Positions 1-64,000 of a stretch of DNA of 64,000 bases are shown here, piece after piece; within the stretch, counting starts at the first letter, position 1; each line of letters begins with the position of its first letter. This stretch comes from Candidatus Acidiferrum typicum (GTDB lineage: Bacteria > Acidobacteriota > Terriglobia > Acidiferrales > UBA7541). Both the position numbers and the translations under genes were made by a program. Location: positions 1 through 64,000 of the forward strand of contig JAOAPV010000084.1 in NCBI GenBank assembly GCA_025463055.1. The letters run 5' to 3'. The notes under the pieces are model-generated. The model ran no database searches. It saw only the letters and a list, made by a program, of their open reading frames with translations, and was not told the origin of the DNA.

Positions 1-1137
1 GTTGCGGTAGAGAGTTTTGTTGTCGTCGGAAAACGTGGTGACGAAGAGGTCCAGTTTGCCATCGCGATTGTAATCGCCGAGGGCGATGCCCATGGAGGCT
101 TGCGCGCGGCCTTCTTCGCTGAGGGCGAAACCGGACGCGTAGCTGACGTCCTCGAAGGTACCGTCTCGGCGATTGCGATAGAGATAGTTGGTGCTGGAAT
201 CATTGGCGACGGCGAGGTCGGGCCAGCCGTCGTCGTCGAGGTCAGCGAAAACTGACGCGAAGCCATAGCGAAGTTGCGGGTCGGAAACGCCCGCGTGAAG
301 GCTGACGTCGGTGAAGGTGCCGTCTCCATTGTTGCGGAAGAGGTGATCGGGCTCGCCGAGAAGGCCGAGTGGACCGCAGAAAACATCCACGCCGCGATAT
401 TGACACGCGCCGGGCGGGACGCCGCCCTTGCCGGCGAGGACAGGATGATCGATGTCGAAGTGCACGTAGCCGGGGACGAAGAGATCGAGGAAACCGTCAC
501 GGTCGTAGTCTCCCCAGGTTGGTCCGGTGGACCAGCCGCCGAGAGCTACGCCGGCTTTTTCCGCGACGTCGGTGAAGGTGCCATCGTGATTATTGTGGTA
601 GAGGCGATTCTTGCCGAAGTTAGAGACGTAGATGTCGGGCCAGCCGTCGTTGTCGTAGTCGGCGATGGCGACGCCGAAGCCCCAGCGCTCGTTGGCGACG
701 CCGGCCTTAGCGGTGACGTCGGTGAAGGTGCCGTCGTGATTGTTGTGGAAGAGAGCGGCGCGCGGTGCGGGTTCGGTGCCTTTCATGGCGGCAACGGTCG
801 AGCCGTTGACGAGGTAGATGTCGAGCCAGCCGTCGTTGTCGTAATCGAGGAGAGCGACGCCGGAGCCGGGTGCATCGAGGATGGTGGATTTTTCTGGGGA
901 GCCGAAGCGGTGATGGAAGCTGGCGAGGCCGGATTGCTTGGTGATGTCTTCGAAGATGACGGGAGCGTCGTCAACGAAGCCGCCCGCGGTAATGGGGCGA
1001 TGGAGCGCGTCGCGAACGGGAGCGTGAGCGCCGCCGGTGGCCATGCCGCGCGAACGAACGGGCGGCGGACTTTGCTGGCTTAGAGCAAGCACGGCACAAG
1101 AGAAAAACACGAGTGCGGTGCCGAGTGAGACCTTCAC
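1..1137 (-). CDS. CRTAC1-family secreted FG-GAP/VCBS repeat protein, partial
   Basis: The gene enters from the left edge, so only its N-terminal 379 residues are visible and the frame stays open to base 1. It starts with GTG at 1137, overlapping the TGA of the upstream gene in a GTGA junction, and encodes a signal peptide (MKVSLGTALVFFSCAVLALS). The mature part is built of FG-GAP/VCBS-type repeats with DYDNDGWLDIY-like calcium-binding loops and 'LFHNNHDGTFTDVT' units, as in CRTAC1 proteins. Such proteins are extracellular beta-propellers of unclear biochemical role. The overlap with the neighbouring paralogue points to translational coupling and a tandem duplication. The C-terminal ASPIC/UnbV domain, if present, lies outside the window. 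Confidence 0.85.
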   Translation of the reverse strand, partial: MKVSLGTALVFFSCAVLALSQQSPPPVRSRGMATGGAHAPVRDALHRPITAGGFVDDAPVIFEDITKQSGLASFHHRFGSPEKSTILDAPGSGVALLDYDNDGWLDIYLVNGSTVAAMKGTEPAPRAALFHNNHDGTFTDVTAKAGVANERWGFGVAIADYDNDGWPDIYVSNFGKNRLYHNNHDGTFTDVAEKAGVALGGWSTGPTWGDYDRDGFLDLFVPGYVHFDIDHPVLAGKGGVPPGACQYRGVDVFCGPLGLLGEPDHLFRNNGDGTFTDVSLHAGVSDPQLRYGFASVFADLDDDGWPDLAVANDSSTNYLYRNRRDGTFEDVSYASGFALSEEGRAQASMGIALGDYNRDGKLDLFVTTFSDDNKTLYRN

Positions 1138-2846
1138 TTGGGGGAAGCTCCCGCGGCGGGCTCGTCGATTTGGAGGATTTGGTCGGCGCGGAGGTTGCTG
1201 AGTTTTTGTTGGAGGCCGCTGGGCCAGCGGATTTCCAGGGATTGCGCTGTGGTTTCCAGGCCGAGACCGAAATGGACGCGTTTGTCGCTGGAGGAAAGAT
1301 AGCTGCCGGTCGTGGTTACGGTGGCGAATTGCGAGCCTTTTGTGGTGGTGAGCTTCACCTCAGCGCCGATGGCGTCGCGATTGGATTTGTGGCCGACGAG
1401 AGTGAGAGTCAGCCAGTGATTTTGCGTGGGGGTTTCATTGTGAAGGATGTGAGCGGGGCCGTCGTTGGTGGAGACGACGACGTCGATGCGGCCGTCATTG
1501 TCGATGTCACCGACGGCGAGGCCGCGGCCGAGCCAGCGCTGCTGGAAGACCGCGCCGGATTGCGCGGAGACATCCACGAAACCGGTGCCGGTGTTGCGGA
1601 GGAGAAGCATCGGCTCCTTGTAGCGGAGGTTGGGATAATTGATCTCGACGGTGTCGAGATCGTGGCCCTGCGCGACGATTAAATCTTTCCAGCCATCATT
1701 GTCGTAATCGAAGAACCGCGCGCCCCAGCCGGAATGCAGCATGGTGATGCGGGCGAGGCCGGTGTTGAAGGTGGAATAGGAAAAACTTGCGTCGCCGTTA
1801 TTTTTGTAAAGAGCGTAACGCTGGTTGGCGAGGTCGGTTACCAGTAGATCGGGCCAGCCGTCATTGTTGTAATCAGCGAAGTCGACGCCCATGCCGGCGT
1901 AGGTGCGGCCGTCGCCGTCGACGGCGACTTGTGAAAGCAGACCGACTTCTTCGAAGGTGCCATCACCTTTATTGCGATAGAGAAATTCGACCATGGAATC
2001 GTTGGCTACGAAGAGGTCGATTTTGCCGCCGTGGTCATAATCGCCGAGAGCGATCCCCAGCCCCTTGCCGGGCTTTGAGAGTCCAATTTTCTGGCTGACT
2101 TCGTTGAAATGACCGTTGCCGTCGTTATGGAAGACGAGCGGGGTGATGGGCTGGAAGATGTCGGGATGGCAGTAGGAACGAAAACCTTCCTTGTGCTCAC
2201 CGCACCAGACGTCATCGAAATCCCATTGCACATAGCGGAGGACGACGAGATCAAGCAGGCCGTCATTGTCCAGGTCGACCCAGGCCGCGCTGGTGGACCA
2301 GCCGCTCCCTGCGACTCCGGCCTTATCGGTGACGTCGGTGAAGGTCCCGTTGCCATTATTGTGATAGAGCTTGTTGCCGCCTAATGCGGTCACGTAAAGG
2401 TCTTCGAAGCCGTCATTGTCGTAATCGCCGACGGCGACCCCCATGCCGTAACCGGCGCCCTGAAGTCCGGCCTTCTCGGTAACATCCTCAAAGGTGCCGT
2501 CCACTTTCTGGTGAAACAGGCGGTTCCAATATTTCGGCCCTGATTTCTCTGGGACGGTGCCCTTTGCGGTGGGGTCAGCAAGAGGGGCGCCATTGACCAA
2601 GAAGACGTCAAGCCTGCCATCGTTGTCGTAGTCAAATAGGGCGACGCCGGCTCCCATAGTTTCCGGGAGGTATTTTCTGGAGGTGTGAGAAGCGAGGTAT
2701 TGGAAATGGACGCCCAGCGAGGATGTTAGGTCCACGAACGATCCGGGTGTGGACACGACATGGTCAGCGGATGGCCCTGAACTTTGTGGCGGAGCCAGCG
2801 CTCCGGCGGTCAGAACGAGGGCGGCCAAACTAAGGGAGATTCGCAT
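1134..2846 (-). CDS. CRTAC1-family protein with C-terminal ASPIC/UnbV domain
   Basis: A 570-residue secreted protein. Residues 1-22 form a signal peptide (MRISLSLAALVLTAGALAPP). Residues about 35-450 carry repeated FG-GAP/VCBS blades with DYDNDG, DYNNDG and DIDNDG loops, typical of integrin-like propellers that bind calcium. Residues about 465-565 match the ASPIC/UnbV domain (NHWLTLTLVG, IGAEVKL, GSYLSSSDKRVHFGLG, EIRWPSG). Family members are widespread in Acidobacteriota and Planctomycetota; the substrate is unknown. The stop overlaps the GTG of the downstream paralogue, so the two form a two-gene unit, divergent from the alpha-mannosidase at 3049. The start has no strong ribosome-binding site, but the signal peptide supports it. 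Confidence 0.9.
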   Translation of the reverse strand: MRISLSLAALVLTAGALAPPQSSGPSADHVVSTPGSFVDLTSSLGVHFQYLASHTSRKYLPETMGAGVALFDYDNDGRLDVFLVNGAPLADPTAKGTVPEKSGPKYWNRLFHQKVDGTFEDVTEKAGLQGAGYGMGVAVGDYDNDGFEDLYVTALGGNKLYHNNGNGTFTDVTDKAGVAGSGWSTSAAWVDLDNDGLLDLVVLRYVQWDFDDVWCGEHKEGFRSYCHPDIFQPITPLVFHNDGNGHFNEVSQKIGLSKPGKGLGIALGDYDHGGKIDLFVANDSMVEFLYRNKGDGTFEEVGLLSQVAVDGDGRTYAGMGVDFADYNNDGWPDLLVTDLANQRYALYKNNGDASFSYSTFNTGLARITMLHSGWGARFFDYDNDGWKDLIVAQGHDLDTVEINYPNLRYKEPMLLLRNTGTGFVDVSAQSGAVFQQRWLGRGLAVGDIDNDGRIDVVVSTNDGPAHILHNETPTQNHWLTLTLVGHKSNRDAIGAEVKLTTTKGSQFATVTTTGSYLSSSDKRVHFGLGLETTAQSLEIRWPSGLQQKLSNLRADQILQIDEPAAGASPK

Positions 2847-3048
2847 GGACCGGACATATTACCGCGAGGGAGGCAAAGCGAAGGAAAGAGTTATCCACCA
2901 TTATCCGCCGCATTTTGTTTTGGTTATGGGGGAATGCAGGAATGACACGAGAGTGCATTGACACGCTCGGAGTATCCCCAAAAATGACATTGAACGAACT
3001 TCTGTTGCGGGCGACGTCTGGTCGCACGCCGCCACTTCCCGGAGCTTT

Positions 3049-6000
3049 ATGAGACCGACAGTGTTCCTTGTCACAGCGTTGTTGTGTTCGCCTAGTAGCT
3101 TTGCTGACGCGAAAACCGATGCCGATCCATATAAACCCGTGTTGGACCGGCTCGAGTCGCTGACCATCTTGGCCCAGCCGGAATGGCGCTATCACGCGGA
3201 TATTCCCCATCCCGAGGACCGCGAATTGAACGACGGGGACTGGCCAACGGTGAAGACTCGAGAGGTGTGGAAAACGGGAACGCGAGTGCTGCGACGTTGG
3301 GTGGAGGTTCCGGAAAAGATCAACGGGTACGGGACACTGGGCGCCAAAGTAAGCCTGGCGCTTTATTTCGGAAGCGATGAACGGCTGCTGATCACGGTGT
3401 TTTCCAACGGATCTCTGGTTGCGCGGGGCGATGATGATACGCAGCAGCCGATTCCGCTGACGAACAGCGCGCAACCGGGTCAGAAGTTCCTGATCGCGGT
3501 GCGTCTCGATTGTCCCGAGGTGAATACGCAGATTTACGAAAGCCAGTTGCGCATCGAACCGAACGCGTCGCGACCTGATCCAGAAACGATTCGAACGGAG
3601 ATTCGCTCCGTGAGGCCGCTCATCGCAGCGTTTCCGGAAGGAAGAGCGGAGCGTGAAGGCGCGGTGGATGCCGCCGTGAAGGCTATTGATTTTGCAGCGC
3701 TCGATAAAGGAGATCAGGGGGCGTTTGACGCGTCGCTGAGGAACGCACAATCAAAGCTGGAACCGCTCAGGCCATGGCTGCAGAAATACGCTATTCAAGC
3801 GGTGGGAAATTCGCATATTGATATGGCATGGCTATGGCCGTGGACGGAAACGGTCGAGGTTGTGCGCAATACTTTCCGCACGGCGCTGGACCTGATGCGG
3901 GAGTATCCGGATTTCCGGTTCGCGATGTCATCGGCGCGGACCTATTCGTGGATGGAAGAGAAATATCCGGACCTTTTCAAAGAGATCAAACAACGAGTTC
4001 AGGAGGGGCGGTGGGAGATTGTCGGCGGGATGTGGGTGGAGCCGGACTTGAACATGCCTGGAGGGGAGTCGTTGGTGCGGCAAATCCTCACGGGAAAACG
4101 ATATTTCCAGCAAAAGTTTGGTGTTGATGTGAAGATTGGCTGGAATCCGGATTCTTTCGGCTATAGCTGGCAGCTTCCACAAATCTACAAGAAATCCGGG
4201 ATCGATTACTTCGTTACGCAAAAACTCTACTGGAACGACACAACAAAATTTCCCCACAAGCTTTTCTGGTGGGAAGCGCCCGACGGCAGTCGACTGCTGG
4301 CGTACATTCCACACGACTACGCCAACGACACCGATCCGGTGAAGATGGCGACGGACTTGGCCGCGTTTGCGCCGGCGATGTATGTGAGCGATCCAGCCGG
4401 AGGCCGCGAGATGATGTATCTTTATGGCGTTGGAGACCACGGCGGCGGTCCTACGCGTTCGATGCTAGACACCGCGAAGCGCTGGATGACAAGCGATGCT
4501 GTTTACCCACAATTGCGCTTTGGCACGGCGCGCGGCTTCTTTGATGATCTTCAGAAGTCATCCGCAAACCTGAACATCCCAACGTGGCGCAACGAAATCT
4601 ATTTTGAATACCATCGCGGCGTGATGACCACGCAAGCGGAGACTAAACGGCGCATTCGTAAGGCAGAAGAGCTTTTGCTGAACGCAGAGAAATTTTCCGC
4701 GATCTCTAGTCTGTATGGGCGCAGCTATCCTGCGGAAGAGTTCGACGGCGCATGGAAGGATCTGCTGTTCGACGACTTTCACGATATTTTCCCCGGCTCG
4801 GGCATTGCGGTGAACTATCTCGATGCGAAACGCAACCTGGAAAACGTGGAGCGCACCGGCAATGAGATTCTCGGCGGCTCACTGAGAGAAATCGCTGCGC
4901 GAATCAACACCTCGGGCCCCGGAGTGCCGGTCGTCGCTTTCAATTCTCTCTCATGGCCTCGGCGAGAGGTCACTGAGATTACGGTCCAACTCCCTGCCCC
5001 AACGCGACAGATTGAAGTCGTGGACGGATCCGGCAAACCGGTGCCCTCGCAATTGCTCTCGATGGACGCAGCGACGAACCGCGCGCTTCTACTGGCGCAG
5101 GTGAGCGTGCCATCGCTAGGCTACAAGACTTATTACGTTCGCCCAGCGGTGAAAGCGGCGGCCGCTTCCTCCGGCGTTATGCGCGGCTCGGTTGATACGT
5201 TGGAAAATGAAAGAGTGCGCGTAAAAGTGGACACAAGAACCGGGTGCATCACGAGCCTTTTTGACAAACAGAGCAACTCTGAAACGTTGGCGCCTGCAGA
5301 GACGGACACGGGCGGCCCAAAAGATTCTATTTGCGGCAACCTACTGCAAGCGTTTCGAGACAAACCGAAAGATTTTGACGCGTGGAATATAGACGCCGAT
5401 TTTGAGAAGGAACACTGGGATTTGACCACGGCGGATGAAGTCGGTCTGTTGGAGAGCGGGCCGCTACGAGGCATCATTCGCGTCAAGAAGCATTTTCAGA
5501 ATTCAACCTTCGTGCAAGACATCATCGTCACAGCGGGAAGTGCGCGCGTGGACGTTCGGATGAATGCGGACTGGCATGAGAAACACATTCTGCTCAAAGT
5601 GGCATTTCCGGTGAAGGCACGCAGCGACACAGCCACTTTCGAGATTCCGTACGGCACGATCGAACGCCCCACGACGCGCAACACCCCGGCGGAGCAAGCG
5701 CAATTTGAGGTCCCGGCGTTGCAGTGGGCGGACCTTTCCGATGCGCAGCATGGTTTCAGCCTGCTGAACGACTGCAAGTACGGCTATGACGCAAGGGGAA
5801 ACGTGCTGCGTTTATCGCTGTTGCGATCACCGGAATGGCCCGATCCGCACGCTGACGAGGGAAAGCACGAATTTACGTACTCGCTTTTCCCGCATCCGGG
5901 CACCTGGCGCGAAGCGCAAACGGTTCGGCGGGGATATGAGCTGAATTATCCGCTGCTTTCGCGGCAAGCCGAAAGGCACCAAGGGCTTCTGAAGGATGAG

Positions 6001-6279
6001 TTTTCCTTTCTGAAAGTGAGTGCGGAAAACATTGTGGTTACGGCGGTGAAGAAGGCGGAGGACGATGGTGGGTTGATAGTGCGCTTCTACGAATGGGCCG
6101 GAACGGCCGCCGATGTGAAGCTACAACTGCCCGCGGGAGCGGAAGCGGCGGCGGAAACGGACCTGATGGAGAGAAAGATTGCTGATCTACCTGTCGAACC
6201 AGGAAGCGCGTTAATTGCGACAAAGCCTTATGAGATTAAAACAGTGCGCTTTCAGTTCGCTGCGAGGCCGGCGCATTAG
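3049..6279 (+). CDS. secreted alpha-mannosidase, glycoside hydrolase family 38
   Basis: A 1076-residue enzyme predicted to hydrolyse alpha-mannosides in the periplasm or outside the cell. The start (GGAG, 4 nt, ATG) gives a signal peptide of about 20 residues. GH38 hallmarks are visible: the zinc-binding HxD at His256/Asp258 (GNSHIDMAW), the nucleophile region WNPDSFGY with Asp368, the DYFVTQKLYWN segment, and a further conserved His near 578 (DDFHDIFPGSG). The C-terminal half is the beta-rich domain usual for the family. Length is normal. The N-terminal 250 residues are a beta-sandwich-like extension seen in long GH38 enzymes. It stands alone on the plus strand, divergent from the CRTAC1 pair, so host-glycan or plant/fungal mannan scavenging is an inference. 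Confidence 0.92.
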   Translation: MRPTVFLVTALLCSPSSFADAKTDADPYKPVLDRLESLTILAQPEWRYHADIPHPEDRELNDGDWPTVKTREVWKTGTRVLRRWVEVPEKINGYGTLGAKVSLALYFGSDERLLITVFSNGSLVARGDDDTQQPIPLTNSAQPGQKFLIAVRLDCPEVNTQIYESQLRIEPNASRPDPETIRTEIRSVRPLIAAFPEGRAEREGAVDAAVKAIDFAALDKGDQGAFDASLRNAQSKLEPLRPWLQKYAIQAVGNSHIDMAWLWPWTETVEVVRNTFRTALDLMREYPDFRFAMSSARTYSWMEEKYPDLFKEIKQRVQEGRWEIVGGMWVEPDLNMPGGESLVRQILTGKRYFQQKFGVDVKIGWNPDSFGYSWQLPQIYKKSGIDYFVTQKLYWNDTTKFPHKLFWWEAPDGSRLLAYIPHDYANDTDPVKMATDLAAFAPAMYVSDPAGGREMMYLYGVGDHGGGPTRSMLDTAKRWMTSDAVYPQLRFGTARGFFDDLQKSSANLNIPTWRNEIYFEYHRGVMTTQAETKRRIRKAEELLLNAEKFSAISSLYGRSYPAEEFDGAWKDLLFDDFHDIFPGSGIAVNYLDAKRNLENVERTGNEILGGSLREIAARINTSGPGVPVVAFNSLSWPRREVTEITVQLPAPTRQIEVVDGSGKPVPSQLLSMDAATNRALLLAQVSVPSLGYKTYYVRPAVKAAAASSGVMRGSVDTLENERVRVKVDTRTGCITSLFDKQSNSETLAPAETDTGGPKDSICGNLLQAFRDKPKDFDAWNIDADFEKEHWDLTTADEVGLLESGPLRGIIRVKKHFQNSTFVQDIIVTAGSARVDVRMNADWHEKHILLKVAFPVKARSDTATFEIPYGTIERPTTRNTPAEQAQFEVPALQWADLSDAQHGFSLLNDCKYGYDARGNVLRLSLLRSPEWPDPHADEGKHEFTYSLFPHPGTWREAQTVRRGYELNYPLLSRQAERHQGLLKDEFSFLKVSAENIVVTAVKKAEDDGGLIVRFYEWAGTAADVKLQLPAGAEAAAETDLMERKIADLPVEPGSALIATKPYEIKTVRFQFAARPAH

Positions 6280-6759
6280 CACACTAGGGATTCCATCGGC
6301 GCCGTAAAATTACAACTAGTTACCTCTGGATGCTGCACCGTCACGGCAGCGGTCGCCAGAGATTACCCTGAGAACTTTAGCCTAGTGCGCCTGCCCGAAA
6401 GGCACCCTGCAAGGTTTCCATACATTCCATACAGTGCTCCTGCTTTGCAAACACATTCACCCGTTCTATTAACCCCATCCTTCACTTAGATTTTTCAATG
6501 TTTTCAACAATTTCGGGGAATCCGCTTCTCGCTCGAAGTACCCCCCGACAACACAATTGCATAGGGTTTTGGCACAGTTACGGCACAGCTCGACTTCCGA
6601 GCTTATAATAGGTTGTGAGACACAACCAGTAATAATTATCTTCGGCTTCCTTCACCCGAGCTCCTTGGTTGGCACCACCAAGTCTAGGAGCCCGTCATAT
6701 TTATGGAGTCATCACACCAGCAACCGAGTTGAGAGCCTGAATTTCTATTTGAGTCGCAT
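6280..6759. other. gene-free stretch after the mannosidase
   Basis: About 480 bases with no convincing reading frame. It contains a perfect 7-bp inverted repeat with a 3-base spacer at 6611-6627 (GGTTGTG aga CACAACC) and a chance-level sigma-54-like GG-N10-GC element at 6570-6585. Base composition is less GC-rich than the flanking genes. No terminator hairpin with a T-run was seen. Confidence 0.5.
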
Positions 6760-7215
6760 CTACGCGGCCCTTGCTTTGTAGGCATATAACACTGCCAGCA
6801 GCAGTGGAGCGAGAACGAATCCCCAGAACGGAATTGCAAACCCCAGTACGACTGGCGCCAATATCGAGGCCCATATGGGAACTTTGGCAACGCGGCGCAT
6901 GATGTAGGGCTGGAGCAACAGGCCGTCCACGACTACGATTACTGCGTACAGGATCAGGACGTAGAGGGGATGTTCCCAGTCTTGCCAGCGGAGCAATGCC
7001 GCCAGCACCGGGCCGACCAGACTGAGTACTGGTCCGAGGTGCGGCACGATTTGCAGGGCGGCAGCAAGCGCTGCCCACAGCGGAGCCCATGGCACTTTGA
7101 GGATCCAAAGACCTAGCAGCCACAGTAGTGCGACCGCGATCGAATCCTGCACTTGTGCGACCGCCCAGTTCTTCAGGGCAAAACCGGTGACACGAATGTG
7201 CTCTCGGGGGTCCAT
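6760..7215 (-). pseudogene. truncated AI-2E family (PerM/YdiK-like) transporter, C-terminal half
   Basis: The 151-residue frame is strongly hydrophobic and matches the C-terminal half of AI-2E/PerM-type membrane proteins: an amphipathic start, then helices including [20 protein letters not shown], and the characteristic [20 protein letters not shown] followed by two more membrane helices. Full-length members have roughly 340-370 residues with an N-terminal four-helix part that is missing here. The ATG at 7215 has no ribosome-binding site and the frame upstream is closed, so it is probably a decayed gene. A functional half-transporter cannot be excluded. Confidence 0.65.
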
Positions 7216-7617
7216 CGGTGGCCGCAGTCTATTTGTTGTTCTCGGTAAACATTACCTGCCGGTTCCGTCCTCAGCAATAGAGCGCAAACAGTTGATGAGA
7301 CTTTCGCTCCCGGCATTGGCGACCCAGACCCACGGTGGCCTAGGTCCGGACCGATCGTTAGTTCGTGATCGCCAAAATTCCTCGTCGCCTTTCCTGCCGC
7401 AGTGCTAACTGACGATAGATCCCGATAACACTCACAATGCCGGATCAGGTCACTTCGTGGATTGTCGGCAAGTCGGAAGTTAACCGTGGCGCACCGGGCT
7501 TCAGTGTGGCTCGTGAGTCTTGAGAGGGTTTTGTTACACGCTCTTATCAGAATCCTCATCGCATTCGCGCCACCATCCAGGTCGCGCCCGGAGGGGAACC
7601 AACGGGACCGCTGAGCT
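7216..7617. other. gap at the 3' end of the polysaccharide locus
   Basis: About 400 bases between the rfbD stop and the truncated transporter. Reading frames here are short and give no recognisable protein. No clear rho-independent terminator for the long polysaccharide operon could be identified. Confidence 0.4.
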
Positions 7618-8556
7618 TCACCGAGTGGAAGCAGAAAAGCATCTTTGCACTTGAATGCGCCAGTCCGGAAGTGTGGCGCCGAATTGCTGGAGCAGGTGCG
7701 CGTTCGAGAGGACCGAATAGGCGGGACGACGCGTTGGCGAGCGGAACTCCCCTGTTGAAATTGGCAGGACACGGCGCGCAATTATGGGGCGCGCATTTGT
7801 TGCTGAAGTGAGCCATGGCAAGTCCTTGGGCGCGCGGGACGCTTCTTTGAGAATGGCTTTTGCGAATTCGTACCATGTGGTCTGGCCCGCAGCGGTCATG
7901 TGGTAAGTCCCAGCTAACCGCTGAAAAGCAAGTTCGCTATTGGGTGCGGCAACAATTCCGTCCACAATTTTTGTGGTGGCTTCAGCTAAGTCAAAGGCGC
8001 AGGTCGGAGCGCCGGCTTGATCAGCAACAATTTTCAATTCTTCGCGCTCAGTGGCCAGCCGCAAGATTGTTCGGAGGAAGTTTTTGCCATGCGTGGCATA
8101 GACCCAGGACGTGCGAAATATCAGGTGGGACACGCCGGAATTGCGAATGGCCTCTTCCCCGGCGAGTTTCGTCCGGCCATAGGAGTTGATTGGGTTCGGG
8201 GAATCCGTCTCAAGGTACGGCGATGTCTTTGAACCATCGAAGACATAGTCCGTCGAAAAATGGACGAGCAGGGCGCCGAGCTTTTTCGCTTCAAGAGCAA
8301 GCAGTCGAGGTGCTTCGGCGTTGACGATCGAGGCAGCGGCTTCGTCGGTTTCGGCGGCGTCAACGGCGGTATAGGCCGCTGCGTTGACCACCACCTGCGG
8401 CTTTGCATTCCGCATGATTTCTCGAATTTTCTCGGGCTCGCGAAGATCTAGCTCGTTTCGCTCCGGAGCGATCACTTCGCCGAGCTTTGGCAGCAAACGA
8501 CTGAGCTCAGAACCTAATTGGCCGGTCCTCCCGGTCAGCAAGATCGTGGGTTTCAT
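7618..8556 (-). CDS. rfbD: dTDP-4-dehydrorhamnose reductase
   Basis: This 312-residue short-chain reductase catalyses the last step of dTDP-L-rhamnose synthesis, reducing dTDP-4-keto-L-rhamnose with NAD(P)H. Seen directly: the nucleotide-binding motif GRTGQLGSEL at residues 7-16, the DYVFDG signature (STDYVFDGSK), the catalytic YGRTK (YxxxK), and the RTSWVY segment typical of RfbD/RmlD. The ATG overlaps the rfbC stop by 4 bases, so translation is coupled. It is the last gene of the long minus-strand polysaccharide locus. The C-terminal 25 residues (after about 285) are less family-like. Confidence 0.95.
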   Translation of the reverse strand: MKPTILLTGRTGQLGSELSRLLPKLGEVIAPERNELDLREPEKIREIMRNAKPQVVVNAAAYTAVDAAETDEAAASIVNAEAPRLLALEAKKLGALLVHFSTDYVFDGSKTSPYLETDSPNPINSYGRTKLAGEEAIRNSGVSHLIFRTSWVYATHGKNFLRTILRLATEREELKIVADQAGAPTCAFDLAEATTKIVDGIVAAPNSELAFQRLAGTYHMTAAGQTTWYEFAKAILKEASRAPKDLPWLTSATNARPIIARRVLPISTGEFRSPTRRPAYSVLSNAHLLQQFGATLPDWRIQVQRCFSASTR

Positions 8557-9113
8557 TTCGGCGCGTATCGCGGCAGAAACTGCTTTTGGACGTCAGCGAG
8601 TTTCGGATTGTTTGCGTCTCTTTGCGAGAGTTCCGGACTAGCGGAGCCCCAATCGATGGCAAGAGCTGGATCGTTCCAGAGAATGCCATATTCGTCGGAC
8701 GGGGCGTAGTAATCGCTGCATTTGTAGAGAAACTGAACGGTTTCCGTAACAGCCAGAAAGCCGTGGGCAAAACCGACGGGAATATAAAGCAAATTTTGTT
8801 GCTCGGCGGAGAGGCGGACACCTGTCCACTTGCCAAAAAAGGGCGAGCCCACACGAATATCGACTGCAACATCCATGGCTTCGCCTTCGATAACGCGACA
8901 AAGCTTGGCTTGTGCGTGTAGCAACTGATAGTGAAGGCCGCGAAGGGTTCCGCGGAAAGAGGTGGAGTGATTGTCTTGAAGGAAGGTGTCTTTGATGCCG
9001 AGGTCTACAAATTTGGCGTGGTTGTAAATTTCAAGAAAAGAGCCGCGAGAGTCACGATGGACCACGGGACGCAGCTCATAAACACCTGGCAGGGACGTTT
9101 CGAATCGCTGCAT
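8553..9113 (-). CDS. rfbC: dTDP-4-dehydrorhamnose 3,5-epimerase
   Basis: A 186-residue cupin-fold epimerase that converts dTDP-4-keto-6-deoxyglucose to dTDP-4-keto-L-rhamnose. Family features are clear: the DSRGSFLEIYN start region, FLQDNHSTSFRGTLRGLHYQ with the catalytic His, the IPVGFAHGF segment, and YKCSDYYAPSDEYGILWNDP with the conserved Tyr and WNDP motif. Length matches RmlC/RfbC. It overlaps rfbD by 4 bases and follows rfbB after 25 bases, giving the compact order rfbA-rfbB-rfbC-rfbD. Confidence 0.96.
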   Translation of the reverse strand: MQRFETSLPGVYELRPVVHRDSRGSFLEIYNHAKFVDLGIKDTFLQDNHSTSFRGTLRGLHYQLLHAQAKLCRVIEGEAMDVAVDIRVGSPFFGKWTGVRLSAEQQNLLYIPVGFAHGFLAVTETVQFLYKCSDYYAPSDEYGILWNDPALAIDWGSASPELSQRDANNPKLADVQKQFLPRYAPK

Positions 9114-9138
9114 TCGATGAAATAGTACGCATGTTGGT

Positions 9139-10191
9139 CTACGCGGGCAACTTCGAACCTGTGCCGGCGATGGCGTTCAGTGAATTTTCGCGATTGTCGT
9201 AGTATTTCGCGTAATAGGAACGGTAATCACCCGCACGCACGTCGGAAACCCATTCGCTGTTCTTCTTGTACCACTCGATCGTCTGGCGAAGGCCATTCTC
9301 CAACGAAATTTCCGGTTTCCAGCCGAGCTCAACTTCGATCTTGGTGGAATCGAGAGCGTAGCGCCGGTCGTGGCCGGGGCGGTCGGCGACGTAACCTAGC
9401 AAGCTCTCTGGCTTGGCGATCAAACGGAGTAAGCGCCGCGCGACAGCGAGGTTCTCCTCCACGTGCGATCCGCCGATGTTGTAGACTTCTCCGATCTTCC
9501 CTCGCTCGAGAACAGCTAGAATGCCGCGGCAATTGTCTTCCACGTGTAGCCAATCGCGTTGCTGCTTGCCGTCGCCGTAAATGGGAAGAGATTTGTCGTT
9601 GAGCGCATTGGTGATCATCAGCGGCAGGAACTTTTCCGGAAACTGATAAGGACCGTAATTGTTCGATGAGCGGGTGATCAAAGCGGGAAAGTTGTACGTG
9701 CGCACATAAGAGCGAACGAGGAGGTCCGAGGCAGCTTTGGAAGCGGAATAGGGGCTGCTCGGCTGAATCGGAGAGTCTTCGCCGGCGAAGGCTCCAGGAG
9801 CAACGTCGCCGTAGACTTCGTCTGTGGAAATGTGAACGAAACGCGAGACACCGAGTTTGCGAGCGACCTCAAGGAGAGTGAACGTCCCTGTTACGTTTGT
9901 TTGAATCACCGGAGCGGGTTCGTAAATGCTCCGGTCGACGTGCGATTCAGCGGCAAAATGGACGACCGCATCGCAACCGCGCATGGCGGCTTCCGCCACT
10001 ATGGGATCGCAAATGTCGCCTTTGACGAATTGATATCCGGCATGGTCATCGATCGAGTGGAGATTGGCCAGATTGCCTGCATAGGTCAATTTGTCGTAGT
10101 TAATGATCGCGTGATTATTTCTTGCCTGCAGAACATGGCGGATGAAATTGGAGCCTATGAAACCTGCTCCGCCGCTGACGAATATCTTCAT
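9139..10191 (-). CDS. rfbB: dTDP-glucose 4,6-dehydratase
   Basis: A 350-residue extended short-chain dehydrogenase that makes dTDP-4-keto-6-deoxyglucose from dTDP-glucose. Motifs include SGGAGFIGSNFI near residue 6 (NAD binding), HFAAESHVDRSI, the STDEVYGD active-site stretch with the Asp-Glu pair, YSASKAASD (YxxxK), RSSNNYGPYQFPEK and the GDGKQQRDWLHVEDN block, all diagnostic of RmlB. The start overlaps the rfbA stop by 4 bases. The last 20 residues after YYAKYYDNR are variable in the family. Confidence 0.97.
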   Translation of the reverse strand: MKIFVSGGAGFIGSNFIRHVLQARNNHAIINYDKLTYAGNLANLHSIDDHAGYQFVKGDICDPIVAEAAMRGCDAVVHFAAESHVDRSIYEPAPVIQTNVTGTFTLLEVARKLGVSRFVHISTDEVYGDVAPGAFAGEDSPIQPSSPYSASKAASDLLVRSYVRTYNFPALITRSSNNYGPYQFPEKFLPLMITNALNDKSLPIYGDGKQQRDWLHVEDNCRGILAVLERGKIGEVYNIGGSHVEENLAVARRLLRLIAKPESLLGYVADRPGHDRRYALDSTKIEVELGWKPEISLENGLRQTIEWYKKNSEWVSDVRAGDYRSYYAKYYDNRENSLNAIAGTGSKLPA

Positions 10192-10964
10192 CGGGCGACT
10201 TCCCCGCTTGTTGGGCGTCCCGCTAGCTCTTCAGTCGGGATCATATTGGCGCCGGTTTCTGCCACGAGATTGTTAGCCCGCAGGAGAGAGTCGAACGTGC
10301 CGGCATCGGTCCACCAGCCGTCGAGAATCTCATAGGTTAAATTGCCTTCCTCGAGGTAGAAATTGTTCACATCGGTAATTTCGAGTTCGCCGCGGCCCGA
10401 GGGTCTCAAGCGCCGGATTTTTTGGAACACGGTGGAATCGTACAAGTAGATTCCGATTACGGCGTAGTTCGATTTGGGTTTGCGCGGTTTTTCTTCGATG
10501 CTGACGACACGATCACCGCGGACCTCGGCGACGCCGAAACGCTCAGCGTCTTCAACTTCTTTAAGTAGAATCTTCGCCCCATGGCTTTGCTTTTTGAAAT
10601 TTTCGACGGCTTTGCGGACGTTGTTTTCAATAATGTTATCGCCCAGGACTACGCAAACGGGCTCGCCATCCGCAAAATGCTCGGCCAGACCCAAAGCCTC
10701 CGCTATGCCACCCTCGCCGTCTTGGTAGGTGTAATTGATGTGCTTCAAGCCAAAGTCGCGGCCATTGCCCAGGAGTCGGAGAAATTCTCCGGCGTTCTTT
10801 CCGCCTGTGACAAGCAGGATCTCCTGGATTCCGGCATTAACAAGCGTCTGGATGGGGTAGTACACCATTGGCTTGTCGTAAACGGGCAGCAAATGCTTGT
10901 TCGTGACGCGCGTAAGCGGATTGAGACGGCTGCCGGTTCCACCGGCAAGGACCACGCCTCTCAT
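10188..10964 (-). CDS. rfbA: glucose-1-phosphate thymidylyltransferase
   Basis: A 258-residue nucleotidyltransferase that forms dTDP-glucose from glucose-1-phosphate and dTTP. The N-terminal signature GVVLAGGTGSRLNPLT, the substrate-binding KPMVYYPIQTL, the metal-binding GDNIIENN and the EEKPRKPKSNYAVIGIY and LEITDVNN segments identify an RfbA/RmlA-type enzyme of the shorter class; E. coli RfbA has about 290 residues. It is the first gene of the rhamnose block and is separated from the upstream HAD gene by 227 bases containing a decayed FG-GAP fragment, so this block may have its own promoter or have been joined later. Confidence 0.94.
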   Translation of the reverse strand: MRGVVLAGGTGSRLNPLTRVTNKHLLPVYDKPMVYYPIQTLVNAGIQEILLVTGGKNAGEFLRLLGNGRDFGLKHINYTYQDGEGGIAEALGLAEHFADGEPVCVVLGDNIIENNVRKAVENFKKQSHGAKILLKEVEDAERFGVAEVRGDRVVSIEEKPRKPKSNYAVIGIYLYDSTVFQKIRRLRPSGRGELEITDVNNFYLEEGNLTYEILDGWWTDAGTFDSLLRANNLVAETGANMIPTEELAGRPTSGEVAR

Positions 10965-10990
10965 CTATGCCTCCTGCTAGAGGACCTAAA

Positions 10991-11098
10991 TCATCGAATA
11001 AGAACACTGTATCTTCCCACCGCCAACTCCAATTTGCCATCTTTGTTGAAGTTGACCGCCACTACGTTCCCATCGCCAACGATGTCCGCGTGAGCGCC
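10991..11098 (-). pseudogene. FG-GAP/VCBS repeat remnant between the heptose and rhamnose blocks
   Basis: On the minus strand a start-less frame that runs on in phase from the HAD stop reads ADIVGDGNVVAVNFNKDGKL and then ELAVGRYSVLIR before a TGA at 10991-10993. The pattern (DxxGDG, VNFNKDGKLELAVG, SVLIR) is that of one FG-GAP/VCBS propeller repeat, as found in secreted repeat proteins. There is no ATG/GTG start that would give a full protein. It looks like the 3' scrap of a larger gene left at a junction. Confidence 0.55.
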
Positions 11099-11191
11099 AT
11101 TACTGGCGCAGATCAATTCTGCGTACCGGGAACGATCACGGAATTGCGATAAAAGGAGGAGCGTGCCTAGCAGAAGAGATTCGCGAAGGGA

Positions 11192-11881
11192 CTAGATGAG
11201 GGTGCCAAGTGGACGGAAAACTGTGCCATTAGACGAGAAGTGCCGGAGTTTCGCGTATGAGAGATCGCAAAAATTTGGAACAACGGAGATCGCTCCGGCA
11301 GCAAGTAGAGTGGACGCGCGGTCAGCCTGCGCGATACCGATACACATCATGCCAGATGATCTAGCAGCTTTGACGCCTGAAACGGCGTCTTCGAATGCCA
11401 AGAGCTCTGAAGGACAGATTCCCAACTTTCGGGCTGCCTTAAGAAAAACGGCTGGGTTGGGCTTGCCCTGATCTACTTCATCCGCTGTGACAACTACTGG
11501 AAAGTGTCTCCTCAGCTCGAGCCGATCTAAAAGGAAGGTAAGCCGACTCCTGCTTGCTGAGCTGGCTATACCTAAGGCAACCTTTGCGTCCTGCAGATCT
11601 TCCAAGAAATCAGAAAAGCCCTCGACCGTCTGAACATCTGCCGCTTCGTCTCGAAATAGCTCCTCTTTTCGAAGCCCGTATTCGACAACTTGTTCTGGGT
11701 CTAGTTCACCCAAAAAGTGGCGGAGAATGTCTTCCCGTTTTCTACCATCGAGCACGAACTGCAATTGCGATTCAGAGACAGTTTTTCCGATAGATTCGAG
11801 GAACTTCTTCCATGCGCGTTTGTGTACTGGATGGCTGTCGACTATAACCCCATCGAAATCGAAAACGACGCCCCTAAACAA
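11192..11881 (-). CDS. HAD-superfamily (beta-phosphoglucomutase-like) phosphatase, probable heptose pathway
   Basis: A 229-residue HAD-IA hydrolase. Motif I is FDFDGVIVDSHPVHKRAW, motif II IASSASRSR, motif III GKPNPAVFLKAA, and motif IV FEDAVSGVKAA, so all catalytic elements are present. The preferred start is TTG at 11881, which has a GAGGTGA ribosome-binding site 5 bases upstream inside the end of hddC (8-base overlap); the frame can be extended to 11965 but that would overlap hddC by 92 bases. Position directly after gmhA/hddA/hddC suggests it removes the 7-phosphate of heptose-1,7-bisphosphate, the job usually done by GmhB, which belongs to a different HAD subfamily (HAD-IIIA). That role is inference; a beta-phosphoglucomutase or sugar-phosphatase role is the alternative. 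Confidence 0.82.
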   Translation of the reverse strand: MFRGVVFDFDGVIVDSHPVHKRAWKKFLESIGKTVSESQLQFVLDGRKREDILRHFLGELDPEQVVEYGLRKEELFRDEAADVQTVEGFSDFLEDLQDAKVALGIASSASRSRLTFLLDRLELRRHFPVVVTADEVDQGKPNPAVFLKAARKLGICPSELLAFEDAVSGVKAARSSGMMCIGIAQADRASTLLAAGAISVVPNFCDLSYAKLRHFSSNGTVFRPLGTLI

Positions 11882-12599
11882 TGAGGTCACCTCGTTCGTG
11901 AGTTTGAGAGAGCCCAGGCCACATCCGCTGAGCAATCTGGTACGTTTCAAGGGTTCCGACATCAATCAGGAAATCCTGCAGTCGATAAGCTGCCATTTGA
12001 CCAACCGCGAGGGGTAGAGCGTGAAAGCCGAGATCCGCCGGCAACGTCCGTGGGATAACATCCAGAAAAGACGGTGTGGCCAGCATCAACCCAGAAAAGG
12101 CTAGATTTCCGATAGGCGCCTTAGGCTTTTCCACAAAATCACGGACTACATCTTTCTCGTCAACCTGGACGATGCCACACCGCGACGGGTCCGGAACTTC
12201 ATATACGCCAATTGTAGCGATCTGGTCATGGCTGTCATGGAAAGCGCGCATTCGATTCAGATTGGCCGTGGTAAGAACGTCCGCATAGAACACCCAAAAG
12301 GATTTTTCATTCCTAACCCAGTCCTGGTTCGCGAGAACAGTCCCTGCACTACCGAGGAGGGTTGGTTCTTCAAAAAGCAGCACGCCTAATTCCGCCTTGT
12401 TTGTTTCGATGAACTTACGAACAGCATCCCCATGAGAATGAACGTTGATCAAGATTTCATCCACGCCATACCGACGGCAAAGCTCGAACCAAATTTGCAA
12501 AACGGGTACTCCTCGGATTGGTAGCAGACACTTTGGAGTAGCATCGGTCAATGGCCGCAATCGAGTACCCAGACCTCCTGCGAGCAGGAATGCTTTCAT
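11874..12599 (-). CDS. hddC: D-glycero-D-manno-heptose 1-phosphate guanylyltransferase-like nucleotidyltransferase
   Basis: A 241-residue NTP-transferase. It begins MKAFLLAGGLGTRLRPLTDATPKCLLPI, the pyrophosphorylase signature, followed by the LGSAGTVL and VFYADVLT (metal-binding Asp) segments. HddC activates D-glycero-alpha-D-manno-heptose 1-phosphate with GTP. The match to HddC rather than to mannose-1-phosphate guanylyltransferase rests on its short length and on the neighbouring hddA and gmhA. It overlaps the HAD gene by 8 bases and follows hddA after 39 bases. Confidence 0.85.
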   Translation of the reverse strand: MKAFLLAGGLGTRLRPLTDATPKCLLPIRGVPVLQIWFELCRRYGVDEILINVHSHGDAVRKFIETNKAELGVLLFEEPTLLGSAGTVLANQDWVRNEKSFWVFYADVLTTANLNRMRAFHDSHDQIATIGVYEVPDPSRCGIVQVDEKDVVRDFVEKPKAPIGNLAFSGLMLATPSFLDVIPRTLPADLGFHALPLAVGQMAAYRLQDFLIDVGTLETYQIAQRMWPGLSQTHERGDLIV

Positions 12600-12638
12600 C
12601 AGATGAATTTATTGGCGAGATTGAAGAGCAATTAGAAT

Positions 12639-13751
12639 TTAGAGAGAGCTTCCTGTAGACCCATACGTACGGCTCTTAGATTTGTCCGCAACCGGAGCGA
12701 AGGTCCATCGCATGCCGCCGTTTTCATCTCCATCAATGAATGGGTCGTCCGCGACAACCTGCGCACCCTGAAAGTCGAATTCAAAACCCATCTCGCGGGC
12801 TCCCAAGGCTGTTAGATCTTCCCGAACACCTTGCTGGTGCTGTTGCGGACAGAACAGAAGAAGGAATCCGCCTCCTCCTGCGCCGGTGATCTTACCTCCG
12901 ATTGCGCCGTTTCGGAGTGCGGTGTCATACATCTCATCGATACGAATGTTGGAAATCTTCGACGAAAGCCGCTTCTTGATTTCCCAACCTTCATGGAGCA
13001 AAAGGCCAAATTTGCTTAGTTCTCCGGCGTGCAGCGTATCCTTCATAGGCTGCGCCAGTCTGCGAATCTCGTGCAAGTACTCAACCATACCACTGTCCAT
13101 GCTTCGTGTGGACTTTTCTTGTTCCTCAAGAATTGTCCACGAGTGATGGGACGCACCCGTAAAAAAAAGCAAGAGGTTCGACTGAAGCTCGCGAACAAGG
13201 TCAGGTTCCAGGTTCAAAGGCTCAACGTGAGTCGTGCCGTCCTGGTGAAAGGAGATGAAATTGAGGCCACCGAACGCAGATGCGTACTCATCTTGCTTAC
13301 CGACAGGTTTACGCAGGACGTTGCGGGCAATATGGAACGCGCGCTCGGCCAACTCATATTTTGATAGATGGATATGGCTATAGGCCGCAAGAATCTTTGT
13401 GAGATTGACGCAAACACTGGCTGATGAACCGAGTCCCGTTCCTGGAGGGATTTCGGAAGCAAGAAACAGATTAACGGAGGCATCACAACCAAACTCTTTG
13501 AGAACGGCCAGGGGAATTTCCAAAGCGTTGCCACGAATCTCCATCCGCGCGATATCTTGCCAGGTTTCCACGACTCGGAGATCCGCCGAGATGACTTGGA
13601 TCTTGCCATCACCTCTTTTTTCCAGGACTGTATAGAAGTGCTTGTTGATGGCAGCACTGAGAACACACCCACCGAAGCTTTCATAATAGGATGGTAGGTC
13701 TGTTCCACCACCTCCAAAGCTGATACGGACGGGGCTACGAACGATTAGCAT
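12639..13751 (-). CDS. hddA: D-glycero-alpha-D-manno-heptose 7-phosphate kinase (GHMP kinase)
   Basis: A 370-residue GHMP kinase. The N-terminus MLIVRSPVRISFGGGGTDLPSYY is the signature of the HddA branch. The ATP loop PPGTGLGSSASVCVN lies near residue 105, and the C-terminal GGKITGAGGGGFLLLF is motif 3. HddA phosphorylates heptose 7-phosphate at the anomeric position to give the alpha-1,7-bisphosphate used for GDP-heptose. The start has a good ribosome-binding site (GAGGAG, 7 bases upstream) inside the preceding gene, with a 17-base overlap. The final 30 residues after about 340 are not family-like. Confidence 0.9.
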   Translation of the reverse strand: MLIVRSPVRISFGGGGTDLPSYYESFGGCVLSAAINKHFYTVLEKRGDGKIQVISADLRVVETWQDIARMEIRGNALEIPLAVLKEFGCDASVNLFLASEIPPGTGLGSSASVCVNLTKILAAYSHIHLSKYELAERAFHIARNVLRKPVGKQDEYASAFGGLNFISFHQDGTTHVEPLNLEPDLVRELQSNLLLFFTGASHHSWTILEEQEKSTRSMDSGMVEYLHEIRRLAQPMKDTLHAGELSKFGLLLHEGWEIKKRLSSKISNIRIDEMYDTALRNGAIGGKITGAGGGGFLLLFCPQQHQQGVREDLTALGAREMGFEFDFQGAQVVADDPFIDGDENGGMRWTFAPVADKSKSRTYGSTGSSL

Positions 13752-15165
13752 CGATCAGCTCCTCGGCTACGAGGTTGTTCGCCTGGCTACGAAAGCTCGT
13801 AGCCTGAGGAGCAACGGGCTCCTGTCTGAGACCCCGGATAAACACAGTCCATACTGTCTGCACGATCAGGCTAAGATCCAGAAATGGCGACCAGTTAGAG
13901 ATGTACTGCAAATCGAAACGTGCTTTCTCATCGGATGAGTGTTGCTCGCGCAGCCCATGTACCTGAGCGAGACCGGTCACACCAGCTCGAACCTTCAAGC
14001 GCTGCCGCTGCCAGTCCGAGTAGTATTTCACTCTCTCTGCCGATTCAGGCCGCGGGCCAACAAGAGACATATCGCCCTGCAAAACATTCCACATCTGCGG
14101 CAACTCAGTGAGACTCCACCTGACGAAGAGTCGCTCATATCGCTCCGGATTTGCCGCGTGCCGATCCACATTCAGCCGATACATTTCAAAGGGTGCTCCG
14201 CCCCGGCCGCAGCGGGATTCGCTTCTAAACGCCTTCCCCTTTTTGTTGTAGACCACTAGAGCAGCGAGACCAAGAACGGGCGAAGCAAAGACCAATATTC
14301 CTAGGCTCAATACGAAATCAACCGCTCGCTTGATGGCGAAACGAGCGGCCGAACGGTTAGGTTCCCGAATTGACAAAAGCGGGAGCCCATCGACCTCCAC
14401 TAATTCCGCCTTTGAAATATATAAGTCATACCAGTACGGAACGAGATATACCCGGATGGATGCTCGCCGACAAGAGGCAATGAGTTTTCGAACTTCTGGG
14501 CTATCGGGTTGCGGCATCGCGATAATGAGCTTCACTATCTTTTGTTGAACCAGAAGCTCCTCTACCTGCAGAGTCTTGACAGAAGTGAACGGTCCCTCCA
14601 GTGAACTCACGAAGCCGTTCGAGATCTCGGGGTCTCCAGGAAATAGAAATCCTACGATTTGAAAAGGCATTTCTGGGTGCGATGCAATTTTAGTCGCGAG
14701 TTCTCGAGCTACAGGTCCGTGCCCAAGAATCACGCAGCGACGATCTGCCGCATTTCTTAGCTCGGAGGTGACCAGAAAACGGACCAGACACCGCCCCCCA
14801 ACGATCCCGGGGAGATATGCAAGGGCAAAGTAGAACAGGACGAGACGGGAGTAGTAGAAATGCTGAGTGACGAAGGCAGCGGCCAATAAAACGACCATTA
14901 GAAACGAAACGGCTACGAACAGCTTGGAAACAATCGTGGGGAAATGCCACCCGCCCTTAAAGCCATCTAGGCTCATCTCGAAGTAAAGAAAAGTCCACGC
15001 CACAATGGCAGCGACCATCGCAAACGAATAGCTTTGAAAATGTTGCGCAAAATCGTTCACACCTTCCTGGCGACTGTATCGTAGGCTGATGCCAATTACT
15101 AAGGCACCGAGGACCCAGAGCAAATCGGCAGCCAGTATCAAATAGCGGATATTCTTAGCTCTCAT
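13735..15165 (-). CDS. WcaJ-like polyprenyl glycosylphosphotransferase with altered catalytic pair
   Basis: A 476-residue membrane protein with the layout of WcaJ/WbaP enzymes: four N-terminal membrane helices (residues about 5-110), a CoA-binding-like Rossmann domain (CVILGHGPVARELATKI, about 145-250), a membrane hairpin (about 285-305) and the C-terminal phosphoglycosyl transferase domain ending in NVLQGDMSLVGPRPE. Such enzymes load the first sugar phosphate onto undecaprenyl phosphate. Two key parts differ from the family: the usual DELPQ catalytic pair is Thr353-Glu354 (SLTELPQ), and the KFRSM block is replaced by YRLNV with a shortened segment after it. It may be inactive or altered. A canonical enzyme is encoded at 17242. 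Its stop overlaps hddA by 17 bases. Confidence 0.88.
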   Translation of the reverse strand: MRAKNIRYLILAADLLWVLGALVIGISLRYSRQEGVNDFAQHFQSYSFAMVAAIVAWTFLYFEMSLDGFKGGWHFPTIVSKLFVAVSFLMVVLLAAAFVTQHFYYSRLVLFYFALAYLPGIVGGRCLVRFLVTSELRNAADRRCVILGHGPVARELATKIASHPEMPFQIVGFLFPGDPEISNGFVSSLEGPFTSVKTLQVEELLVQQKIVKLIIAMPQPDSPEVRKLIASCRRASIRVYLVPYWYDLYISKAELVEVDGLPLLSIREPNRSAARFAIKRAVDFVLSLGILVFASPVLGLAALVVYNKKGKAFRSESRCGRGGAPFEMYRLNVDRHAANPERYERLFVRWSLTELPQMWNVLQGDMSLVGPRPESAERVKYYSDWQRQRLKVRAGVTGLAQVHGLREQHSSDEKARFDLQYISNWSPFLDLSLIVQTVWTVFIRGLRQEPVAPQATSFRSQANNLVAEELIDANRS

Positions 15166-15285
15166 TTTTTAGAAGGACTGAGATTATGAGTTTCTTTTGA
15201 ATTTAATCTTAAGATGGGTGAGGCAGTTAGGCCTTGTGCGCAGGAAGCTTTTCGGTCGCCAGCCATCGCTGCAGCGAGATTGAAT

Positions 15286-15894
15286 CTATCCCGTGCAGGA
15301 TGCAGAAATGCTACGCTGAGACAACCTGCTGTACACAATTCGAAAAATCGAGTGCGCCATGGCGAGATGCAAATCTTCGATAATTTGCATGTTGTTAGAA
15401 GGAACGACGACGCAGGTGTCGCAGAGAGACTTCATCTCACCTCCTTGGAAACCCGACATACCAACCGTTGCTGCTCGCGCCTCTCGCGCCACCCGCAGAG
15501 CATTTAGCACATTCTTGGAATTTCCGCTTCCGCTTATGGCAAACACAATGTCTTGTGGCTGGACAAAGTTCCTCAGCTGTTCCGAAAAAACATCTTCGTA
15601 ACTCGAATCGTTCGCCCAAGCTGTCAGCGTAGGCAGATTGTCAGTCAAGGCGAGCACACGAAACCTCTTGCCTCCGTTGCAGTACGCTGTGCCCTTTCCG
15701 AGATCGCAAGCAAGATGTGACGCCAATGAGGCGCTTCCGCCATTTCCGAACAGATATACCGTGCGGCCGGCTTCGTGAGCTTCCACGAGGTTATCAGCGA
15801 TCTGGTCAATCTCGTCGTGTGAAAGAGAAACCAGAACACGTTGTAATTCCTCAAAATACTGCTTTGAGCCCAAAATCTCGTTGTCACTGTTCAT
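15286..15894 (-). CDS. gmhA: sedoheptulose-7-phosphate isomerase (SIS domain)
   Basis: A 202-residue SIS-domain protein of GmhA type. It isomerises sedoheptulose 7-phosphate to D-glycero-D-manno-heptose 7-phosphate, the entry step of the heptose pathway. Visible features are FGNGGSASLASHLACDLGKG (phosphosugar binding), the AISGSGNSKNVLNALR loop and the C-terminal EDLHLAMAHSIFR with the metal-binding/catalytic Glu and His typical of GmhA. The ATG at 15894 has GAGGA 8 bases upstream; an in-frame GTG seven codons earlier is less likely. About 160 bases separate it from the epimerase gene and 120 from the glycosylphosphotransferase. Confidence 0.92.
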   Translation of the reverse strand: MNSDNEILGSKQYFEELQRVLVSLSHDEIDQIADNLVEAHEAGRTVYLFGNGGSASLASHLACDLGKGTAYCNGGKRFRVLALTDNLPTLTAWANDSSYEDVFSEQLRNFVQPQDIVFAISGSGNSKNVLNALRVAREARAATVGMSGFQGGEMKSLCDTCVVVPSNNMQIIEDLHLAMAHSIFRIVYSRLSQRSISASCTG

Positions 15895-16055
15895 GCGGCG
15901 TTCCTCGGGATTCACACATCTACTCTCGGACCGTTTACTAGCAAAACGAATTACAGAAACTGTACAACGTATTTCCGGGCCCGCAACTTTTTATTTGCAC
16001 CTTGCACCTTTGACGTGAATTTATTCTTGAAGGTTTTAGTTTTTGCGGCTCTAGC

Positions 16056-17174
16056 TTAACGACCATTACTCGCCTGAAGAACGACTCCCGCTCTTCTCAT
16101 TGCACCGTGCGCGTCGTGGATTTGCGCTGGGATTCCGCCAATACTTTCAACCCATGTAAGAAAATCATCCAAGATTGTCGAGAGGTCGTATTTGGGACGC
16201 CATCCGAGCCGCTTAAGTTTGTCCACCTTCGACACACTGTTCCGATTGTCTCCGCGTCGGTATTCTCCACCGAGGCTTATTTCTACGTCCGACGAAAGCT
16301 TTTTGCGAACAAGGTCTGCATACTCCAGCACAGTTGTCGACTTGCCGCTGCCGACATTAAACGCTTGAAAGTTTGCATCGTCGCTTTCCAAAACTCGAAG
16401 GTTTGCTGCTACCACGTCATCGATATGAATAAAGTCTCTAGTCTGAAGGCCGTCCTCATAGACGATTAGCGGCTCTCGTTGGAGAGCTCGCCCCACAAAT
16501 ATGCGGCAGACTCCAGAGTACTGGTTGAACAGAGACTGCCGCGGGCCCTGTGTAATCGAATAACGAAGAGCGACGGTCGGAATTCCATGAAGCCAGCCGA
16601 TGCCAAGCGCAATTTTCTCCTCGGCGAGTTTCGAAACCGCGTACTGATTATATGGATTGGTGTTTTCTTCGGTCAGCAAGTGTGCGTTGGACGGCTGATT
16701 ACATTCGGGACATTTCACATCCCAATCCGCCCGAAAGAGCTGATCCTGACTCCTCGGGTGTGGTTGGAAGAATCCATGAACTGAGCAACTATATTGACCT
16801 TCCCCGTAAACCGCTTGAGAAGAGGCCACTATGACTTTCTTGACCTGCAGCTTCTCTTGAACGATCAGCTCGTAAAGCAAAGCCGTGCTAACAGCATTTA
16901 CATGCAAGAATCGAGAGAAATCTGGCATGTAATCCTGATAGGCTGCCTGATGGGACACTACATCTACATCCTTCAGGGCCGCAAGTAGTGTGTCGCGGTC
17001 GGTTACGTCTCCTCGAATGAAATCCACTTCGCGAGGAAGGTGTGTTGCCTGGCCGCTCGGATGGACTTTCCGATCGAGACTGTCCAGGACGCGAACTTGG
17101 AAACCCTCCTTCAGAAAGCGATCCACCAAATGAGACCCAATAAAACCTGCGCCACCTGTTATCAAAACTCGCAT
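16056..17174 (-). CDS. NAD-dependent epimerase, dTDP-L-rhamnose 4-epimerase type
   Basis: A 372-residue extended SDR. MRVLITGGAGFIGSHLVDRF opens the protein, ASSQAVYGEG and YNQYAVSKLAEE (YxxxK) form the active site, and a Cys-containing insert follows VYGEG: YSCSVHG, then about 25 residues later VKCPEC. This His/Cys insert is seen in dTDP-L-rhamnose 4-epimerases and relatives (WbiB/Tll-like), which make dTDP-6-deoxy-L-talose. Because rfbABCD are present, that substrate is plausible; UDP- or GDP-sugars are alternatives. The start is set at 17174, with GGAGG 8 bases upstream; an in-frame ATG six codons earlier overlaps that site. Confidence 0.85.
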   Translation of the reverse strand: MRVLITGGAGFIGSHLVDRFLKEGFQVRVLDSLDRKVHPSGQATHLPREVDFIRGDVTDRDTLLAALKDVDVVSHQAAYQDYMPDFSRFLHVNAVSTALLYELIVQEKLQVKKVIVASSQAVYGEGQYSCSVHGFFQPHPRSQDQLFRADWDVKCPECNQPSNAHLLTEENTNPYNQYAVSKLAEEKIALGIGWLHGIPTVALRYSITQGPRQSLFNQYSGVCRIFVGRALQREPLIVYEDGLQTRDFIHIDDVVAANLRVLESDDANFQAFNVGSGKSTTVLEYADLVRKKLSSDVEISLGGEYRRGDNRNSVSKVDKLKRLGWRPKYDLSTILDDFLTWVESIGGIPAQIHDAHGAMRRAGVVLQASNGR

Positions 17175-17241
17175 TCTCGAATTCCTCCGCATGGGAATGG
17201 CTCGTTTAGGTCATTTTTTCAGAGAAACCTGACAACAGATT

Positions 17242-17955
17242 CTATCTCCCTGATCCAGCAAAAACCTCACCAAGAGTCTTCAAGAGAATCCACAAGTCCA
17301 ACTTCGGGCTCCAACTACGGATGTATTCCAGGTCCAACCTGACCCAGTCGTCGAAATCTTTGACCTCATTTCTGCCGTTAATTTGCCACAAACAAGTTAC
17401 GCCTGGTTTCACTGTAAGCTTTTGTTTTTGAAAGTCGTTGAAACGGACATACTCAGTAACAAGTGGAGGCCTAGGACCAACCAAACTCATGTCGCCCTTT
17501 AGCACGCTATAGAGTTGCGGTAGTTCGTCCAAGCTATGCCGACGCATCCAGGCGCCGAGAGAAGTAATGCGTGGGTCATTGGTGAGCTTGAATACCGGCC
17601 CATCCATTTCATTTAATGATTCGAGTTCACTCTTCAACCGATCTGCATCGGGGACCATCGAACGAAACTTATACCCAATGAACGGTCTTCCTCTCTTCCC
17701 GACGACTCGCCAGCGGTAAAACACAGGACCTGGCGAGCTCAGCTTCACTGCAATCATAAGTGCGAGATAGAGAGGGGACAGAATTATCATTGTAATTGCC
17801 GAGCCCACGATGTCCATGAACCTCTTACACCCCACATTCGCGTAGCTGCCCCAGGCGGGGGAAAAGCTAACCATAGGGTATCGACTATCGCCTTGGTCTG
17901 AATGGGTGCACCCGGTCGAGCCAACCTTGGGCGGTTGAAATTCGAAATCGCTCAT
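17242..17955 (-). CDS. polyprenyl-phosphate sugar phosphotransferase (bacterial sugar transferase)
   Basis: A 237-residue small phosphoglycosyl transferase. After a non-conserved 40-residue N-terminus, CKRFMDIVGSAITMIILSPLYLALM is the re-entrant membrane helix, FIGYKFRSM and the SLDELPQ motif with Asp143-Glu144 form the active site, and GDMSLVGPRPP and KPGVTCLWQINGRNE complete the family signature. It should attach the first hexose-1-phosphate to undecaprenyl phosphate on the inner membrane and start repeat-unit assembly. It keeps all the residues missing in the WcaJ-like protein at 13735. The ATG at 17955 follows GAGAG by 4 bases. Confidence 0.93.
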   Translation of the reverse strand: MSDFEFQPPKVGSTGCTHSDQGDSRYPMVSFSPAWGSYANVGCKRFMDIVGSAITMIILSPLYLALMIAVKLSSPGPVFYRWRVVGKRGRPFIGYKFRSMVPDADRLKSELESLNEMDGPVFKLTNDPRITSLGAWMRRHSLDELPQLYSVLKGDMSLVGPRPPLVTEYVRFNDFQKQKLTVKPGVTCLWQINGRNEVKDFDDWVRLDLEYIRSWSPKLDLWILLKTLGEVFAGSGR

Positions 17956-18121
17956 CTTACTCTCTGGCTTCACGGTTGAATCTTTTCAGCCCGAGCACGC
18001 TGTGTAAATCGCCCAAATAAATCTCGGACGGGATTTCGGATAACGTTTCCACACCCTCGTCGGCTCTCGTAGGAGTCGCGTCGGTCTTCTTGAAGCGCTG
18101 GGAATAACTAGTTTTAAAGGC

Positions 18122-19417
18122 CTAACTCAGCGGCAGCCGTTCTTTACTGGTTGAGGTAATGTTTTCTTTAGGCGTCTTAGTACTGCAACAAGTTTCTCTA
18201 ATTGCGACTTCAAAACGGCTTAGAATCTCACCACGGTCCATATGCTCCACGGCATATTGGCGCGCGGCCTTGCCCATTAAATTTCGAAGGTTTGCATCTT
18301 CCGCGAGCTTAGTAATTGCAGAGACAAAATCGTCGACGTCTCCTGGTCTAGTAACAATTCCTCTTCCTTCAAGAACTCTCGCAAGTTGCGTTCCCGCATG
18401 AGCTGTTGCAACAACTGGGCGGCCACTCGCCATCATGCCAGTTAGTTTCGAGGGCATAACCAAATCGGAGGCGTCGGCCAACTGTGGAAGTAGATGAATA
18501 TCCGCCAAGTTAAGCAATTCATTCAATCGATCGGCCGGCTGTAACGGAAGGATAGTAACGTTGTCTCCCTTCTCTGCGAGAAGTGTCTCTCGATATGGTC
18601 CATCACCGCAGAAAATGAATTGAATGTCCGGACGAGCAGCGATTTGGCGGCTGGCATCGACCAACAACTTTAAGCCTTGCTTTGTCCCCATGCTGCCGGA
18701 AAAAAGAGCCACAATCGCCCCGTCAGCAATCCCAACCTGTTCACGCAAAGCAGTTGCGCTGGTAGTCATGGGATAAATCGCCGATGTATCCGCCCAATTT
18801 GGAAAGAGGACGCTCCTTGCGGAGTCTACGCCTTTAGCGGAGAGTCGCTGGATCATGCGATCCGAAATTGTGGAAACCCGATCGAACTTAGACATTAGAA
18901 ATCGTTCCGCTGCGTCAGCTAGCTGTCTCAGTCGAGGGGGCAGACTTCCAAGCTGAAACGCCGCATCTATCTCGAAGTCCTGCACGTGAAGCCACGAACT
19001 TGAGCCGGTTGCCATCGCGACGAGGAGTGCATGAGGTGCACAGAACATAGTCGGCTCGATCATCAACACAATGTCAGGGCGCCAGAGGACCTGCAGCAGC
19101 ATAGCGGGGACACTGCTGAACGCAAAGCTCACCAAATGAAGTATTCGCTTCCAGCTCCGGGGATCGCCAGGGATCCACGCAGGGCAACGAGTCACTCTCA
19201 GAGTGCCCCTTGACCCGTTACTTGGTAGCCACACTTCCCGGCTGTACCGCCACGAAGAATACCCCTCAAAAGTCTTCCACTGTGGAAAGTGGGGGGCTAT
19301 CGTCACAACTCGAACCTGGTGTCCCCGGACAGAGAGCCACTTGGCCATCTCCCCCGTATATTTTCCGATCCCAACCTCTACTGGGGAAAAGTCTATACCG
19401 TGAATTAGCACGCGCAT
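18122..19417 (-). CDS. glycosyltransferase family 4, WcaI-like
   Basis: A 431-residue GT-B glycosyltransferase. It begins MRVLIHGIDFSPVEVGIGKYTGEMAKWL, the usual WcaI start, and contains the donor-binding FSGSMGTKQGLKLLVDA, PQLADASDLVMPSKLTGMMASGRPVVA and GIVTRPGDVDDF segments. Proteins of this kind add a sugar from a nucleotide donor during repeat-unit synthesis at the inner-membrane face; donor and acceptor cannot be read from sequence. The gene starts 3 bases after the methyltransferase gene, so the pair is probably co-translated. 166 bases separate it from the next gene. Confidence 0.9.
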   Translation of the reverse strand: MRVLIHGIDFSPVEVGIGKYTGEMAKWLSVRGHQVRVVTIAPHFPQWKTFEGYSSWRYSREVWLPSNGSRGTLRVTRCPAWIPGDPRSWKRILHLVSFAFSSVPAMLLQVLWRPDIVLMIEPTMFCAPHALLVAMATGSSSWLHVQDFEIDAAFQLGSLPPRLRQLADAAERFLMSKFDRVSTISDRMIQRLSAKGVDSARSVLFPNWADTSAIYPMTTSATALREQVGIADGAIVALFSGSMGTKQGLKLLVDASRQIAARPDIQFIFCGDGPYRETLLAEKGDNVTILPLQPADRLNELLNLADIHLLPQLADASDLVMPSKLTGMMASGRPVVATAHAGTQLARVLEGRGIVTRPGDVDDFVSAITKLAEDANLRNLMGKAARQYAVEHMDRGEILSRFEVAIRETCCSTKTPKENITSTSKERLPLS

Positions 19418-19420
19418 CGC

Positions 19421-20431
19421 TTAGGCTTTCGTTGCCACGGTCAGCAAACAATCGCCGCGGCCGCACTTGTTCGCCAACCACAAGACGGGGAATAGTACGA
19501 ATCTAGCGAAAAGCATGATGAACAGAGTCAGGAACGGGTTTCGTAGTTGCCGATTCTTCTTACCTTTGGTCGCAAAGAAATACGCGATTAGCGATTGGGC
19601 GAACCACAAGGCAGGCGTGATCTGACGGACTTCTATTTGAGCGTACCCAGCTTCTTCCAACGTGCGACGAAGAGTTACGCCGGAAAAATGAAAAATATGA
19701 AATGGAACATGCCAGTTAATCCAACTTCGTCCGAATACCTGCCTGAACCAACTTTCACTATTAGGGCAACTGATCCACACTTGGCCGCCACCCGCGAGAA
19801 TTCGATGAACATTCCCTAACATTTGGCGAGGATCCAACGAGTGTTCCAACACGTTTGACAACACAACAACGTTGTACGGCCGTCCGGGAACAAAATCCGG
19901 CAGCAAACATGTGTGAACACTGAAGCCGGATTCCCGTGCGACAGCCGCCGCCGTTTCGTTGAGCTCGAGGCCTTCTACCTGAAAACCGTTCCTAGCGTAG
20001 ATCCGTAGACCGCGACCCTCGTTACAGCCAATATCCATAAGCCGACCTGTCCCCCGCTGTTGATAGAAGGAAATGTCGCCATCGAGAACAGACCAGAGCC
20101 GGTTCAAGAATGAAAGGAAAAAATGATCTCTCCACCGCGTGTAACGAGTGCCTTTCTCTCCACCGAAGTTGTAGTACGTCTCATAGAGCGTCTTCAGCTC
20201 GGACATGGACGGTCTAGGAAACATTTGTTCAAGGTCGCACCGAGTGCAGCGGTAGATGTCGTACGAACCGGGAACCCCAAAACGCGTGTCCGACAATCCC
20301 CCGACGCTCATTTCGAGGGCTGCTCGGCAAAGAATGCAGCGGCTCTCCGACGGAGCAGCCACAAACGACAGAGCGGGCTCGGATGCAGCGCTGCTTATTG
20401 ACTGCTCGACTTCCGGAATCGTTCGCTCCAA
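19421..20431 (-). CDS. class I SAM methyltransferase with N-terminal zinc-ribbon-like region
   Basis: A 336-residue protein. Residues about 30-65 carry two CxxC pairs (SRCILC and YRCTRC), as in the zinc-binding N-termini of sugar methyltransferases. The methyltransferase domain has LMDIGCNEGRGLRIY (motif I), an acidic residue in VEGLELN, and VVVLSNVLEHSLDP (motif IV). The C-terminus has a hydrophobic segment (LFARFVLFPVLWLA), which suggests membrane attachment. The start is TTG at 20431 with GGGGA upstream; it follows fcl by 20 bases. O-methylation of a sugar in the polysaccharide is the likely role; the position methylated is unknown. Confidence 0.82.
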   Translation of the reverse strand: MERTIPEVEQSISSAASEPALSFVAAPSESRCILCRAALEMSVGGLSDTRFGVPGSYDIYRCTRCDLEQMFPRPSMSELKTLYETYYNFGGEKGTRYTRWRDHFFLSFLNRLWSVLDGDISFYQQRGTGRLMDIGCNEGRGLRIYARNGFQVEGLELNETAAAVARESGFSVHTCLLPDFVPGRPYNVVVLSNVLEHSLDPRQMLGNVHRILAGGGQVWISCPNSESWFRQVFGRSWINWHVPFHIFHFSGVTLRRTLEEAGYAQIEVRQITPALWFAQSLIAYFFATKGKKNRQLRNPFLTLFIMLFARFVLFPVLWLANKCGRGDCLLTVATKA

Positions 20432-20451
20432 TGCTTATTCCCCGTCCATCC

Positions 20452-21444
20452 TTATGAAAACATCCGATCTGCGCCGGCAATCAGCTGATTGTTCTCCAGG
20501 AAGCTCTCATAGGCCATTGCCAGACCTTCCCGCAGAGAGATACGTGCCTTCCATCCCATAGTCCGGAGACGGCTAACATCCAGAAGTTTTCTCGGTGTTC
20601 CATCCGGTTTGGAGTGATCAAACAAAAGATGGTTCTTGAACCCTACAACTTTCGCAATGAGTTCGGATAGTTCCCGTATCGTTAGGTCTTCGCCGCAACC
20701 AATGTTGATGGTGGGCCAGGTCTGATCACTACCGGTAATAGTCATCAACTTGTCGTCGGGTAGGTTCATTAAAAATATGCAGGCGTCGGCAGCATCGTCG
20801 CTATAGAGAAATTCGCGGCGTGGCTGGCCTGTTCCCCAAATAACTACTTCATCTGCGCCACTCGCCTTGGCTTCATGCATTTTTCGGATCAGCGCCGGTA
20901 CCACATGCGAGTAGTTGCGGTCGTAATTGTCGTTGGGGCCGTATAAATTGGTGGGCATTCCCGCTAAGAATCGCGTCCCGTACTGCCGGTTGTAAGCGCT
21001 GCACATCTCGATGCCAACGATTTTTGCAAGCGCATATGGGCGATTCGTTGACTCCAAGGGCCCGCTCAGCAGCGCATCTTCATTGATTGGCTGGGGCGCA
21101 TGCTTCGGGTACACACAGCTTGAACCCAAGAAAAAAAGGCGATCGACCCCACTCTCATACGCCTCATGAATGGCATTGAGGGTGATTTGAAGATTTTCAT
21201 GGATGAATTGCGCTGGAAAGGTATCGTTTGCCAAGATTCCGCCGACCTTGGCAGCCGCTAAGAAAACGTATTGAGGCCGCTCCACTGCGAAAAATTGCTT
21301 GACGGCATCATGTTTTGCCAGATTGAGCTCCGCGTGCGTCTTCAATATGAGGTTTTCGAATCCGAGAGCTCGCAAACGTCTCACGAGAGCGGAGCCAACG
21401 AGTCCGCGGTGACCCGCAACATAGATCTTCGAATCGTAATTCAT
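20452..21444 (-). CDS. fcl: GDP-L-fucose synthase
   Basis: A 330-residue bifunctional epimerase-reductase that converts GDP-4-keto-6-deoxymannose to GDP-L-fucose. Motifs: AGHRGLVGSALVRR (NADPH binding), FLGSSCVYPKHAPQPI, the catalytic YALAKIVG (YxxxK), PTNLYGPNDNYD and the HVVPALIRKMHEAK segment, all strongly conserved in WcaG/Fcl. It starts 2 bases after gmd, forming the standard gmd-fcl pair. The C-terminal 15 residues are variable. Length is normal (E. coli 321). Confidence 0.96.
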   Translation of the reverse strand: MNYDSKIYVAGHRGLVGSALVRRLRALGFENLILKTHAELNLAKHDAVKQFFAVERPQYVFLAAAKVGGILANDTFPAQFIHENLQITLNAIHEAYESGVDRLFFLGSSCVYPKHAPQPINEDALLSGPLESTNRPYALAKIVGIEMCSAYNRQYGTRFLAGMPTNLYGPNDNYDRNYSHVVPALIRKMHEAKASGADEVVIWGTGQPRREFLYSDDAADACIFLMNLPDDKLMTITGSDQTWPTINIGCGEDLTIRELSELIAKVVGFKNHLLFDHSKPDGTPRKLLDVSRLRTMGWKARISLREGLAMAYESFLENNQLIAGADRMFS

Positions 21445-21446
21445 CG

Positions 21447-22529
21447 CTAGGCGTGATATTGATAGACGTTGTAGCCGTTATCTTTGACTAAGCGGTCTCG
21501 CTCAGCCCCCTTTAAGTCTGAAGCGGCCATTTCCTTGACCAGATCTCTGAAACTTACGTTAGGCCTCCAACCCAATTTCGTCCTGGCCTTCGTCGCATCG
21601 CCGAGTAAAGTATCTACCTCGGTCGGTCGAAAATATTTGGCATCAACGCTTACGATGCACCTGCCGTCGGAGATGTATCCTTTTTCTTCCGCACCTTTAC
21701 CCTTCCACTCGATGTCCATGCCAATTTCTCGTGCGGCCAGTTCCACAAATTCCCTCACGGAGTGCTGCTCGCCAGTTGCGATCACAAAATCTTCTGGGTG
21801 TTCCTGCTGCAGCATGAGCCACTGCATTTCAACATAGTCCTTGGCATGGCCCCAATCCCGTTTGGCATTCAGGTTACCGAGATAAAGACAATTCTCCAGT
21901 CCCATCTTGATGCGGGCAAGACCTCGTGTAATTTTTCGAGTCACAAAGGTTTCTCCGCGCACCGGAGATTCATGATTAAACAAAATACCATTGCATGCAT
22001 AGATGCCATATGCCTCACGATAATTCACGGTTATCCAATATGCATAAATTTTTGCCACAGCGTAGGGTGACCGGGGATAGAAGGGCGTCCGTTCCGTCTG
22101 AGGGATTTCTGCCGCCTTGCCGTAGAGTTCAGACGTGGATGCCTGGTAAAAGCGCGCTTTCTTCGCGAGGCCGAGCGTACGGATTGCCTCCAGCAGCCTC
22201 AGAGTTCCCAAAGCGTCGGTATCGGCAGTGTATTCAGGTTGTTCGAAGGAGACCCCCACATGGCTTTGCGCCGCGAGATTATAGATCTCGTCTGGTTGTA
22301 CCCTCTGTACTACGCTCATGACGCTGTTGGAATCGGTCAGATCACAGTAATGCAGAATGAGACTCCGATGCTGGACGTGTGGATCCTCATAAAGGTGGTC
22401 AATACGCGCGGTATTCAACTGCGAAGCACGCCGCTTAGTTCCGTGGACTTCGTAACCCTTTTTCAATAGAAACTCTGCCAGGTAAGCTCCATCCTGGCCG
22501 GTGATTCCGGTGATGAGCGCCCTTCTCAT
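21447..22529 (-). CDS. gmd: GDP-mannose 4,6-dehydratase
   Basis: A 360-residue dehydratase producing GDP-4-keto-6-deoxy-D-mannose. It reads [20 protein letters not shown] at the N-terminus, with [10 protein letters not shown], the [14 protein letters not shown] (YxxxK) block, [20 protein letters not shown] and [14 protein letters not shown], very close to E. coli Gmd. GDP-mannose is therefore the expected substrate. In loci that also make GDP-heptose, Gmd relatives can act on GDP-heptose to give 6-deoxyheptose; nothing in the sequence decides for that. A 203-base gap with no gene lies upstream. Confidence 0.96.
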
Positions 22530-22732
22530 AGTCCTCGCTTCAAATTTATTAAATCATCAGCTCCTACGTGAAACGATCATTGCGTCAAGGTTTCTAGCTA
22601 GCTTCCACGCAAACGCCCGCCCATCCGTCACACTCTTCTACATCCTCGATACCTGGAATCTCGCTCCGGACAATTCCATGCTGCGGATGCGCTTCGTTGA
22701 AGCCCAAATTGATGAGCGCGGCGATGGTGGAT

Positions 22733-23389
22733 TCAGAGTTTACGGAAAAAAGCCGTTCCGCGTCTGTCAGAAATCTCGATGATTTTCTCCGGCTTGTCAC
22801 GCAGGAAGTTTGTTGTGGCTCGCCGGACGGCCCAATCGTACTCCTTGTTGTTGAAGTCATGCAGGAAGAAGTAGCCGCCCGAAAGCAACCGTGGATAGAA
22901 AAATTCAAGCGCCGCCGCGGCAGGCTCGAACAAGTCAGCGTCATACATGACAAGGCTAAATTGTTCACTCTCGAGTCCCACGGCCGTGTAGGGGAAGAGC
23001 CCGACGCGGAACTCTACATTGGCCGGATTGCCAAGCAAATTCTTAACGAAATCTACGCTGGTGTCCCTGAAACGCTCATCGCCATTCGCGAAGCCCTGAA
23101 ATGTGTCAAACAAATAAAGTTTCCTCGATGGCGCGGCACTGTGCAGGAATTTGCTTGTGGCTCCGCGCCACACGCCGATCTCCGCCATGGCGCCAGGAAT
23201 CGATTCTGTTTTCAGTCGTTCGATGGCGAGAGCCAAAGTACCAAGCCGCACGGGATCTGCCGACGAGAATAGTTCTTTCTCGACACTCGGCGAATAAGGG
23301 GGAAATGCCATTTTGGGATATAGTAGCTTTAGTAGCCGACCCCACGCTGGTTTCAGCGCAGTTCTTGTGCGTAAGGCCCAGTGTGACAT
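22733..23389 (-). CDS. TylF/MycF-like SAM-dependent O-methyltransferase
   Basis: A 218-residue methyltransferase of the macrocin/TylF family. Signatures are AMAEIGVWRGATSKFLHS (motif I), KLYLFDTFQGFANGDERF, and FSLVMYDADLFEPAAAALEFFYPRL with the metal-binding Asp, then GGYFFLHDFNN. Members methylate sugar hydroxyls in antibiotics and surface polysaccharides. It starts 52 bases after the glycosyltransferase gene; an AAGGAGA is present but 13 bases upstream of the ATG, a long spacing. About 60 residues shorter than typical TylF members, mostly at the N-terminus. Confidence 0.85.
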   Translation of the reverse strand: MSHWALRTRTALKPAWGRLLKLLYPKMAFPPYSPSVEKELFSSADPVRLGTLALAIERLKTESIPGAMAEIGVWRGATSKFLHSAAPSRKLYLFDTFQGFANGDERFRDTSVDFVKNLLGNPANVEFRVGLFPYTAVGLESEQFSLVMYDADLFEPAAAALEFFYPRLLSGGYFFLHDFNNKEYDWAVRRATTNFLRDKPEKIIEISDRRGTAFFRKL

Positions 23390-23441
23390 GCGCGGTAAGA
23401 TATCTCCTTGAAGAGGGATTCATGAATCCAGTGAGGGACGT

Positions 23442-24644
23442 TTATTTGACCAAATCCTCGTAAACATGAACCATTTGCGCGCCAACATTGTCCCAGGGAA
23501 GGTTTTCCGCGACCCAGCGACGTCCGTTGCTTCCCATCTGCCGCCTCCGAACGGGATCGTTGACCACCGCGCGCAGGGCCTGCGCTGTCGCGTCCGCATC
23601 GCACGGCACCACAAGTCCGGCGTCCGCCTTCAATACTTCCGGCCAGATGTTCACTTGGTCGGAAATCACCACCGGCAGCCCGCTGGCCATGGCTTCCGCC
23701 ACCGCTTGCCCAAAATTCTCTGTGTATGAAGATAATGCAAAAACGTCGGCTAATTGCATCACGGCGAACCGGTCTTCGGCTTCCATCAGCCCGGCAAACG
23801 TAGTCTTCTCCAGAACACCGCCGTCCGCCAGCCACCCGCGCACCTTCTGCTCGTAGCCCTCATCCGCCGGCCCCGCCAGGAGCATGTGCAGGTCATCGCG
23901 CTCACGAGCAATTTTCGCGAAAGCACGGCACAAAATGTCCAGGCCTTTCTTGAAGGTGAGCCTTCCCATGTAAAGGACCACCTTACGCCCGGCAAGCGCC
24001 GGGTACCTGCCTCGCAAGCGCGCGACGGCGGCGGCATTCGGTTCCTGGAACCATTTCGAGTCCACACCTATCGGCACAACAAAGCGTTTCTGCATCGCGC
24101 CGTTGCTGCCATTCGGCCGCGCGAAACCTGACCAGTCCGATGCCAGGCGCATTTCCTCACTCGTGTTAAAAAGGACCGCCGGCGCTTTCCGATAATCGCG
24201 CTCCGCAAAAAGTTTCGTATAGATCCATTTTCGCGGACGGTTTCGGCGACGCAAATAGGGATCCAACGAGCCGTGAGGAAAAACGATATAGGGTACGCCG
24301 CGTTTGCGGCACCAGTACGAGGCCGCCGTGGTCGAAAAACTGTACACCGCCCAGACTTGCGCAACGTCAAATTTCGCGACGTTTTCACCAAGCGCCCGCC
24401 ACAACCCCGGCGAAAACATGTACTTGCCCAACCGGCTCCAGCCGTGATAATAGCGGACTTCGACGCCGTCCTTTATCACCGGACGGTCCAGCGGAACATC
24501 CAAATTCCCCGAACCATCGCAGTTGCTCGTGAAAATCGAAACTTGATGCCCTTGCCGCACCAACTCGCGCGAGAGCTCGGGGCACGCCACGGCTGGCCCC
24601 CCATATCGCGGCGCCAGCGTGCAAACAACCTGTAGAATCCTCAT
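23442..24644 (-). CDS. glycosyltransferase family 4
   Basis: A 400-residue GT-B enzyme. The family N-terminus MRILQVVCTLAPRYGGPAVA sets the start at 24644, though the frame runs 38 codons further upstream without homology. Donor-site motifs are VLYMGRLTFKKGLDILCRAF (near residue 205) and SSYTENFGQAVAEAMASGLP with the EX7E glutamates, then QALRAVVNDPVRRRQMG. It should add one sugar to the lipid-linked repeat unit; the donor cannot be told from sequence. A 137-base gap separates it from the upstream GT2 gene. Confidence 0.92.
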   Translation of the reverse strand: MRILQVVCTLAPRYGGPAVACPELSRELVRQGHQVSIFTSNCDGSGNLDVPLDRPVIKDGVEVRYYHGWSRLGKYMFSPGLWRALGENVAKFDVAQVWAVYSFSTTAASYWCRKRGVPYIVFPHGSLDPYLRRRNRPRKWIYTKLFAERDYRKAPAVLFNTSEEMRLASDWSGFARPNGSNGAMQKRFVVPIGVDSKWFQEPNAAAVARLRGRYPALAGRKVVLYMGRLTFKKGLDILCRAFAKIARERDDLHMLLAGPADEGYEQKVRGWLADGGVLEKTTFAGLMEAEDRFAVMQLADVFALSSYTENFGQAVAEAMASGLPVVISDQVNIWPEVLKADAGLVVPCDADATAQALRAVVNDPVRRRQMGSNGRRWVAENLPWDNVGAQMVHVYEDLVK

Positions 24645-24781
24645 CGAGATTGTACTTTCCTGAACCCGCTGGTCACTCGGGCTGTGCCGTCTACCCAGAC
24701 AAATTTGCCGGGTCACTTCTTTGACAGCTCCTTCAGCCAGTGCTGCACACGTATGCAAAGAATACGAGCCTTCAATTTTAT

Positions 24782-25585
24782 CTACGCAAACCGCCCGGAT
24801 ATCGGCCCTCTGACTACTCGCTCATAAAGTGCTCTCGGACTCCGCAGATGCTTGCGAACGCGACAGGCGTGCGCGACCAGCCGATCGGCGCCGCCACTAT
24901 CGCGCCCTAAGATCTTGCGGAACATTCGCTTCTGGTCGTCCTGTTGTTGTTGCAGCAGCTTCCTCGATGACGTAATACTCTGGGAATGAAGTCTGTACCC
25001 GCTCCAAACCCCATCCGCCAAAGTAAAGCGTGCGCCCGAAAGTGCCATATCCACCCACAGTTCGCCATCCCAGGTAGCCCTGTTTTCAACGTTGAATCCC
25101 TGTGCGCGCTCAAAGGCTTCGCGCTGGAAGAACGTAGAGGGCTGAACCAACACACAAGCTCCATAGGCAAACATCCTTAGGGAGAAGGGTTCAGAGTATG
25201 CCATCCTCAAGTGTCGGTCTTCTGCGTCGATTACCGTGGCATGCGCGGACACCACGTCCGCTTCGTTGGAGTTCAGGAATGCGACCGCGTTCCGAACTGC
25301 TCCCGGAAATAATACGTCATCTGAATTTAGAAACCCGAAGATGTCACCCGTCGCCCTGGCAAATCCCTTGTTCAGGCCATCGGCAGGTCCGCGATCGGGC
25401 TCGTAGATCACCCTCGCTATGCGCGACCGGTACCGCTCGATGATGTCACGGCTGCCGTCCGTCGATCCCGGATCGACGACGATGTACTCAATATCGGGGT
25501 AATCCTGTTCCACGACCGACCAGATCGCGCGCTCCAGGAACTCCCCTTGGTTAAACGAGATGGTTACGATCGAGACTTTGTGCAT
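24782..25585 (-). CDS. glycosyltransferase family 2
   Basis: A 267-residue GT-A enzyme. MHKVSIVTISFNQGEFLERA starts at 25585; a longer frame to 25624 lacks homology. The nucleotide-sugar pocket is visible as YIVVDPGSTDGSRDII, GPADGLNKGFARATGD and the metal-binding FLNSDDVLFPGA. The acceptor region includes QPSTFFQREAFERAQGF and a Trp-Asp (ATWDGELWVDMAL). It overlaps the polymerase gene by 35 bases. The role is addition of a repeat-unit sugar on the cytoplasmic face; 13 C-terminal residues are basic. Confidence 0.93.
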   Translation of the reverse strand: MHKVSIVTISFNQGEFLERAIWSVVEQDYPDIEYIVVDPGSTDGSRDIIERYRSRIARVIYEPDRGPADGLNKGFARATGDIFGFLNSDDVLFPGAVRNAVAFLNSNEADVVSAHATVIDAEDRHLRMAYSEPFSLRMFAYGACVLVQPSTFFQREAFERAQGFNVENRATWDGELWVDMALSGARFTLADGVWSGYRLHSQSITSSRKLLQQQQDDQKRMFRKILGRDSGGADRLVAHACRVRKHLRSPRALYERVVRGPISGRFA

Positions 25586-26861
25586 CAGTGGCTGTACGTT
25601 TTTGAGCTTGCGTGTGCAGGGCAAACAGGATCATCGCGTACACGAAGTACGTAGCCGTGAACCGACCGTCTGCTCCGTAAGGAGAAAACAGCACGTTCCA
25701 TATAAGGAGCATTCCAATCAAGGTGAAGAAAGGAAACAAAGGCTCTCGGCCAGAGGCGCGGATCACCGTCCTGGCAGCAAGCCACAAAACCCAGAACCAG
25801 AACACCGCACCCACGATCCCTGATTCCACCCACGCCCCGAACAGGTAGGAATGCGATGGAATCAGATCGTCTTCGAACTCGTCAACTACACTTTCATTTT
25901 CGTACCCTAGCTCGACAATGCTTGCTAAAAGAATGCCTTTGTATATAGGATCTTTAGCCCATGAGCCATGGCCGAGGAGAGGGGAATCGATAATCGCGAC
26001 CGATGACGCCAGAAGGGCGATTCGTCCGCCCAGAAGCACGCCGCCGGCCCCGCTGCTCTGCATTTGATACTTCTCCTGCTCAGTCCCACCAAACCAGCCG
26101 CCCTGAACGCCATACGCGTAAATTGCGGCTATTCCCAACACTCCGACAGCCAAACTTGCGACTGTCAAGATCGTTCGCCGCTTCCGCAGCCGGCTATCAG
26201 CAAGTTTGGGTGAGAGCTGGAAATAGGAGTAAATGGCCGCTACCGCGCAAAGAGCGCCCATGCTGCGGAATCCCGCGGCTAGGTTGATGGCGCCGATGGC
26301 CGCAAGCATGGTCACGGCCGCCACTCGCCTCCGCCGCCCTAGCATTCCGGCGACGAGACAGACCAGCAGCGTTATTGGCACGCCCAGGCCAAACTTCCAA
26401 GGATAGTCCTCCGCGAATACACCGGGCGCGATGAAGAATGTCAGTACACCTCCCAGAACCAACCCGGCGCCGTAGAGGACGAACCGCCTTTGCGATTGTC
26501 GAATCAGCAGCGCAATCGTGGCAAAATGCGTCAGAGTAAGCAGAATCTTGAGCCAGCCTCGAGAATAATCCTCAAACGCCGAATGACGGATGATATCGGT
26601 TATGACTTGAGCGGCCAGCCACAATAAACCCAAGTACAAAAATTTTCGGACGGGCTTTAATTGTAACCACCTGCGATGCCTATATGCGACGAACGGGAAT
26701 GCAGCCAATAGGCACACGTCGGTTGCGTAGAGCACTCCCCCAAGACGCACATACAAGAACGCGAGGGCAGGCACGAGGAAGCAAGCCATGTCGCCGATGG
26801 TGCCCTTGGCCACAATGGGTCGCACTCCTAGGGCGGCTTGTGGTTGCGATATAGCGCTCAT
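25551..26861 (-). CDS. O-antigen ligase/polymerase-type membrane protein (Wzy candidate)
   Basis: A 436-residue protein with roughly 10-12 hydrophobic segments and a large loop in the second half (about residues 260-335, between the FGGTEQEKYQMQ and DDLIPSHSYLFGAWVESG parts). This topology and the HSYLFGAWVESGIVG motif are those of Wzy/WaaL-type O-antigen polymerases, so it probably polymerises repeat units in the periplasm. Sequence similarity in this class is low, so the function rests on topology and its place between FkbM and glycosyltransferase genes next to a flippase. ATGA overlap with the upstream gene; GGAGG 9 bases before the ATG. Confidence 0.82.
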   Translation of the reverse strand: MSAISQPQAALGVRPIVAKGTIGDMACFLVPALAFLYVRLGGVLYATDVCLLAAFPFVAYRHRRWLQLKPVRKFLYLGLLWLAAQVITDIIRHSAFEDYSRGWLKILLTLTHFATIALLIRQSQRRFVLYGAGLVLGGVLTFFIAPGVFAEDYPWKFGLGVPITLLVCLVAGMLGRRRRVAAVTMLAAIGAINLAAGFRSMGALCAVAAIYSYFQLSPKLADSRLRKRRTILTVASLAVGVLGIAAIYAYGVQGGWFGGTEQEKYQMQSSGAGGVLLGGRIALLASSVAIIDSPLLGHGSWAKDPIYKGILLASIVELGYENESVVDEFEDDLIPSHSYLFGAWVESGIVGAVFWFWVLWLAARTVIRASGREPLFPFFTLIGMLLIWNVLFSPYGADGRFTATYFVYAMILFALHTQAQKRTATDAQSLDRNHLV

Positions 26862-27688
26862 GGTTCAATTTCCTCCAGTGCCCGCTGACCATTTGAGCGC
26901 GCATCAGGACGAAAGAAAATGCCGTCGACTTGCAGCGTCCGGCCTGTTTTCTTGTCGATGAAGCTGGGCATCAAGCCCCACAGATCGAAGCCCTTCCTTG
27001 CCAGGCAATCTACTTGCGACAGAAAGAGCGTTTCCCCGTCATAGAGCGGAACTAGAGAAAGCTCGAGCTGGACGCCTCGAATCCTGTCGAGAAGCCGCGG
27101 GGCTCCTCCGAGTACTTTGGGCTCAAAGCCTTGCACATCGATTTTGAGAAAGAGGTTTCGGCCGCCCACCCCCATCTCTTCGGCAACCCTGTCGAGCCTG
27201 GAAACCGGGACCGTCTCACACCCGATATAAGCTGACTCGGGCGCTGCATCGAGGTGCGCGTCCAGCATCGACAGGGCGGAGCTGGATGCGCTGTTCGCAG
27301 CGACATGCATCAACAAGGTTCCCTCGTCGTCTCCCAACGCCATTCGCGGCGCCACTGTCCACAATGGATCGCGGGCCGCTGCCTGCCTCAGCTTGGAATG
27401 CGCCTCTGCCAGCGGCTCGAAAGAGATGATCCTTCCCCGGAAGCCCGCCCGCCGCACCATCGTCGCGTACTGGCCCTCGTTCGCCCCGATGTCCAGGACC
27501 GTATCAATTTCGCGCACCGCCAGTAGTCTGCCCAGCGCAGCTTCGTGGGTCTTCTGCGGGTTGTAGCGAATCAGGTCAAAACCGATTCGACGCAGGGTGC
27601 TGCGTGTTGCGTTCTTGACCGCCGTTATGACGCTGGGCAAACTTCCCTCTGATTTGAGGTGCTCTAAATTTTGGCCGGTATGACGCAA
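26858..27688 (-). CDS. FkbM-family methyltransferase
   Basis: A 276-residue methyltransferase. Family motifs are VLDIGANEGQYATMVRRAG (SAM binding), RIISFEPLAEAHSKL and LFLKIDVQGFEPKVLGGA, diagnostic of FkbM proteins that O-methylate sugars or polyketides. The annotated start is TTG at 27688; another TTG at 27640 has a better-placed AGAGGGAAG, so the first 16 residues are doubtful. The stop overlaps the polymerase start by 4 bases. Its place inside a polysaccharide locus suggests sugar methylation. Confidence 0.9.
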   Translation of the reverse strand: MRHTGQNLEHLKSEGSLPSVITAVKNATRSTLRRIGFDLIRYNPQKTHEAALGRLLAVREIDTVLDIGANEGQYATMVRRAGFRGRIISFEPLAEAHSKLRQAAARDPLWTVAPRMALGDDEGTLLMHVAANSASSSALSMLDAHLDAAPESAYIGCETVPVSRLDRVAEEMGVGGRNLFLKIDVQGFEPKVLGGAPRLLDRIRGVQLELSLVPLYDGETLFLSQVDCLARKGFDLWGLMPSFIDKKTGRTLQVDGIFFRPDARSNGQRALEEIEP

Positions 27689-27741
27689 GGACGGGTCGTT
27701 ACCGCCGTTTCGGAGAAACCATTTTCAGACGTGCGTGAAAA

Positions 27742-28557
27742 CTACCACCAAGGTTGCTGCTGGGGAAGTTCCGTAACCAGATTTGGGTTGCAGATAGGAC
27801 TATGGCTAGCAACGAACACGGCTCTTTTTAGGAGGGTGTGTTCGCCCGCCGGCCCGGTCCAGTCGGTCGGGAATTCAGGGTGGCGAGGTTGTGTCCTGGT
27901 CGCGTACACATATCGATAGTGGAGTTTCAACTGATCGAATATCCATTCGCGGGTGGGTCGGCATCCTTCTCCATGAAGAGCTTGAGAGGGAATAGAGCTG
28001 ATTTCTCTGCATTTATTAGGACTGAGTTCGTCACCAAACGAAACGCAGGTCTCCAGAAGTAGACAGTCGCCAACGCGAGAGACCGTGGACAAAAATCGGG
28101 CAGGATCTGAAAGATGATAGAGAAGACCGTAGCAATGCACCAAATCGAACCGGCCAAACTGTTCCAACCTTTCGGGTTCCCGGTCGAGATCTACGATCTT
28201 CACATCGATCCCAAGCCTCTCTGAAAGCTTCTTTGCGTGGCCCGCACGGCCTTCTACAGCTAGTAGTCGACAGTTTCGATATAGATAGAACAAGCTGTGG
28301 TCGCCGATCCCAGCCCCGGTTTCCAGCACGCTCTTCCGGGCCAAGTCTAACCCAAGACTTTCCAGATGTTGCAGGCGCGAGATATTGTGACGCTGGTAAC
28401 CCGGCGAGAAAAAATCGGCATAGATCTTCCTGTCCCGCAAGAAAGCCAGCTGTTGTTTCCAAAATCCCAACCGCCAAGAGATACTTTTACGCAGCCAAAC
28501 CATCCCTGAATCACCCGCTTTTTCCGGCGTGCGCGGGTTAACGGCGATAGTAGCCAT
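27742..28557 (-). CDS. class I SAM-dependent methyltransferase
   Basis: A 271-residue protein with a clear Rossmann methyltransferase core: VLETGAGIGDHSLFYLYRN (motif I), LLAVEGRAGHAKKLSER, DVKIVDLDRE and FDLVHCYGLLYHLSDP (motif IV). The N-terminal 70 residues include basic and aromatic stretches, and the C-terminal part has a conserved-looking REWIFDQLKLHYRYVYATRTQP. The precise family is not recognised; a sugar or lipid-linked glycan target is inferred from the locus. It starts 26 bases after the flippase gene with GAAGAGG upstream. Confidence 0.85.
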   Translation of the reverse strand: MATIAVNPRTPEKAGDSGMVWLRKSISWRLGFWKQQLAFLRDRKIYADFFSPGYQRHNISRLQHLESLGLDLARKSVLETGAGIGDHSLFYLYRNCRLLAVEGRAGHAKKLSERLGIDVKIVDLDREPERLEQFGRFDLVHCYGLLYHLSDPARFLSTVSRVGDCLLLETCVSFGDELSPNKCREISSIPSQALHGEGCRPTREWIFDQLKLHYRYVYATRTQPRHPEFPTDWTGPAGEHTLLKRAVFVASHSPICNPNLVTELPQQQPWW

Positions 28558-28583
28558 TGAGCCTCTTCTCCACCTCTAGCTTC

Positions 28584-30131
28584 CTAGCTCTCAGACGGGC
28601 GTCCGATTCCGAACACAATCCCGGGCGCTTTGCCATGATCGCGCAAAAACCAAAGTATCAACAAAGCTGCCTGAACTATCACGAAAACGGTCTGCCACAG
28701 GAGATGTCCTTGCAGCATCGTGCCGGCAATTAGTGCTATTGCGAGCCAGAGAAGTGGGAATGCCATCCATTGTAGGTAACGGCTTAAGGCAATTCCCGTC
28801 TTCCTCAGGCCTGCCACTACCAGCAAAAACGTGCCCAGATAACCGGCATTGCCCGCCAGCGCGCCCAACAGGCCGAAGTAGCGTGCTCCCATGAGAATCA
28901 AAGCCAAGGAAACGACGCCGCTGGATAGTGTCACAGCGGCATTTGTCCGCGCCCCCCCGACGGAAAAGAGAATGTAGAAACCGGGCGCATTGAGGGAATA
29001 GAGAGCATAAATAATTGCCGCAATCTTTAATCCCAGAATGTGCTCCCGGGCCGTCGCCCCTGGAGCCAGCACCTGCATTACCCAATCGGCCAAGACATAG
29101 AGGAAAATGCCCGCTTCAATAGCTATCAGTGCGTTGACGTGCGTTGCCTGACGAATTCGGCCCTCGACTGGGGCGTCCAGCACTAAATCGCGACTGAGCG
29201 ATGGAACAAGCGGCTGCACCGCTGTCGCAGAGAATGAATTGATCTTCGAGGTTATGTTAATGATGGCTGAGTAGATGCCAAGAACGGGCGCCCCGAGAAC
29301 CCCGCCGACAATGAACCGATCGCACTGGCCGAATGCGGCACTCCCCAGCGTAGCGGTCCATGTAGCCAGGTTATAGCGGAAGATCTGCCGCGCCTTGCTC
29401 TTGCTCCATTCGAACCTCAGCCCCTTGCTGCGAAGAAGCCAGAGAACCACCCCACAATGTGCAGCTAGCAGAAGGGCGCAAACGAAAACCTGCCATTTCA
29501 TCATGTCAATCGTTCTGCCGCCTAGCCAAGCCACCACCACCAGCCCCACGTTTGCCAGCACGGACTGGCAAAGTTCAAGAGCGTTAATTGCTGCGTAGCG
29601 GTTGAATGCTTGCTCGACCCCCACTAGGGTCCTTTGAAGGATGAAAGCCGAAACGGCAAAGCCCGCTATTTGCAGCGCGTGGCCGGCATCCGCGCGTTCA
29701 GCGATCCCAAAGGCAGAGAGTGGCCGCACGATCAGGGGGCCGACATTCCAGAGAAACACGCCCAGCGCGGCCGACAGTAGTACGGCACTGCTCAGTATAA
29801 AGGTTAGAGTCCTGCCGGCTTCACGGAAGTCGTTTCTAGCAAGGTCCTTGGATAGGAATACCGACGCCGCTACCGAGATCCCAGCCTCGCTCATAGTCAT
29901 CAATGCGAAGACCGCGTACACAAGGGACCAAACGCCATACTCCCGAATCCCCAGGAACCGAATTAGGAAGGGAATTGTGAGCAGCCCGACCGCGCCGCGC
30001 ACAGTTGCTCCCCCCACGTTGTATAGACCGTTCCGAAGCAACGAGGGGCCCTGCCCCCCTCCCATTCCGTCGAGACTGGGCGATGGAGTGTCATTGGACA
30101 TGGAAGAATCAGGAATTTGCGGACTGTTCAC
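28584..30131 (-). CDS. polysaccharide flippase (Wzx, MOP superfamily)
   Basis: A 515-residue membrane protein with about 12-14 helices. The N-terminal LLRNGLYNVGGATVRGAVGLLTIPFLIRFLG and YGVWSLVYAVF segments are typical of Wzx/RfbX-type flippases, which translocate the undecaprenyl-linked repeat unit to the periplasm. It lies next to the Wzy-type polymerase and Wzz-type protein, completing a Wzx/Wzy-dependent system. The start is a GTG at 30131; an ATG at 30101 is an alternative, and neither has a good ribosome-binding site. Confidence 0.9.
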   Translation of the reverse strand: MNSPQIPDSSMSNDTPSPSLDGMGGGQGPSLLRNGLYNVGGATVRGAVGLLTIPFLIRFLGIREYGVWSLVYAVFALMTMSEAGISVAASVFLSKDLARNDFREAGRTLTFILSSAVLLSAALGVFLWNVGPLIVRPLSAFGIAERADAGHALQIAGFAVSAFILQRTLVGVEQAFNRYAAINALELCQSVLANVGLVVVAWLGGRTIDMMKWQVFVCALLLAAHCGVVLWLLRSKGLRFEWSKSKARQIFRYNLATWTATLGSAAFGQCDRFIVGGVLGAPVLGIYSAIINITSKINSFSATAVQPLVPSLSRDLVLDAPVEGRIRQATHVNALIAIEAGIFLYVLADWVMQVLAPGATAREHILGLKIAAIIYALYSLNAPGFYILFSVGGARTNAAVTLSSGVVSLALILMGARYFGLLGALAGNAGYLGTFLLVVAGLRKTGIALSRYLQWMAFPLLWLAIALIAGTMLQGHLLWQTVFVIVQAALLILWFLRDHGKAPGIVFGIGRPSES

Positions 30132-30185
30132 GATTCAAGACACGCGTTCAATATCTGCGGCGTCCACTTCGGTTGGGGGCACTCT

Positions 30186-30686
30186 TCAAACTCCTTCGAC
30201 GTCGCCCGCTTCCACCTCAACGGCAACGGAGCGCTGAATCAAATCGAGCGAAATAACGAAGCGAACCCGGTTCTTCTTTCGCACTACGATACCTTCGAGA
30301 CCCGCGAGCGGCCCGCATTTGACACGCACGCGCCGCCCAACCTGCACATACGGATGCGGCTCGAGGCTCGCTTTGCGCTCCAGGCACGTTTGCATCGCCT
30401 CGATCTCTGAATCGCGCAGCGCGCACGGCATCCCGTTGAAGCCCACCAGCCGCGCCACTCCTGGAACCTGCAATACCTGAAGTCGATCGCGCAGCGCCAA
30501 TCGCACAAAAATGTAGCCAGGGAATAGCGGCATTTGCAGCTTCACGCGGCGGTCTCTCCACCGCCGCACCGATTCATATAGCGGAAGAAAATGCTCAACG
30601 GATCTTTGCACCAATTGAAGTGCCGCACGTTTCTCGTGGTTCGCGCTGGTGTACGCCGCGTACCAGCGCGGTTCGGTGTACTCCAT
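30186..30686 (-). CDS. NusG-like transcription antiterminator (UpxY/RfaH-type)
   Basis: A 166-residue NusG paralogue. The N-terminal NGN domain reads RWYAAYTSANHEKRAALQL, VKLQMPLFPGYIFVRLAL and VARLVGFNGMPCAL; the C-terminal KOW domain has VGRRVRVKCGPLAGLEGIVVRKKNRVRFVIS. The arrangement fits UpxY/LoaP/RfaH-type specialised NusG proteins, which let RNA polymerase read through long polysaccharide operons. The start is set at 30686, where GGGAA lies 8 bases upstream; the frame extends to 30806 with other starts (e.g. ATG 30764). Unusually it is the sixth gene, between the Wzz-like and flippase genes. Confidence 0.9.
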   Translation of the reverse strand: MEYTEPRWYAAYTSANHEKRAALQLVQRSVEHFLPLYESVRRWRDRRVKLQMPLFPGYIFVRLALRDRLQVLQVPGVARLVGFNGMPCALRDSEIEAMQTCLERKASLEPHPYVQVGRRVRVKCGPLAGLEGIVVRKKNRVRFVISLDLIQRSVAVEVEAGDVEGV

Positions 30687-30862
30687 CGGCAAATTCCCAA
30701 ATTCTTCACGCACGGCCCCTCGGGTCGCGCCGTGTGTTGTACTGTATGGATTTACTGTTTGCATAAACGTTGTTAAACCAGCTTCCAGACAGCTTCGCCC
30801 CGTCACTTACAGGGCGCTTTGTGACCTAACCCTTTTGCATTAAACTAGTTACAGCAAAAAAC

Positions 30863-32275
30863 CTAAGCTTGCTTGGTGCTGCCGTCGCTCTTGCGGATGC
30901 GCAGCCAGCGCCAGGCGCTGCCGTTGCCGGAATGTTCCCCTGAGCCGTTATGCGTGAACGCAGGGATGCGTGCCATCATCGTCGCGAAAACCTCTTGAGC
31001 GAACATCTTTCGCGGATCCTTTGTATCGGTTGCTTGCCATGTCTCGTTTCCCAACACCCACGCTCCTGCAAAGCCGAGTCCCAAAATCGTCCCAAGAACA
31101 ATTAACGGCAAGCGAGGTGGAAAGGACTTCTTATCCGGAATCTGAGCGATGTCCAGAACCTTCACCGTTGGAATTTCCTTCGCTTCTTGGACTTTGGCCA
31201 TCTCGTATTCTTTTGTGAGGGCTTCGAGAACGGCTTCCTGAATCCTCGACCGCCTGTAAAGGTCCGACCAGCTCACCGCGAGCAGTGGCAATTTCCTGAT
31301 TGAGGGGTACATGGAGTCGCCTGGCTGGTCCGAAATGCTTGTGGTGCTCTCGCCCTTGCCTCCCATTTTCTCCAGCTGACGCTTTAGTTCATCAACACGA
31401 GCCTTTGTCGTGCGCACGCGTGGGTTGTTATCCGTATAAATCTCACGCAATCCTTCATATTGCGATTGCGTTGCAATAAGCTGGCCTTGAATCATCGCGG
31501 CCGCCCCAACCATGGCTTTGCCCTGTTCTTTCACATCGATTGCCGTGTTCTTACTGGCAAACTCGCTGAAATTCTTCTCCGCCGCTTCTAAATCCCTGTT
31601 GACGCCTTGCAAACGCTCTTCGAGGAAGATTCGCTCGCGGCGCGCCGAAGAGGTGCTCAGCTCGGCCACTAGTTGATTAAGCTCTTCCACGTATGCCTGC
31701 CCCATCGCTGCGGCGCGTTGGGGGCTCTTGTCCGTTACGGTGATGGAGATGATCTGACTCTTGCGATCTACGGCAATCGATGTATGCGCCGCCAAGCTCT
31801 TCCGCGCATCCTCCATACGCGGATCCCCATAAAGCTTCCTCAAGTCAAACTGCTGGATCAACTTGTCTTGTACGGTGCGGCTGGTCAGGATGCCAACGAA
31901 AATGTCACTCGTGCTCCTAATGCCTAACAAGTTCCCAGCCATCCCCGCAAGGCCGCTACTACCGGCGGCACCTCCAGCGCCGGACATCATGTTAGCCACC
32001 ATGGCCAGACCGGAGCTCGACTGGTTATCCGGCGGCATCAAACGTGCCGTGGATTCGTACCGCGAAGGGATCAGCAGGGCGATCACAGTGCTCGCAAGCA
32101 GCGCGTACATCGCCACGCGGGATAACAACCCGCGACGCCGCCAAAGAAGTTGCAGGTGTGCAAGCGCTCCGTCGTTGGTCTCCAGTGTCTCGGGCGCCAC
32201 AAACGTTTCGGGAACGTCGCGGTCGGGCGATTCGGGCAAAGGCTGTCGGACTGGAGCGCTGCTCGCAAAATTCAC
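30863..32275 (-). CDS. Wzz/GNVR-type polysaccharide chain-length protein
   Basis: A 470-residue inner-membrane protein of the polysaccharide co-polymerase class. A membrane helix lies around residues 50-70 (RVAMYALLASTVIALLIPSR), a Wzz domain follows, then a long coiled-coil (LEERLQGVNRDLEAAEKNF) and a second helix (LPLIVLGTILGLGFAGAWVL) with a short cytoplasmic tail. It lacks the Walker motifs and tyrosine cluster of a fused BY-kinase. The start is GTG at 32275 in a GTGA overlap, with GGAGA 6 bases before it; a longer frame to 32461 would overlap the previous gene by 190 bases and is not used. Confidence 0.92.
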   Translation of the reverse strand: MNFASSAPVRQPLPESPDRDVPETFVAPETLETNDGALAHLQLLWRRRGLLSRVAMYALLASTVIALLIPSRYESTARLMPPDNQSSSGLAMVANMMSGAGGAAGSSGLAGMAGNLLGIRSTSDIFVGILTSRTVQDKLIQQFDLRKLYGDPRMEDARKSLAAHTSIAVDRKSQIISITVTDKSPQRAAAMGQAYVEELNQLVAELSTSSARRERIFLEERLQGVNRDLEAAEKNFSEFASKNTAIDVKEQGKAMVGAAAMIQGQLIATQSQYEGLREIYTDNNPRVRTTKARVDELKRQLEKMGGKGESTTSISDQPGDSMYPSIRKLPLLAVSWSDLYRRSRIQEAVLEALTKEYEMAKVQEAKEIPTVKVLDIAQIPDKKSFPPRLPLIVLGTILGLGFAGAWVLGNETWQATDTKDPRKMFAQEVFATMMARIPAFTHNGSGEHSGNGSAWRWLRIRKSDGSTKQA

Positions 32276-34836
32276 GGCTGGTCTCCATTCCCTGACGCGC
32301 TTCCCGCTGCACCCTGGTCGGAATGCCTGAACAACTTTTGCGGCTGGAATAAGATCTCTACCGTAGCGGAAACGTTTGTCGAACGGCTTGATTGAATCAC
32401 AGGGAAGAGCCACTGCTCGTATTGCACCGTGCCTGACAGGCTCAGATTGGGGCGTACCCAATAATCACCGCGGGCCCCCACATCGGTAAGCGTTCCACCT
32501 CCGGAAACGAATTGCTGGCTCACTTTTTCATGCCGGTAGTTGACCTGAATGCGATTCTTCGGCGTGAACCAGTAATTCATCCATGCTTGCGCGCCCTGTC
32601 CATCCCTGCCAATCCAGCTGCCGATCAAATTCCCGTCATTCCGGTACCCGGTCCTCCAAGTCCCATTGAAATAAAAAAAACCATGGCCAACTAGGCCGCC
32701 AGCTGGTAAGTCCGTGAAAACACCTTCGACTCGCAGGTCCAGTTTTGGAACAAGCGGGAAATGAGATAGGTACATTCCCGCGTGCCAGGCCGATCGGTCA
32801 GCATACGCGATCGGAGAAAACTGATCGTCTGCAAAGCCGTCGCCGTAGAATGACAGCCACTTGCGTAAACCCGGCAAGCGATAGCTGAAGTCCAATCCTG
32901 AACGACGGTCACCAGGTTTGTTCACATTCCCAAATAGTTCATTTCCTCCGCTGAATAGACTCCGGACAAAATTGTGCGTGGTGAGAGGATAGCCCGGTCC
33001 CCCGTAAACCGTGGTCCGGGAGAACCCAAATTCGAAGTTGGAAGTCGGTTTGAAGCTGAATCGCTGCCCATGCAAAATCGGCTGAGGCGACAGTGATTGA
33101 CCGAATTGGCCAACGAAACCGGAGGGATTCACCATGAATTCGGAACCCTCGAGTTGACCGACGAAGACTTCTATTCGCAGCGAGCCGAGCCAACTAAGGA
33201 TTCCGGGCATTTTGATAGGAGTGACTCGATTTACCCTGAACATGTTGATCGGAGTTGCGTTGTTGCTGTACATCATGGGGCCGCCATCGCCTGGTCCCCA
33301 CCAAAGACTTTGCTTTCCGAAAGAAATCTGCCAATTCGACCACATGACCCCGACATACGAATCAAGAAGTTTGACGTTGCTGACGGAAGGCCGACCAACA
33401 GCAGGGGGCAGGCCGTTATTGTCCGCAGTTTGAATCGCCTCGCGTGCTGTTAAAGGAAGGGCGGGGACAGCGGGGGCAGTTTGCAACTCGCCACGAATGT
33501 ACGTCACCCATCGTCCTCGTGTAGCGTAAGCCGAAAAGCCGTTCGTCGTGCTCCAGCCTTGGCCATAAGGGCGTCCAAAATCGTTAATTTGCGTTTGCGC
33601 AAAATGGAAGCCATCGTTGAGCGGCGCGCCGGAAATGTTTTCAGCGCGCGAATACAGAGACTCCAAACGAAATGCACCACCACCATTACTGCCCGCTCCG
33701 TCAGTCTCCGACTTGAATTCGCGCTGAAGCGCATCGACAAGTGTCGATGCCTCACTATTTTCGGTCCCAACGGCCGACAACTGATCTGCCGCATCATTCA
33801 CAAGCCGCGCACACTCGCCGCGCGTCCACGGGCGCATCCCCATGAACTCATCGTTAATCGCCCCAAGCCCCGCAAGGCGCTCCATCGCCGGGTAAATCCA
33901 ACTGTCTAGCGGTACATACGGGGAGCCCAAGTTGCCTACGCTGCGTTCCGAACGGTCATGCGCTTCGGCGTAGGTTTCCCATTCGCCGCCGCCAATTCTG
34001 GGGTCGTGGTGTTTGCGGTAGACGTACATGCCTTCGAACCAGCCGATGGCGCTGCCGACCAGTACGTCGGAGGGAAAATGCTGCTTGCCAGTTATGCGCG
34101 AGGCGCTGACGGCTGAGGCCAGTCCGTAAACGAATAGCGAGGTCAGCGGGCCGGGATATTCATGTGCGATAACGCTGGCTATCGACCATACGGCTGCTGC
34201 GTGTTGCGACGGAAATGAAACGCCACCTTGGCCAAATCCGCCTCGATAGTTGTCCTGCAACGGGCGTTCACGACCGAAGGCGTACTTCAAGGCATAGACC
34301 GGCGCGAGAGTATCAATAGCGGCTTCGCCTGCAAGAATGCCGGTTTCAATTTTGTGATCGTCGTGCGTGAGGTGGCCCCACAAATACAGACCTCCTCCAA
34401 TTCCGATCATCGACGCGAGCCCGTAGTTCGAAATATCGTTGCTGTACTTAATACGATTTGGAGAATTAGAGAGGTGCCGACTGTACGTCGAGTCGGTCGC
34501 AAACATCGCTGCGGCCGCGCCGCCCATTGGCACGAGCCAGTCCGCATCAGCCCAATGCAGATTCTTCGGGCCGATCCAGAGCGCTTTCTGATCTTCAGCG
34601 ATGTTCTTCAGCAAATGCAGCCCCACGCTATTCTCGCGGTCTTCCCACTGCGCAACCGGTCGCGCCAACGTTTCGGGCTTGCTAACTTTGCGATCTGGGC
34701 TTCCGGTTTCATCCGTGCTCTTGTTTGCCCCAACACTCGCTTGCGGCCCCTGTGGCATGGCATAACAACTCGTGCCCAACACCAAGGCCCCAAGCAAGCT
34801 AAGTCCGAGTCCTAAACCTGTCCACCAACGAACCAT
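32272..34836 (-). CDS. PAP2 phosphatase-capsule assembly Wzi fusion
   Basis: An 854-residue exported protein (signal peptide with LGLGLSLLGALVLGTSCYA). Residues about 95-275 form a PAP2 acid phosphatase: KYAFGRERP (184-192), FPSQHAA with His212, and SRITGKQHFPSD with His253 and Asp257, the three motifs of the family. From about residue 330 the sequence is a Wzi-like outer-membrane beta-barrel with many aromatic turn motifs (SFGKQSLWWGPGDGGPM, FKPTSNFEFGFSRT). Wzi anchors polysaccharide at the surface; the PAP2 part may recycle undecaprenyl pyrophosphate or act on an export intermediate. Start at 34836, 11 bases after the SLBB gene; earlier in-frame starts overlap it. Confidence 0.88.
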   Translation of the reverse strand: MVRWWTGLGLGLSLLGALVLGTSCYAMPQGPQASVGANKSTDETGSPDRKVSKPETLARPVAQWEDRENSVGLHLLKNIAEDQKALWIGPKNLHWADADWLVPMGGAAAAMFATDSTYSRHLSNSPNRIKYSNDISNYGLASMIGIGGGLYLWGHLTHDDHKIETGILAGEAAIDTLAPVYALKYAFGRERPLQDNYRGGFGQGGVSFPSQHAAAVWSIASVIAHEYPGPLTSLFVYGLASAVSASRITGKQHFPSDVLVGSAIGWFEGMYVYRKHHDPRIGGGEWETYAEAHDRSERSVGNLGSPYVPLDSWIYPAMERLAGLGAINDEFMGMRPWTRGECARLVNDAADQLSAVGTENSEASTLVDALQREFKSETDGAGSNGGGAFRLESLYSRAENISGAPLNDGFHFAQTQINDFGRPYGQGWSTTNGFSAYATRGRWVTYIRGELQTAPAVPALPLTAREAIQTADNNGLPPAVGRPSVSNVKLLDSYVGVMWSNWQISFGKQSLWWGPGDGGPMMYSNNATPINMFRVNRVTPIKMPGILSWLGSLRIEVFVGQLEGSEFMVNPSGFVGQFGQSLSPQPILHGQRFSFKPTSNFEFGFSRTTVYGGPGYPLTTHNFVRSLFSGGNELFGNVNKPGDRRSGLDFSYRLPGLRKWLSFYGDGFADDQFSPIAYADRSAWHAGMYLSHFPLVPKLDLRVEGVFTDLPAGGLVGHGFFYFNGTWRTGYRNDGNLIGSWIGRDGQGAQAWMNYWFTPKNRIQVNYRHEKVSQQFVSGGGTLTDVGARGDYWVRPNLSLSGTVQYEQWLFPVIQSSRSTNVSATVEILFQPQKLFRHSDQGAAGSASGNGDQP

Positions 34837-34847
34837 TAAAGTTCCGA

Positions 34848-37800
34848 TCAGTAACGCAACGCAATAAATATCGTGCTTGCAACAGATGACGCCACTTGGG
34901 TAGCCAAGAACAGCGTCTGCCACTGAACGCCGCCGCCGATTGCCTTTTCCGGAACAACAACTGTGTCTCCAGGCTGCAATACAGCGCTAAGAGAGGGTCC
35001 CGACCACAAACCTTCCTTCGCGCCTATAACAGAGCCATCCGCGCGGATCACAAAAATCGCTTTCTTGTTAGCCACTGCTGTGGGACCGCCAGATTGACTG
35101 AGGTACCATTTAGCGCTTTTTCCTGGGCGATAAGAAACCGCCGTCGGATTGAAAACCTGGCCGGTGACCATAACAAAGCTGGGACGCTTGGGAATAACAA
35201 GCGTATCTCCCGCTCTGACTTCCACGTCGCCCGCAGTGTTTTTCCAGCGATTCATGTCGGGCGAGATCCGCATAGTTACCCGCCCTATCGGTACGTTCGT
35301 TCCCAATTGGGTCAGAGCGTTTTGATACTGCCGCAACGCATTTTCCTTTGCCCGTTTCTGATTCGCATCGCCTTCCGGCAGGAGTTCCACATTATTTTGC
35401 AAGTCCTTCACGCGAAGCATCAGCTGCGTTTGCTCTTTCGTTTGGAGTTCGCGGACTTGAGCTCTCTCCAAGATCGCGCCATAAACATACGCGTCCTGTT
35501 GGAACCCTCCTGCGCGTTCGAGAACCGAGCTAAGGCGCTCGCCGGGACGAATTCCATACGTTCCGGGATGCTTCACTTCGCCCTTTACGCTGATGGACGC
35601 GCCAATATCATTCCAACCCGGAAGCTGGCGAATCGTGAGCACGTCGCCGTTGCTCAAGGGCAAGTTGGCGCTCGCCTCTCCGGACAGTGCTGCTGAAATT
35701 GGGATGGTTTGCTGTTGTCCGGTCAATTGTCCGTGGTCTGGCCACAGATAATGCGTTAGATCGGCGGTTTGCGTATCAGCGCTCGGCTTCAGCCCGCCCC
35801 CGACGCGAATCAGATCAGCGACTGTCATGTTAGTCGTCAGCGGATAACGGCCCGGCTTTCCGACTTCTCCCTGGACGTAAGCGCTCGCCGGCTGAATGGC
35901 GTTCGGACTGCGGTGAATCAAGAGGCGGTCGCGAGGCTGCAGCACAATATTGGCGGTCGGGTCACCTTCAAGGGCCAGACTCAGGCTGACGCTGAAGATC
36001 TTCGACTTGCCATCCGGGAGATATCGAAACACTTGCGCATCTTCAATTTTTGCGTCCGGCGCAAGTCCACCGGCGAGGTGCACGGCATCGCTCAAATGAA
36101 TTTCGCCCGAGGTGCGGTACGTTCCAGGCCCACGCACATCGCCCCAGACCGAGACTGTGGGTGGGTTCTCAAAATCAAAGCGGCTAAAAATGCGCACCGT
36201 GTCCATTGCATGAAGCAGAGGCGATTGAGAAGGATTCGCCAACGCTTCCGCCAGACTGAAACTCTCCACGCTCGGGTGGAAATCAGGCGCATTCAGACGA
36301 ATAATTTCCGCATACTGGTTCGCGGGTTCCGGCAGCAGATCCTTGTACGATGAAACTACATCAGTGACGTGCATGTCCGCGTGATAGGAATAACGGCCTG
36401 GGCGGGACACGTGTCCCTCAAGGTAAACTGCATCCTGGTTATATGGCGCGATGGGGAAAACACGGATACGGTCGCCATCGTGAACCTCGAACGACTCCAG
36501 TTTTTTCGTCACTTCTAAATCGCTATCGATCTGTGGAAGATCGAAACTCAACATGGTTTGCTTCTCGTGCGCTGCGAGCCGCTGCACTTCGATGTGACGT
36601 AGCGTGGCAGTCGGCAGCAGTCCACCAGCGAGTTCGAGCACGCTGGCCAGGTTCTTCTCGTCCTTCAGCTCGTAGATCGCCGGACGTCGAACCATTCCCT
36701 CGACTGTCACTTGGGCTCCGATCGTGGGCACCAGCACGGTGTCCCCGTTTTCGAGCCGTTGCATGTTGGACTTCACTCCGTGGAGCAGCAAATCGTACAA
36801 ATCCACGACCTCGATTAGCTGGTCGCCACGGTAGTGCTTCACAATTCGAAGCGATCCCTTTTGAGTTGGACCACCAGCAACGAAAAGCGCATTAAGGGGT
36901 GTGGACAGCGAGCTCACGTCGTATGCACCCGGATTTGCAATGTCCCCAACCTCATAGATCCGGATTGTCCGAAGCCGGGCGAGCGAGACATCCGCGGACA
37001 CACGGCGGAATTCGGTCCTCAAAAGCTGCTGTAAGCTCTCCTGCACGTTGGCCAAGCTCTTGCCGCTCACCAGTAACGGGCCGACCTCCGGAAGGCTTAC
37101 ACGACCTTCTCGATCAACTACCCGGTAGATTCGCTGTGTCGTACCGCCCCACAAATTGATCGTCAATCCATCGCCCGGTCCGACCACATAATCCGGGCCT
37201 GCGGGTAGATCCATCGGAATCATTTGCAAATCGCGCGTTCCGTTCTGGAAAACTTCCGAACCAAATCGCCTTGGAACTGCGGGCCGCGGTACAGCCTGTA
37301 TGTACATGTCGTAGAGGGATGGGATGTCGTTATACGGGCTCGCAGCTCTTACCAGCTCGGGTGCTGGTGCCACGGGTCTCGGCTGACGTCGCCGTTCAAG
37401 CAGTGACATCGAATTGGGCGACAAAGGCGTGGAAGACATCGAAGGCAAGGCCGCATTAGCAGCGTCAGGACTCAAACGCGACAATTCGGACATGCTTGGT
37501 TCCGGCCTGCCTGAACCTACGCCGTACGTCGCGAACGCATCGACCAAGTTGCGATCCCCGGTGTTTGCAACGGATAGAAGGTCACCATTTTGGCCGTTGG
37601 CTCCCGAGCTAGCTCGGAGCGTGGTGAAATCACTGGATCCTGCATTGGAGAGGTTGAATGAGGATGCGGCCTCGCTCAGACTTCCTAACGGGAGCTGGGG
37701 AGAAGAGCTTCCAAATTCGTCCATGCCGTCCCCGTATTGCGCGCGCAAAATTTGGTTCGAATCCGTTCGGGGCATGCTGGGCAAATTGAAATCATTCGGG

Positions 37801-38444
37801 CCGATGTTCGATGGCGGCAGATTCTCTTGCAGTTTCTGCATTTCAGGCGACTGCTGGCCCGCCGGCTTTTGGTCATTGTTGCACTGCTCATCAAGTTGCG
37901 AGTCGCAGGCGGCGGCTGCGTTCCGAACCTTTTCCATCCGTTTCTGGCTGGCAATTGCGCGTTCCTGTTCCTGAGCCTGCGCGAGCCACTTTGTTCGTTC
38001 CTGAACCAGCAAATCGCGCTCTCTAGCTGCCTCGGATTCAGGATTGAGTTTGGGGACAAGGTATCCGTATCTTTGAACGAGTAGCGTCGCTATGGAACGA
38101 AATTGAACGTCCAGTTCGAGGCGATCAAATATGGCCTCATCGGTCAGGTCTGAGTCGCTGATGATCTGGCCGTGGCTCGTCGCATCCTTGGCAGTCCAGC
38201 GTTTCAATTCCACCATTAGCCCAGCGTCCTTGATCAGCACAGCCTTGATGTCCGTCGCTGAAGCTGCGGCGCGGCTCAAATTTTCGCGGCCGAGTTCCGA
38301 AATTTGACGGGTACCGGATTGCCGTTCCTGCGCGCTCCCCAAACTGGCGCACAACAGTAATACGGAAAGAAAACACAGAAACCGAAGGGTTGTCTCTCCA
38401 GTGCGGGCGGCTCTTAGTGTGAAACTTTTTTTCTGGATCTTCAT
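34848..38444 (-). CDS. SLBB-domain polysaccharide export protein (Wza-like)
   Basis: A 1198-residue exported protein, much longer than E. coli Wza (379). After a signal peptide (ending LLLCASLGSAQE) and a low-complexity 350-residue region, the poly-export domain reads YVVGPGDGLTINLWGGTTQRIY with REGRVSLPEVGPLLVSG. At least five SLBB domains follow (for instance VTVEGMVRRPAIYELKDEKN, VYLEGHVSRPGRYSYHADM, VSVWGDVRGPGTYRTSGEI, VKGEVKHPGTYGI). The protein ends in a helix-forming tail (VASSVASTIFIALRY), compatible with an outer-membrane pore. Start set at the ATG at 38444 with GAGG 8 bases upstream, overlapping the upstream receiver gene by 4 bases. Confidence 0.92.
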   Translation of the reverse strand: MKIQKKSFTLRAARTGETTLRFLCFLSVLLLCASLGSAQERQSGTRQISELGRENLSRAAASATDIKAVLIKDAGLMVELKRWTAKDATSHGQIISDSDLTDEAIFDRLELDVQFRSIATLLVQRYGYLVPKLNPESEAARERDLLVQERTKWLAQAQEQERAIASQKRMEKVRNAAAACDSQLDEQCNNDQKPAGQQSPEMQKLQENLPPSNIGPNDFNLPSMPRTDSNQILRAQYGDGMDEFGSSSPQLPLGSLSEAASSFNLSNAGSSDFTTLRASSGANGQNGDLLSVANTGDRNLVDAFATYGVGSGRPEPSMSELSRLSPDAANAALPSMSSTPLSPNSMSLLERRRQPRPVAPAPELVRAASPYNDIPSLYDMYIQAVPRPAVPRRFGSEVFQNGTRDLQMIPMDLPAGPDYVVGPGDGLTINLWGGTTQRIYRVVDREGRVSLPEVGPLLVSGKSLANVQESLQQLLRTEFRRVSADVSLARLRTIRIYEVGDIANPGAYDVSSLSTPLNALFVAGGPTQKGSLRIVKHYRGDQLIEVVDLYDLLLHGVKSNMQRLENGDTVLVPTIGAQVTVEGMVRRPAIYELKDEKNLASVLELAGGLLPTATLRHIEVQRLAAHEKQTMLSFDLPQIDSDLEVTKKLESFEVHDGDRIRVFPIAPYNQDAVYLEGHVSRPGRYSYHADMHVTDVVSSYKDLLPEPANQYAEIIRLNAPDFHPSVESFSLAEALANPSQSPLLHAMDTVRIFSRFDFENPPTVSVWGDVRGPGTYRTSGEIHLSDAVHLAGGLAPDAKIEDAQVFRYLPDGKSKIFSVSLSLALEGDPTANIVLQPRDRLLIHRSPNAIQPASAYVQGEVGKPGRYPLTTNMTVADLIRVGGGLKPSADTQTADLTHYLWPDHGQLTGQQQTIPISAALSGEASANLPLSNGDVLTIRQLPGWNDIGASISVKGEVKHPGTYGIRPGERLSSVLERAGGFQQDAYVYGAILERAQVRELQTKEQTQLMLRVKDLQNNVELLPEGDANQKRAKENALRQYQNALTQLGTNVPIGRVTMRISPDMNRWKNTAGDVEVRAGDTLVIPKRPSFVMVTGQVFNPTAVSYRPGKSAKWYLSQSGGPTAVANKKAIFVIRADGSVIGAKEGLWSGPSLSAVLQPGDTVVVPEKAIGGGVQWQTLFLATQVASSVASTIFIALRY

Positions 38445-38839
38445 TGCTGCCACCTCGGAGTAAGCTGCGTTTTCCCCCTGAGGGCGCCTAGCACACCGGC
38501 CTCAGAAGCCTCGATCTCGTTCGACTGCACCTTCAGGGACGCCCAATAAAACATAGAGCTGTTGCGGTCCGCCGATACGGCAATCACCTTCATCTGCGGA
38601 TAGCTCTGAAGAATCGAGTGGCACACTTGCGGCAATCGATTGAATTTCTCAAGGGCTACGATCAGAAAGTCCGGCCGCGTTTTCGCCACTGCGCTTGCCA
38701 ATTCCGCCTCGTCCTGTACTTCGCCAACAATCTCGATATCCGGCTGCTCAGAAATGGTCGCCACCATCAGTTCCCGCATAAGTCGGGGCCGATTCGCCAC
38801 TAGCACACGTATAGGTTTCATCGCTTGTTCTGTAGTCAC
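38441..38839 (-). CDS. receiver-like protein without phospho-acceptor Asp (second copy)
   Basis: A 132-residue single-domain protein with the alpha/beta layout of response-regulator receivers: RVLVANRPRLMRELMVATI, IEIVGEVQDEAELASAV, PDFLIVALEKF and MKVIAVSADRN. Canonical acidic residues are missing: the beta-1 end is ANRP in place of an Asp-Asp pair, and the beta-3 phospho-acceptor is Ala (PDFLIVAL). The segment MFYWASLKVQSNEIEASEAG is shared with the neighbouring copy and is not typical of receivers. Its last codons overlap the export gene start by 4 bases. Start is GTG 38839 or ATG 38821. Probably a phosphorylation-independent regulator or signalling adaptor; partner unknown. Confidence 0.75.
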   Translation of the reverse strand: MTTEQAMKPIRVLVANRPRLMRELMVATISEQPDIEIVGEVQDEAELASAVAKTRPDFLIVALEKFNRLPQVCHSILQSYPQMKVIAVSADRNSSMFYWASLKVQSNEIEASEAGVLGALRGKTQLTPRWQQ

Positions 38840-38874
38840 AAACCACCCCGTTGCGCGTTCAAGCTTTACAAGTT

Positions 38875-39258
38875 TTAAACTGGTTCCCCGGCCCCCATGG
38901 TCGCGATGTTTCGCACCGCATTTAAGATTCCCTGCTCTGAAGCCTCAATCTCACTCGAGTGAATATCAAACGATGCCCAGTAAAACACGCTGCAGTTCTC
39001 CCGCGACGCTACAGCGATAATGCGCAAGCCCGGATGATCGCGCAGAAGCCTGTCGCAGAGCGGCGGTCGCTTGGACGGCTCGTCGAGCGCAATCACCAGC
39101 AAATCAGGTGTAACTTCCCGCACCCGCTCCGCTATTTCTGCCTCGTCGGCAACTTCGCCGACGATCTCGATGCCTGCCTCATCCGCCAGAGTTGCAACAA
39201 TCAGCTCTCGCATGAGGTTCGGACGATTAGCCACAAGAACGCGAACTGACCTGGTCAT
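38875..39258 (-). CDS. receiver-like protein without phospho-acceptor Asp (first copy)
   Basis: A 127-residue paralogue of the protein encoded next to it, in tandem 35 bases away. It has SVRVLVANRPNLMRELIVATL, GIEIVGEVADEAEIAE, PDLLVIALDEP (Ala57 where the Asp should be) and VFYWASFDIHSSEIEASEQG. Shared ANRPxLMREL and FYWAS...EIEASE motifs show duplication and a common function, with both copies lacking the phosphorylation site. It is the first gene of the polysaccharide locus, so it may govern or report on the state of the operon. ATG at 39258, AAGGGG upstream. Confidence 0.75.
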   Translation of the reverse strand: MTRSVRVLVANRPNLMRELIVATLADEAGIEIVGEVADEAEIAERVREVTPDLLVIALDEPSKRPPLCDRLLRDHPGLRIIAVASRENCSVFYWASFDIHSSEIEASEQGILNAVRNIATMGAGEPV

Positions 39259-39459
39259 GGCGCACGTACCCCTTAGTGTGGATAATTGTCTTGGAATCTG
39301 TAGAAAAATGAAGGCTCAATAAGGCACTGTCTAGGAAACTAGTGCGATAAGGCGGCAAGCACTAAATCACCACCACGCAGTACCCATTCCGTACCAACCT
39401 GTTTCTCGGGGGGCTTATAAAAAACACAAACTCGCGGGAATATACATTAGCGGTATTCC

Positions 39460-39488
39460 TTGACAGGGCAAGTGACTGTGAATAAACT
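39460..39488 (+). promoter_or_regulatory. sigma-70-type promoter candidate for the LuxR regulator
   Basis: TTGACA at 39460-39465 is a perfect -35 box; TAAACT at 39483-39488 matches four of six -10 positions; the spacer is exactly 17 bases. The predicted transcript leader would be about 125 bases. No experimental data; similarity is to the general consensus only. Confidence 0.45.
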
Positions 39489-39594
39489 CTTAGCCATCAA
39501 TTGGTTCGGACGATGCGACGTTAGTGTAAGTAAATGGCACCGCCCTGGGAACTGTCAAAATTGACGGGTTTTCCGTTTAGGTCGGGCTGTGCCA

Positions 39595-39615
39595 CGAGAG
39601 CAGAGGGGGCTCTCG
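39595..39615 (+). promoter_or_regulatory. hairpin presenting the LuxR ribosome-binding site
   Basis: CGAGAGC (39595-39601) and GCTCTCG (39609-39615) form a perfect 7-bp stem with a 7-base loop, AGAGGGG, which is the Shine-Dalgarno sequence of the regulator; the ATG starts 5 bases after the stem. Such placement can modulate translation. Not matched to a known RNA family. Confidence 0.5.
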
Positions 39616-39619
39616 CCCT

Positions 39620-40291
39620 ATGCAGATCAGCGAAAAACAATCATTTTCGCCGACTAAAGCTTACGTTCTAGCTGAAAACCGCCTCCTGCGCCAGACGTTA
39701 GTGCGACTCTTCCGCAAACGCAGCGAAATTGACGTTGTAGGTGATAACTGCTTTTCCGACTCCGCAATCGAGGACATAGCTTCCGCTAAATCCGACCTTC
39801 TTCTTCTCGATTGTCCCGACACGAAACATACGTCGGAAGATTGGTTGGATAGTCTTCAGGAATCTATTCCCGAGATCAAGATTGTCTTGTTCGGGATGAG
39901 TGAAGACCCCGACTTCTTTCTACGAGCTGTCCGGCGAGGGATAGCGGGCTACGTTCTAAAAAGCGCCTCCGCAGCCGACCTGCTGGATGCAGTCCGGACC
40001 GTGGCTCAAGGCGAAGCCGCCTGCCCACCCAAATTCTGTAAGGTACTGTTCAAAACCTTAGCCGCTGCGACCATCAAAGTTGAGGACGAACGCGCCACGA
40101 CCCAATTCGATCTCACCCATCGTCAACGACAGCTAATGTCCCTAGTCGCAATGGGCCTAAGCAATAAAGAAATCGCGGCTAATCTGAACTTGTCGGAATT
40201 CACAGTCAAGAATCACATCTATCGGGTAATGAAGCAGGTCGACGCCCAAAGTCGACATGAGGCGGTCTCGCTGATTGGGGACGCTGACTGA
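39620..40291 (+). CDS. LuxR/NarL-type response regulator
   Basis: A 223-residue two-domain regulator. The receiver (residues 13-125) keeps the phospho-acceptor Asp64 (LLLLDCPD) and Lys114 (GYVLKSAS), and its beta-1 end has AEN. The C-terminal helix-turn-helix (about 162-220) has the LuxR signature: LTHRQRQLMSLVAMGLSNKE and LSEFTVKNHIYRVMKQV. It is divergent from the first receiver-like gene, 361 bases away, and is the natural candidate regulator of the polysaccharide operon. No sensor kinase is in the window. The ATG follows AGAGGGGG, which sits in a hairpin loop (39595-39615). Confidence 0.92.
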   Translation: MQISEKQSFSPTKAYVLAENRLLRQTLVRLFRKRSEIDVVGDNCFSDSAIEDIASAKSDLLLLDCPDTKHTSEDWLDSLQESIPEIKIVLFGMSEDPDFFLRAVRRGIAGYVLKSASAADLLDAVRTVAQGEAACPPKFCKVLFKTLAAATIKVEDERATTQFDLTHRQRQLMSLVAMGLSNKEIAANLNLSEFTVKNHIYRVMKQVDAQSRHEAVSLIGDAD

Positions 40292-40842
40292 AGCAACGAC
40301 TAGCAAAATGCATTGCTAACACTTCAAGTCGGAGCATAAAACCGTCTACAGCATTTGGTTGTAACGCACCGTAAGAAGCGCAATACGCGCGCCGGGAAGT
40401 ACATAGGCGTTCTGAGTTGGACCTAGACGGCTGGCTCGTTGAGCGGTGGTTTCTTCAGGGCTCCTAATCGTCACTTGTGGCTTCGGGCGGGCGGCAAAAA
40501 CTTTTTGTTGAAACCCGCTGCGACCAAAAGCTCCGTTTGCCGTTGGTCACCAAATCCGGCTAAAACGCCGCCGTAACCAGTTGGATCTTCACCGGAGAGC
40601 AGCAAGCCGCCGGCCTTGACGAAGTCGCGCTCGAATTGCATTTCCTTTTTCAGTAGTTCCCCTCGCAGGACCAAGTGGCTGGTGGCCTTCAGTGTCTTCG
40701 TCCTCGTAGGGTCGACCATCGTCGTCGGGTACGGGAATTATCTGGGTGCAGCTCCGAACTGACTTGAAGCGCCATGCCACCTCAAAGGGGGCTTCTCAGC
40801 CACTCGCATAGAAAAGCTTGGGAGGACAATTCGGTAGTCGCG
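40292..40842. other. gap between the LuxR gene and the TonB receptor
   Basis: A 550-base stretch whose only recognisable content is the amidohydrolase remnant at 40471-40719. The first 180 bases after the regulator hold no gene or hairpin terminator that could be identified. Confidence 0.4.
40471..40719 (-). pseudogene. amidohydrolase gene remnant
   Basis: An 82-codon frame contains FERDFVKAGGLLLSGEDPTG and YGGVLAGFGDQRQTELLVAAGF, which matches the conserved C-terminal region of metal-dependent amidohydrolases (AGGLLxxGxDPTGxGGVxAGF, then RELELLVEAGF). The rest of the roughly 400-450-residue enzyme is missing on both sides, and the frame ends with 12 unrelated residues. It is a clear fragment of a larger gene, not a small gene. 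Confidence 0.6.
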
Positions 40843-43800
40843 TCACCACATCAACTTCAACCCGAACTGGATTTGCCGGGAACTAGTGGAAGTGGCTGTA
40901 ATCACTCCGGCCGTTGGCGACGGTCCTCCGGTGGCGGATGCGAATACGACCGGATTCGGTACGTTAAAGTTTGTGTGATTGAACACGTTGAAGAACTCGG
41001 AGCGGAACTGCATGTTCCAACGCTCTGACAGCGAGAACTTCTTTGTGAGGGACATATCTGTTTCCACGAGAGCCGGGCCGTGCAAAGTATTTCGCCCTAC
41101 GTTGCCGTAGGTTCCTGGCAGTGGCTGGAGGAATGCGCTGGGATTAAAGTACCCGTTGGGTCCACCCTGAATCACGTGACCCGTGAAATTGGGATTCACA
41201 GACGGCCGGACCGGATTGCGAGTGTCGCCATCATTCGATGGGTTGTAAGACAACTGCGGTGTAAACGGCAAGCCAGACTGCAGCGTCTGGATTCCACTGA
41301 GTTGCCAGTTTCCGATCAGCCGGGCTACCCATTGTTTGCCGTGAGATGCGTCGTTATGTCCGAACGGAAGATCATACGTAGCATTGATGACCGCGGCGTG
41401 CCGCACATCGAATGAAGCGCGGCCGTAATCAGACTTTGGTTGTAGGGGATTCGCAACGAATGCCGGCGAGTTTGTGGCCACGCTGGTATTCATGTTGTCG
41501 CCATCATCGAGCGTCTTCGCGAAGGTATAGACTCCGCGAAATTGCAATCCGCGCCCCAACCGGCGGTTCACGTCAACTTCAAGCCCGTGATACGAACTGA
41601 CGCCTTGCGAGAACCAATGAGTCGTATTCCATACGGCGTTGTTGGCAAGCGCCGCCCCGGCCGCATAGTAATACGCGCCTGCTGGATAGCCAGCCGGGCA
41701 AGGTGATGCCGGGCAAATCGTCGGCGTTGGCAGGTTCGCGTCAAGGGAAAGTAATTCGTGGTAAGCGTGCGAACCAATGTAGCTAACGCCGAATGAAGCA
41801 TTTGCGGAGAGCTGTTGCTCCACCTTCAAGCTCCAGGATTCAACGGTCGGAGTCTTCAGGTCCGGCTGCACGCCGCTAGGAATCGCTTTCGCGCCCGCAT
41901 ACGTCGCATTCGGCGCGATGATCGAGAATGGAATATTCTTTACTGCAAAGACGGAGTTGAAGGGACCATTCTGGTCCAGCCGGTAGCTCAGATTGTCGAG
42001 CAGCGCGTAATACAAACCAAAGCCCACCCTGATAACGGTCTTCTTTGATGCGAATGGAGACCAGGCGGCCGCGACGCGCGGCGCCGGTAAAAACTTCGCG
42101 TTGTTGACGGTAAAGGCGGAGCTGCCGACCACCGGTTGAGTCATGATCACTCCATTCGGATCAAACGCATAATTCGACGCGCGTCCGTGAGCCTCGTTCC
42201 ATCCGTTTGTGGACTCTCCCCGGAAGCCGATGCGCAGCTCCAACGAAGGTTTTACTTTTATCGCGTCTTCCACATAGAAGGCGCCTTCCAACGAACGCCA
42301 CGCCAAGGGCGTGTAGCTTGGCGCGTACGTGTATGTGCTCACTTTGCCTTGCAAAAAAGTCTGCAGGTTGGTGAAGGAAACCTGTCCGTACTGGTCCTGC
42401 ACAAGAATGTCGTTGGCCTGTAGCCTCTGCAGCCATCCACCGAAAATGACTAAGTGGTTGCCGTGCGCAAACGTAACCTGGTCCGAAGCAGTGTAGAGAT
42501 TGCGCGCCGCCGTTAGGTTGCTCCCAGCGTTCGTGCCGCCGTTTGTGATCTGCGACGCACCGTTGAGCGTCGTGCCACCGCCCACCACAACCGCACCGAC
42601 GGGCTGGCCGGCATGGATCCAACCGGGCAGATTCACTGTTGTTCCGCCGTTAAAATAAAATCGTCCGCGGGAGAAACCGAAGGTCGCCCTGTTGAGCAGG
42701 CTGGGAGAGAAAACGTGAGTTTCATTCAGGCTGATCACCTGTTCTCGCAAGAAAATGTCTACCAGGCTCAAAGGATTATTTGTGGGCGAATGAGCTTCGC
42801 TGTCGTCCACCGTGTAAACCCCGGCAAAGGAATCCGTGTTAGTGAAGGTCTGATCGATCCTCGCAGTTCCAAAATCCTCGCGAATCCTCTGTAGCGGATT
42901 GCTGAAAGCTTCAGCGATCCCGCTCGGCGCCCCTGTGGAGGTCAAAAGTTCCGGCCCGTTGGCCACTGGCCACAAAGCTAAGAGCGGCCGGACACTCGCG
43001 ACAGCGCTGGCCCTCGAAGCAGGGTCCGGCACGAGCGTTAGATCGCTCAGGCCAAGACTCTGTCGGAACCCTTCGTAGTTTCCGAACAAAAAGGTCTTGT
43101 CCCGCCGGATTGGACCGCCGAGCGCGCCGCCAAACACATTGCGCCGAAATGCCGGCATACCGCCATGGTCAAAGAAATTCCGCGCATCCAATGCGCTATT
43201 TCGCAGGAATTCGTACACGTTGCCGTGGAACTCGTTTGTCCCTGAGGCAGTTACGATGTTGACCTGGGCTCCGGGCCGCTTGCCGTACTCCGCACCATAA
43301 GTATCCTTTACTACTGAAAACTCACGTACGGCATCCACGCCCAGAAGTTGCCCGCTTACTCCGCCGGGCGTGTTGTTGATCTCGGAGGCGCTGGTAAACT
43401 CGACTCCGTTCAGCAGGTAAAGATTCTCCTGCGGCCGGTGGCCCGACGCCGAAAACATATTGCCCACGACGGAGTTGGAGGTCCCGATTCCTCCCGCTCG
43501 CTGTGAGGTGTAATTCACTATTCCCGGATTGAGGGTCATCAGCTGATCGTAACTGCGACCATTCAGAGGAAGTTCCTTGACCTGTCGCTCGCCGACAAGA
43601 CCCGAAACATCTTCCGTTGTGACGGCAACCGCGGTGGGCATCGCTTCCACTTTCACGGTCTGCCGCACATCGCCGATTTGAAGCACTAAGTTCAGGGATT
43701 CCCGCTGGCCAAGTACAAGGGAGATCCGGGTCTTCTCCTCGCTGCGAAAGCCGGTCTTTTCCGCCCGCACTTCGTAGCGGCCTACAGGAAGTCCGGCTGC

Positions 43801-44037
43801 TTCGTAGCGTCCCGCTTCATCCGTCAGCTGATTTCGCTCTGCTCCTGTCTCCACATTCTTGATCCGGATCGCCACGCCCGGGATAGCGCCACCAGACGAG
43901 TCGCTAACCACACCCTGGATAGAAGCCTCTCCTTGCGCGAAGGCGGCAGTCGCGATGCTCGTCCAAAACCCAAGCACTAAGAATCCAACCCAGAAAGCAC
44001 GTCTTAAATGAGAATCACCACTGATTCGAGAACGCAT
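40843..44037 (-). CDS. Oar-like TonB-dependent receptor with carboxypeptidase-regulatory domain
   Basis: A 1064-residue outer-membrane protein. A signal peptide ends near AAFAQGEA. Residues about 35-120 are a carboxypeptidase-regulatory-like domain (QGVVSDSSGGAIPGVAIRIKN, GRYEAAGLPVGRYEV). The plug follows with KELPLNGRSYDQLMTLNPGI, GHRPQENLYLLNGVEF and AEYGKRPGAQVNIVTASGTN, then a beta-barrel of about 750 residues ending IQFGLKLMW with a terminal aromatic. Oar-like receptors import large substrates with TonB. ATG at 44037 with GGAGAG upstream. A short Cys-rich CysD-like frame precedes it. Confidence 0.93.
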   Translation of the reverse strand: MRSRISGDSHLRRAFWVGFLVLGFWTSIATAAFAQGEASIQGVVSDSSGGAIPGVAIRIKNVETGAERNQLTDEAGRYEAAGLPVGRYEVRAEKTGFRSEEKTRISLVLGQRESLNLVLQIGDVRQTVKVEAMPTAVAVTTEDVSGLVGERQVKELPLNGRSYDQLMTLNPGIVNYTSQRAGGIGTSNSVVGNMFSASGHRPQENLYLLNGVEFTSASEINNTPGGVSGQLLGVDAVREFSVVKDTYGAEYGKRPGAQVNIVTASGTNEFHGNVYEFLRNSALDARNFFDHGGMPAFRRNVFGGALGGPIRRDKTFLFGNYEGFRQSLGLSDLTLVPDPASRASAVASVRPLLALWPVANGPELLTSTGAPSGIAEAFSNPLQRIREDFGTARIDQTFTNTDSFAGVYTVDDSEAHSPTNNPLSLVDIFLREQVISLNETHVFSPSLLNRATFGFSRGRFYFNGGTTVNLPGWIHAGQPVGAVVVGGGTTLNGASQITNGGTNAGSNLTAARNLYTASDQVTFAHGNHLVIFGGWLQRLQANDILVQDQYGQVSFTNLQTFLQGKVSTYTYAPSYTPLAWRSLEGAFYVEDAIKVKPSLELRIGFRGESTNGWNEAHGRASNYAFDPNGVIMTQPVVGSSAFTVNNAKFLPAPRVAAAWSPFASKKTVIRVGFGLYYALLDNLSYRLDQNGPFNSVFAVKNIPFSIIAPNATYAGAKAIPSGVQPDLKTPTVESWSLKVEQQLSANASFGVSYIGSHAYHELLSLDANLPTPTICPASPCPAGYPAGAYYYAAGAALANNAVWNTTHWFSQGVSSYHGLEVDVNRRLGRGLQFRGVYTFAKTLDDGDNMNTSVATNSPAFVANPLQPKSDYGRASFDVRHAAVINATYDLPFGHNDASHGKQWVARLIGNWQLSGIQTLQSGLPFTPQLSYNPSNDGDTRNPVRPSVNPNFTGHVIQGGPNGYFNPSAFLQPLPGTYGNVGRNTLHGPALVETDMSLTKKFSLSERWNMQFRSEFFNVFNHTNFNVPNPVVFASATGGPSPTAGVITATSTSSRQIQFGLKLMW

Positions 44038-44152
44038 TGTTTCTCTCCGAGATAGATTTGTCTGTTAGGGCTTGTGCAACGAGTACGCTTGCTCTGTTCT
44101 TGGACAGGACGACGGGTGAAACCGCCGATCACTTGCGACAATTCGGATGGGG

Positions 44153-44380
44153 TCAACAACAAGGGCAAAGATGAATGAAGGACTGCAACGCAGCCAACGT
44201 ATCGCGGGTTGGCATCACCGCGTGCGCAAATTCAGCCGCCGCCTCGCGCAGAACGTGGATGCTCTCCGCCTCGAGCGCGCTCAGATAATTCAATCGCCGA
44301 GGGACAACTGTCGCCGGGCCGCCGCCGCTGGAAGAGGGTGCGGCCAATTCAGAAAACGAGACTTGCGACATATGCGCCAT
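44153..44380 (-). pseudogene. CysD N-terminal fragment with Cys-rich end, upstream of TonB receptor
   Basis: A 75-residue frame. Residues 29-56 (RLNYLSALEAESIHVLREAA, then AEFAHAVM) match the N-terminus of CysD, sulfate adenylyltransferase subunit 2, where RLTHLxxLEAESIHIxREVxAEF precedes the PP-loop SGGKDS. The PP-loop and the remaining about 240 residues are absent; the frame ends PTRDTLAALQSFIHLCPCC and stops 115 bases before the TonB receptor. Start chosen at 44380. It may be a remnant, or a leader peptide whose three Cys codons (CPCC) affect expression of the receptor; a terminator hairpin lies just before it. Confidence 0.6.
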
Positions 44381-44390
44381 AGACCTCAGT

Positions 44391-44433
44391 CTAAAAACAA
44401 AAAACCCACCTGCCAGGGTTCCAGGCGGTGGGT
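44391..44433 (-). terminator. rho-independent terminator-like hairpin before the CysD fragment
   Basis: On the minus strand ACCCACCGCC (44433-44424) pairs with GGCAGGTGGGT (44414-44404) across a 9-base loop, with one bulged base, followed by TTTTTTGTTTTT. This is a strong intrinsic terminator or attenuator, placed 11 bases before the start of the CysD-like frame and in the leader of the TonB receptor gene. It would stop or condition transcription coming from upstream. Confidence 0.75.
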
Positions 44434-44776
44434 CAGCTACAATCTTGCAGTAAAGGCTTCTTACAAAACTAGCTTTCACCCCTACAAGACACAGCGGCCC
44501 TTGCCGTCATTTGCTGACGACAACAGGCTGCAGTCGTTGGAATAAAGCTATTCACGAAATGAAATGATATCTAACATCCTTTGACGTTGCAAACAATCTT
44601 TTGGGTGCCGAGCAATTCAGTTTTTTGTTACTGAGACCTTGATTTTGACTGCGCGCGTAGCGTTCGCCGAGCTCTCGACAACATTTGATCGCCAAATCCC
44701 TCGAACTCAAAACCAGCTTTCTGTCCGAAGTTCCGTTTCACAAATCCACATTCCACGCTGTGATACCCTCAAGGCG

Positions 44777-46735
44777 ATGAGGGTCCTCGCACTTCTCTGT
44801 CTATTCGCCGCTAGCACTTGCGCCGCCCCCCAACCCACCGACGACCGGATTCCCCATCCTAACGTCTTCCTCATCACGATCGACACACTCCGGGCCGACC
44901 ATGTCCGCTGTTATGGTTACGATCCTATTCAAACTCCAGCGCTCGATCAGCTCGCAAAGCAAGGCATCCGTTTCACACAAGCATTCACACCTAGCCCGAT
45001 TACAAATAGCTCGCACACCAGCATTCTGACCGGCCTGCTGCCAAGCTCGCACGGCGTTAGCGACTTCGGCGTTCCTCTTGCGCCCACTCATCCCACGCTC
45101 GCAGAATTACTCTCGAAGCGCGGCTACCATACTGCGGCGTTCATCGGTGCCGTGATCCTCGACAGCAAGCGCCTCGCGCCGGGCCTCGATCGCGGCTTCG
45201 AGTTCTACGACAATTTCCCGGAGCAGACCGCAACTAAGTCCAGGTGGGGGCGCCTCGAACGTCGAGGCATGCAAGTGGAGCAGGACGCGGAATCCTGGCT
45301 CAATGCGCATCCCGCTGGCTCGCACTTCGCCTGGCTGCATTTCTACGACCCCCACGATCCCTACGAGCCTCCGCTGCCATACTCGAACATATATAAGGAC
45401 CGGCTCTACGACGGCGAGATTGCCTACGCGGACTCGGCGCTAGGCCACTTCCTCACTTACCTGAAAAAACGGGGCTGGTACGACGAAGCATTAATCGTCG
45501 TGGTTGGAGATCACGGCGAAGGACTCGGCGAACATCACGAAGATACGCATGGCATTTTTCTCTACGATTCGACCACACACGTCCCGTTGATCGTGAAGCT
45601 GCCGCAAAATCGCGACACAGGCAAACAGGTTGATGCGCAAGTCCGGACCACGGACATCCTGCCGACTATCTTGGAGCTGCTCGGCCTCGCCATGCCAGAG
45701 AAATTGGATGGCGCTTCGTTGACTCCTCTTATCGCCGATACAGAAACTACCGCTCGCACCGTCTTCGGCCAAACGGACTACCCATTGCGGTTCGGGTGGG
45801 CTCCGCTGCGCTCTGTCCGAAGGGAAGGCTTCAAATTTATTGAAGCGCCCAATCCCGAACTTTACGACCTGCGCTCAGATTCCGGAGAACTGCGCAATAA
45901 ATATGAGCCGTGGAATGCCGACGTCCAGAAGCTGCGCAAGACATTGGCGGAACTGAATTCAGCGTCGCCGGCCTCCGGAAAAGCTTCGGCCGCCGCCGTC
46001 CCGGCGGGAACGATCGACGAACTTCACGCGCTCGGTTACTTGGGTCCTGCCGACGCCCGAAGCGCGACCGATGTGCCCGAACCATCGTTGCTGCCGGATC
46101 CCAAGGACAAAATAGAAGAACAGAACCTGCTGCACGCCGCTATGATTGCAACGGAAAACGAGGAACCCGCGAAAGCTCGTGCTTCACTAGGAAAGCTGCT
46201 GCAATCGGACGACAAGTCCGTAGTCGCCTTGTCTATGCTTAGCCGCATTGAAATCGGTTCCGGAAATTACAATACAGCGCTCGAGTACCTGCGGCGTGCA
46301 CGTGAGCTGCGCCCCGACGATGTCGCATTGACCTTGGATTACGCGCGAGCACAGGAATTGAACGGCGATCGATCCGGCGCATGCGCCACGCTGCAAGCGA
46401 CTCTAAAGGCCGATCCAAATCAGTTCCCTGCCCGACTCTTGCTGGGAAAACTCTATTTCCGTTCCGGGAATGCAGATGCAGCGCTGAACCAACTTGAAGA
46501 CGCAGCGCTCCTGCAACCTGAAAACGTAGAAGCAAAAACAACTCTTTCGCAGGTTTTAATCAGTCAGAAGAAGTTCGCCGACGTGGTGGAGCTGCTGGAA
46601 CCGGTTGCCAACTCCTCCAGCAACAATGCAGATGTTTTTGAATTCCTCGCACAGGCATACAGTGGGCTTGGAAGATTGAAGGAAGCGCAACGCGCCGAAG
46701 CCCGCGTCAAAACACTCAAGAAACCGAAGGCGTAG
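44777..46735 (+). CDS. sulfatase-like (alkaline phosphatase superfamily) protein with TPR repeats
   Basis: A 652-residue secreted protein. Start at 44777: AAGG precedes the ATG and a signal peptide (MRVLALLCLFAASTCA) follows; the frame extends 46 codons upstream without support. Residues about 28-390 are a sulfatase/phosphodiesterase domain (VFLITIDTLRADHVRCYGYD, GDHGEGLGEH, metal-binding Asp-His). The formylglycine motif CxPxR is absent; the site reads PITNSSHTSILTG. Residues about 440-640 are TPR repeats (YNTALEYLRRARELRPDD, GNADAALNQLEDAALLQPEN). Substrate unknown: sulfate ester, phosphodiester or phosphonate chemistry all possible. Divergent from the TonB receptor at 40843. Confidence 0.9.
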   Translation: MRVLALLCLFAASTCAAPQPTDDRIPHPNVFLITIDTLRADHVRCYGYDPIQTPALDQLAKQGIRFTQAFTPSPITNSSHTSILTGLLPSSHGVSDFGVPLAPTHPTLAELLSKRGYHTAAFIGAVILDSKRLAPGLDRGFEFYDNFPEQTATKSRWGRLERRGMQVEQDAESWLNAHPAGSHFAWLHFYDPHDPYEPPLPYSNIYKDRLYDGEIAYADSALGHFLTYLKKRGWYDEALIVVVGDHGEGLGEHHEDTHGIFLYDSTTHVPLIVKLPQNRDTGKQVDAQVRTTDILPTILELLGLAMPEKLDGASLTPLIADTETTARTVFGQTDYPLRFGWAPLRSVRREGFKFIEAPNPELYDLRSDSGELRNKYEPWNADVQKLRKTLAELNSASPASGKASAAAVPAGTIDELHALGYLGPADARSATDVPEPSLLPDPKDKIEEQNLLHAAMIATENEEPAKARASLGKLLQSDDKSVVALSMLSRIEIGSGNYNTALEYLRRARELRPDDVALTLDYARAQELNGDRSGACATLQATLKADPNQFPARLLLGKLYFRSGNADAALNQLEDAALLQPENVEAKTTLSQVLISQKKFADVVELLEPVANSSSNNADVFEFLAQAYSGLGRLKEAQRAEARVKTLKKPKA

Positions 46736-46742
46736 TTAACGT

Positions 46743-47969
46743 CTAGTTTTTCGCCGCCACTTTATTATCGTGTCCCTCAAAAACCTCGGCAAGAACTCGC
46801 CCGCGCATCTGTTTCGGCTGCTCGATACCATAGATGTGTAAAAGTGTTGGTGCAATGTCATACACGCTAGCGTCCAATCCCATCAACCGGAAGTCGTGCT
46901 TGATGCCCGGACCCATAATAAACACTGACCCAGGGACATCATCGCCATCGGCAAAATCATGCTTGGCAATAACAGGTGTAGTCTTTTCGTGATCAGCGTG
47001 TGCGTGCGGATCTTTTTCTTCAAACTCGCGCAAGGGCTTGATGCCGTGGTCCGAAACGATCACTACATATGTGTTCTCGTCCGCATGTTTCAGAATCGTG
47101 CCGAGCACCTTGTCGAAAGCCGCATACTGATCCGGGAAAGCGCTCTGTCGGACGCTGTTGATGCCGGCGTTGTACCCGACATTGAACGGCGTAATCGGGT
47201 ACAGCCAGTGGCCCGTGCGGTCCTCGCAGGACTGCGCCAGAAAAGTGAAATTTGTCGGGTGCGACGTCAGCAGGTAATCAAAAAGTTTTGTCTGCTGATC
47301 TCGAATGGTTTGTACCTTCCCGAGCCAGTGATCGATCACCTCGGCTTCATGGCCTTTCAAGTCGGCTGCTGACGGCATACGCTCGCAATCGATGTAGAAA
47401 TCGCCGACGTTCTTCAATAGTTCTTCGCGCATGCTGCGCGGATAAACCGCATCCCCGCCGGTCACTTCGCTCAGCTTGGGTGCGCAAAGCACGCCATCTT
47501 CACAATTCTTGCCGCGCGTTAGCATCCCGCTGATCATGTATCCATTCACGGGCATAACCGGAAAAGTGGCAGGCACGTTGGCCATACCCACCGTAATACC
47601 GCCCTTCGAGAGCATCGACCAAATCGGTTCCTCTTTCAGCATGTGCGTATTGGCGGTGATGCCGCCCACAAGGAAACCCGTCACTCCGTGCTCTTCCGGC
47701 TTAGTGCCGGTGAACAATGTCGTGTACACGCGCGGGCAATTCGGCCCGGAGACGGTCCGCAGTTTTCCATACGCCCCGCGCTCGATGACGCTGGACAGGT
47801 TCGGCATCTGCCCCTTCAAGAGCAGCGGACGGATGATGTCCAGCTCCATGCCATTAACGCCCACCATGATGACGCGCGGCTTGGCCTGGGGAGCGCTGTG
47901 TTCCTGCGCATAGGAGCAAATCGGCAGCAGAAACACAGATGCCAGCAGCGAAAGTCTCCGAAAATCCAT
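46743..47969 (-). CDS. alkaline-phosphatase-superfamily phosphodiesterase/nucleotide pyrophosphatase-like protein
   Basis: A 408-residue secreted protein with signal peptide MDFRRLSLLASVFLLPICSYA. It has the type I phosphodiesterase fold: VIMVGVNGMELDIIRPLL, the nucleophile region CPRVYTTLFTGTKPEEHGVTG, and VVIVSDHGIKPL with the metal-binding Asp-His. Substrates in the family include nucleotides, phosphodiesters and phosphosugars; here unknown. It is convergent with the sulfatase-TPR gene; only 7 bases separate the two stops. Confidence 0.87.
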   Translation of the reverse strand: MDFRRLSLLASVFLLPICSYAQEHSAPQAKPRVIMVGVNGMELDIIRPLLLKGQMPNLSSVIERGAYGKLRTVSGPNCPRVYTTLFTGTKPEEHGVTGFLVGGITANTHMLKEEPIWSMLSKGGITVGMANVPATFPVMPVNGYMISGMLTRGKNCEDGVLCAPKLSEVTGGDAVYPRSMREELLKNVGDFYIDCERMPSAADLKGHEAEVIDHWLGKVQTIRDQQTKLFDYLLTSHPTNFTFLAQSCEDRTGHWLYPITPFNVGYNAGINSVRQSAFPDQYAAFDKVLGTILKHADENTYVVIVSDHGIKPLREFEEKDPHAHADHEKTTPVIAKHDFADGDDVPGSVFIMGPGIKHDFRLMGLDASVYDIAPTLLHIYGIEQPKQMRGRVLAEVFEGHDNKVAAKN

Positions 47970-48074
47970 GAGGCACCTCTATTTTGGGGAGACTCGAGTA
48001 TATAGTTGCCCGCCGCGAGTGTCTACGCCGGCGGCAGCCCGGTCCGATTATTTCTGAACCCCGGCAGTCCAAGG

Positions 48075-49661
48075 TCAATGAATCCGGTTTTTCTGTGGTT
48101 CAGAGCGAGCCAATGCAGGTGTGGAGACCGGGGGCTTGCGATAGTGAGTCGTCTGTTCGAAACCAAATGCGAGCTTTAATAGTTCGGGCTCGGCCCAGGC
48201 TCGACCCAGAAATTCAAGTCCAACCGGTACGCCTATAGGCGCCTCTGGCGTCGGAGTGGAGAAGCCAGCTGGAACTTCAATGGCCGGAAAGCCGGCCAAC
48301 GCCGCTATAACACCGTTGCGATCCTTCTGGAATGTGGCGCCTATTGGGAGGACAAGGCATTTTTGATGGGGGTAGATCAGAGCGTCGAGCTGATTTTTGG
48401 CCATCAAATTAGCCACTTCGATTTTGATTTCCTCCATTTTGATGCGCCGATCTTTATAATCCGGTGAATTGGGACCGTCTTCATAACTCTGAGCGGTGGC
48501 GAAGAATTTTTCCAGCGTAGGCTTGTGATAGTTGCCGGAAGCAATGATTTCCGCAAGCGAATGCACGGGCACGCGTGAACCCTGCTGTTGTAGGTAGCCG
48601 TTGAGCGCGGCCTTGAATTCCGGCTCATTCAGACGAAAATTTGCGGTCAACGATTTCGTTTCAAGGAGCGGATCGTCGAGCGGGACAATCACCGCGCCCT
48701 GTTGCTTCAGGGCGTCAACAGCTTTGGCGATGACCGCATTGACTGGTTCATATTCGGGCCCGCTGCCAAGCAGGTTCGTAAGCAGGCCCAGGCGAGCGCC
48801 TTGCAATCCATTTTTGAGGAAGGCCGTGTAGGTTTTTGGAATATTGCCGACACTAAAAGCCGTCACAGGGTCGTTGGGATCGTATCCGACCATAACGTCC
48901 AGGATTCGCGCCGTATCTGCGACAGTGCGAGTCATAGGGCCGATGGTGTCCTGGGTAAAAGAGACCGGCACGATGCCATCTCGGCTTATCAAACCGCGAG
49001 TTGGGCGGAGTCCGACCAAACTGTTGGCCGAAGAAGGGGAACGGACCGAGCCTCCAGTATCCGAACCTGTGCCTGCAGCCGCGAAATTGGCCGCGACCGC
49101 AGCGCCCGTACCGCCGGAAGAGCCGCCTGGTGTCCTGGTTAAGTCATATGGATTTTTCACCTGTCCACCCAGTGAGCTAACAGAGATGCCGCCGCTGGCA
49201 AATTCCTGCAAGTTGGACTTGCCGAGGATAAGCGCACCAGCTTCGCGAAGCCGTTTGACTGCGAAAGCGTCCTTTTCCGGCTGCGCACCTTTGAGTGTGC
49301 GCGCGCCGGCAGTGGTGGGCATGTCGGCAGTATCAAAATTATCTTTGAGAACGATCGGGACGCAGGCGAGCGGTTTTAGTTTATGAGTGCGCTTAAAGTC
49401 CTGATCCATGGCATCGGCTTGCTGCAAGCTTGCCGGATTGATGTACAGCATGGAATTGATCGCCGGACCGTCCTGGTCATAAGCGCGGATGCGATCCAGA
49501 TATTGATGGACCAGATCGCGGCACGTCAGGGTACCGGCTAGCATAGCTTGATGAATATCGGCGATGGAAGCTTCCATCAAGTGAAACGAACGATCAGGGG
49601 CACAGTCAGCGAGGGGCGAAAGCAAGAGAGCAAACAGAAGCGCAACTTTTTTAGCACGCAC
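48075..49661 (-). CDS. secreted amidase (amidase signature family)
   Basis: A 528-residue enzyme. The amidase-signature triad is visible: Lys in PIVLKDNFDTADMPTTAGA, and the two serines in GGSSGGTGAAVAANFAAAGT and GSDTGGSVRSPSS. It hydrolyses amides or acyl-amide bonds; the substrate is unknown. Start GTG 49661 gives a signal peptide (RAKKVALLFALLLSPLADC). A longer frame to 49778 overlaps the preceding gene by 11 bases but has no ribosome-binding site. Close linkage to the YncE-like gene suggests one transcript. Confidence 0.88.
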   Translation of the reverse strand: MRAKKVALLFALLLSPLADCAPDRSFHLMEASIADIHQAMLAGTLTCRDLVHQYLDRIRAYDQDGPAINSMLYINPASLQQADAMDQDFKRTHKLKPLACVPIVLKDNFDTADMPTTAGARTLKGAQPEKDAFAVKRLREAGALILGKSNLQEFASGGISVSSLGGQVKNPYDLTRTPGGSSGGTGAAVAANFAAAGTGSDTGGSVRSPSSANSLVGLRPTRGLISRDGIVPVSFTQDTIGPMTRTVADTARILDVMVGYDPNDPVTAFSVGNIPKTYTAFLKNGLQGARLGLLTNLLGSGPEYEPVNAVIAKAVDALKQQGAVIVPLDDPLLETKSLTANFRLNEPEFKAALNGYLQQQGSRVPVHSLAEIIASGNYHKPTLEKFFATAQSYEDGPNSPDYKDRRIKMEEIKIEVANLMAKNQLDALIYPHQKCLVLPIGATFQKDRNGVIAALAGFPAIEVPAGFSTPTPEAPIGVPVGLEFLGRAWAEPELLKLAFGFEQTTHYRKPPVSTPALARSEPQKNRIH

Positions 49662-49767
49662 GAATTGAAGTCGGCCTCCCGGCGATTGACGTGATGGCGA
49701 AACTTTCTTACGAGATTCGGCAGACAGCAGAGTCGGTCTGAGACCGCCTCGTGCCGCCAAGATTTTT

Positions 49768-50814
49768 CTATCGTCCATAGATTAGGACGCGGAACGTTCC
49801 AGGAATTGGCTTTCTCTCCGGATGGGGGTCTTCCTTGGTCGGAGCGGGAGCGGGCCGAAAATCGGCGGTGGTGAGAAAAAGATTGTGCGTTTTGGGGTCG
49901 AAGCCCATTGTCTTGGCGCCATACTCGGTTTTGACGGTTTCGACTTCGGTAAGCTTGTCGGGAGAATCCTCATGGAAAATGTGGATTTTGCCCGCGCGGG
50001 TAGAGATGTACAACAGCGCTGATTGGGGATCGAAGATGGCGGCGTCGACTCCCGCGCTAATGGGCAAAGACTGAATGATTTTGCCATTGTCAGCATCCAT
50101 CATGACGAGGAATAGCGGCCCGCGGCCGACGGAAAAAATGCGGCGATGCTCACGATCCATTTCCATGCCAACGGGCGCTCCAGCAGGGGCTACGGGCCAG
50201 CGAGCTTTGACGGTCAGATTGTGCGTGTCGACCACGGCAACGTCGTTTTTCTCTTCATTGTCGTCATAGATGGCGCCTTTGCCGTCGGCGACCGGATATT
50301 CCGGCGCGCCGCCCATGTCGATCACCTTCACCACAGTTTCCTTGACGGGATCGATGACTGTAGCGTTCTTGCTGTCGCCATTAAAGGTGAAGATGAGCTT
50401 GGAGGCGGGATCGTAGACGATGGAGTCGGTGTCAGGGGAACTTTTGATCTTCCCGGTGATTTTCAGGGTCTTAAGGTCGAAAACCGCCACGGCGGCGCCA
50501 TCGCCATCGGTGATAAATCCCTTTCCAAGGTCCGGAAGGACGAGAACACCATGGCAGCGCTTCAAGCCGGAGATAGTGCCCACTAGGGAGAAGTTATCGG
50601 CGTCGAGCACTTTGACCTCGGCACCGTGTGCAAGGTATACGCGACGCGCTGCGGAATCCACCGTGACATAGTCGAAATACTCACCGCCACCTGGTGCCGC
50701 GCCCAGTGAGATTTTTTTAATCAGGTGATAACCGGAACCCGCCGGATTTCCAAGAGCAACCGCACCAAGCAATGCGAAGGAAATAAGTAGCAAAGCCAGC
50801 GAACGTTTTTTCAT
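49768..50814 (-). CDS. YncE-like beta-propeller protein, secreted
   Basis: A 348-residue protein with signal peptide MKKRSLALLLISFALLGAVALG. Repeats of the YVTN/YncE type follow, such as YVTVDSAARRVYLAHGAEVKV, LPDLGKGFITDGDGAAVAVF, IVYDPASKLIFTFNGDSKNA and FDPKTHNLFLTTADF. Propellers of this kind are periplasmic or extracellular; the ligand is unknown. It is followed after overlap or close spacing by the amidase gene, suggesting an operon. Confidence 0.85.
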   Translation of the reverse strand: MKKRSLALLLISFALLGAVALGNPAGSGYHLIKKISLGAAPGGGEYFDYVTVDSAARRVYLAHGAEVKVLDADNFSLVGTISGLKRCHGVLVLPDLGKGFITDGDGAAVAVFDLKTLKITGKIKSSPDTDSIVYDPASKLIFTFNGDSKNATVIDPVKETVVKVIDMGGAPEYPVADGKGAIYDDNEEKNDVAVVDTHNLTVKARWPVAPAGAPVGMEMDREHRRIFSVGRGPLFLVMMDADNGKIIQSLPISAGVDAAIFDPQSALLYISTRAGKIHIFHEDSPDKLTEVETVKTEYGAKTMGFDPKTHNLFLTTADFRPAPAPTKEDPHPERKPIPGTFRVLIYGR

Positions 50815-50962
50815 CCAAGCTCCTCAAGTGGTAGCTAATATTCGTTCCAAAATTCGCTTGTACACAGTGCAACTGCCGGCTTCGTGAATGGGTTGGTGTG
50901 AACTAGTAGCATCGCGACGCGCGCGGAGCCGATTGTACCAGGCAGCATTAGGAATGCCCGGG

Positions 50963-53900
50963 CTACCAGATAATTTTCAAACCAAGCTGAATTTGCCGCG
51001 ATGTGGTGGATGTAGCATCAATTTTGCCCGCATTGCTCACCGGCGAGCCGTCTGTATTGAATAGAACTTTGTTGTCGAGAGGGGGCTGGAAGTTGGGGTG
51101 GTTCATGACGTTAAAGAACTCGGCGCGAACCTGAACATTGAAACTCTCCGAAATTCTTGTTATGTGGATGTTCTTGAAGACCGAAACATCGAGGTTGATC
51201 AAGCCTGGTCCGATAACGCTCGTTCGGGCATTATTGCCAAATAGGTTCATGCAGGTCCCCGGGATCTGATTACCTCTACTATCGACAGCCAGCTGACACA
51301 GGCCGGCGAAGGATGCGGGCGCAACTGGAGGACTGAAGCAGCTAAGCTTGAGGTAGTTATTGACATTGCCGGGGTTGACTGGATTGTCGCATCCGGGCCC
51401 TGCCACTCTGCTCGGGTAAGGCCATGGGTCACTGCTGTTTTGGCCGAGCGCATCGCCGGCTATAACGAGCGTCATTGGCGTGCCCGTATTGGCGCTGAGG
51501 ACTCCGCCGAGTTCCCAGCCGCCCAGAATGTGCTGCGCGAGCAGCCCCCCAAATCTCGGGGACGGAAGCAACCAGACATAATTCAGCACAAAGTTATGGC
51601 TCACGTTGAAGTCGCACAGGCCACGCCTGCTCTGACGGTTGAAAAACATGAGGCTCGAAAGTGAATTTTTGTACGGGTCACCCAGCAGGCTTCCGGAACC
51701 CATGTCAATGCATTTACCCCAGGTATAGCTGCCTTGCGCCTGAAATCCATGGCTCATCCTTTTTGCAACCCCGGCTTGGAAGCCCTCGTAATAAGAACTG
51801 GAACCCCATGTGAGCAAGCGAATGGGACCCACGTTGGGGTTGAGCCTAACGCTGGGTACAGGATTGGCTTGCGTGCCGGTCGGCAGGAACCCCGCAGCGC
51901 ACGGGTTGCCGTTCCCGTCTGGTCCGCACGGCCAGAGATAGCCGGCCGACGTCAAAGTCGGTATGACCATGTTGCTGTCATCGGTGCTGAAAGCCTGATG
52001 GACGTTGTGCATGCCCACATAGGCTAGCATCGCTGTTAAATTCGGCGTGATTTCGCGTTGGAGATTAATATTCCAGTTCATTACGTAATTGCGGTGTGGA
52101 TTCTGTTCGACATACCGGTTTGCCACCGTTGCGGGGTCGAAATTGAGAAGGGACGGCGATACAGTCGGAAATGAGCCCTGAGCTAAATTGGAGGAACCTG
52201 CCAACCGCCCGAACGGCAGCGTAGATGTACTGCCGTGGGTATACACCCAGGGAAGAGGCAGCACGTCAAAAATCCCGAAACCGCCACGGACAGCTGTTTT
52301 GCCATTGCTGAATGGGTCCCAGGAGAAACCGACGCGCGGCTCGAAGTTGTGAAGGGTTTGGTTCGTTGCCCACAGGTTCTTAACCGGAGTCTCTGCCGGG
52401 CTGGTGATGGTTTTCAGGACGGCGAACGAATTATGCGCCTCCGTCGGCAACGTCACCGGCTCGTAACGGACGCCAAGGTTCAGCGTGACGTTGGAGCGCC
52501 AACGCCAATCGTCCTGAAGGTAGGCTCCGAAGAGGGTTTGTCGCACATAGATCGGCTTAGTGATTGGATCGTCTACGGTGACAGTAGCAGGCTGGTTGAG
52601 GAGGAAGCCCTGGAACGATTGGAAACTGAAGGTTCCATTTGCGCCCGCCCCCGAGAGTTCATCGTTTTGCATGTGCTCCGCGGCAAAGCCGAATTTTAGC
52701 GAGTGGGTGCCGTGAGTCAAAAAGGCATCGTCATAAAACTGGAAGGAATTCCAGGTGAGCTTATCTGTTGAGACCGCGCCCAAAGCCCCTGTCATCGTGG
52801 TGAGACCAGGCACAGTGAGAGCCGGCGCAAACCGCCCCGGAAATGAACCAAGGTTCGGGTCTTTGGCGAGTGGGTTGATGGCACTCAGGGGCGCGGCGAT
52901 CAAAGCCCGCACACGGCTAAAACCAGCCCGCGCAGTATTCACCAATCTCGGATTGAATATATGGGTCTCTTCCAGGCTGAACATTTGCCTCAGTGAAAAA
53001 TTCTCGGTCAAGGAGTCGCCCAGCGGATCAGGCTGCGTAAGGGGCGCCCGGTCATAGAACCAGCTCGCCGCAAGACTGTCGTTGTCCGAGAAATGGTGAT
53101 CGCCTCTCACAGTCACATAGTTTTCCGTTAAGTGTTCGACTCCTGAAGTATTGAAGATTCCTATATCGCCATTGCCGATAAGACCGCCGTTCGGCAGCGG
53201 ATAAAAGCCTAGGTACGGTGCAACCTTCGGATCAATCGTGATATTGGAAGTGGCGCAGGTACCATCGGGTGTGGAACACAGTGTGCCCGCTCGAGCTGCG
53301 GCGGAGGGAACCTGGTTGCTGAAAGTGTCACTCTTATCCTGGCGGATTCCCTCGTAATCACCGAAGACGAAGGTCTTACCCTTTTTGATCGGGCCTCCAC
53401 CAGAGGCTCCGAACTGGTTGCGATGAAACGGGGGCAAAGTCGTATCAAAATAGTTTTTTGCATCGAAGACCCTGTCTCGGAGGAACCAGTAAACATCTCC
53501 ATGAAACTGGTTCGTACCTGACTTGGTGATTCCGTTGATGACCCCACCCGAGGCGCGACCATACTCCGCCGAATAATTGCTGGTTAGAACGGAAAACTCC
53601 TGAATCGCGTCGACCCCCAAATTGACGCCCAGCGTGCTGCCAGGCGATCCATTCGAATAGTCATTGATGCTGACTCCATTGACCCGATAATTATTCTCGA
53701 ACGGTTGATGTCCCGTGACTGACAAAAGACTTCCGAAGCCTCGATTCCCCCGATCCGTGGGTCCGGCTTCAACTCGGATCGAAACGACTCCCGGTTGAAG
53801 CGTTGCAAGTTGCGTCCAGTCGCGGCCGTTTAACGGCAATTCGCGCACTGTTGTCGAATTGACCTCCGCACCTATTGTTGACGAATCCACTTGCACTGCA

Positions 53901-54280
53901 GGCGCTGTGCTGGCAACGACTACTTGTGCGGACACTTGACCAATCCTCAGTGTGATATTCAGAGCTTGTGAAGCTCCCACCGTTAGCGTGAGGCCCGTTT
54001 CTAGATACGTGGAAAATCCTTGGGCCACAGCCGTGACGTTGTAGATCCCCGGCAGCAAGTTGGGCGCGCTGTAAAACCCAGATGAATCAGAAACGATGTC
54101 ACGCGCTACGCCGGTCGCCACGTTCGTGATGGAAACTCTCGCATTGGGAACCGCCGCGCCACTTGCGTCTGTCACAGCGCCAGCGAGGGTGGCTCCGGCC
54201 ACTTGTGCATACGCTGGAGTGGAAACACTCACGCTGAGGGCTAACAACACGAATACCAAGAAACCGCGAATACTAACCAT
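50963..54280 (-). CDS. Oar-like TonB-dependent receptor with carboxypeptidase-regulatory domain
   Basis: A 1105-residue outer-membrane protein. Start at 54280 with GGGAGG 6 bases upstream; the frame extends to 54313. After a signal peptide (FVLLALSVSVSTPAYAQ) comes a carboxypeptidase-regulatory domain (LAGAVTDASGAAVPNARVSI, GFYSAPNLLPGIYNV). The plug has RELPLNGRDWTQLATLQPGV, GHQPFENNYRVNGVSINDY and YGRASGGVINGITKSGTNQF, and the barrel ends RQIQLGLKIIW. Likely imports or signals from a large substrate. It lies behind the truncated DeoR-like gene. Confidence 0.93.
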   Translation of the reverse strand: MVSIRGFLVFVLLALSVSVSTPAYAQVAGATLAGAVTDASGAAVPNARVSITNVATGVARDIVSDSSGFYSAPNLLPGIYNVTAVAQGFSTYLETGLTLTVGASQALNITLRIGQVSAQVVVASTAPAVQVDSSTIGAEVNSTTVRELPLNGRDWTQLATLQPGVVSIRVEAGPTDRGNRGFGSLLSVTGHQPFENNYRVNGVSINDYSNGSPGSTLGVNLGVDAIQEFSVLTSNYSAEYGRASGGVINGITKSGTNQFHGDVYWFLRDRVFDAKNYFDTTLPPFHRNQFGASGGGPIKKGKTFVFGDYEGIRQDKSDTFSNQVPSAAARAGTLCSTPDGTCATSNITIDPKVAPYLGFYPLPNGGLIGNGDIGIFNTSGVEHLTENYVTVRGDHHFSDNDSLAASWFYDRAPLTQPDPLGDSLTENFSLRQMFSLEETHIFNPRLVNTARAGFSRVRALIAAPLSAINPLAKDPNLGSFPGRFAPALTVPGLTTMTGALGAVSTDKLTWNSFQFYDDAFLTHGTHSLKFGFAAEHMQNDELSGAGANGTFSFQSFQGFLLNQPATVTVDDPITKPIYVRQTLFGAYLQDDWRWRSNVTLNLGVRYEPVTLPTEAHNSFAVLKTITSPAETPVKNLWATNQTLHNFEPRVGFSWDPFSNGKTAVRGGFGIFDVLPLPWVYTHGSTSTLPFGRLAGSSNLAQGSFPTVSPSLLNFDPATVANRYVEQNPHRNYVMNWNINLQREITPNLTAMLAYVGMHNVHQAFSTDDSNMVIPTLTSAGYLWPCGPDGNGNPCAAGFLPTGTQANPVPSVRLNPNVGPIRLLTWGSSSYYEGFQAGVAKRMSHGFQAQGSYTWGKCIDMGSGSLLGDPYKNSLSSLMFFNRQSRRGLCDFNVSHNFVLNYVWLLPSPRFGGLLAQHILGGWELGGVLSANTGTPMTLVIAGDALGQNSSDPWPYPSRVAGPGCDNPVNPGNVNNYLKLSCFSPPVAPASFAGLCQLAVDSRGNQIPGTCMNLFGNNARTSVIGPGLINLDVSVFKNIHITRISESFNVQVRAEFFNVMNHPNFQPPLDNKVLFNTDGSPVSNAGKIDATSTTSRQIQLGLKIIW

Positions 54281-54558
54281 GGACGACCTCCCAGGGGTTT
54301 GACCACACCCCACGGTCGTCAGTGGGTTGCGGTCGCGACCTTTGTGGCGCTGACCTTAAACATCCCGACTCTCCGTGTCCAATCGAATTTTAGAGTGGCT
54401 TGGAAAACAATTCTGCGTAGTCCTTCGCGGAGAGCGGGCAGGTCATACAACTCCCTAATCATCAATGCGATCGGGGGCTTTTCGCGTGTTCGACCAACGC
54501 TCGCCTAATAAATTAATCTACATCTTCGTTTAATATTTCCGACGTGTATGACAGACGA

Positions 54559-54706
54559 GAACTCGTGGGCCTCCCCGGACTAGGTTCCACGCCGGTGGCT
54601 TTTTCCAAGTTAGGAGCGCGGCAGCAACATCGCCCTCTAGTGAAAGGATTCGCCTCGTAGAAGATTTTCGCGGCAATGATCCGGTTCCAGTTGAAGCGAG
54701 ATGTCC
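54559..54706 (-). pseudogene. decayed copy of the sulfatase-TPR 3' coding region
   Basis: Bases 54559-54706 align with 55351-55503, inside the 3' part of the sulfatase-TPR gene, at high identity by eye (approximately 85 percent) with about three single-base deletions. The minus-strand reading is ISLQLEPDHCRENLLRG against VTLQLDPDHYRANLLRG in the intact protein, then the frame is lost. It starts a few bases after the DeoR fragment stop. This is a partial duplication that is decaying. Confidence 0.8.
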
Positions 54707-54709
54707 AAA

Positions 54710-54928
54710 TTAGCTGAGCCTCGGTTCACCAAATTTTCCTATTTCACTTCCAACGGGCAATGCTCCACCATGCGTGCGTTCGAGCATTCCCTGGTGATGC
54801 AGATACTCCAAGTCCTTGCGTATAGTGATAAGCGATGTCCGAAAACGCTTAGACAGATCGCGGACGAGGACTCGATTGTCGTTGCGCAACAATTCCAGAA
54901 TTTCCCGCCGGCGTTCCTCGCTGAGCAT
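54710..54928 (-). pseudogene. DeoR-family regulator, N-terminal fragment
   Basis: A 72-residue frame. MLSEERRREILELLRNDNRV, VRDLSKRFRTSLITIRKDLE and YLHHQGMLERTHGGALPVGS are the winged helix-turn-helix of DeoR-type regulators. The sugar-phosphate-sensing C-terminal domain (about 180 residues) is absent: the frame ends SEIGKFGEPRLS and runs into the decayed sulfatase-TPR copy. It could still bind DNA as a short protein, but the scar next to it argues for truncation. It lies 430 bases before the TonB receptor start. Confidence 0.75.
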
Positions 54929-55254
54929 CTAGGTGTCTCCGGTCGAAAGGTGTCGTTTTGTTTCCTTTTGACTCTCTCAAGCTTTTCATCGAAAGCTTAT
55001 AAAGCCGCTGGCACGAGGCGAGATGTTCGTTTTATCAAAGCGGAATGGCGGTACCGCCGCCTGAATGGACGAGAAAAACATCCCGAGGAATCCTCGGCAA
55101 ACCGAGAAGTTGGTCAGGCCAGGGTTGGTAGAAGGATTTGATAACCAATTCTGTCGACGGCGAAGTGTTCCCTCGCCTCTTATAGGCTTACCGGAAAAGT
55201 GCTTTACCCTCCCACGGCCTAGGACCTCCGGTAAGCCGCGGCTCAAAAACATTC
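54929..55254. other. gap between sulfatase-TPR gene and DeoR fragment
   Basis: A 326-base spacer with no supported gene. It has a perfect 10-bp inverted repeat, GGCTTACCGG at 55185-55194 and CCGGTAAGCC at 55228-55237, with a 33-base spacer, 18 bases after the sulfatase-TPR stop. It could act as a transcript-end stabiliser or regulator site; no T-run follows it. Confidence 0.45.
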
Positions 55255-57198
55255 TTATTTGGGTTGCGCGGAGGGTTTTAGCTGTTCCGCCTCAGCGTGT
55301 TCGCGAGCGGCATTCTCCTGCTGTCCCAGTTTCGCGTACACCTCTGCAAGGAACTGGTGGGCCTCCGCGGACTTAGGTTCCACGCGGGTGGCTTTTTCCA
55401 AGTTAGGGAGCGCGCCAGCAGCATCGCCCTCTAGTGAAAGGATTCGGCCCCGTAACAGGTTCGCACGGTAATGATCCGGGTCGAGTTGAAGCGTCACATC
55501 CAGGATCGCCATCGCCTCGGGGACGCGATCAGTCCGAGCATAAATAGCAGCCAACGAAAAGCGCGCATCCGTCCAGTCCGGACTGTGTTCGACCACGATC
55601 TCTAAATGTGTCGCCGAATTCTTGAGATCCCCCTTCTGATACATGGCGAGCGCAATTTCGTAGTGACCCATCATCGAATCCGGAACCAACTGGATGGCTT
55701 TATCCAGATGCAAAACCGCTTTGTCGTACTCCCGCATTTCCTTGTAAGCGACGCCCAAGAAATACTGCGCGTGCGGAATTTGCGGATCAGCCGCTACTAC
55801 TTGCTCGAGCAGGGGAATTGCCGATAGTACCTTGCCGTCCTCGATTTTCAAATCAGCATCGTGCAAATCGTTAGCCACCTGAATGTGCGTCTTCGGATCG
55901 ACACCGCCGAATCCCGTGTCCGTTCGGGAGGACGCCATATAGCCCATCGCACGCAACTTCTCCACACTTTGTGGATCGAGTGAACCACGCGCCGCCTCCG
56001 GTGCGTTAGCGCTCGCCCGCTTTGAAAAGCTGTCGAGTTCCGCGGCGACGCGTACAGCAGCGAGCTTATTTTTTTCAAACAAGTTGCGCGCTTCACCAGG
56101 ATCTTCAGTCGAGTTATAGAGCTCCGGCTGGGGCGCCTTAACGTACAGAAAGTTTCCGGTCCGCAAAGCCTCCAGCGAACTCCACCCGAAACCGCGATGC
56201 GAATACTCGCTTTCGGAGAAAGATGGGCGGTCCTTTGCGGCCCTCATCCGGACCAGCTGCAAAAGAGATTGTCCTTGCATGGCCGTTGGCGCAGGCGATT
56301 GCATAGCCGCAAGGATGGTCGGGGCGACGTCGACCAGGCTCGCACGCGCGGAAATTTTTTGTCCGGCAAAATTTGCCCGCGGAAGTCTGATGAGCAGCGG
56401 TACGCGAATTGTCGAGTCGTAGAGAAAAACGCCGTGCGTATTCTCGCCATGCTCGCCAAGCGATTCGCCGTGGTCGCTCATGACGGCAATTAAAGCGTCA
56501 TCGTAGAGCCCCGTGCGCCGGAGGCCTGCCAACAGTTTGCCGACCGTATTGTCCACGTATGCGACGCAAGCGTCGTATGGGGCGTTCGCGTAGCGTTCTT
56601 TAAATGGTGACGGAGGATCGTATGGGTCGTGCGCATCCCAGAGATGCACCCAAACGAATACAGGACCATGGTGATTCTTCTCAAGCCATTTCAGCGCGCG
56701 GGTAACCGTATCTTCTCCGCGCCGTTGGATAGAACCGAGACGGCTCTCGCCTTTCTTTCCGCGATGGAATCCGGCGTCATACATATCGAATCCACGCTCG
56801 AACCCAGGCGAGAACCCGTTTTGCGGGTCGAGAATAATGGAACTGACAAATGCGGCTGTGCGGTAGCCGCGTGCGCGCAAAAGTTCCGGCAGGTAAGGAA
56901 TGGATTCTGGCAAGCGGCTTCCGAAATCGCGGACGCCGTGGAAGTGCGGGTAGGTGCCGGAAAGGATGGTGGCGTGGGAGACAGGGGTCAGTGGCGCCTG
57001 TGAGTATGCCCGCTCGAAGATGACACCCTGGCGGGCCAGAGCGTCCAACTGTGGCGTCAGACCCTGCGTCGAGCCGAGAAAACCCATGCGGTCGGCGCGG
57101 ACGGTATCCATCGTGATCAGAATGACGCTGGGTGGATCGGCCGCCGCCGCGAATGACGGCAAAGCAATGAGAACAAAGAGAACCCAGGATCGCCGCAT
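55255..57198 (-). CDS. sulfatase-like (alkaline phosphatase superfamily) protein with TPR repeats
   Basis: A 647-residue secreted paralogue of the protein at 44777. It has a signal peptide (MRRSWVLFVLIALPSFAAA), VILITMDTVRADRMGFLGS, and VSHATILSGTYPHFHGVRDFG where the nucleophile would be; the formylglycine CxPxR motif is missing. AVMSDHGESLGEHGENTHG gives metal ligands. TPR repeats occupy about residues 430-640 (KAIQLVPDSMMGHYEIALAM, LQLDPDHYRANLLRGRIL). Likely a periplasmic hydrolase with a TPR platform for partners; substrate unknown. Part of its 3' coding region is duplicated and decayed at 54559-54706. Confidence 0.9.
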   Translation of the reverse strand: MRRSWVLFVLIALPSFAAAADPPSVILITMDTVRADRMGFLGSTQGLTPQLDALARQGVIFERAYSQAPLTPVSHATILSGTYPHFHGVRDFGSRLPESIPYLPELLRARGYRTAAFVSSIILDPQNGFSPGFERGFDMYDAGFHRGKKGESRLGSIQRRGEDTVTRALKWLEKNHHGPVFVWVHLWDAHDPYDPPSPFKERYANAPYDACVAYVDNTVGKLLAGLRRTGLYDDALIAVMSDHGESLGEHGENTHGVFLYDSTIRVPLLIRLPRANFAGQKISARASLVDVAPTILAAMQSPAPTAMQGQSLLQLVRMRAAKDRPSFSESEYSHRGFGWSSLEALRTGNFLYVKAPQPELYNSTEDPGEARNLFEKNKLAAVRVAAELDSFSKRASANAPEAARGSLDPQSVEKLRAMGYMASSRTDTGFGGVDPKTHIQVANDLHDADLKIEDGKVLSAIPLLEQVVAADPQIPHAQYFLGVAYKEMREYDKAVLHLDKAIQLVPDSMMGHYEIALAMYQKGDLKNSATHLEIVVEHSPDWTDARFSLAAIYARTDRVPEAMAILDVTLQLDPDHYRANLLRGRILSLEGDAAGALPNLEKATRVEPKSAEAHQFLAEVYAKLGQQENAAREHAEAEQLKPSAQPK

Positions 57199-57259
57199 AA
57201 AGGAAAATGGAGCCTGATTTTATCAGACTCCCCGGAAAGCTGCTGGTTGATAGAAGTTG

Positions 57260-60200
57260 TTAGAAAAGGAGCTTCAGCCCAAATTGCATAACGCGCGGTG
57301 AGCCTTGCGCGACGCCGGGGTTGAGACCGTCGGGTGTCGTGCTGATAGTTGCGAAACTGGAGGAGGAGAGCTTCGCGCTGGTTGGAGCCGGATTGAAGTT
57401 CGGATGGTTAAGGACGTTAAACACCTCCCACCGGAACTGCAGATTGAGGCGTTCGTTCAGCTTGGTCATCTTAATTACACTGCCGTCCAGCTGTTTGAAT
57501 CCCGGCCCGCGCAAGCTGTTGCGGCCGCAGGTACCCAACACGCCGCCAACCGGCTGACTAAAGGCGGTGCTTATATTTGTGATAAACGTCGTCTGAGAGT
57601 AGTCATATTGAGGTGGCGCGATGCAATTGGCGCGCAAGACTGCCAAGTCCTGCCCAGAATTGTCTCCCCCCGACTTCCCTGACAGGGCCGTAAACGGCCG
57701 TCCCGTGAGGGCCGTAAAGACTGACCCGATTTCCCAGCCCTGTCCGAAGCGCCCCAAGCTCGAGACTTTCGGAACGGTATAGGTGCCGCCAAGGTTGAAG
57801 TTCAGGCGTACGTCCGTGTCACACGGACCCTGAGTGTCCCTTGGATTATATGGATTCTCCGCCTGGAGCGGCAGGGCACCCTGGCCTCCGCGGTTGGTGG
57901 AGTTGTTGTCAATACAATTGGACCATGTGAAGTTGTACTGAGTGTTGAGACCGTGCCAGTTGCGCTGACGGAAAGACGCCTGAAGCGCGTTGTAGCGCTG
58001 GTATCCGTCGTTGGTGAGCTCCATGATGTAGTTGTACGACGGAACAAAAGTGCCGCCCACGTTGGTCTGGAAAATCGAATCGAACGGCCGGTCGCAATTA
58101 AGGGAGCTAGGGTTTGAAGCGCTTCCGGGAGTGCCGGTTAGCTGCTTAAAAGGTTTCCCGGTGGCTGGATTAATTGCATTGCTCCAGCAACCCAGGGGAC
58201 GATTATTTAAGCTTCGCTCGTAAAGCAGGTTTTGGCCCCTGGTCCCGACGTAAGAAATGGTAATCACGCTATCTTTAAACACTTGCTGCTGAATCGTCGC
58301 GGAGTAGTAGTGAATTCGCGGCGTCAACAGGGGAGAAGCCGTCCCAAATATGTTGAAGGGCGGGTTCCCGGTGGGATTAGCTCCGAACGTCTGGAAAGGG
58401 ACCGTGCTCCCTGGCAACGGCAACGGGCCAATGCACACAAAATCCGCACTCGGGCTGGTCGCCGGATCGTAACAGGTATTCGGGCCCTGAGGCTCCCACA
58501 TGAGTGAAGGATCAAAGGCGCCGTCCGCTGTGATCGAGAAAACCCCCAGATCCGAATTCGTGAACGCGCCGGCGCGCGCTCCGTGAAAAACGTACGGGGC
58601 GCTGATCGCGGAGAAGTTCGCCACGTCGTAGGTCAGGGCGTACCCGAGACGCAAGGCGGTCTTTCCGCTGCCGAAGATGTCCCAAGCCAAACCGGCGCGA
58701 GGACCAAAATCTTTCTTGTCCAAATCGTACAGGCGCGGGAAACTGGGTCCTAGCTTAACAAGGCCTTTGTTGGGGAAAAAATTTGAGCCATTCTTGTCCG
58801 ACTCGCCGAGCGCGCCGTTCAGATCCCACCGCAAGCCATAGCTGACGGTAACGCGCGGGGTCACTTTCCATTCGTCCTGCACGTACAGTCCGACCGAGGG
58901 CTGCCCCAGCTTTCGCGCCGTGTCACCAAAGGAACGAAATACTTCATCGAGCCGGCCAAGGAGAAGTTGATCGATGACCGTTGTCCAGTCGGACTCGAAA
59001 ACTTCAAGATAAGGCCGCGCGCGGTTGCGCAAACTGAATGTAGACGCGTACTGGTAATTGCCACCAATCTTGATCGTATGCGCGCCCTTGAGCCAGCTGA
59101 AATGTTCGGACACGTCGTAGGTTTGTGTAGGCCGCGTGCTCAGCGGGTAGCCCCCAATGCCGCCAATGTAGCCGGTGCTGGCATAGCTGTAGACAGGGGG
59201 CACACCGAAGTCGAGTGGATCGAGTGGGCCGGTATCAACTCCCAGGCTGAGGGGGTTGATCTTGTTATTCACGTCAAGGATTTGCGAGTACCGGGTCCAA
59301 TTGAAGCGCGTGTCGAGAATCTTATTGGGTGCCAGATTGTAGGTCCAGGTCAGGCCGGCCAATTGGACGCGCGTGGGCGCGATGGTATTGAACATGTCCG
59401 TGGGCCCTGCTCCGCTCCGTGGAGGCATGGTGTATCCGGACGCTGGCGCGGACTGGAGACTGTCGGCAAACATGTAGCGGCCAGAGATCTGCATCTTGTC
59501 GTTCATCTTGTGATCGATCTTGACCATGAAGCTGTTCATGGAATCCGTGTTCGGCAAATTAACGACCTGCTGAAACCCGCCTGTGGTCAATGACGGATGC
59601 ACTGGAAAGAAGTTGAACAGAGCCTGGCCAGCCGGATTGATGGGCAGACCAGCGGTATTGACCGTAGGGTCGCTAAAGTTTGCCAAAGCGGCGTTGACAT
59701 CGCCTTGCGTCGGGACATTGATCGTATAGGCCGGCTTGGAGATATTTTTCTGCCCCTCATAGTTGACGAAGAAAAAAGTGCGATCCTTCACCATCGGTCC
59801 ACCGAGTGTCGCGCCATATTGATGATTGTGGAGAGGAATTACCGTCTGCGAAATTGCATTGGTTGCGTCGGTGTAGCTCCAGTGACCGAAGTAATACACT
59901 GATCCGTGGAAATCGTTAGTGCCGCTCTTCAGCGTCACATTGACGGAGGCGCCGCCCTTCACTCCATATTCGGCGGAGGGAAGCTGCTGTACCGTGTACT
60001 CAGCGATAGCGTCATTTGGCAGCACCGAAGCGGAAACGCCCAGAACACCCGGTTGACCGACCACCTCGCTGCCATAAAAGCGGTCATTGTTGTACATGCC
60101 ATCGATCAGGTAATTGTTCGCGGTGCTGCGCTGGCCGCTGATGCTGACGTCTAGGAAACCGCCGCCGGGCGTGCGCTGCACTCCGGGGGTGATGGCGAGG

Positions 60201-60667
60201 ATGGATTTGAAATCGCGGCCGTTAAGGGGCAGATCGACGATGCGCTCTTGGTCTACGTCGTTGTTGATGCCGGGCGAATAGTCCACCAGAGGAGCAACCG
60301 CCTCGACGGTGACGGTTTCGGTGTTCTGACCTACTTCAAGTGGGAAATCGGCCTTCGTCAACTGAGCGACGGTTACGGTGACATCGCGCACCGTGGTCTT
60401 GAACCCTGGCGCAGAAACGGAAACTTTGTAAACGCAGCTAGGCAGATCTGTTAGCCGATACTCGCCAGCGGTGCCGGACTTCGCCGTGCGCGTTAACTTG
60501 GTGTCAGGGCAGACCGCGGTGACGTTCGCGCCCGCAATCGACCCGCCACTCTGATCAGTCACGGTGCCAGAGATATCGCCGGTGACGATCTGCGCGGAGG
60601 CGGACAGCGAAGTGATTAGACAGAGGAATACAACGGTGCCTGAGAATATAGAAAGACGTTTGAGCAT
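57260..60667 (-). CDS. Oar-like TonB-dependent receptor with carboxypeptidase-regulatory domain
   Basis: A 1135-residue outer-membrane protein. The ATG at 60667 has GGGGTGGGG just upstream. Signal peptide VVFLCLITSLSASAQ, then a regulatory-like domain (GTVTDQSGGSIAGANVTAVC, GEYRLTDLPSCVYKV), the plug with VDLPLNGRDFKSILAITPGV, GQRSTANNYLIDGMYNN and SAEYGVKGGASVNVTLKSGT, and a beta-barrel ending MQFGLKLLF. Third receptor of the same type in the window. It follows a good sigma-70-like promoter and lies 61 bases from the sulfatase-TPR gene, so the two are probably one transcript. Confidence 0.93.
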   Translation of the reverse strand: MLKRLSIFSGTVVFLCLITSLSASAQIVTGDISGTVTDQSGGSIAGANVTAVCPDTKLTRTAKSGTAGEYRLTDLPSCVYKVSVSAPGFKTTVRDVTVTVAQLTKADFPLEVGQNTETVTVEAVAPLVDYSPGINNDVDQERIVDLPLNGRDFKSILAITPGVQRTPGGGFLDVSISGQRSTANNYLIDGMYNNDRFYGSEVVGQPGVLGVSASVLPNDAIAEYTVQQLPSAEYGVKGGASVNVTLKSGTNDFHGSVYYFGHWSYTDATNAISQTVIPLHNHQYGATLGGPMVKDRTFFFVNYEGQKNISKPAYTINVPTQGDVNAALANFSDPTVNTAGLPINPAGQALFNFFPVHPSLTTGGFQQVVNLPNTDSMNSFMVKIDHKMNDKMQISGRYMFADSLQSAPASGYTMPPRSGAGPTDMFNTIAPTRVQLAGLTWTYNLAPNKILDTRFNWTRYSQILDVNNKINPLSLGVDTGPLDPLDFGVPPVYSYASTGYIGGIGGYPLSTRPTQTYDVSEHFSWLKGAHTIKIGGNYQYASTFSLRNRARPYLEVFESDWTTVIDQLLLGRLDEVFRSFGDTARKLGQPSVGLYVQDEWKVTPRVTVSYGLRWDLNGALGESDKNGSNFFPNKGLVKLGPSFPRLYDLDKKDFGPRAGLAWDIFGSGKTALRLGYALTYDVANFSAISAPYVFHGARAGAFTNSDLGVFSITADGAFDPSLMWEPQGPNTCYDPATSPSADFVCIGPLPLPGSTVPFQTFGANPTGNPPFNIFGTASPLLTPRIHYYSATIQQQVFKDSVITISYVGTRGQNLLYERSLNNRPLGCWSNAINPATGKPFKQLTGTPGSASNPSSLNCDRPFDSIFQTNVGGTFVPSYNYIMELTNDGYQRYNALQASFRQRNWHGLNTQYNFTWSNCIDNNSTNRGGQGALPLQAENPYNPRDTQGPCDTDVRLNFNLGGTYTVPKVSSLGRFGQGWEIGSVFTALTGRPFTALSGKSGGDNSGQDLAVLRANCIAPPQYDYSQTTFITNISTAFSQPVGGVLGTCGRNSLRGPGFKQLDGSVIKMTKLNERLNLQFRWEVFNVLNHPNFNPAPTSAKLSSSSFATISTTPDGLNPGVAQGSPRVMQFGLKLLF

Positions 60668-60724
60668 TAACCCCACCCCATCGGCAGACTACGATTCCAT
60701 GGAAGGAATCCTTGAGTTGGGTGG

Positions 60725-60752
60725 ATTCTATTCCGGCTTGGGTATTTGTCAA
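60725..60752 (-). promoter_or_regulatory. sigma-70-type promoter of the third TonB receptor
   Basis: On the minus strand TTGACA (60752-60747) and TAGAAT (60730-60725) are separated by 16 bases; the -35 is perfect and the -10 matches 5 of 6. The predicted leader before the receptor ATG at 60667 is about 50 bases, and the Shine-Dalgarno lies in its end. Confidence 0.6.
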
Positions 60753-61341
60753 TAACAATGTCCAACACCATCGGATTGGAAAAGTGGATGTCACATAAGT
60801 GCGAAGGCAGCAACTGAAACGTATAGTGACCCGAGCGGCAAATTCGCGGCAGATCTGAATATCAACGCTCCTCGACTCCACTTCGTGGCCAGGGGGGTAC
60901 CACCCCTATCATCGACAAAAGAGTGCGGAAACTATTGACAACAGAACAGATAGGAGATTGCCGTTGACGAAAAGAGTTCGTAATCGCATGAAACTGCTGG
61001 GCTTGCAGGGATATGATAGGAAGGAAAGAAGTTAAGGGCCTTGCGCGACCTGACATAAGGGAGTGTGTTACAGCGCGGGACTTATGTCAATGGTAAACTC
61101 TCTAATTTGGACCGAGGGGAACGGATTATGGCGAGACCATGATGACCAGGATCGAAAAACGCACGCTGTGGGACAGGGGCCAAAACCAAGTCAGTGTTAC
61201 TACGAACCCGGGTCAACCGTTTGCAGAGAGCGCCGCGTTATGAAAAAGCGCGAACGTTCGGTCTGTTTGCCTCTTTTCGCAGTATTGCTCTAGGATCCTT
61301 GGTCCCCGCCTGGTCAGATTTTCGTCTTTATATGTTTTCCC

Positions 61342-61370
61342 TTGACAATGCACACAGCTGGTAGTTAAGT
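61342..61370 (+). promoter_or_regulatory. sigma-70-type promoter candidate of the secreted propeller gene
   Basis: TTGACA (61342-61347), a 17-base spacer and TTAAGT (61365-61370) lie 170 bases before the ATG at 61541. The -35 is perfect and the -10 is weak. The leader would be about 160 bases and matches no riboswitch that can be recognised by eye. Confidence 0.35.
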
Positions 61371-61540
61371 TTGCCCCACTTCACCATCTTCGTGAATGTC
61401 CCCAGTTGAGGCCCCTGTAATAAAGCCCCAGGAGTAGTGCTTCCCGTGGGCTCCCAGGCTGAAATTCCTAATCGGTCCGGCTTCCGCGTAAGTTTCGCGA
61501 TTGAAGGATCAAGCCCTACCTTAGCAAGGAGTCGATAAAC

Positions 61541-63751
61541 ATGTTTCAACCCATTCGCTATTTTTTGAGTCTCTTCACGTTGTTGCTCCTCGGGATACTA
61601 TTGCTACCGCGCCTGTCCTCCGCGCAGGTGACTTCGCAGGACCCGAATTTTACGCCCTCGGTACTCAAGTCGGGACTTTCCGTGCCCAGCGGGCTTGTCT
61701 TCCGCTCGCCTACTGGCGACCTTGTGTTATCTCAGAATGGTGCGAACCAGGTCTCACTTGTGAGTCTGCCGTCCGGCGCCACTAACGCCTTTGCGACGCA
61801 GGCTTCCGCAGACGAGATTGCCGTTCGATCCAGTGATGGTCTCGTTGCGGTCAAGACGCAGGCAACGGGTCAGACCGCGGGCCCGATCAACTTTTACAGC
61901 TCCAGCGGGACGCTTTTGGGATCGATACCGCAAGGAAATCCCAACGGGTGCATCACTGGATTGGCGTTCGATACCAGCGGCAACTTGTTTGTGGCAGCCG
62001 GTCCGGCTACTGAGGTACCCGGTGGGTGCCAAACAAACGGTTGGGCTCTCTATGAATTTCCGCAACAGACGGGACAGACGCCCTCCACCACATCGTCACA
62101 AAAAGTCTCGTTCAATGCGGGTGATCTTATCGAAGGTTTGGCATTCTCGGCGGCCCCCCTCTCTGAAGGATCTCTGTATGCGATTAGCTCTACCAATGGC
62201 AATGTCTATCAGATCGGTCTGTGCGCGGACTGCTCGACGCTATTCGCGACCCGCTTCGCGCAGGTCTCAAATGGGGATTCGCCGAACCGGAGCATCTCGG
62301 GCATTGCGATTGATCCGCTTTTGGGTGACATCTACATTTCGGAGTTCACTGGAGGAGATGTGGTCAGAGTTCGACCGCCCGACAACACCTCCGAAGCCAT
62401 CCAAACCGCCAGTCTATTCGCCACTGGGTTCAGCAATACCTTCGGGTTAGCTTTCGATACCAACGGCAATCTTTATGTCAACGAGACGAATGCGGGCAAT
62501 CTTTGGAAGTTCACGCGAAACTCTTTCGCAACGCCGCTACAACCGATCTCCAAGGGTCAGACGCTTACATTCACCAATCCCAACAGCGCAATGTCTGACC
62601 AGATCCAAACCATCTTGATTCCTCCCAGTGCGAACCTAAACGGCGCTGCTTTCTTGCAGGCCATTTTCGTCCCAGTCTTAGGGACAACGCTCGATGCCAG
62701 ACTGCTCCCGGGGTCACGGGGTGACACGGAGTTCTTCGGGGGCGGACCTGTCCCTCCAGGATCGACTTGCATCCGCGTCCCGAGCGCAAGCCCCAACCCA
62801 GCAACCCCCACCAACTGCCTCGTCACGGTTCAGAAGTGCTACGACGCGAATCATAAGCCCTTCGACATATGCCCGGTGCGGGAGCCTTTAGGTAACACAG
62901 ATCTGATCCAACTCGGGTCGACGTATAGTAATGGGAGCTTGCCTAAGCCGCCGTTAGCGTTGTTCCTGATAGACTTCGATACGCCCCCGGACAACACGAC
63001 GCTTACGGACATCACCACCAACCCGCTGGACTGTTGTACCGGGACGGGAGGGACGAAGAGCCTTTGCTCGCAGACATTCTTCGCCGCCCCAGGCACCGTA
63101 TCTAGCGATTTCTCCCTGGGTCCCATTTCTCCGATTACGCTCAGCTCAGGGTCTGGTTCCGCAACGGTGCCGGTGAAATCGATTGGCACCTTTAACTCAG
63201 CGGTTACCCTGGGTGTGTCCGACGCACCGCCGGGCGTAACGGCGACGCTCAATCAACCGTCTGTGACTCCGACAGCTGGCAATACAGACCTGACAACAAG
63301 GCTGATGGTCAGTGTCGGGCCATTTGTTTCGGCCTCGACGTTCACGCTGATCGTCACGGGCACAGACATTACTTCGTCGGTGGTCCGTTTGGCCTCCGTA
63401 AACGTAAATGTGTGTCACTACGCATCTATCACGCTTTCGCCTTCTACCGTGGCGGCAGGTGGGAAGATTACAGTCACTGGAACACTGATGTCTTGCACGA
63501 GCACGACGCAGACTATAGCCGTTCAGTTCACATTGACAGGGCCATTCAATTCGGGCGCGTGCGGCACGTCAAAATCTGTGATGTTCACGACTCCGCCGTT
63601 TAAGCTGCCAGCTGGCACGAAGAAGATGGTGTCCTTCCCCTTTTACATTCCGAAGAACACCTGCCCTGGAAGCTACACGATTGCGGCCACGACGTTTGTG
63701 AACGGCACAGCTGTAGATACTTCTGCGGCTACGCTCACAATCACGCATTAG
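61541..63751 (+). CDS. secreted propeller/Ig-like protein of unknown function
   Basis: A 736-residue exported protein with signal peptide YFLSLFTLLLLGILLLPRLSS. Residues about 35-330 look like an SMP-30/NHL-type beta-propeller (LSVPSGLVFRSPTGDLVLSQ, ITGLAFDTSGNLFVAAG, ISGIAIDPLLGDIYISEFTG, FGLAFDTNGNLYVNET). The middle part is cysteine-bearing (PTNCLVTVQKCYDANHKPFD), and residues about 520-735 form Ig-like repeats (ASITLSPSTVAAGGKITVTG). No catalytic motif was seen. Function unknown; a surface or extracellular binding protein is likely. Start preceded by AGCAAGGAG, 9 bases from ATG. Confidence 0.82.
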   Translation: MFQPIRYFLSLFTLLLLGILLLPRLSSAQVTSQDPNFTPSVLKSGLSVPSGLVFRSPTGDLVLSQNGANQVSLVSLPSGATNAFATQASADEIAVRSSDGLVAVKTQATGQTAGPINFYSSSGTLLGSIPQGNPNGCITGLAFDTSGNLFVAAGPATEVPGGCQTNGWALYEFPQQTGQTPSTTSSQKVSFNAGDLIEGLAFSAAPLSEGSLYAISSTNGNVYQIGLCADCSTLFATRFAQVSNGDSPNRSISGIAIDPLLGDIYISEFTGGDVVRVRPPDNTSEAIQTASLFATGFSNTFGLAFDTNGNLYVNETNAGNLWKFTRNSFATPLQPISKGQTLTFTNPNSAMSDQIQTILIPPSANLNGAAFLQAIFVPVLGTTLDARLLPGSRGDTEFFGGGPVPPGSTCIRVPSASPNPATPTNCLVTVQKCYDANHKPFDICPVREPLGNTDLIQLGSTYSNGSLPKPPLALFLIDFDTPPDNTTLTDITTNPLDCCTGTGGTKSLCSQTFFAAPGTVSSDFSLGPISPITLSSGSGSATVPVKSIGTFNSAVTLGVSDAPPGVTATLNQPSVTPTAGNTDLTTRLMVSVGPFVSASTFTLIVTGTDITSSVVRLASVNVNVCHYASITLSPSTVAAGGKITVTGTLMSCTSTTQTIAVQFTLTGPFNSGACGTSKSVMFTTPPFKLPAGTKKMVSFPFYIPKNTCPGSYTIAATTFVNGTAVDTSAATLTITH

Positions 63752-64000
63752 GGTTAGGAGGCGAGGCAAGTCACTCAAAAAAGTTACCTTAGTGTGTATC
63801 GTCGGGTCCGTGGAAATGTCGCCGAGGGTTGTTTTGGCGGCCACGGGCAAGTAAGAATTGCCGGGCGAGCGGCGCTGCACGAGCGGTTTGCCCTGCGCAT
63901 TCAGTTGAGGCGTTGCATTCAACCCGGCGACTTAACTTCATCACTGACACGCGGAGTCTGGTCAACAGTGTGGGCGCCCCAGAGGACTGGCCTAGGACTA
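63752..64000. other. right-edge stretch
   Basis: About 250 bases after the propeller gene. A minus-strand frame from 63922 has some coding-like character in its first 45 codons but no recognisable family and then overlaps the end of the propeller gene; a gene that enters from the right cannot be judged. Confidence 0.3.

Follow-up and report, generated by a model that had tools for sequence, protein, structure and literature searches.

Receiver domains without a phosphate switch at the head of polysaccharide gene clusters in some soil Acidobacteriota, usually beside a degenerate LuxR-type regulator

Bacterial pseudo-receivers, treated together with the atypical response regulators, keep the receiver fold without the key residues of phosphorylation, and the excerpted text of a 2025 review calls their switching on and off a mystery and places nearly all known pseudo-receiver dimers on some part of the alpha4-beta5-alpha5 face (PMC12632262). 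A degenerate phosphorylation site is likewise described, in the portion of the source used here, for the receiver of FrzS (PMC1974792), and EpsW of Myxococcus xanthus is, according to the sections drawn upon, a single-domain receiver devoted to exopolysaccharide production (PMC12802240). RcsA-RcsB, which acts on capsule genes, and the BldM-WhiI heterodimer appear in the excerpted source as precedents for an atypical protein that modulates a LuxR/NarL-type regulator (PMC4125116). Here we describe a family that resembles all of these in part: in some soil Acidobacteriota a receiver domain without the phosphate switch heads polysaccharide clusters, and the regulator usually found next to it has an eroded switch as well, an arrangement that suggests a phosphate-free control circuit for these clusters.

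The window, by which we mean the whole stretch of 64,000 nucleotides that was analysed, comes from a 5.3-Mb draft genome and contains two adjacent pseudo-receiver genes, a and b (Table 1). The motifs PDLLVIAL (in a), PDFLIVAL (in b), VANRP, FYWAS and EIEASE are present, and the reading frames and motifs confirm for both proteins what an earlier note on this DNA had described, namely an acceptor site occupied by Ala and an acidic pair replaced by Ala-Asn. The Response_reg profile (PF00072) matches a and b at 18.5 and 20.5 bits, below its gathering score of 30.2 bits, and neither protein has an HTH match above the Pfam cut-off. The two genes are separated by 35 nt, and the stop codon of b and the in-frame ATG of the SLBB gene overlap in the sequence ATGA (38441-38444), which suggests translational coupling of b with this export gene. 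Genes on the minus strand extend from 39258 to about 7.6 kb, most of them with polysaccharide functions assigned by Pfam, so that the "31-kb polysaccharide operon" of the earlier note is a fair label for this predicted operon. Apart from a, b and the LuxR gene, the Pfam scans of the window took in 41 larger ORFs, leaving aside smaller ORFs and overlapping frames, and no histidine kinase was found among these 41. A contig search with protein a alone returned one near relative only; the corresponding protein of the nearest named relative, "Candidatus Acidoferrales bacterium" (class Terriglobia, phylum Acidobacteriota, spelt Acidiferrales in the taxonomy), is 90% identical to a.

Table 1. Coordinates of the window's features considered in this study.
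Feature	Position	Strand	Description and basis
Pseudo-receiver a	38875..39258	-	127 aa, first gene of the operon; ORF, family and AF2 model
Pseudo-receiver b	38441..38839	-	132 aa, GTG start, second gene; ORF, sequence, AF2 model, tree
Poly_export/SLBB polysaccharide export protein	34848..38453	-	Pfam; in-frame ATG at 38444-38442
PAP2 + Wzi (capsule assembly) fusion protein	32272..34923	-	Pfam
Wzz chain-length protein	30863..32461	-	Pfam
NusG-like protein inside operon	30186..30806	-	Pfam
Remaining polysaccharide genes	7618..30131	-	Pfam; flippase-like, glycosyltransferases, methyltransferases, nucleotide-sugar and dTDP-rhamnose enzymes
Two sugar-phosphate transferases, small and large	17242-17973, 13735-15165 (large, 13735-15165)	-	Pfam
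NarL/LuxR-type regulator, divergent, degenerate receiver	39620..40291	+	Pfam, partner alignment
GTACN7GTAC, two GTAC units 11 bp apart	39380..39394		Local copy of the conserved RGTACY array

The AlphaFold (AF2) model of a, computed from an alignment of four sequences, reached a mean pLDDT of 71.3. Foldseek matched it to the NarL receiver of M. tuberculosis (E 2.2e-5, TM 0.62), and the top row of VIA-align had Z 12.2 and rmsd 3.1 with 107 aligned, many receivers being tied. A profile of 27 family members searched against the PDB recovered VraR, DevR, NarL and CheY-type receivers (best E 2.5e-6). By these three comparisons the fold of a and b is predicted to be that of a receiver, in agreement with the note, which had set structure prediction as a test. 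In both models strands replace helix 4 after strand 4, at residues 89-94 and 99-101 in a and at 94-100 and 107-109 in b, with low pLDDT across the region (about 56-65 in a and 45-50 in b), and a loss of helix 4 in the pseudo-receivers appears likely from the models. Turn-like sequences between the two strands in divergent members (KDGH in L132, DSGD in L134) and a two-residue deletion of L125 at the turn between them agree with the modelled loss.

The family profile was searched against Acidobacteriota genomes, viral contigs and the PDB. Protein a had matches in 27 of 61 relatives, and the family was found in 50 of the 95 genomes of the order and in 63 of 399 genomes of the class (the order's 50 included), corresponding to 15 of 136 genera searched. 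Across a sample of the phylum 10 of 396 genomes had matches: two belong to the window's class, one match is full length (G618, locus L126, 67-68 bits), and seven, which are partial (positions 2-92) and resemble ordinary receivers, were excluded from the family. The single viral-contig match, 57 residues long and receiver-like, was set aside, and the plasmid matches to protein a comprised 11 weak records (best E 8e-7), of which the annotated ones are response regulators. Given the 48% identity between a and b and the members in 50 of the order's 95 genomes, the pair is not a product of chance.

The genome search, which the note had recommended, thus yielded a conserved family for a and b, with 70 full-length members, 65 core and five divergent (L126 among the latter), of which 69 come from the window's class and one from another class; five incomplete members were excluded from the site table. 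Homologues with an intact Asp, which the note had named as evidence against its idea, did not appear: Asp occupies the acceptor site in 0 of 70 full-length members (0/65 core, 0/5 divergent), the residues there being Ala (46), Thr (10), Gly (6) and Ser (3) in the core and Ala (2), Pro (2) and Thr (1) in the divergent members. The acidic pair of the 65 core members is replaced by Ala at the first site (64, with one Gly) and Asn at the second (63, with two Ile). At the Thr/Ser site after beta4 the core has Ala in 56, Ser in seven and Asp and Pro in one each, with Ala in a and Ser in b at the aligned site. The column nearest to the Lys at the end of beta5 (position 100) holds His in 42, Arg in 10, Gln in seven and Lys and Glu in three each, a placing made uncertain by the rebuilding of the preceding region. 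Judged by sequence, this is a stand-alone pseudo-receiver family, related to NarL-type receivers, with neither the phospho-acceptor Asp nor the acidic pair.

The weight that the note laid on the tandem pair was overstated. Among the 75 rows of the family, to which the window and L060 each contribute two because of their twins, complete tandem pairs occur only in the window and in one near relative (L060; the same contig is L037), and L129 has a C-terminal remnant of a second copy after the family gene. In a tree built on 124 columns, with 18 of 67 inner branches open, a clusters mainly with its own genus (a starred set of 10 rows) and b with other genera of the family (a starred set of 14 rows), which makes it probable that the pair brings together genes of two lineages and did not arise by recent duplication.

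Gene positions across the family were taken from profiles on stop-to-stop frames, and a contig end has probably split a single operon into loci L060 and L066. The conserved link with polysaccharide loci that had been anticipated was borne out, since in 60 of the 68 loci for which 1.5 kb or more of downstream sequence was available the Poly_export/SLBB gene lies on the same strand and at most 1.2 kb downstream of the family gene. Linkage was also recorded for PAP2-Wzi (41/57 loci), Wzz (47/56) and the NusG-like gene (34/56). The eight loci in which the export gene is not linked are L058, L064, L067, L124, L126, L134, L132 and L135, the last two having a match 2.1 kb away. In 50 of the 69 loci offering 1.5 kb or more of upstream sequence, a NarL/LuxR-type gene was found at most 1.5 kb from the family gene; L051 (at a contig end), L054, L056 and L150 were counted as lacking one, yet have a shorter LuxR match nearby. 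All 52 pairs of family gene and LuxR gene divide into 26 divergent (24 distinct loci) and 26 co-directional. At L126, the distant full-length member from another class, the gene is flanked by two NarL/LuxR-type genes with a carrier-protein gene nearby (Pfam), and no SLBB match was present within the 11.6 kb examined.

The divergent LuxR regulator of the window had been called canonical, which it is not. Its receiver carries Ala-Glu at the acidic pair (AEN) and Gly at the Thr site, with the Asp and Lys kept, and among the 50 distinct LuxR partners aligned the first acidic residue is lost throughout (Asp/Glu in 0/50). The second acidic position is Glu in 23 and Asp in four, the acceptor Asp is kept in 41 and the Lys in 30, and the Thr site has Thr/Ser in two partners and Gly in 31. 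Because of these lost receiver residues, regulation of the whole module by a kinase is doubtful.

The divergence of the two neighbours was also found to be matched. With SLBB removed, distances of the pseudo-receiver and of the LuxR receiver gave a partial r of 0.61 over 37 loci (0/2000 permutations), a test in which shared inheritance remains. With SLBB, WZI and WZZ removed (29 loci), r was 0.66 for the HTH part and 0.40 for the receiver part of LuxR (0/1000 permutations each). With all other genes removed, the pseudo-receiver reached 0.61 with the HTH part and 0.27 with the LuxR receiver, compared with 0.17 for SLBB, 0.17 for WZI and 0.04 for WZZ; operon gene pairs gave 0.18-0.28. The two halves of one LuxR protein reached only 0.09 in the same setting, so the measure is noisy, and co-inheritance of neighbours could give such values.

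Our analysis of the DNA upstream of the family gene revealed a conserved repeat with the consensus R-GTAC-Y. The 350-bp regions (73 in total) contain 246 GTAC in 25.55 kb, or 9.63/kb, against 2.21/kb in 209 other gaps and 2.03/kb in the rest of the loci, and the units form 33 pairs at 11 bp and 13 at 12 bp, where the other gaps have 0 and 1. These regions are diverged, sharing at most 18% of their 10-mers; the 64 regions with less than 5% shared 10-mers still show 9.64/kb and 31 pairs at 11 bp. At least two GTAC were located at 55-215 bp upstream in 56 of 73 regions; the same held for 407 of 5000 random 160-bp windows drawn from other gaps. Density was 9.6, 9.2 and 10.2 per kb, respectively, for loci with a divergent LuxR gene, a co-directional one and none near. 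Ten unlinked LuxR paralogues have 28 GTAC in 5.85 kb of upstream DNA (4.8/kb), and a GTACC element recurs in seven; over the 600 bp upstream of the gene, L187 has no GTAC, and L186, L190 and L191 have one each. In the window's own genome GTACN7GTAC is not enriched (19 places, compared with 37 for the reversed pattern); the copy in Table 1 is therefore by itself at chance level there, and the significance of the element is family-wide. Any one exact palindrome was common to at most three of 24 upstream regions, so palindromes were rejected as operators; sigma-70-like promoters gave weak and inconsistent fits, and a MAFFT alignment of the upstream regions was uninformative. The heptamer recognized by NarL is TACYYMT, and the similar TAC core makes LuxR a natural candidate for binding the repeats.

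The best single reading of these data, to which we assign a probability of roughly 0.45, is that the pseudo-receiver acts as a phosphorylation-independent partner of the LuxR regulator, given that it is linked to a degenerate LuxR gene, that the divergence of the two is matched, that L126 has two LuxR-type neighbours and that the upstream element is shared. In this model the RGTACY units ahead of the operon, in many cases spaced by one helical turn, would be the regulator's binding sites. Once the polysaccharide operon is switched on, a and b would be made first, and a pseudo-receiver product may then bind the receiver of the NarL/LuxR-type regulator. NarL-type receivers dimerise via alpha1/alpha5, and this surface would be our guess for the most likely binding face. 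Such binding might alter the balance between homodimers and mixed forms of the regulator and in this way set the output of the operon, by feedback or by co-activation, without phosphate.

Several observations weigh against this partnership. Nearly all known pseudo-receiver dimers use some part of the alpha4-beta5-alpha5 face (PMC12632262), and this face would be damaged if helix 4 is lost as predicted. Also counted against the partnership are the repeats being as dense without a LuxR gene near, the noisy divergence measure, the lack of a clear palindromic operator and the absence of genome enrichment of GTACN7GTAC. The note's suggestion of a partnership with the LuxR receiver therefore fared unevenly: linkage in 50 of 69 loci and matched divergence (partial r 0.40-0.66) speak for it, and a six-member clade without a LuxR neighbour speaks against it. 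A more elaborate version, in which a Terriglobia module combines a helix-4-less pseudo-receiver and a degenerate NarL-type regulator as a phosphate-free pair on helically phased RGTACY, and in which the pseudo-receiver would serve the polysaccharide operon as a feedback subunit on the product side, is a tentative proposal that we would sooner doubt than accept.

The clade in question speaks for the main rival explanation, in which the polysaccharide machinery is controlled post-translationally: the pseudo-receiver would bind a cytoplasmic pathway component, perhaps the large initiating sugar-phosphate transferase, in the manner of a permanently "on" EpsW. This clade is fully supported (L048, L050, L052, L057, L058 and L068), includes the third paralogue of the window's genome and keeps the export gene in five of its six members, a retention that also counts against the LuxR partnership; five of the six genomes have a LuxR of the same subfamily elsewhere, and G023 has none at E 1e-45. 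An export gene in line with the family gene in 60 of 68 loci favours control of the pathway, as do the presence of a large and a small transferase in the window and the precedent of the single-domain EpsW, which activates the transferase EpsZ (PMC12802240, in the text excerpted). However, EpsW requires Asp58, which the pseudo-receivers lack, the transferases lie about 21-25 kb downstream and do not adjoin the family gene, and L126 has NarL/LuxR-type neighbours without an export gene in the stretch examined. We regard this explanation as rather unlikely.

Less probable still is a ligand sensor, in which the face of the former active site would bind a sugar nucleotide, a lipid-linked intermediate or c-di-GMP and report to a regulator, like JadR1, RedZ, ShkA and KaiA. 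Five positions are invariant in all 65 core members (P51, C68, P76, E105 and S107), and W94 is conserved in 64; by receiver comparison these six would fall in the old active-site loops and in helices 1, 3 and 5. The strict conservation of A10, N11, P13, W94, E105 and S107, expected around the former active site, would suit a sensor, and the excerpted review gives precedent for pseudo-receivers that bind ligands (PMC12632262). A binding motif was not identified, however, and the conserved residues may be structural. We consider this role unlikely.

Quite improbable, in our estimate, is a switch by redox state or oligomerisation that works through Cys68, a conserved residue of helix 3. This Cys is present in 65 of 65 core members, but two of the five divergent members lack it, a second mostly-Cys position is absent from the family, and the equivalent position of CheY is buried, which also counts against such a switch. 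RitR and Hp1021 do switch by Cys, as the excerpted review describes (PMC12632262). That the genes are degenerate leftovers without function is hardly credible: L054, L064 and L067 are truncated or interrupted and L129 bears its C-terminal remnant, but five positions are invariant over 65 diverged members, the place before the export gene is kept in 60 of 68 loci, and the family has matches in 15 of the 136 genera searched in the class.

Pseudo-receivers are already known as a kind; the family, its location and the repeat element are new relative to the literature searched, in which neither this pseudo-receiver family, its place at the operon head and the RGTACY element nor anything on the control of polysaccharide operons in these soil bacteria was found. 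The family may serve as a compact test case, being a single domain without an output domain whose partner gene and target operon are usually the same and whose upstream DNA element is conserved, and it offers a handle on the possible control of polysaccharide operons in these bacteria.

Compared with the described systems, in each case as far as the excerpted sources go, the family shares single features with several. The FrzS receiver, unlike the stand-alone a and b, is part of a larger motility protein, and its alpha4-beta5-alpha5 face is present and essential (PMC1974792). EpsW has and needs a phosphorylatable Asp58 and the kinase DifE (PMC12802240), whereas the family here has no such Asp and the larger ORFs scanned in the window include no histidine kinase. 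RcsA and WhiI, whose modulation of a LuxR/NarL-type regulator is the likeness proposed for a and b, carry a DNA-binding domain (PMC4125116), and a and b carry none. In contrast to the pseudo-receivers of the review (PMC12632262), with which it has in common a receiver fold without the key residues, the family described here stands alone, has lost the acidic pair and the acceptor Asp altogether, scores below the Pfam cut-off, has predicted strands in place of helix 4 and usually heads polysaccharide operons.

The distant member of the pseudo-receiver family, found at locus L126 (7620-10200) in another class of the phylum, is flanked by two NarL/LuxR-type genes, and downstream of it a carrier-protein gene (PP-binding) and a ketosynthase-like reading frame, the latter judged by eye, stand in place of the polysaccharide export gene. 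The unlinked LuxR paralogues L185, L188, L189, L190, L191, L192 and L193 have in common a GTACC element and, after it, a GGGACT-like sequence, located approximately 280-335 bp 5' of the LuxR profile start.

Broken or partial copies of the pseudo-receiver gene were also encountered. At L129 a second copy (9508-9723, plus strand), of which only a C-terminal remnant is present, lies directly 3' of the intact one. At L064 (9858-10340) the gene passes after about 79 profile positions into unrelated sequence, excisionase-like by eye, and the junction looks like an insertion or an assembly break.

Further proteins encoded in the window are listed below; three large CarboxypepD_reg/OMP_b-brl_4 outer-membrane proteins are encoded close to both sulfatase-TPR proteins.

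Additional features of the window
Feature	Position	Strand	Remark
NusG-like protein	30186-30806	-	within polysaccharide operon
Wzi capsule-assembly domain fused to PAP2 phosphatase domain	32272-34923	-	one protein
Sulfatase-TPR protein	44639-46735		first of two
Sulfatase-TPR protein	55255-57198		second of two

A NusG-like gene is present at 34 of 56 pseudo-receiver loci, and at L119, L120, L122, L123 and L125, five loci that belong to another family, it directly follows the pseudo-receiver gene. RfaH is an operon-specific elongation factor, and the NusG-like protein of the window might perhaps be an RfaH-like factor of this kind.
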